Of a stretch of DNA of 23,346 nucleotides, positions 1 to 23,346 are shown piece after piece; the first letter of the stretch is position 1, and each line of letters opens with the position of its first letter. The notes beneath the pieces are model-generated. The model ran no database searches. It was not told where the DNA came from and saw only the letters and a list, made by a program, of their open reading frames with translations. The translations under genes were made by a program, and so were the position numbers. The stretch comes from a virus, in the IMG/VR virus record IMGVR_UViG_3300042516_006151, positions 1 to 23,346 of that record; one strand, given 5' to 3'.

Positions 1-180
1 CCAAAAGTGAGGACCCCCAAGCCTGATATTTACAAAGGACGGTGGAGTATTGAGCGGACCTTTGCTTGGCTGGAGGGGTTTCGGAAGCTAGTTTTACGCT
101 ATGAACGAAAGCTAGAACATTGGCAAGGCTTTTGGGAACTCGGTTGTGCCATCCTTCATTTGAGAAAACTTACCGTATAA
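1..180 (+). mobile_element. IS5-family transposase, C-terminal fragment (cut by window edge)
   Basis: The open frame starts at base 1 and ends at TAA 178-180, giving 59 residues. It contains [20 protein letters not shown], the C-terminal block of the DDE catalytic domain of IS5-group transposases. The Y-(2)-R-(3)-E spacing is visible, and that Glu would be the last catalytic acidic residue. The tail ([18 protein letters not shown]) is also typical of the group. The N-terminal part lies outside the window, so I cannot tell whether the element is intact. The transposase fragment at the right edge has the same orientation and is compatible with the same IS group, which suggests two direct IS copies flanking the region. 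Confidence 0.85.
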
Positions 181-221
181 GTTCTAGATAAAACGGTCTA
201 TGGCCTCTTCGTTGTCGCTAC

Positions 222-273
222 GATTTTTTTGTTTGGTTATGTACGTCTATGTACACGCCCGCACAAAAAAATC
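222..273. repeat. Inverted repeat just behind the left transposase fragment
   Basis: GATTTTTTTGT at 222-232 and ACAAAAAAATC at 263-273 are perfect 11-bp inverted arms around a 30-nt loop. The pair starts 42 nt after the transposase stop. It could be a transcription stop or part of the IS end. GGCTC at 276-280 is the mirror image of GAGCC at 23135-23139 at the right edge and may mark the IS terminus, but this match is short. Confidence 0.5.
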
Positions 274-307
274 TAGGCTCTTAGAATAGCCTCATAGCCT
301 ATTTCAT

Positions 308-318
308 CTATCGAACAC
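308..318 (+). repeat. Left copy of an 11-bp direct repeat (candidate attachment core)
   Basis: CTATCGAACAC occurs here, 46 nt beyond the recombinase stop codon, and again in direct orientation at 21657-21667. The two copies bracket everything from the recombinase to the Fic gene. Large serine recombinases usually sit next to one attachment site and leave a short shared core at both ends. The identity does not extend beyond 11 bp on either side. The attachment role is an inference. Confidence 0.35.
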
Positions 319-364
319 TATACACGCTATTTAAGGTGTTTAGAATAAAGATAAGCCTCTGTAT

Positions 365-1885
365 TTACATGCCAAAGTAGGCGAGGGCTTGTGGGTCAAA
401 ATCGGGGGTACTTTCCGCGAGTGTAATCAGCTGGGTGAGGGTGAAGTGTTGGGGGTTTTGGTAGTTCAGTATCGCTTCAATAATCCGAGGAGAGAGGAGG
501 GTTAAAGCCAGATATTTCTGTATTTGTCGCTTGCCGGTGGATTCCTGTTTCGCGATGTCTTGAACGCTGAGGCCTTGCTTCCAGAGTGTTCTGTAATGCC
601 ACGCTAAGGAAAGTCCTTGAATCATCTGCTCATTCATCTCGTGGATGGAGAGGATGCTTTTGTTTGGGGTGCCTCGTAAAGTGGTTTGGGCCTGATGGTT
701 AATGAGGAGGTGGGTGCTTAAAATAAGGGTTTTCTGGTCCATGCTCAAGACGGCATGAGGAGGCAATTTCAAGTGACCGAGTGAATCATTGAGGGTCAGA
801 TGCATTTCAAGTTCGGCGAGGTGGTCTGCTTTGCGATAAATCACTTGACTCAGGCAGGACTTCAAAGCCTCTGGAGTCAGCTCTAAAAACGCCAGTGCCT
901 GAAGCACCTGTGCCTCGATTTGTTCGGCGGGTAAGCAGGTTCCTTTGACGTAGTAGTAGTTAAAGCGTTTCTGGTGTTTTTTGGCATTGGAATACTTAAA
1001 GCCTTCGCCTGCTTCGGTGTAGAAAATACCCTTTAGTAGGTTCTCTTGAAAGGTATAGGCCTTACGAGCTTCGTTGTGTTTAAATCGTTGCGACAGTTGG
1101 GTTTGCACGGCTTCAAATAATTCGTCTGAAATAATCGCTTCATGCTGACCGTCATAGATTTTGCCGAGTCGTTTGTGAACGGTTTTCCCCACATAAAGCG
1201 GATTACTTAAAAGGCGGTGTAGCCCACTAAGACTAAACGCCACGCCTCGTTTCCCTGGGTAGCCTTCGTCTTTGAGCCATTGCCTGAGCGTATGAACGCT
1301 TTCGAGTTTGAGGTATTGCGTAAAAATATGCCGAACAAGCTCCGCTTCTTGCGGATGACTCTGCAGTTTTTTGTCTTTCAGGGTATAGCCGAAGGGGCAA
1401 GGCCCCCCCATCCACAAGCCTTTGGCTTTACTGGCTTGCATTTTGTCTCGAATGCGTTCAGACGACACCTCTCGTTCAAATTGTGCAAAGGACAGCAACA
1501 TATTCAAGGTAAGCTTGCCCATTGAGTTAGAGGTGTCAAAGGATTGAGTAATCGACACGAAACTACACCCATGCTTGTCAAAGGTTTGCATCATGTGGTA
1601 AAAATCGATAATGGAGCGAGACAATCGGTCGACCTTATAAACGACCACAGTTTGAATGACCCCGTTTTCCATATCCTTTAAGAGGGCTTGTAAGGCAGGA
1701 CGCTTCATACTCCCGCCTGAGAGTCCTCCATCTTCATAGGTGTGGTAATGCTGCCAGCCGTTATAAGCTTGGGATAAAATATAGGCTTTACAGGCCTCTT
1801 CCTGATTGTGGAGGGAGTTGAAATCTTGTTCCAAGCCTTTTTCACTGGACTTTCGAATATAAATCGCACAGTTATTTCGTGTCAT
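365..1885 (-). CDS. Large serine recombinase (site-specific integrase/excisionase)
   Basis: A 506-residue protein of the large serine recombinase family, which cuts and rejoins DNA at short attachment sites. The N-terminal resolvase fold (about 1-150) shows the nucleophile region YIRKSS (Ser13), YEDGGLSGGSMKRPALQ, VYKVDRLSRS and FAQFEREVSSERIRDK. The recombinase domain follows with GPCPFGYTL and the LLSNPLYVGK motif near 230-240. The usual zinc-ribbon cysteines are absent (LKGIFYTEAGEGFKYSN), which I recall as normal for the DUF2924-linked branch. A helix-turn-helix-like C-terminus (about 430-480) follows. The start is supported by AAAGGTG just upstream and overlaps the DUF2924 gene by 14 nt, so the pair is translationally linked. 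The gene lies at the left end of the island beside a candidate attachment repeat, as expected for the enzyme that moves it. Confidence 0.9.
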   Translation of the reverse strand: MTRNNCAIYIRKSSEKGLEQDFNSLHNQEEACKAYILSQAYNGWQHYHTYEDGGLSGGSMKRPALQALLKDMENGVIQTVVVYKVDRLSRSIIDFYHMMQTFDKHGCSFVSITQSFDTSNSMGKLTLNMLLSFAQFEREVSSERIRDKMQASKAKGLWMGGPCPFGYTLKDKKLQSHPQEAELVRHIFTQYLKLESVHTLRQWLKDEGYPGKRGVAFSLSGLHRLLSNPLYVGKTVHKRLGKIYDGQHEAIISDELFEAVQTQLSQRFKHNEARKAYTFQENLLKGIFYTEAGEGFKYSNAKKHQKRFNYYYVKGTCLPAEQIEAQVLQALAFLELTPEALKSCLSQVIYRKADHLAELEMHLTLNDSLGHLKLPPHAVLSMDQKTLILSTHLLINHQAQTTLRGTPNKSILSIHEMNEQMIQGLSLAWHYRTLWKQGLSVQDIAKQESTGKRQIQKYLALTLLSPRIIEAILNYQNPQHFTLTQLITLAESTPDFDPQALAYFGM

Positions 1886-2333
1886 AACGCACCTTTTTGT
1901 TGTTTAAGCCAAAGAAATCATTGCCTGAAACTTTATGACCGCAAATGATTTTTGCCACGGCGGAAAGGCTGTTGTAGGTCACCTGATTATACAAAAACTG
2001 GTTTTCGCCTAGGACGCTCACTTTGTATTCTTTGTTTTTGAACATCTTAATGATGTCGGTGCCAGTGGACAGCGTGTACTTGACTTTACACGCCCGTGTG
2101 ACCTTGTGATTCACGTCTTTTGAATAGCGGTTTAATTTGGTGATGACTTTTTGAGGGAGTTTCAGCGTTTGACGTTCACACTGGATTTCATACCACAGGG
2201 GCTTGAGCATTGCACTTTTGAGGTGCTTGGGGGGGATTTTAAAATAGCGTTTCCATAAGCGCTTAAAGTCTTCGCCTTCCAAGGCATGGAGGGCTTCTAG
2301 GGTGTTGGGTAAATCGAGCGGTGTTTTTTTCAT
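1872..2333 (-). CDS. DUF2924 family protein, recombinase partner
   Basis: A 153-residue protein ending in LSAVAKIICGHKVSGNDFFGLNN. This matches the C-terminal signature of DUF2924 (a Ser/Ala-Ile-Ala-Arg/Lys-x-Ile-x-Gly segment followed by a G-x-x-FFGL motif). DUF2924 proteins are commonly encoded directly before a large serine recombinase in proteobacterial prophages and islands. The same order is seen here, with a 14-nt overlap into the recombinase. The family has no settled biochemical role; a recombination accessory or directionality role is a guess from context. The N-terminal half (DFKRLWKRYFKIPPKHL) also fits the family. The ATG has only a weak ribosome binding site, so it may be read from the terminase transcript 52 nt upstream. 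Confidence 0.75.
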   Translation of the reverse strand: MKKTPLDLPNTLEALHALEGEDFKRLWKRYFKIPPKHLKSAMLKPLWYEIQCERQTLKLPQKVITKLNRYSKDVNHKVTRACKVKYTLSTGTDIIKMFKNKEYKVSVLGENQFLYNQVTYNSLSAVAKIICGHKVSGNDFFGLNNKKVRYDTK

Positions 2334-2385
2334 GCTCTATTCATCCCTTGGAAGGGGGCAAGTATCAAGGGTTTTCTATCGTGTT

Positions 2386-3816
2386 TTAAAAGGCATCGAC
2401 GAAGGTGTAGGTATTGGGTTGCACCAAGACTTGGCTTAAGGCATCGCACTGGTCGTCATGCTTACCATTGGGAAAGCGAAGCAGTTCAGATTCAAACTCA
2501 AGAAGCCAGTGGGGGTCGTTATTGGGAAATAGACAGCTTCCGTTTTCAATCAAATGCGACACGGCCATGAGTCGGGTGCGTTTATCCTGTTCAGGCTTCA
2601 CGGCTTTTGCCGTGATGCAATGTTGGGTTTTTAAGGTTTGAATGAGTTGAATGCCTGAGTTCTTATCTTCAATCAAGACGTCTATTCGTCGGCCATAGGT
2701 CGTTTCTGCGGATTTATAGCGTTGAATCACTTGATGAACGAGTTGAGGGAACTCTAGTTTTTCTCGGTAACTGTCTAAAATATAATGCACGCCCTTGCTG
2801 TCTCTTAATACCGTCAGACACACGGAATAATCGTTGTATTGCTCTATTTTACTGGCGGTATCCCACGACTGAAAAATAGATTTGATTCTGATTTCCTTCT
2901 CAGCGATGGCTTTGAAAAGGGCGGTCGGGTCATAGTATTTAAGCCATTTTTTCTTAATAATCCCGCCGTCTCGTGGCGCGGGGTTTTGTTGGTACTGGCC
3001 TGAAAAATGGTATTCTCCCATTTGTTTTTTGGCGTCCATGAGCTTGGAGAGGGACTCTCGTTCAGGGTGTAGGGCTTCACCTTTTTGACGCGTTACTGTT
3101 TTATGCTTGAGTGACCATATTTCATTGCTTTCGGCAATGGCGGGTATTTTTAAGTGCTTAAAGGTTTTGTCGCTTTGAAGCAAGTAGCCGGTGAAATCCT
3201 CGTCGTGCAAGCGTTGCATAATCACCATGATTTTGCCGTCGTTTTTGTTGTTGAGCCTTGAATAGAGGGTACTGCCGTACCAATCATTTGTCTTTTTTCT
3301 CAGGAGATCGGAGAGGGCATCGTCGGGTTTAATCGGGTCATCTATAATGAGGTAGTCCGCTCCCCGACCGGTTAAGGTGCCATTGACAGAGGTTGAAAAA
3401 CGACCGCCTCCACGGCTGGTTTCAAAATCCGCAATGGCTTTTTTGTTTTTGGACAGTCGACTATGCGGAAAAATATCGCGATACCACTGACTTTCCATAA
3501 CCCGTTTACAGTCTAACGCCAACTTCTGCGACAAGTCTTCGTTATAACTGACGGCGATAATGGTGGCTTTCGGATTCTTCCCTAAAATATAGGCAGGAAA
3601 GGCAATGGAGCAGATAATGGACTTCATGTAGCGTGGGGGTATATTGACAATCAGTCGAGGGTTTTGACCTGCCAACATGGCTTCGAGTTCATGACAAATT
3701 AAATCGATATGCCAGTTGCCAAGATACAGAGCGTTGGGGGAGACTTCCAGAAAGACTTTTTGGACAAAGGCGGTGAAGTCGCTTCGTAAGATGGCGTTTA
3801 AAATGGTTTTACTCAT
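2386..3816 (-). CDS. terL: Phage terminase large subunit (packaging ATPase/nuclease)
   Basis: A 476-residue terminase motor that pumps and cuts phage DNA. The ATPase part shows a deviant Walker A PPRYMKS (60-66), Walker B LIIDD (156-160) and a coupling motif QRLHDEDFTGYLL (201-213). The RNase H-like nuclease part shows FQSWDTASK (Asp319), VLIEDKNSG (Glu383, Asp384) and KHDDQCDALSQ (Asp454, Asp455), so all expected acidic clusters are present. I chose the ATG at 3816 because it overlaps the preceding stop by 8 nt, exactly like the next junction upstream. An in-frame ATG at 3864 would add 16 atypical residues inside the neighbour. No portal or capsid gene follows; DUF2924 and a recombinase do. 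It may therefore belong to a decayed prophage or a satellite-like element. Confidence 0.9.
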   Translation of the reverse strand: MSKTILNAILRSDFTAFVQKVFLEVSPNALYLGNWHIDLICHELEAMLAGQNPRLIVNIPPRYMKSIICSIAFPAYILGKNPKATIIAVSYNEDLSQKLALDCKRVMESQWYRDIFPHSRLSKNKKAIADFETSRGGGRFSTSVNGTLTGRGADYLIIDDPIKPDDALSDLLRKKTNDWYGSTLYSRLNNKNDGKIMVIMQRLHDEDFTGYLLQSDKTFKHLKIPAIAESNEIWSLKHKTVTRQKGEALHPERESLSKLMDAKKQMGEYHFSGQYQQNPAPRDGGIIKKKWLKYYDPTALFKAIAEKEIRIKSIFQSWDTASKIEQYNDYSVCLTVLRDSKGVHYILDSYREKLEFPQLVHQVIQRYKSAETTYGRRIDVLIEDKNSGIQLIQTLKTQHCITAKAVKPEQDKRTRLMAVSHLIENGSCLFPNNDPHWLLEFESELLRFPNGKHDDQCDALSQVLVQPNTYTFVDAF

Positions 3817-4201
3817 GGGCTTCGTCCTCACTGGTTCCATGGTATCGAGAAAGATAGTCGGCAATAATCAATTGATCGTCCTGATTTAAAAGCTCTCGTA
3901 TCTGATGACGTTCTTCTTCTTTCAAATCGGCGATTAAGAGGTGGGGGAGTAAGGCGGTAATGGCTTTTATATCGCCTTTGACGCCTTTATTGACCAGTTG
4001 TGTGAGCATCGCCATTTTCTTAGATATTTTGATTTTTTCATCGCCTTCTGAGACGACGATTTTTTGGTTGAGAATATCGTTGAGTAAGGTGTAGGTATTT
4101 TTACTTCCTTTGGGCCGCCCCTTAGGATTCCCTGATTTCCCCTGTTTAAAGCGTTTTTCTTCAGGCGCTTTCCCGTAGCCGATGTCGTAGTCCTTAGGCA
4201 T
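3809..4201 (-). CDS. DUF5681 protein, probable terminase small subunit-like
   Basis: A 130-residue protein opening with GYGKAPEEKRFKQGKSGNPKGRPKGSKN (split here as KRFKQGKSGNPKGRP then KGSKN), the Lys/Gly/Arg-rich DUF5681 signature found in small proteins encoded directly before terminase large subunits. The remainder is mostly helical and charged (LKEEERHQIRELLNQDDQLIIADYL split across residues about 95-120). I infer a DNA-recognition role in packaging from position and domain; no enzyme motif is seen. The start at 4201 overlaps the methyltransferase stop by 8 nt, and its own stop overlaps terL by 8 nt. A longer reading frame upstream to 4303 lies wholly inside the methyltransferase gene and does not look like this family. 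Confidence 0.8.
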   Translation of the reverse strand: MPKDYDIGYGKAPEEKRFKQGKSGNPKGRPKGSKNTYTLLNDILNQKIVVSEGDEKIKISKKMAMLTQLVNKGVKGDIKAITALLPHLLIADLKEEERHQIRELLNQDDQLIIADYLSRYHGTSEDEAHE

Positions 4202-5504
4202 TGATTTTGTCCTCCAGCAGTTCTCGGTATGTTTGGCCAGTCGCTTGGTGAATAGCGGATTGCCCGCTAACCTCTTGCCAACGACGAATCGTGGTATCCA
4301 CATAGAGGGGTTCTAGCTCGATGCCGTAGCAAATCCGTCCGCATTGTTCTGCGGCGATTAAGGTGGTCCCTGAGCCTAGAAAGGCATCGAGTATGATTTC
4401 ACCCCGAGCGGAGACATCTAAAATGGCATCTTTGACCATTTCAACCGGTTTAACGGTGGGGTGCATTTTGAGTTGATTTTTATCTCCGCCAAAAGAGTTG
4501 ACCCCTGGGTAATCCCACACATTGGTTCGGTAGCGTCCGTGTGAACCAAGTTCTACATTGTTGTGATGCGAGCGGTTGCCGTGCTTGAAGACAAAGACGA
4601 GTTCATGCTTGGAGCGATAGAGCGACCCCATGCCGCCGTTGTCTTTATTCCACACGCAGAGGTTTTTAAACTCGTCATACACGGCGGTGCCTGCTTCAAT
4701 GATCTCCTTAATATGTCGCCAGTCCATGCAAATATAGTGGAGCGATCCATTCTTTGAAAAAGCCTTTAGGAGGGTGAAGTTTTTCTGTAAAAAGTGTTGG
4801 AATTCAGGGGAAGACATTTCCCCTGACGCCATTTGAAACTCCTTATGCTTGATTTTTCCTAAGCCGCCAATATGCCCCTCTACCTTGACGTTGTAGGGAG
4901 GGTCGGTAAAGACCATACTCGCTTTTTTGTCTTGGCATAAGTTCTGATAGGTTTGGGGAAGAAGGGCATCTCCGCAGATGATTTTATGCTTACCTAAAAG
5001 CCATGTGTCGCCAAGGGTTGTGACAATTTCATGCTCGGGTACAAAAGGGACGGCATTGGCGTGTTCATCTAACGGGGTGTTTTTGTCTGCGAGCTGTTCA
5101 TCCAGAATCAAGTCAATGTCGGCGATGTCAAAACCTGTAATTTCCAAGTTAAACTCTAGATCCAACGCTTCTAGCTCCAAGAATTCGAGCTTCAATAAGT
5201 CGACGTCCCATTGCCCGTTTTCCGTGAGTTTGTTGTCAGCGATACGATAGGCTTTTTTCTGGGCTTCACTCAAATGCAACAATCTAATCACGGGTACTTC
5301 ACTCAACTGAAGTTCTTGAGCCGCCAGCCACCTGCCGTGACCTGCAATGATTTCATTCTTTTCGTCAATGAGAATGGGATTGTTGAACGCAAAGGTTTGA
5401 ATCGATTGAGCAATTTGCGCAATTTGTTTACGCTGGTGAATTCGTGGATTCTGCTTATAAGGCTGAATCGTCTTGGTGTTGACATACTCAAGGTGTAAGG
5501 TCAT
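4194..5504 (-). CDS. ParB-domain DNA methyltransferase (beta-class, adenine or cytosine-N4)
   Basis: A 436-residue fusion. Residues 1-135 form a ParB/sulfiredoxin-like domain with the motif EIIAGHGRWLAA (51-62). Residues about 160-436 form an amino-methyltransferase with TDPPY (200-204) before the AdoMet-binding motif DAFLGSGTT (373-381), the order of the beta class. Such fusions are common in phages and prophages and modify DNA at short sites; no partner restriction enzyme is visible here, so it is probably a solitary phage-type enzyme. The ATG at 5504 has AAAGGAG nine bases upstream, while the ATG at 5543 has no such site. The gene follows the HTH gene by 81 nt and overlaps the DUF5681 gene by 8 nt. 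Target base and sequence cannot be read from the protein. Confidence 0.85.
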   Translation of the reverse strand: MTLHLEYVNTKTIQPYKQNPRIHQRKQIAQIAQSIQTFAFNNPILIDEKNEIIAGHGRWLAAQELQLSEVPVIRLLHLSEAQKKAYRIADNKLTENGQWDVDLLKLEFLELEALDLEFNLEITGFDIADIDLILDEQLADKNTPLDEHANAVPFVPEHEIVTTLGDTWLLGKHKIICGDALLPQTYQNLCQDKKASMVFTDPPYNVKVEGHIGGLGKIKHKEFQMASGEMSSPEFQHFLQKNFTLLKAFSKNGSLHYICMDWRHIKEIIEAGTAVYDEFKNLCVWNKDNGGMGSLYRSKHELVFVFKHGNRSHHNNVELGSHGRYRTNVWDYPGVNSFGGDKNQLKMHPTVKPVEMVKDAILDVSARGEIILDAFLGSGTTLIAAEQCGRICYGIELEPLYVDTTIRRWQEVSGQSAIHQATGQTYRELLEDKINA

Positions 5505-5585
5505 TTGGGGAAGCTCCTTTAGGTTAGGGGATAACTTCACCATACACGAATGAGGAGCGATTTAAAATGTGGATAACCGCAGACT

Positions 5586-6290
5586 TTAGTCGAGCGTCAA
5601 TACTTGTGCCAATTCAATCACGACGAGTCGTTTGCTATTTTTATCTTTTAGGTCATCTAAGCCAAAGCGTTCTCTTATTTTGGCACAGTTGTTTTCAATA
5701 GTGCGTTCACTACAAAAAATATGTTCAGCCAGTGCCTTATTCGTTATCCATATACTATTTTTAAACGCCTTGAGAATCTTGCGTTCCGTTTCTGAAAGGG
5801 AGATCTTGCCTTCTTCAAAATGCTTAACTGCGACCTGAAACAGATCCTTTGTATAAGCGTCGTCGGTTTTTAGCTTCACCAGCACGTCTGCTGGGAGTTG
5901 AGCTTTGAGATCGTCCATCGTGCGAGTGCTTCGTTTGTCTAATAAGCGGAGATACGTTTTAGAAGCGTCATAGTCCACCTTTTTAAAGAGATCCAGACTA
6001 TCTTGAAGCAATTCCCCAAAGGGGAGGTTTTGCTGGGTGGACAGCACATAGAGTTCAACCACTTCAGGGAAGCTGATGCCGTCTAATACCGAGCTGTCGA
6101 TCTGTTTACGATCGAGTTCAGCGAGGATACTTTCAGAAATATCTGCGTTTATTTTGAAATGCTCTTCGGCGTTTTGCCAGTCGATCTGATGGAGTTTGTG
6201 GACAAACGCGTTCGCCTGCTTTTCAAAGGCTTTCATTTCCTTCGAGTTTAAAGCCGATTCAATTTTCTGAACAATGGCGAGAAGGCTCAT
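5586..6290 (-). CDS. LuxR-type helix-turn-helix protein directly behind zorD
   Basis: A 234-residue soluble protein. The last 70 residues (about 165-231) form a GerE/LuxR-like DNA-binding domain: LSETERKILKAFK, then NKALAEHIFCSERTIENNCAKIRERFG, then a final helix ending RLVVIELAQVL. The N-terminal 160 residues are acidic and helical (EHFKINADISESILAELDRK) and I do not recognise them. No phospho-acceptor receiver domain or autoinducer domain is evident. AGGAG sits eight bases before the ATG, and the gene begins 32 nt after the zorD stop, so it is almost certainly co-transcribed with Zorya. It could be the operon's own regulator or an added component. It could instead belong with the methyltransferase and terminase genes that follow. 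Confidence 0.75.
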   Translation of the reverse strand: MSLLAIVQKIESALNSKEMKAFEKQANAFVHKLHQIDWQNAEEHFKINADISESILAELDRKQIDSSVLDGISFPEVVELYVLSTQQNLPFGELLQDSLDLFKKVDYDASKTYLRLLDKRSTRTMDDLKAQLPADVLVKLKTDDAYTKDLFQVAVKHFEEGKISLSETERKILKAFKNSIWITNKALAEHIFCSERTIENNCAKIRERFGLDDLKDKNSKRLVVIELAQVLTLD

Positions 6291-6322
6291 TTTAGAAGCT
6301 CCTAAATGGTTGGGGGAGGGCT

Positions 6323-9300
6323 TTATTCTGATGCTAATTGAGAAAGTAAGATTCCTGGTTTAATCGGTGTCACATACTCTAAATCAAACAAATTGCTTCG
6401 TAAGGCTCGTTTTTGCTTGAGTCGCTCATTTAAGTTTTGCTCAAATGAGTGCTCCGCTACAAAATAATAAACAAAGACATCTTTCTTCTGCCCTGTACGA
6501 TACGCCCGACACGTCGCCTGATCTTCCACCGCAGGGTTCCACCATCGGGTAAGATGAATCACGTGATTCGCTTCTTGTAAGTTTAAGCCCATGCCTGCAC
6601 ATTTGGGCGAAAGAACTAAAGCACTAAAGCCTTTGGTTTCTTGAAATCTTGCTAACACGGCTTGACGCTCTTCTAATGAGACTTGACTATTAATGGCGGT
6701 TAAATCTGTGCCATAACGTTGATTAACAAAGTCTTGAACGATTTTTTGATACAAATGCCACTCACAAAAAATAAGGACTTTTTCTTGCTTATCAGCAATA
6801 GCTTTTAATAATTCTTCCAAACGCTGTAAACGATGCGATGCTTGAATCCATTCTTCCACGCTCGCATGTTGTGCCTGAAACGATTGGTACAAAAACGGAT
6901 GCACACTTAATTGTTTGATGCGTTGGATTTTTTGCAACTCCGTCTGACCCGATCTGGAAATACGGCGAATTTCTTCAATCGTTTTAGCTTGTAATTTCAC
7001 CGAAATATCGGTTTCGATTTTTTGAGGCAGTCCTTGAGCGACTTTTTCTTTTAAGCGTCCGTTAGCAAAGCCTTCACTAAAGCATCCGAATTTGAGGGCT
7101 TCGTTGAGTTCTTCAAACGCCTTTTCTTTTTCTTGGGTACCACTTTCGTGGAAAAAGGGTTTATAGGTTTTCCGGAATGTGGTGAGCGAACCCAGCAAAC
7201 CTGCAACAGCGGTATCCATGATATTCCACAATTCATTCATGTCATTTTCGATCGGTGTACCACTCATTAGGAGGGTAAAAATTGCTTTGGAGGTCACTGC
7301 TTTTAACGATTGCGACACATTTGTGGAAGCTGCCTTGGCTTTCTGTACTTCGTCACACAAGACCACCGACCACGACACCTGAGCCAGCGAATACTGATAG
7401 TTCACCAATGTGTCATACGTAATCACAATGCAACGAAAGGCCGAAAGCTTGTCAATATCGAGCAAGGCTTGTCGACCTAAGGCAAGCTCCGTTCCCTTTA
7501 AATGACGCTTGTTTTCTAAATAATAGTCGCGAATGTTTTTACCATGTAGTTGCAAAAATTTAAAATCACGGGCATTTTCAAAAGCGTCATGGGCTTGTTT
7601 TTCAAAATTATCTAACAGAATAGGCGGAACAACAATCAACACAGGATGCTTACAATGATCAGATTCAAAGGCTTGTGCATCAAGCTTTAAAGGAGAGTTT
7701 TCGCAACGTTCTTTCCAATAGCTTTGCATCATTAAACGAAGAAAACAGAGGGTTTGAAGGGTTTTTCCTAAGCCCATGTCATCTGCCAATAGCACGCCTG
7801 AACGCCCACGCATAAAAGAAAGTAATAACCATCCCACACCTTCTTTTTGATAGTTAAACAAGTTGAAGTGAGGCTTGAGTTTCAAATTTTCCCAAAGCAG
7901 GGAGCTTAATTTTTCTTGATCATCCTTCGTTAAAGTCGAATAGTCTAAACTGGCTTGATTCATCAAAATCTGAAGCACTAAACGCTCCGTCTTTTGGGAG
8001 GGAATCTTTTCTTTTGTTTCGTGAGGGTTGGGATTTAAGGGGTGTTTATTCCATTTTTGATGAGCTTGCTTAATTTTACTTGAAAAAACTTCCAAAGCGT
8101 GTGTGTGATTTAAATCCAATGAGATGGGTACTTTTGTTTTTTCACAAAAGATGGGTAAAAGCGTATTTTCTTGATGAGCCTTTAGGGCTTGCTCTTCTAA
8201 GGGATATAGCTTTTCAGGGGGCAGATAAATTGGGACATCTGAAAAACCTTCAAATTTTACAAAAGGCTTACCATTCTCCTCCACAATAGAAACGCTTGTA
8301 TCGTCGATAAAATCATCATCGATGCCATCCAGTATGGATCTACTATCTGTTTTACCAAAAATCCCCGCTGTTTTAATGGGGGGACCTACCCCAATTACAC
8401 GATCACCATAGTGGTTTAAATCAATATCAAATACGTCTTCAAAATCAGCATCTAAAGGGACTCCTCCTTTTTTCAGGAAGAGGTTAAGAATCGTGTCTTC
8501 TTTTTCTTTTGTGATATTTTCTTTGATGAATAAAAACTGACGTTTCATTTTTGGCGTTAGCACAATTAAAAGGGAGTCTTTCGTCGCTGTTTCTACTTGT
8601 AAGGTTTCGCTATTACCGTCCCAATAACGCATGGCACGTTGCATGGCTTGAATGGCTTCTTTTTTGTCAGGAAACCCCAAAAACGTTGGTAGATCATCAT
8701 GAAAAGGAATAAAATCCGAAAGCGTTGTGTCTTCTAGGTTTGGGCGAGCTTCTGGCGTGAAGCGTGGCAAGTAAATCGTCCGCTGCCCTACCAAACGCCT
8801 GTCGTCTAACAGAAGTTCATGGTGAGAGTCCTGCGTATTGACCCAATTTTGAACAGCTTGTAAAAAAGCCACGACTTCTTTGGGACTTACTTCAAAACGT
8901 TCTTGTAAAAGGGGAAGGGCTTGATACAAGTCCAAGACCCACGCAGGGAGCAACCCATACGGCTTTTTCTTGTCGTGTGTCGGATACATCAAGCCATGTT
9001 GTGAAATGATATTTTTAAGACCCTGCATCCCTAGTAAATAGACGTCTAAATGCAAATCATGTGTGCCTTCGAGTCGAAACACGACCTTCACCCCACGATT
9101 CATTTCTAAGGGAGGCAAGGCGAGTCTCACCTCATCCCACACAGAATCTTCTACGATTTGAAGCCCTTCACCGTCTTCGACAATACGTTGCGTATGAGCT
9201 GTTTCTTCAGGGCTTCTTGGATCATCCGCCGAGTGTAGCATCGACGTTAAGGCGTGGGGGATTTGTGAGTCGTTTAGTTCAGGCAACAGCGACTCTATGA

Positions 9301-9520
9301 CGTGTTGCCATGCGAGGGCGTAGCCTTTGGAGGAAGTGGAAAAAGGAGACGTACTAAAAAAGCGATGAGATGCTTCGTCTAAATAGGACTCTTTTATCTG
9401 TAAAATCAAGTGGGATGTCGTGGGGCTTAGCTGAATAAAATTAAAGGAATTGGTAATCCCCACTACTTGAGGCGATTTTTTTGTCGGTTTAAATAAGTCT
9501 ATCAAGCCTTGTAACATCAT
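6323..9520 (-). CDS. zorD: ZorD, SNF2-type helicase/nuclease effector of type I Zorya
   Basis: A 1065-residue protein. The C-terminal half is an SNF2-family motor: LADDMGLGKTLQTL (motif I, about 575-590), LCDEVQKAKAA (motif II, DEVQ, about 720), LLMSGTPIENDMNELWN (motif III, about 752), LVLSPKCAGMGLNLQ (motif V) and WWNPAVEDQATCRAYRTGQ (motif VI, about 1005). The N-terminal 540 residues lack a motif I know, but length and layout match ZorD of type I Zorya, the DNA-degrading effector recruited when the ZorAB motor senses phage entry. The ATG at 9520 lies 6 nt beyond the zorC stop. A second in-frame ATG follows immediately. All motor residues look intact. Identification rests on the motifs together with the zorA-zorB-zorC order. 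Confidence 0.92.
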   Translation of the reverse strand: MMLQGLIDLFKPTKKSPQVVGITNSFNFIQLSPTTSHLILQIKESYLDEASHRFFSTSPFSTSSKGYALAWQHVIESLLPELNDSQIPHALTSMLHSADDPRSPEETAHTQRIVEDGEGLQIVEDSVWDEVRLALPPLEMNRGVKVVFRLEGTHDLHLDVYLLGMQGLKNIISQHGLMYPTHDKKKPYGLLPAWVLDLYQALPLLQERFEVSPKEVVAFLQAVQNWVNTQDSHHELLLDDRRLVGQRTIYLPRFTPEARPNLEDTTLSDFIPFHDDLPTFLGFPDKKEAIQAMQRAMRYWDGNSETLQVETATKDSLLIVLTPKMKRQFLFIKENITKEKEDTILNLFLKKGGVPLDADFEDVFDIDLNHYGDRVIGVGPPIKTAGIFGKTDSRSILDGIDDDFIDDTSVSIVEENGKPFVKFEGFSDVPIYLPPEKLYPLEEQALKAHQENTLLPIFCEKTKVPISLDLNHTHALEVFSSKIKQAHQKWNKHPLNPNPHETKEKIPSQKTERLVLQILMNQASLDYSTLTKDDQEKLSSLLWENLKLKPHFNLFNYQKEGVGWLLLSFMRGRSGVLLADDMGLGKTLQTLCFLRLMMQSYWKERCENSPLKLDAQAFESDHCKHPVLIVVPPILLDNFEKQAHDAFENARDFKFLQLHGKNIRDYYLENKRHLKGTELALGRQALLDIDKLSAFRCIVITYDTLVNYQYSLAQVSWSVVLCDEVQKAKAASTNVSQSLKAVTSKAIFTLLMSGTPIENDMNELWNIMDTAVAGLLGSLTTFRKTYKPFFHESGTQEKEKAFEELNEALKFGCFSEGFANGRLKEKVAQGLPQKIETDISVKLQAKTIEEIRRISRSGQTELQKIQRIKQLSVHPFLYQSFQAQHASVEEWIQASHRLQRLEELLKAIADKQEKVLIFCEWHLYQKIVQDFVNQRYGTDLTAINSQVSLEERQAVLARFQETKGFSALVLSPKCAGMGLNLQEANHVIHLTRWWNPAVEDQATCRAYRTGQKKDVFVYYFVAEHSFEQNLNERLKQKRALRSNLFDLEYVTPIKPGILLSQLASE

Positions 9521-9526
9521 GTGAAA

Positions 9527-11068
9527 TTAGTCCTCAAGGGGTTTCATATCGTGAATTTCTTCCATCATAACACGCACGGGTTCATGCCAGTTGTAGGCAT
9601 GTTGGTTATGTGTCACACGCCAATGCCGTCGTGTTTGGTTTTGTCTGAAGTAGTCAGGATTCGTCACCCCTTTAATATCGGGGGCAAGTCCCGTATGTGC
9701 CAGGTGGTGTTTAGCATCAATCTTTTGGACAGGGGTATTAGAAAAGGCTTTCTCGATAAAGTCTTGAACTGGCTTTGTCCAAGATCCAAGAGCTTTTAAA
9801 TCATAGATATAAGAAGCATTTCCACTTTCTACGGTTTCATAAATAAGCACTTTCGGCGTTTTTATCACAAAAGACGTTAAACCACTGGTGTTGAAAATCG
9901 GTTCTGTGCTGATTTTCCAATCTTGGCCCATATGGGCTTTTTCGGCATGGAACTCATCCCATTTATCGCGGGGTAAAAACACTTTAAACTCGTTGGCATA
10001 TCTCAAGTAACGTTTCCAGCAGTCTTTTCGGTGATGAGTGTCAAACCTGCCTTTAAAAATAAAGTCGAAAAACCATTCGAAATCAGCTTTATTAAACCAA
10101 TACAAAATTTCATTATAAATGGCTTGTTCTTGAGATTTGAGAAGGCTCCATTTTTCAGGGTCTTTTCGAGGGTCACCCATAAGGTTGATAATGGTCTCTT
10201 GTTCTTGAGGTGAAAGACTATTTTCTAACGCCGTAAAAATGATGGCAAAACGACGGGTACCTTCTCGCATGGTTAAATCGCAAAACACACTCAACAAAAA
10301 GCGTAGAGTCTCACTATTTTGTGGCGTACGATTCTTCATATACTCATTCAAGCATTCGGTGAAATACACGTCGACACTTCGTTGCACGATGTATTCATCC
10401 GCATAAAGCGTGAGTCCCAAATGCTGAAAACAGCCTGATTTAATCTCGTTTAACACGTTTTGTTCATGTGACTGCTTCGTTTTTAAGGCGGACACTATTT
10501 TTTGAACCAACTGCTCGATATAAGCGGTGTGCTTATCGTCTTTTAACCAACGTTTATAACGAGCGAGTTCTTTTTGTTGCTCTTGAATCTGCGCTAAGTT
10601 GTTTGGCAAGGGTAAACGTCCAAGTAAGACTTTCCCCATGCTTTCCAAACAACTGAACCATATGTTGCAGTTAGGGTGCGGATCTTCTTGCAAAATGCAA
10701 AATCGCCAAACGCTAGCATGCAACCATTTATAGACCCTTGGGTGAGGAGCTTGCAAGACGATAAAATCCATAAAGTCGGTACGTTCGAGTAAAACACCTT
10801 TGCCCATGGTTAAGCCTCGACGAATCATTCGCACAATTTCTTTATTTTGGTATTCGTTTTGTTCAAGAAACGCATACCATTCTTGGGTAATATCAACAGG
10901 CGGCGGAGGCGGTGGGGGTGGCGGAGTAGGTCCACCCCGCTCCTCAATTTTTACCCAAGTAGTGGGGTCTGCTTCAAACTTTTTCGCAAAGGCTTCATAG
11001 CCTAAAATGGCTTCACTTAAGCGACCCAACTTTTTACGAGTGTCTTCAAAAAACGCCGTTTCCGCCAT
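9527..11068 (-). CDS. zorC: ZorC, EH-signature domain protein of type I Zorya
   Basis: A 513-residue cytosolic protein. The C-terminal region has features of the EH-signature domain: FDTHHRKDCWKRYLRYA, KTPKVLIYETVESGNASYIY and the final NQTRRHWRVTHNQHAYNWH segment. ZorC binds DNA and is needed with ZorD for type I Zorya defence. An unusual feature is a run of nine prolines (49-57) after ERGGPT, which separates a short N-terminal helical segment from the body and may be a linker; translating it would depend on EF-P. The start codon shares one base with the zorB stop (TAATG), showing tight translational coupling. At 513 residues it is in the family's range. The identification depends partly on position between zorB and zorD. 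Confidence 0.87.
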   Translation of the reverse strand: MAETAFFEDTRKKLGRLSEAILGYEAFAKKFEADPTTWVKIEERGGPTPPPPPPPPPVDITQEWYAFLEQNEYQNKEIVRMIRRGLTMGKGVLLERTDFMDFIVLQAPHPRVYKWLHASVWRFCILQEDPHPNCNIWFSCLESMGKVLLGRLPLPNNLAQIQEQQKELARYKRWLKDDKHTAYIEQLVQKIVSALKTKQSHEQNVLNEIKSGCFQHLGLTLYADEYIVQRSVDVYFTECLNEYMKNRTPQNSETLRFLLSVFCDLTMREGTRRFAIIFTALENSLSPQEQETIINLMGDPRKDPEKWSLLKSQEQAIYNEILYWFNKADFEWFFDFIFKGRFDTHHRKDCWKRYLRYANEFKVFLPRDKWDEFHAEKAHMGQDWKISTEPIFNTSGLTSFVIKTPKVLIYETVESGNASYIYDLKALGSWTKPVQDFIEKAFSNTPVQKIDAKHHLAHTGLAPDIKGVTNPDYFRQNQTRRHWRVTHNQHAYNWHEPVRVMMEEIHDMKPLED

Positions 11069-11721
11069 TAAGCTTGCCCTTCTTTCAAGGTGCTTTCTAG
11101 CTGATTGCGTTGTTCTCCCGATTTTACCCGAATACGCACTTCCACACGACGGCTGGCTGGCTTGTTTTCGATCCGCTTGGTTTTAGGGTCAAAATACACT
11201 CGTTCTTGTTCGCCACGCCCATTCACATACAGCCATTTTAATAAATCGTTGCGTTCTTGTGAAGGTGGAATAACATAAGAAACGACAAAACGCCCCACGG
11301 CAAAGGCTCGTTGCTGGCTTAATTCTAGGTTATGTTCATCGTTGCCGTCGGAATCCGTAAAGCCTTGAATATACAAGGATTCCACATTGGGACGCACCGC
11401 AGATTCACTCAAAACGTGCATGACTTTGGGGAAGACTCGTTTAATAAAAACTTGCCCTTTGGGGTCAATGTCTGCCTTATTCACCAAAAAACGGAGCTTG
11501 TCATCAGGCAAGCGAATGATGCACGAAAGGGGATCCTTTTCATCTGTTTCGCAACGTAGCGATTCAATCGCTAAAGACGCATCAATTTTTTGCTGGATTT
11601 CTTTCAAAGCGGTTTGGCTTCCCTGTCCTTGGTTTTGAGCGAGAGCAAGCATTAGCAAAATGAAGACTACTGCTAAAGAAGTCATTAAATCCGTCATAGA
11701 AGATTCTAAGTTTAATGCCAT
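11068..11721 (-). CDS. zorB: ZorB, MotB/OmpA-like subunit of the Zorya motor
   Basis: A 217-residue inner-membrane protein. A short N-terminus precedes one transmembrane helix (about 11-28, DLMTSLAVVFILLMLALA). Asp11 at the membrane face corresponds to the ion-carrying Asp of MotB-like stators. The periplasmic part has Cys57 and Cys67, a possible disulfide. It then shows an OmpA/peptidoglycan-binding fold: YIQGFTDSDGNDEHNLELSQ (117-136), QRAFAVGRF and ASRRVEVRI (189-197). In Zorya two ZorB copies sit inside a ZorA pentamer, anchor to the cell wall and use the proton gradient. The gene begins 15 nt after zorA and overlaps zorC by one base. Length and topology are standard for the family. Confidence 0.93.
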   Translation of the reverse strand: MALNLESSMTDLMTSLAVVFILLMLALAQNQGQGSQTALKEIQQKIDASLAIESLRCETDEKDPLSCIIRLPDDKLRFLVNKADIDPKGQVFIKRVFPKVMHVLSESAVRPNVESLYIQGFTDSDGNDEHNLELSQQRAFAVGRFVVSYVIPPSQERNDLLKWLYVNGRGEQERVYFDPKTKRIENKPASRRVEVRIRVKSGEQRNQLESTLKEGQA

Positions 11722-11736
11722 TTTAGAACCTGCTTT

Positions 11737-13656
11737 CTATCGATTGACTTTTGGAGGAGCAACCGCTTGAATGCCTTTATCGGAAAGAGCTTCAGCGATA
11801 TTTTCCGCCATGGTTTGAATACTCGCAATAGCATTGTTATGCTTTTGGCTAAAGTCTTCAAGGTATTGTTTGCTTGACTTGGTCATGATGTTTTCTACAT
11901 TATTCGCCATTTTATCGCCTGAATCTGCAAAGGTCGTCGCAATGTTTTGAGCAAGAACATCCATAGTGCCATATTGTTGATTAAGTTGTTCCACTCGTGC
12001 TTGATGATCGCTCATCAAACCTTGTAAGTCCGTAATGCTTTGCTTTAGAGCCTCTAACTGCTCTTTGGTGAGTGTGTTGTAATCCGTATATGCACTCGCT
12101 AAATCTCTTTGAAGTTGGGTCAACTTAGCTTCAATTGCTTGAACGCCGTTTTGTACGTCAGCGATAGATTGAACATGCCCTCCTAGCTTATTAAGTAGTC
12201 CGTCTTGTGTTTTGACAAATGGGGTAAATTGGTTAGTGATCAAATTTTCAAACTTATTAAAGGCTTCGTTTAATAAGGGTGGGGCATCTTTACCAACCGT
12301 ACCAAAGTTTTGTACCGCTGTTTTAAGTTCTTCTAAAATGTCTGCTAAGTTTCCTTTAATGGTGTTGCTTGCTTGTGTAGCACTCTCTTTGATTTGTGTA
12401 ATTGCTTTTCCTGTTTGTGTTTCACTGGTTATATTGGCATTCTCTAGTTTTTCTACAATGTTTGTTAGGGTAGTCAGACTTGTATTCATCGTCTCATTTA
12501 CTGTGTTAGTATTTTCAGTTACTTGAGTCATTAAGTCGGTTACTTTGCCTGTTAATTCAGTGGTTAGCTTACCCACACTTTCACCTTGCCCTTCACCCAT
12601 TTTTGTAATGAGCGTTTCCATAGTTTTAGGCAAAGCCCCCATTGTTTTGTTGAGATCTTCAAGGTGTTGGTTAATGCCTTCACTAATCCCATTGGTTACG
12701 TTTTCTGTGCTAGCTCCTAGAGTTTCTGCAATGGCTTTCGTATTTATATCCAATCGCTCCATCGGAGGCGTAAGCTCTTCACTAATAGCAGTAGGAACTT
12801 TGCCGATAGCGTCTTTAATTTCACCGACCTGAGATTTAATCCCTTCAGAAATGGCTATTTCAATGCTTTTAATGACACCACTTTCACCGTCTAGCTTTTC
12901 AAAGCCCTCTATAACAGCCTGCGGCAGTTCGTGAACGTCTTTTTGAATCTGTAATAAAATATGTTGAGACGTCAACCGCTTAAACGAACGGTTCAACTCG
13001 TACACAATATCATCCAGCGTATGCGTCAAGACTTCCACTGCTTTTCGGTGTTGATTATCAAACACAGCAACCGCTAGAAACAAACCGATAATACTGGTAA
13101 TGAACTTACCTGAAAGGGCATTGATAAACTCCCCGATGCCTTTTATCTCGCCTACGCCTGCGTAATTCAATTTACTTAAACCAGCCGTCAACGCAATAAA
13201 GGTAAACAATAAGCCTGAACTACTCGCCCATGTCGCATAATATGACATCGGCTTGACCACAGGGTCCACCAGCAACGAGGCCTTAAAAAACTCTTCCGCT
13301 TGGTACACGTTCATCCATTCGCCGTTGTATTCCTTCACGCCTTCGGAAAACTCTCGCCATGCGTGTTGAAGTTGCTTAACCGTAGGCGACGGATTCCCGT
13401 CTCGTTCTTTAAAATAGTCGTCAATTTGATGCTTGATTGGGGGTTCATCAAGGCTAGGCTTGCTTTTTACGAGTTTTAAAAAGTCTGTTAAATCTTTGTG
13501 AGCCTTATTCTTTGCTTGGCGCTTCTTTTCCTGCCAAGCCAACCACATTATTAGGACGGCAAGAAAGTAAGTTACGACTAAAATCGTAATTTTAATGCCA
13601 AAAACGGGAGCTACGAGTTCTTTATTCAATAAAGCGATCGTGAATTCAGTTGTCAT
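11737..13656 (-). CDS. zorA: ZorA, MotA-like proton-channel subunit with long cytoplasmic tail
   Basis: A 639-residue MotA/ExbB-family protein. Transmembrane segments are visible at about 22-41 (ITILVVTYFLAVLIMWLA), 142-161 (WASSSGLLFTFIALTAGL) and 183-200 (GKFITSIIGLFLAVAVFD). After residue 245 comes a roughly 390-residue helical, Thr/Asn/Gln-rich tail with chemotaxis-receptor-like heptads (ENTNTVNETMNTSLTTLTNI). ZorA pentamers form the channel, and the intracellular tail passes the phage-entry signal to ZorC and ZorD. My impression is that this tail is somewhat shorter than in the best-studied E. coli ZorA. AAAGGA at 13665-13670 (minus strand) supports the ATG at 13656. It is the first gene of the zor run and starts 62 nt from the CRISPR array. 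Confidence 0.93.
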   Translation of the reverse strand: MTTEFTIALLNKELVAPVFGIKITILVVTYFLAVLIMWLAWQEKKRQAKNKAHKDLTDFLKLVKSKPSLDEPPIKHQIDDYFKERDGNPSPTVKQLQHAWREFSEGVKEYNGEWMNVYQAEEFFKASLLVDPVVKPMSYYATWASSSGLLFTFIALTAGLSKLNYAGVGEIKGIGEFINALSGKFITSIIGLFLAVAVFDNQHRKAVEVLTHTLDDIVYELNRSFKRLTSQHILLQIQKDVHELPQAVIEGFEKLDGESGVIKSIEIAISEGIKSQVGEIKDAIGKVPTAISEELTPPMERLDINTKAIAETLGASTENVTNGISEGINQHLEDLNKTMGALPKTMETLITKMGEGQGESVGKLTTELTGKVTDLMTQVTENTNTVNETMNTSLTTLTNIVEKLENANITSETQTGKAITQIKESATQASNTIKGNLADILEELKTAVQNFGTVGKDAPPLLNEAFNKFENLITNQFTPFVKTQDGLLNKLGGHVQSIADVQNGVQAIEAKLTQLQRDLASAYTDYNTLTKEQLEALKQSITDLQGLMSDHQARVEQLNQQYGTMDVLAQNIATTFADSGDKMANNVENIMTKSSKQYLEDFSQKHNNAIASIQTMAENIAEALSDKGIQAVAPPKVNR

Positions 13657-13664
13657 GCTGGTTG

Positions 13665-13702
13665 TCCTTTAATGTGGGTAAATAGATTGATGTATTTTAT
13701 CA
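13665..13702 (-). promoter_or_regulatory. Probable zorA promoter -10 and ribosome binding site
   Basis: On the minus strand an extended -10, TGATAAAAT, lies at 13694-13702, and the ribosome binding sequence AAAGGA lies at 13665-13670, eight to nine bases before the zorA ATG. No convincing -35 hexamer is seen. The region where it would lie overlaps the first CRISPR repeat. This is the only space (61 nt) between the array and zorA, so the zor operon promoter must be here or inside the array. Confidence 0.5.
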
Positions 13703-13717
13703 CAAAAGGCCATACCC

Positions 13718-15404
13718 GTTTTGACTCCCTCTTTGAAAGACTTGTGATAGAATAACCGCAAGTTGTAGGTCTTCACCTGCCCAGTTTTGACTCCCTCTTT
13801 GAAAGACTTGTGATAGAATGTCAGGCAGTTTTAGAACGTAGAAATACATGTTTTGACTCCCTCTTTGAAAGACTTGTGATAGAATTCCCTTGAGGGACAA
13901 ATAACACTCAAAATGGGTTTTGACTCCCTCTTTGAAAGACTTGTGATAGAATCATATTCGCTATTAGCACTAGCCAATGACAGTTTTGACTCCCTCTTTG
14001 AAAGACTTGTGATAGAATCAGGCGCGCTAGGATAAGCCTCAGAATAAGGTTTTGACTCCCTCTTTGAAAGACTTGTGATAGAATATGCTAAGCGTACTCA
14101 ACGCATCACTAATCGTTTTGACTCCCTCTTTGAAAGACTTGTGATAGAATTTTAAAAGTGCCATGCCCTACGCTTACCACGTTTTGACTCCCTCTTTGAA
14201 AGACTTGTGATAGAATTTATCAAGCTTAGAGTGGCTTAACTTTCAAGTTTTGACTCCCTCTTTGAAAGACTTGTGATAGAATATTAAGGCAGACAATGAA
14301 GCAGACTATAACGTTTTGACTCCCTCTTTGAAAGACTTGTGATAGAATCTTCACAAGCAATACTAGCAACGCTTAGCTGTTTTGACTCCCTCTTTGAAAG
14401 ACTTGTGATAGAATTGAATCTCTTCTTAATATCAGCAGTGAAACGTTTTGACTCCCTCTTTGAAAGACTTGTGATAGAATCTTCCTCCCAATCAATAGCC
14501 CCTCTCCCCCGTTTTGACTCCCTCTTTGAAAGACTTGTGATAGAATTAGACTATGTGCGTTGGGCAGTCAATTAGTGTTTTGACTCCCTCTTTGAAAGAC
14601 TTGTGATAGAATGGAGCATGAACCGTATTTATTGCTTCAGCCGTTTTGACTCCCTCTTTGAAAGACTTGTGATAGAATCCTTGAGTAGCACCCACGGTGA
14701 CAATAGCGGTTTTGACTCCCTCTTTGAAAGACTTGTGATAGAATGGGGCAATCGGCTTGGATGTAGCGACCTAGGTTTTGACTCCCTCTTTGAAAGACTT
14801 GTGATAGAATGATATGAATCCTGATAAGTATAAAAAGGCAGTTTTGACTCCCTCTTTGAAAGACTTGTGATAGAATTTGTATCCCCTCCCCCTATTGTAA
14901 TAATGAGTTTTGACTCCCTCTTTGAAAGACTTGTGATAGAATTACCTTAGCGTCGATGAATCTTCAGGTGAGGTTTTGACTCCCTCTTTGAAAGACTTGT
15001 GATAGAATTTGAAAAAGTTTTCAAACATGGTATCCCCCGTTTTGACTCCCTCTTTGAAAGACTTGTGATAGAATGACAATACGCTTATAAATATCTACCG
15101 CTACGTTTTGACTCCCTCTTTGAAAGACTTGTGATAGAATGCTCCTTCCACCCTTGCAACAACCTTAGTCGTTTTGACTCCCTCTTTGAAAGACTTGTGA
15201 TAGAATTATACGATTACTTTAGTCAGTTGTATGCTTGTTTTGACTCCCTCTTTGAAAGACTTGTGATAGAATTTTCATCTATAACAGTAAAAGCATCATA
15301 TAGTTTTGACTCCCTCTTTGAAAGACTTGTGATAGAATAGTATTTCGGTGTCGTTAGTTACGACACTTGTTTTGACTCCCTCTTTGAAAGACTTGTGATA
15401 GAAT
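13718..15404 (+). CRISPR. Type II-C CRISPR array, 26 repeats and 25 spacers
   Basis: Twenty-six repeats of 36 nt (starting GTTTTGACTCCC and ending GTGATAGAAT) begin at 13718, 13784, 13850 and 13917, then every 66 nt to 15369. By eye all copies are identical, including both terminal ones. Spacers are 30 nt except the third, which is 31 nt (13886-13916). The GTTTTG start, the match to the anti-repeat at 15441-15463 and the promoter-like 3' end all indicate that crRNAs are read on the plus strand, opposite to the cas genes. All spacers look different from one another; I found no obvious match of a spacer to this window by eye. The uniform repeats suggest an array that is intact and perhaps still active. 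Confidence 0.98.
13745..15404 (+). promoter_or_regulatory. Extended -10 promoter element repeated in every CRISPR repeat
   Basis: Positions 28-36 of each repeat read TGATAGAAT, an extended -10 (TGnTAnAAT); the first copy is at 13745-13753 and the last at 15396-15404. TTGACT at repeat positions 4-9 resembles a -35 but is 21 nt from the -10, too far for a standard promoter, so the extended -10 probably does the work. Transcription would start inside each spacer. This layout is known from type II-C arrays of Neisseria meningitidis and Campylobacter jejuni. Confidence 0.6.
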
Positions 15405-15407
15405 AGG

Positions 15408-15436
15408 TTTACATTTCGTTAGAATTCGAGTAGAAT
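15408..15436 (+). promoter_or_regulatory. tracrRNA promoter (TTTACA, 17 nt, TAGAAT)
   Basis: A near-consensus sigma-70 promoter: -35 TTTACA at 15408-15413, a 17-nt spacer and -10 TAGAAT at 15431-15436. It begins only four bases after the last CRISPR repeat. The predicted start, about seven bases downstream (near 15443), coincides with the beginning of the anti-repeat. Confidence 0.75.
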
Positions 15437-15442
15437 ATCCCT

Positions 15443-15576
15443 ATCACAAGTCTTTCAAAGAGGCTAAGCCAGAACTGAGTGAACATCTTTTGAACCTCTA
15501 CACGTTACGTTCGATTGCATGTTTAATTTAATTTTAACACAAACTGCTCCCGATTTTAAAAGGAGCTATTTGTGTT
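15443..15576 (+). ncRNA. Predicted tracrRNA for the type II-C system
   Basis: The plus strand at 15441-15463 is an exact 23-nt reverse complement of repeat positions 11-33 (CTATCACAAGTCTTTCAAAG plus AGG). After a six-base bulge (CTAAGC, 15464-15469), CAGAAC at 15470-15475 pairs with the first six repeat bases GUUUUG, with one G-U wobble. This gives the lower stem, bulge and upper stem expected of a crRNA:tracrRNA duplex. A strong promoter directly precedes it. A 13-bp hairpin at 15536-15576 probably forms the 3' end. The middle part (15476-15535) shows no strong nexus hairpin by eye. The RNA would direct crRNA maturation with RNase III and bind Cas9. The 3' end is uncertain. Confidence 0.8.
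15536..15576. terminator. Hairpin between tracrRNA and cas2
   Basis: AACACAAA (15536-15543) pairs with TTTGTGTT (15569-15576), and GCTCC (15546-15550) pairs with GGAGC (15562-15566). The two stems are separated by a 2x2 mismatch and enclose an 11-nt loop. No clean T-run follows on either strand. It could be the 3' hairpin of the tracrRNA and may also end the convergent cas transcript, whose last stop codon is at 15596. Confidence 0.6.
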
Positions 15577-15595
15577 GTTACGTTGATAAATATGT

Positions 15596-15946
15596 CTAAA
15601 ATAAGAGCATTTGCTCGGCAACGGCGTCGCCTGCAATGGCTCGTTTATGGCTTTTAAAATCAATGGCACCCACCATGTATTCTGCCTTTGCCCATTGCTT
15701 TTCGGTAATAAAAATGCAAATCACACTCCCCCACGGAGGCACCATGCCTCGTACTTTCCCCCGAAGGGATTCCACCTTTTCCAAGGTTACCCCATGACGC
15801 ACATACACGCTTTCTTGCAACATTTGGTAGCCTTGATCCAACAAAAACTTACGAAACTGATTCGCCGCACGCATTTGTGCTTTTTCGGTCACAGGTAAGT
15901 CAAACATCACCATTAACCACCCCATTTGGTACTCCATTCTAGCCAT
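15596..15946 (-). CDS. cas2: Cas2, CRISPR adaptation endoribonuclease-fold subunit
   Basis: A 116-residue protein with the Cas2 ferredoxin-like fold: MGWLMVMFDLPVTEKAQMRA (the MVMFDLP strand holds the conserved Asp), FLLDQGYQMLQESVYVRHGV and WGSVICIFITEKQW. Cas2 dimers bridge two Cas1 dimers in the spacer-insertion complex. I chose the ATG at 15946 because AAAGGG lies six bases upstream. An in-frame ATG at 15979 adds 11 residues and lacks a ribosome binding site. The gene is 57 nt behind cas1 in the same direction and ends 20 nt from the hairpin that closes the tracrRNA region, with which it converges. Confidence 0.9.
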   Translation of the reverse strand: MARMEYQMGWLMVMFDLPVTEKAQMRAANQFRKFLLDQGYQMLQESVYVRHGVTLEKVESLRGKVRGMVPPWGSVICIFITEKQWAKAEYMVGAIDFKSHKRAIAGDAVAEQMLLF

Positions 15947-16003
15947 GGGTAGCCCTTTCCGCTTACATATTAAGTCCATAGTATGGCTATAAGTACCGTG
16001 AAC

Positions 16004-16966
16004 TTAAAAATGTGCGTGTCGCATATCAGGTAGAATCAAGCCGTTCACGCTATGCTGTTCGATGCAACGCCCCAAGCTACTGATGTTCAGTTCGACCACA
16101 TCCACCAGTTTCTTTTGAGGCTTGCCTGCTTCATAAGTCACACGTACGTCCTGCAAAACTTGCATGGCATCCTTGCACCAGCCCTTCCATGTGGCTTCGT
16201 CTTCTAGTTCTTCCGCCGAAGCATCAATCACATGATGCCACAAGGCGTAATCCACATAAGGGCGATACGGTTCCACCACGTCATACACTAGCGGTTGCCC
16301 CTTATAAGACACCTGATGATGTAAGCCCAAGAACGGCATAAGTCCACTAATCAAACAGGCCCGATGAATCAGCGTTTTGATAATCGCGTAGCCGTAATTC
16401 AGCCGAACATTGACGACATCTTCCGCCCCTTGCTTATGCCGTTTACGGACGTTTAAATGCTCAAGCGACTCATAAAAATGCTTCCAATAACAGCGTGCAG
16501 CATTGGCTTCATCCAAATGGGGACGCTCCACAATCTGTTGGAGCGCTTCCGCCCCTGCTTGAAGCCCTAGGCGTTTAAGGACTTCGATTTGATTATGGAT
16601 TTTGCATTGTACAATACGGTGCCAAAGGGCTTGGCGTGTGGCATCCGTGAGTTCAAGTTGAGCATGGGTCAGGGTGTGACGCTTGCTTTGAAAGGTGGGG
16701 AGCGTCCACGCCACAGGCTGATGCTTTTTATTGCAGTGTAGAATGGCCGCATTGGCTTCCACGAGTTGGGTAATGGCCACGCCTGTAATGGAAACGGCAG
16801 GGGTGGCAAGGACCACCATGCGGATTTCTTCAAAGGGAATACCTGTACTTTCAAGGACTTTGCCGTCGGGGGCGTAGGTGTCTTTAGGGAAACTTACGAC
16901 GAGTAAGCCCCGATCGATTTTGAGCTTACAGCCGATGCTACTAATGGTTAAAATATGGTGCGACAC
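16004..16966 (-). CDS. cas1: Cas1, CRISPR integrase (type II)
   Basis: A 320-residue Cas1. The N-terminal beta domain includes TGIPFEEIRMVVLATPAVSI, and the helical domain carries the metal-binding residues: Glu153 in LDEANAARCYWKHF, the His pair 216-217 in GLHHQ, and Glu232 within LVYDVVEPYRPYVD. The motif order and spacing match type II Cas1. With Cas2 it inserts new spacers into the array; in type II systems Cas9 helps choose protospacers. The start is GTG (complement of 16964-16966) with AAAGGA ten bases upstream. The gene lies between cas9 (60 nt) and cas2 (57 nt) in one transcription unit. No csn2 or cas4 is present, which supports subtype II-C. Confidence 0.95.
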   Translation of the reverse strand: MSHHILTISSIGCKLKIDRGLLVVSFPKDTYAPDGKVLESTGIPFEEIRMVVLATPAVSITGVAITQLVEANAAILHCNKKHQPVAWTLPTFQSKRHTLTHAQLELTDATRQALWHRIVQCKIHNQIEVLKRLGLQAGAEALQQIVERPHLDEANAARCYWKHFYESLEHLNVRKRHKQGAEDVVNVRLNYGYAIIKTLIHRACLISGLMPFLGLHHQVSYKGQPLVYDVVEPYRPYVDYALWHHVIDASAEELEDEATWKGWCKDAMQVLQDVRVTYEAGKPQKKLVDVVELNISSLGRCIEQHSVNGLILPDMRHAHF

Positions 16967-17026
16967 CGAAACGCATCCTTTGGCTTGTGGGCATTAGGAT
17001 TAATTCGGTGTGAAAGAAGGGAGTAT

Positions 17027-20000
17027 TTAAGTCTCTACAACTTCAAGACCACAGTCGATAAGATATTTAATGTTTATCGCAGGTGAACTTTCTTTATGTC
17101 CAGGCTTTTTAATTACAGTTTGTCCGTTAGATTTTAAAGTTCCTAATTCTAATGTCCCTTCATATAAGACATTATTGTAAACTAACTGCTCAGAAAGATG
17201 AATCAGACACCCCGAATTAAAAACCATGCCATTTTTATACAGCTTATAGCCTTTTTCTTTCAGTTGCTTCATTGTTTGTTTGAGACCAATATAAGGATAA
17301 ATGGGTTGAACACTAACTTTTTCTTTTTGGTTGTAATATAAAATCTGTCCAATATTTTCTTTTGTACACTTAAGCTGTACATTCTTCAAGGGTTCATTGA
17401 TGTCTACGACTTTTGCCATGTTATAGTATTTACCTATTTGAATTCGTCCGTTTGGATAAATTGTGATGTCTTCTGCTTTCGATTCTGATGAATACCTTAC
17501 CGTTACCTTGTTAGGTGTGTTCTTAAAGCGTGGGTGCTTAAAGGCTTTGATGCGAGCGTCCCATTCAGCTTTAGTGTCATTCACAAAGGGCATTAAGGCA
17601 TTTGTGATGGCTTTATCCATGAGGTCATTCAAGACTTTTTCACGCTTTTTGGCATCCAGTGCTTTAAGCATCAACTCCTGAAAGTTAGTACGTTCAACAG
17701 CAAAATATACATTTTTTTCAGAACTGTGACGGATTCCATAAAAAGTAGCTTTCGGATCTAAATCTATTTTGTTTCGCTTGATGTACTTGGGAATGACTTG
17801 TTCCAAGGCTTCACGCCCGACGTGACGCACCTTCGCTTCACAGACTTCTGCAGGGTCAAAACACCACTTTTGTACTTCAGTCGTTCCTTCGTCTTTCACC
17901 CACGATTTACGTCTGGTGTATTCACGATACCAGCTAATAATGTAGGCATCTAAGGCGTGGTGCTTACGGTTGGCTCGAAACTTTTTCACACGATCTTCAG
18001 GCTCAAGCTCTCCGATACTTTCAGGGTCGTCTAGCAAATACTTGTATAAATCTAAGTGGCGTCCAATTTGTGACGTTTCTTGCCCGTTCATGACGTAGAC
18101 AAAGCGGTCTTGATCTTTCACTTGCAAGCCCTTACCGCAATACATCGCCACAACTTGTTGTACCAAGCGTGAAATGTGAGCGGTATCCGCCAAGCCGTTG
18201 TAGGAACTGACCAAGCTTTCCGCATCAGACGAAATTAAGAGTTCCTTCTTCTTCTTAGGCAAGTGGTCACACGCCATTACACGAGCCGCAAATGCGTTAA
18301 AGGCGTCTTTCCCTTTGCTCATCATGTATTCGTAAGGGGTTTTGTTTCCTTTTTCCTTGTTGGCATTTGCATCCGCCAAAGTAAGGTTGACCCGATTCCC
18401 TGTGCCTGAACGACTAAAGGGAACCGAATGTTCGATATCCGCAAGCCCTGAACGAACATCTTCAATGGAAAGCGAACGTCCTGTGTATAAGCAGTGGCGA
18501 CCTTGTTCTTCAAGCAGTTGCAAGCGTAAAATATCTTTACCCGCCACTTGCCCTTGGGAATTACAAATACCCGCTTTTTTGAGTTCATCTCGCAAGCGGT
18601 TATTTTTTTCGGTGTGGGCTTTCAAAAAGGCGTTGTAGTCGTCTTTTTTCTTTTTGCTTTGCGTGATGGACATATCCCCACGAACAAACTCCAGCACCAC
18701 ATAATCAGGCGTACCATGCGACGCCACTTGATTTTTAAACACGCCATAAAACAACTGAAGACGATTGCGTACGACATTGTTCATACAAGTCCCAATCAGA
18801 ACTTTTTCGATATACGCTTCACGCTTGGCTTGATTCCAATCGTCAAAACTATCTCGGTTGTCTGCGATATGAATGTTGTCCCACGAATCGCCACCAAGTC
18901 GTTTGGCAAAGTCTTGCAAATCTTGAGGCGTTAAGCCTTTGCGTTTACCTTCAGGTGTTTCAGCTTGTAAAGGCTTAAACTCACCGTCTTGAGTGGGGTA
19001 ATAGCCTTTAGAAAGTAGGTCGTCCACATAGGCTTGTGGACTCAAGCCTGAAAGTAAGCAGTCTCTTAAGAGCGTAGCGGCAGGTCGGCTAAAGCGTGAA
19101 CGCCCACTGTCGTTGGGTGTCCAATTGTATTGATTCTTTGCCACTTTGTTGTCTTTAAAATGAAAGGCTCCCTCAATGAGTTTTGGCAGGGTTTTATTAA
19201 GCCACGAGGAGCTTAGAGATTCTTTTTCGTAAGCCAAGAAAGTATCCCAAACTAAATTTAGCTCATCGGGGGTTAAGCCTCGTGCTTGTTGTTTTTTCAT
19301 ATCCATAAAACGAAGATTCCGCAACATCATCAACGCTTTCGCTTGATGCACCACCACACCCTTCCAAGAGCCGTCTTTTTTCATGTTACGGCATACATGA
19401 AAACGTGGAATTAAACAACAATCGCTCAAAATACGATTGTCGAACCGAGGCGTTTTTTGACTCAATACGCCTTCCCACTCAAGCGGAAACCATTCACCAT
19501 TGATACGTGTTTTGTAAGGTCTAAAGGAGCCTCTCAATTTTTGAAACGGCTTAATTTGAAAAGGGGTATTTTTTCTTCCTGCAAAATAGGTCGCATATGC
19601 CATTTGAGCATCCCCATAAGCAAGTGTTTCGAAGGTAAGTTCTTGCACCGCACTATTTTGCGGACGTAAAACTTTCAACGCTTCAACCAAAGCTTTGAGT
19701 TCTGCCACCACCATCTCACGGGGAGCCGAACTCTTGTCATTACGAACTTTTAAAGGCGAAGCCCCTAGAGTGGATTCAATCATTTTAGGTGAAATCGGAT
19801 GCCACACGCCCAAACGAAAGGTTTCTAAGTACGCAGGCAGGTGAAAATTGTCATCTAATTGAGACTCTGTCAATTTCTTTTTGTAATCTTCTACCAGTTT
19901 TTGGTCATCGCCTTCTTTCGCTTCTTTTTCGCCCCATGCCACACCAGCATCATACCCACGACGCTGGATGAGAGACCAAAACCCCTTAAACAGTTGCCAG

Positions 20001-20350
20001 TCATTTAACGGCGTGCCATTCGGATTCGTTAAACCCTGCAAAATCGCCACACGAATAGACGCTCCGTTGTAAAGCATGCCGTCTTTACTAAACTCTTTGC
20101 CCCAACGCGTGTCTCCTCCGCGTAAATCTGTAAGCCCTAGCTTTTCCGTCCAAAACCAGCGAAACCATGTTTCACGCATCTTATGTGCCAAACGGGTACG
20201 AATCGCACGACGACGACCACTTAAACCACGTTCTGTAATTGAAGCATGATTCGCATCCACCAAATCAATGCCCATTTCCTGAACGGTGTAACCGTCACGA
20301 ACGCAATAACCAATACTTTCTTTCCCCAAGTCATATGAAAAAACGGACAT
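17027..20350 (-). CDS. cas9: Cas9, RNA-guided nuclease, subtype II-C
   Basis: A 1107-residue Cas9 that cuts DNA matched by crRNA:tracrRNA. RuvC-I is SYDLGKESIGYCV with Asp7. An Arg-rich bridge helix follows (GRRRAIRTRLAHKMRETWF, about 45-63), then a recognition lobe with IQRRGYDAG. RuvC-II is YVVLEFVRG with Glu554. The HNH domain shows CLYTGRSL and IEHSVPFSRSGTGNRVNLT with His641, then NKEKGNKTPYEYM. RuvC-III is RKHHALDAY with His797, His798 and Asp801. All catalytic residues look intact, so it should be a double-strand nuclease. The C-terminal PAM-interacting part is not recognisable by eye. AGAGG precedes the ATG by eight bases. The length and the cas9-cas1-cas2 set without csn2 or cas4 place it in II-C. 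Confidence 0.97.
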   Translation of the reverse strand: MSVFSYDLGKESIGYCVRDGYTVQEMGIDLVDANHASITERGLSGRRRAIRTRLAHKMRETWFRWFWTEKLGLTDLRGGDTRWGKEFSKDGMLYNGASIRVAILQGLTNPNGTPLNDWQLFKGFWSLIQRRGYDAGVAWGEKEAKEGDDQKLVEDYKKKLTESQLDDNFHLPAYLETFRLGVWHPISPKMIESTLGASPLKVRNDKSSAPREMVVAELKALVEALKVLRPQNSAVQELTFETLAYGDAQMAYATYFAGRKNTPFQIKPFQKLRGSFRPYKTRINGEWFPLEWEGVLSQKTPRFDNRILSDCCLIPRFHVCRNMKKDGSWKGVVVHQAKALMMLRNLRFMDMKKQQARGLTPDELNLVWDTFLAYEKESLSSSWLNKTLPKLIEGAFHFKDNKVAKNQYNWTPNDSGRSRFSRPAATLLRDCLLSGLSPQAYVDDLLSKGYYPTQDGEFKPLQAETPEGKRKGLTPQDLQDFAKRLGGDSWDNIHIADNRDSFDDWNQAKREAYIEKVLIGTCMNNVVRNRLQLFYGVFKNQVASHGTPDYVVLEFVRGDMSITQSKKKKDDYNAFLKAHTEKNNRLRDELKKAGICNSQGQVAGKDILRLQLLEEQGRHCLYTGRSLSIEDVRSGLADIEHSVPFSRSGTGNRVNLTLADANANKEKGNKTPYEYMMSKGKDAFNAFAARVMACDHLPKKKKELLISSDAESLVSSYNGLADTAHISRLVQQVVAMYCGKGLQVKDQDRFVYVMNGQETSQIGRHLDLYKYLLDDPESIGELEPEDRVKKFRANRKHHALDAYIISWYREYTRRKSWVKDEGTTEVQKWCFDPAEVCEAKVRHVGREALEQVIPKYIKRNKIDLDPKATFYGIRHSSEKNVYFAVERTNFQELMLKALDAKKREKVLNDLMDKAITNALMPFVNDTKAEWDARIKAFKHPRFKNTPNKVTVRYSSESKAEDITIYPNGRIQIGKYYNMAKVVDINEPLKNVQLKCTKENIGQILYYNQKEKVSVQPIYPYIGLKQTMKQLKEKGYKLYKNGMVFNSGCLIHLSEQLVYNNVLYEGTLELGTLKSNGQTVIKKPGHKESSPAINIKYLIDCGLEVVET

Positions 20351-20388
20351 ATTATATACCTCTGTAGATTAGTATCGTAATAGAGTTC

Positions 20389-20432
20389 ATTCTAACATAT
20401 AAAATGTATAGATTTTAGAAGGTGTTAGGCAA
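20389..20432 (-). promoter_or_regulatory. Candidate cas9 operon promoters
   Basis: Two candidates lie in the 92-nt gap before cas9, read on the minus strand. One is TTGCCT (20427-20432), a 16-nt spacer, then TATACA (20405-20410). The other is an extended -10, TGTTAGAAT (20389-20397), very like the one in the CRISPR repeats but without a clear -35. Either would drive cas9-cas1-cas2. Confidence 0.45.
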
Positions 20433-20442
20433 TACTCTCCAC

Positions 20443-21435
20443 CTATAAGACTCTATAACGTGTTGCACGACCTTCACCAAAGCGTTCAAGCTTTTTCATA
20501 TTGTACAACTTTTTAATTATTTCTTCAGTGGTACGATTCCCATAGCCCAAGGCTTCAACCACGTCTTTTCGAGAAAAGGCGTCTTGCGTTTTTGCCCACG
20601 TCCAAAAGGCTTGTTGCTTTTCAGAAAGTACGTATTCAAATTGATCCGCTTCAAGAAGGTTTTGTGCTTCTTGTGCTTGCTTTAACAAGACATCCATAAT
20701 AAATAAAAGCCCTGCGTCCATATCCTCTTCTTCGGTCTTCCAGCTTTTTTGAGTTTTGTTTAAGGCAAGATAATAGTCCGCCTTCTGAGCGTCTATGATT
20801 TTTTCGTGAGACACCAGCTTGGTAAACGCATAACCGTGTTGTAATAACATGAGGTTGCTTAGTAAACGACTACTTCTTCCGTTACCGTCTTGAAACGGCT
20901 GAATGGCAAGATATTCAAAAATGAAGTTAGCGATTAAAATGAGCGAGTGCTTCCCTGAATGCTGAATGGCCCAATCGTACCAGCCGAGTAGTTCATCCAT
21001 TTCCTTTTTGACGAGAAACGGTGGGGTAGGGTCAAAAATAACACCCACAATGTTCCCATTTTCATCTTTGGCTTCGACTCGGTTAGAGTCGAACTTGTAT
21101 TGCACCCGTTGGCGTTCGTCTTTGGTGCTAAATTGTAGCATGTCTCGATGAAGCTGAAGAATGTCCGATTCATTTAAAGGGATGTTCGGGTAATGGTTAA
21201 AAATGCGTTCTAGCATTTCAATATAACCCGCCACTTCTTGTTCATCTCGTGTTTTAAATGAGCGAATACGCCTTTTTTTATAGAGGGCTTCTCCGTCATG
21301 GTCTAAAAGAAGGTTGCCTTCAATACGATTTGAAACCCCTGTGGACGTCACAATAACCGATTGTGTGAGCCGATCAATGGTTTGTGGAAGCAGGTGACCT
21401 GTTAAGGCAAAGGTATGTTTGACGGCATCAGTCAC
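20443..21435 (-). CDS. Fic-domain protein with Gln in place of the catalytic His; probably 5'-damaged
   Basis: A 330-residue frame from a GTG at 21435. The Fic core motif reads IQPFQDGNGRSSR where active Fic AMP-transferases have HPFx(D/E)GNGRxxR. Residue 179 is Gln, codon CAG (complement of 20899-20901), one base from His. The N-terminal inhibitory-helix motif SNRIEGN is kept, as are EYLA, FDPTPPFLV and a C-terminal winged-helix-like region ending GRATRYRVL. Without the His, nucleotide transfer should be lost or strongly reduced. The GTG has no good ribosome binding site, and coding-like sequence continues 40 codons upstream without a start. It may be a decaying gene or an inactive regulatory form. 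It follows the same strand as cas9 with a 92-nt gap. Confidence 0.85.
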   Translation of the reverse strand: MTDAVKHTFALTGHLLPQTIDRLTQSVIVTSTGVSNRIEGNLLLDHDGEALYKKRRIRSFKTRDEQEVAGYIEMLERIFNHYPNIPLNESDILQLHRDMLQFSTKDERQRVQYKFDSNRVEAKDENGNIVGVIFDPTPPFLVKKEMDELLGWYDWAIQHSGKHSLILIANFIFEYLAIQPFQDGNGRSSRLLSNLMLLQHGYAFTKLVSHEKIIDAQKADYYLALNKTQKSWKTEEEDMDAGLLFIMDVLLKQAQEAQNLLEADQFEYVLSEKQQAFWTWAKTQDAFSRKDVVEALGYGNRTTEEIIKKLYNMKKLERFGEGRATRYRVL

Positions 21436-21555
21436 GTCTATTTTTTGATAAAGGGCTTCAATCGTTTCGCCTGATAAAGAAAGGCGTGTATTGAGTCGAA
21501 AGCTTTTCCAGTCCCTCCTGTAATCTTCCCATAAGCCAATGTGATATTTGGGTAC
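21436..21555 (-). pseudogene. In-frame 5' extension of the Fic gene lacking a start codon
   Basis: Forty codons directly upstream of the Fic GTG stay open and read like real protein: KYHIGLWEDYRRDWKSF, then RLNTRLSLSGETIEALYQKI, then D. There is no ATG, GTG or TTG in this stretch before the in-frame TGA (complement of 21571-21573). The first codon of the stretch is GTA (complement of 21553-21555), one base from GTG. I infer that the original start was mutated. An out-of-frame ATG nearby would give only a 39-codon product. Confidence 0.55.
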
Positions 21556-21951
21556 ATTATGTGAGATTAGTCAAGTGGGGGTGAACATTGTCTCAATGAT
21601 TTTTAAATTGCTCCGCCTCTCACTCCCTGATTATTTAAGTCTTTCCTCCTCAGTTACTATCGAACACACACTCAATGTGGATTTGTAAAAACTATTCCCT
21701 GATACTTCTAAACTATTCGCTGTTCTTTTTTGAAAAATTCAGGGTTATTTTAGGAACAGACTTTCTTAAAAGCTTTATCATTAAGCGATTTCAAGGATCT
21801 TGAGTCCAGTATCCTTCTGAATAATAGTCCCAATTTTGAGTATTTTCCCTGTAAATTCCCTGTTATTCTTGTATGGCTCGGATAATTTCTATGATTTCCT
21901 CCACCATTTTACTTTAAGAACCTTCATAGTAAGGCTTTACAGGGTTTACGC
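21556..21951. other. Non-coding stretch with repeated CAGGGAA-type motifs
   Basis: About 396 bases without a convincing gene. On the minus strand CAGGGAA occurs at 21695-21701, 21845-21851 and 21856-21862; the last two are 11 bp apart, one helical turn. Variants lie at 21623-21629 (CAGGGAG) and 21716-21722 (CAGCGAA), and one in the opposite direction at 21740-21746 (CAGGGTT on the plus strand). The right copy of the 11-bp direct repeat (21657-21667) lies among them. The cluster could be protein-binding sites or part of an attachment region. Confidence 0.5.
21657..21667 (+). repeat. Right copy of the 11-bp direct repeat (candidate attachment core)
   Basis: CTATCGAACAC is identical and in the same orientation as the copy at 308-318 beside the recombinase. 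Together they would bound a segment of about 21.35 kb that includes the recombinase, terminase, Zorya, CRISPR-Cas and Fic genes. The short length makes chance a possible explanation. Confidence 0.35.
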
Positions 21952-23133
21952 TCAAGAACTCGCCGTGTGTGGGGGTTTAAATGTCGTAGCTAGCGAGCAG
22001 TCCCCCGACGGTTCTAGTATCCCCAATCGCTTTGCTTGTTCAAGTAAAGCCTTCGGCAGAGGAGGCACCTTGTTTGCGTGTTCGCTAATAAATTTGGGGA
22101 TCTCTTCTAAGGTTTTCTGTGCGAGTACATATGGCGTTGCAAACGAGTTGCCCTTGATGATCGAAGGTACACGGCGTTGATAAGCCTCAATTTCTTCAGG
22201 CGTGTTTAAACCAAGTTGTTTATAAGTAAAATTGACACCAGCGACACTAGGATCTCCCCCTGTAATATTAATACCCTTTTCATTATAGCTCACCTTGTAT
22301 TCAAAAGGAGCTGTATGTGTGATATATTACACTGAGCTATTAACAAGATGTAATTCGTTAGAATTCGCTTCTACCCCTCCCACGACACAGGTATTAGGTA
22401 CAGTGCTTTCTAAATTACAGTTAATCTTACCGTTTTCTGGGTCTTTGTGACCTTTGTGTCCTGCAGACTGGTAAATAGGTATCTTACGCTCATTAATAAT
22501 TTTCTCTCGAAGTCTTAACTCTTGCTCTTTCACTTTAAAATGTCTTCCTAAAGATTCAAGTAGATCCTTGTAAGAAGCTTTACTTTCATATTGACCTAAA
22601 TAACCTGTAGAAGCATTAATGGCTATTGGAAACTTGGTATCTTGAGAATAAAGACGATGAAAAGCATTTCGTACTTTATCATCATCTATTATGTAAATAG
22701 GTTGCCCCTTTTCATCAATGCTTTTTGTGTCCACATTCTTCTTAGAAATCCTTACAAAGGGATTACCTTTTTTAATAAAAGTAGTGACTAAATCCCCATG
22801 TGTCGCAATAAAATTGGGGTTTTTCTCTAAAAAGCCATCCACGACAACGACTTCAGGCAATTCCAGATTTTGCACAACCGCTTTCTCCAAAACTTTGTCT
22901 TCTGCATCCGTCAAATACAATTGGGTATGCTCTTCGCCAGCGCCAGCGGGGCGTCTTATTAAAAAGCCTTTTCTGTACGGTACTTTCTTCACATCGCTAG
23001 GAAGTTCGGCATTGACGGTGTTGATGATGCGTTTTAGCTCTGCTTGCGTCCACAACCTCATCTGTTGGGGGAAATTAGTCCATGCTGCTTGCCTTCGCAT
23101 ATTTTCGACTTCTCGCAAATAAGTCTTATTCAT
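21952..23133 (-). pseudogene. Unrecognised gene split by one in-frame TAA
   Basis: Two open frames, 22327-23133 (268 residues) and 21952-22293 (113 residues from a GTG), lie in the same reading frame. They are separated by one TAA (complement of 22327-22329) and 11 open codons (YITHTAPFEYK). Read through the stop, the product would be about 393 residues. The first part holds LRLWTQAELKRIINTVNAEL-like helical sequence, an RRPAGAGEEHTQLYL segment, HGDLVTTFIKKGNPFVRIS and SAGHKGHKDPENGKINCNLE. The second holds GGDPSVAG and an EIPKFISEHANKVPPLP segment. I recognise no family in either part. The downstream GTG has no clear ribosome binding site, so a nonsense mutation is more likely than two genes. 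Its ATG sits right beside the IS edge. Confidence 0.6.
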
Positions 23134-23346
23134 TGAGCCTTAATCAATATCAATGGACACGCATTTATGAGTATTTATGCGGGTTTCCAGAAATTTATGT
23201 CAAAAATGAAGCCGTCTGTCGTCGTTTTGTCGATGCGGTTTTTTGGATGCTTCGCTCAGGTGCTCAGTGGCGCTTATTGCCGTCGCACTACGGGTCGTGG
23301 AATACGGTATATCGCCGTTTTGCAGACTGGGCGAAAAAAGGAATTT
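23133..23346 (+). mobile_element. IS5-family transposase, N-terminal fragment (cut by window edge)
   Basis: The frame beginning at TTG 23133-23135 stays open to the window end. It contains RRFVDAVFWMLRSGAQWRLL then PSHYGSWNTVYRRFADWAKK, the N-terminal (DUF4096-type) block of IS5-group transposases. No ATG is available before residue Met33 of this frame, so the TTG, or an upstream frame, is the likely start. The fragment is oriented like the C-terminal piece at 1-180. The frame overlaps the divergent start codon of the neighbouring split gene by one base, which places the IS boundary very close to 23130. Confidence 0.78.

Follow-up and report, generated by a model that had tools for sequence, protein, structure and literature searches.

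The window, by which we mean the whole 23,346-nucleotide stretch of DNA analysed here, carries a CRISPR array of 36-nt repeats (sequence GTTTTGACTCCCTCTTTGAAAGACTTGTGATAGAAT) and, on the opposite strand, a set of cas genes that ORF and protein family searches beside the array resolved into cas9, cas1 and cas2 only, with neither csn2 nor cas4 (Table 1). Between the array and cas2 lie a promoter-like sequence, a stretch complementary to the repeat and two hairpins. Beyond the array is a Zorya-like operon that is matched mostly by type I models; its first two genes have homologues beside the array of a related locus, L010, on a 1.49-Mb Vampirovibrio contig. These defence genes adjoin a stretch that encodes, among others, a serine recombinase and a ParB-N/DNA methylase protein, and a Fic-domain protein is encoded upstream of cas9. 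The record is classed as viral, and the CRISPR-Zorya stretch is found on the 1.49-Mb contig in Vampirovibrio.

Table 1. Positions and strands of features in the window, and of one element of the related locus L088 (last line, in coordinates of L088).
Feature	Position	Strand	Remarks
Recombinase-methylase stretch	365-6290	-	serine recombinase, terminase large-subunit domain, DUF5681, ParB-N/DNA methylase protein
Zorya-like operon	6323-13656	-	ZorA, ZorB, weak ZorC, ZorD; adjoins the array
CRISPR array	13718-15404	+	26 identical 36-nt repeats, 30-31-nt spacers, 66-nt period
Terminator-like hairpin	15347-15374		in the spacer nearest the candidate tracrRNA, then first bases of the last repeat
Last repeat	15369-15404	+	adjoins the candidate tracrRNA; presumed acquisition (newest-spacer) end
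Candidate tracrRNA promoter	15408-15436	+	TTTACA-17-TAGAAT; -35 at 15408-15413, -10 at 15431-15436
Upper anti-repeat	15441-15463	+	23 nt, exact complement of repeat 11-33
Bulge region	15464-15469	+	by folding, CUA 15464-15466 opposite repeat C10; A15467-G15468 paired with repeat C8-U9; C15469 opposite A7
Lower anti-repeat	15470-15475	+	CAGAAC, pairs with repeat 1-6
Tail hairpin P2, nexus-like, conserved	15476-15530	+	outer stem; inner stem UUGAAC/GUUCGA
Conserved tail segment CCUCU	15495-15499	+	within P2
Conserved tail segment ACG	15507-15509	+	within P2
3' hairpin	15535-15577	+	between the convergent candidate tracrRNA and cas2
cas2	15596-15979	-	
cas1	16004-16966	-	type II / NMENI model
cas9	17027-20350	-	1107 aa; NCBIfam CRISPR_Cas9d 571 bits, Csn1 164 bits
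Fic-domain protein gene	20443-21435	-	upstream of cas9
L088 second tail copy	9924-10017	-	upstream of cas9; half repeat and short loop fused, GTTTTGAGCCTACCCGCA-AA-TGTGGTACTGGTCTTAAC

The original prediction placed in this intergenic region a tracrRNA that possesses its own promoter, lies in tandem with the array and converges with cas2. Its central element, a 23-nt anti-repeat exactly complementary to the repeat, is present, and because the longest other exact repeat complement outside the array spans only 10 nt, a match of this length is far above chance. The element is unique in the record, and a search for a better anti-repeat found none elsewhere in the 23,346-base virus record. The proposed pairing of CAGAAC with the first six repeat bases was likewise borne out, with one U-G wobble. 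The long internal bulge of four repeat bases against six tracrRNA bases that had been proposed between the two stems was not recovered, since repeat A7 faces C15469 and the supposed bulge therefore refolds as a 1x1 mismatch, two base pairs and a 1x3 bulge.

We compared the window with related loci, giving 24 distinct Vampirovibrionia loci, window included, with a candidate tracrRNA in the same slot. Its close relatives by Cas9 sequence (81-85% identity) are L009, from a Melainabacteria metagenome-assembled genome, and L010; a search with the NCBIfam model NF049971 added distant relatives, namely L061 and L088 from the order of Vampirovibrio and a set from a second order, which, going by what is generally known of the phylum's biology, we take for the gut Gastranaerophilales. 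The same slot is occupied in L009, L010, L061, L088 and about 20 Gastranaerophilales loci, and wherever the contig is long enough the order is constant: cas9-cas1-cas2, a gap of 120-233 nt holding the anti-repeat, then the array. In three type II-C loci of the same phylum, by comparison, the gap between array and cas2 is 60 nt and the anti-repeat and tracrRNA lie upstream of cas9. Several of these loci have individual features of their own. An insertion with a transposase-like protein splits the L010 array (L010:14337-15302), and the Vampirovibrio genome that harbours L010 carries a second, distant system of the Cas9d model, L061, which has an array and a tracrRNA of its own. The cas9 genes of L062 and L063 belong to this family but are broken or partial, with a TGA codon interrupting that of L062. 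Among viral contigs we found one partial relative, which lacks an array.

Repeats diverge widely among the groups of loci, and every anti-repeat tracks its own repeat. The duplex has a common form, with a lower stem at repeat positions 1-9, position 10 unpaired opposite two or three tracrRNA bases and an upper stem beginning at position 11, and across the 24 distinct loci 22 duplex positions are altered on both sides. Computed duplex energies follow the same pattern: with its own repeat each anti-repeat reaches -45 (window), -44 (L010), -42 (L061) or -43 (L088) kcal/mol, as against -12 to -39 kcal/mol for the other pairings with the same four repeats. The assignment of a tracrRNA is thus now based on co-evolution and goes beyond sequence complementarity alone.

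Downstream of the anti-repeat, the original prediction described an AU-rich middle lacking a clear nexus hairpin. We find that a hairpin does exist there (P2). In the window alone its stability is modest (z = -1.9), and it is covariation that supports it strongly: 13 of its 18 pairs show compensatory changes across 24 distinct rows, which include a second hit in L060 that is probably due to chance and a second hit in L088 that is the fused copy, and none of 500 shuffles reached this number. As a control, sliding the partner strand lowered the proportion of paired cells from 89% to 26-41%. Tail pair cells contain 28 G-U against 9 A-C combinations, which supports the plus strand as the RNA. Because the 3' strand of the hairpin came out misaligned between groups when MAFFT was used by itself, a covariance model took its place; this model, R1, had 16 relatives as its training set, with the window, L009, L010 and L061 left out, and both it and the alignment A5 are tilted towards the structure that was assumed. 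The best R1 site in the entire window is 15465-15529, at 19.6 bits (E = 0.011) against 9.5 bits for the next, a modest score, as distant relatives supplied the model. Elsewhere R1 gives 29.4 bits for L009, 20.6 for L010, 35.0 for L061 and 56.4 for L088, the last being part of its training set. Among 386 genomes of the phylum it matches 13, all drawn from the 14 genomes whose Cas9d match exceeds the cut-off; since most of the 13 belong to the training set, this result speaks to specificity rather than to independent discovery. Within these 386 genomes, the tail hairpin with its CCUCU and ACG segments has so far been found only beside this Cas9 family. In L097 a tandem duplication lies within the hairpin loop and leaves the stems intact (L097:4981-5066). 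An Rfam scan of the region returned no family that matches the RNA; there were sub-threshold microRNA-like matches caused by the repeat/anti-repeat hairpin, and one to an sRNA. RNAalifold proposed a further hairpin that pairs the lower anti-repeat with the linker; it would compete with the repeat, and we did not take it up.

Upstream of the anti-repeat, the predicted TTTACA-17-TAGAAT promoter proved better than any other promoter-like match in its vicinity (10 of 12 positions), in a region that holds five promoter-like sites where 0.8 are expected. Most of 25 loci have a promoter at the same place, just past the last repeat, and with the same spacing, consisting of TATACA or TTTACA, 17 nt and a -10 element, usually as TATACA-17-TATAAT. 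The exceptions are L061, which reads TTGCAT-17-TATAAT, L010 and L088, which a simple test left unmatched, and L058, where only a shifted form occurs.

A second possible source of transcripts is the array itself, as the 3' end of every repeat is TGATAGAAT, an extended -10 element that reads TGnTATAAT in most relatives; the repeats of Campylobacter jejuni also carry an extended -10 (PMC3656092). The window repeats, being identical throughout, carry no polarity signal of their own, but where relatives have degenerate repeats these lie only at the array end away from the tracrRNA, from which we infer that the end adjoining the candidate tracrRNA is where spacers are acquired. Neither the extended -10 in each repeat nor the coincidence of the two ends had been remarked upon in the original prediction. 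Both would fit a different reading of the region, in which it serves mainly to make a natural single-guide RNA and a separate tracrRNA is one of two products. The transcript would begin in the second-last repeat, take in the newest spacer and the last repeat and, past a linker of about 36 nt, run on into the anti-repeat and the tail; it would fold in cis, so that this newest spacer is loaded preferentially. An acquisition end of this kind has been reported for II-C arrays, which gain spacers at the last repeat (PMC12080349); the linkers measure 26-46 nt in the ten loci checked, the joined RNA is predicted to fold like a single-guide RNA, and L088 has a fused half-repeat/anti-repeat/tail copy upstream of cas9. 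However, most loci conserve a dedicated promoter within the linker, for which a cis-only product has no need, and the window's newest spacer contains a terminator-like hairpin. We regard a mainly single-guide role as unlikely.

A broader proposal, which we advance tentatively and would not expect to hold in full, is that the bulged duplex and CCUCU/ACG scaffold define a guide-RNA class of their own, with the tracrRNA at the acquisition end and the newest spacer used as a single guide. If this reading is true, the position of the tracrRNA means that each new spacer lands in cis with it, and new spacers could be expressed without delay as natural single guides, amounting to a built-in priority for the newest memory. 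The layout makes such an advantage of the newest spacer, conferred by the adjoining tracrRNA, testable. As for the L088 copy, it resembles a natural single-guide RNA, and self-targeting by it is not supported, the spacer-like match being 12 nt long and located in the part expected to be PAM-distal. Comparison of the window array with phage records gave one weak match only.

The prospective partner of the RNA is an unusual Cas9. It scores 571 bits across nearly the whole of NF049971, exceeding the cut-off of 375. For comparison, a Cas9 from a II-C system of the same phylum reaches 154 bits with the Cas9d model and 766 bits with Csn1. In a small tree, rooted on IscB through one very long outgroup branch and built without reference II-D proteins, the Cas9d-model proteins form one group apart from the phylum's II-C proteins with modest support (71/89). 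A sequence search of the PDB singled out no Cas9d, and the profile's best matches among solved structures are large Cas9 chains, none of them labelled Cas9d. RuvC residues D7 and E554, the HHALDA motif and HNH H641 are present in the window protein. HNH residues 638-641 read DIEH in the window, L009 and L010, and most other members have Asp before His (the usual xDH). This deviation, together with the viral classification of the record and its phage-like genes, could be taken to mean that a virus or mobile element carries an inactive system whose tracrRNA is decaying. We consider decay improbable given the 26 intact repeats and exact 23-nt anti-repeat, the open 1107-aa cas9 with its other catalytic residues, and the occurrence of the same neighbourhood on the 1.49-Mb Vampirovibrio contig.

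The 13-bp hairpin that had been predicted at 15536-15576 is real on the plus strand, although we compute it as 14 pairs, one base longer at either side (z = -5.6). It is common to the window, L009 and L010, whose alignment contains two compensatory changes; no U-run follows it and it is absent in the more distant relatives, so it would have joined the RNA late or else act as a terminator lying between the convergent units. That the whole region is only such a terminator or 3'-UTR for the cas operon and array, with the anti-repeat a leftover inverted repeat copy, accounts for a strong hairpin between convergent units and is nonetheless very improbable, since the anti-repeat covaries with the repeat, the tail hairpin covaries, the promoter is conserved, and distant relatives keep everything else yet lack this hairpin.

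We therefore return to the tracrRNA reading. Positions 15408-15530 on the plus strand very probably constitute the tracrRNA gene of the adjacent CRISPR array and Cas9 system, as judged from sequence; the coding stretch probably extends to about 15577, and the RNA itself may end near either 15530 or 15577. Three hallmarks of a type II tracrRNA are found here, namely an anti-repeat with lower stem, bulge and upper stem, a cas9 locus with repeat co-evolution, and a structured 3' tail. Because the relatives have the promoter, the repeat-matching stretch and the hairpin in common, the tracrRNA is a genuine part of the system, a component of the expected kind in a new shape. The core of the original proposal is strongly supported, its arrangement being conserved in 24 distinct loci. 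The proposal also suggested a scaffold that may be unlike those known, which agrees with the absence of any Rfam match and with the distance of this Cas9 from mainstream Csn1. Pairing, co-evolution with the repeat, promoter position, tail structure and the link to the cas9 family were all computed here, and the role in cells is extrapolated from other type II systems. In the mechanism we propose, the dedicated promoter would start an RNA near 15443 whose anti-repeat pairs with the crRNA repeat through a lower stem at 1-9, a bulge at 10 and an upper stem at 11-33, and whose tail hairpin would be the scaffold held by the divergent Cas9. By analogy with other type II systems, RNase III would trim the 23-bp duplex, and Cas9 loading and target cleavage would ensue. 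The RNA supplies a guide with which the divergent Cas9 family of Vampirovibrionia can be tested, and its tail hairpin offers a specific search model for more family members.

Among known systems, type II-C of Campylobacter jejuni and Neisseria meningitidis has the same cas9-cas1-cas2 set (PMC3656092, PMC12080349, PMC3936727). The array opposite the cas genes, the repeat-borne extended -10 and acquisition at the last repeat, deduced here from relatives, are further II-C likenesses. Against these stand a Cas9 that fits the Cas9d model far better than Csn1 and a tracrRNA located between array and cas2, whereas the phylum's three II-C loci have theirs upstream of cas9. Type II-D is the other candidate, as the window Cas9 matches the Cas9d model (NF049971; MG34 and MG102 families) over its cut-off. 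Published Cas9d proteins, however, are of about 600-970 aa (PMC11706934) and are characterised by small size and an HNH zinc finger, CX2-4C-X27-31-CX2-4[C/H] (PMC9755519), and in the 2025 classification II-D loci share an adaptation module of cas1, cas2 and cas4 (PMC12669027); the window Cas9 has 1107 aa, the zinc finger motif was not found in it, and the tested neighbours in the window include cas1 and cas2 but no cas4. The locus thus looks II-C by gene content and layout and Cas9d by model score, and we assign it to neither subtype.

The long tracrRNA of Streptococcus pyogenes is a natural single-guide RNA. Our locus resembles it, as far as general knowledge of that RNA goes, in that a joined repeat and anti-repeat transcript is possible and one fused copy exists in L088; it differs in that the window product would use the last repeat of the array. 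The RNA, whose tail carries CCUCU and ACG, has no match in Rfam. In overall architecture, the RNA follows the Rfam tracrRNAs and the described Cas9 scaffolds (PMC7606464) in having an anti-repeat, a bulge and then a nexus-like hairpin, and it is of a kind already known, of which the scaffold, together with its Cas9 partner, represents a variant absent from Rfam.
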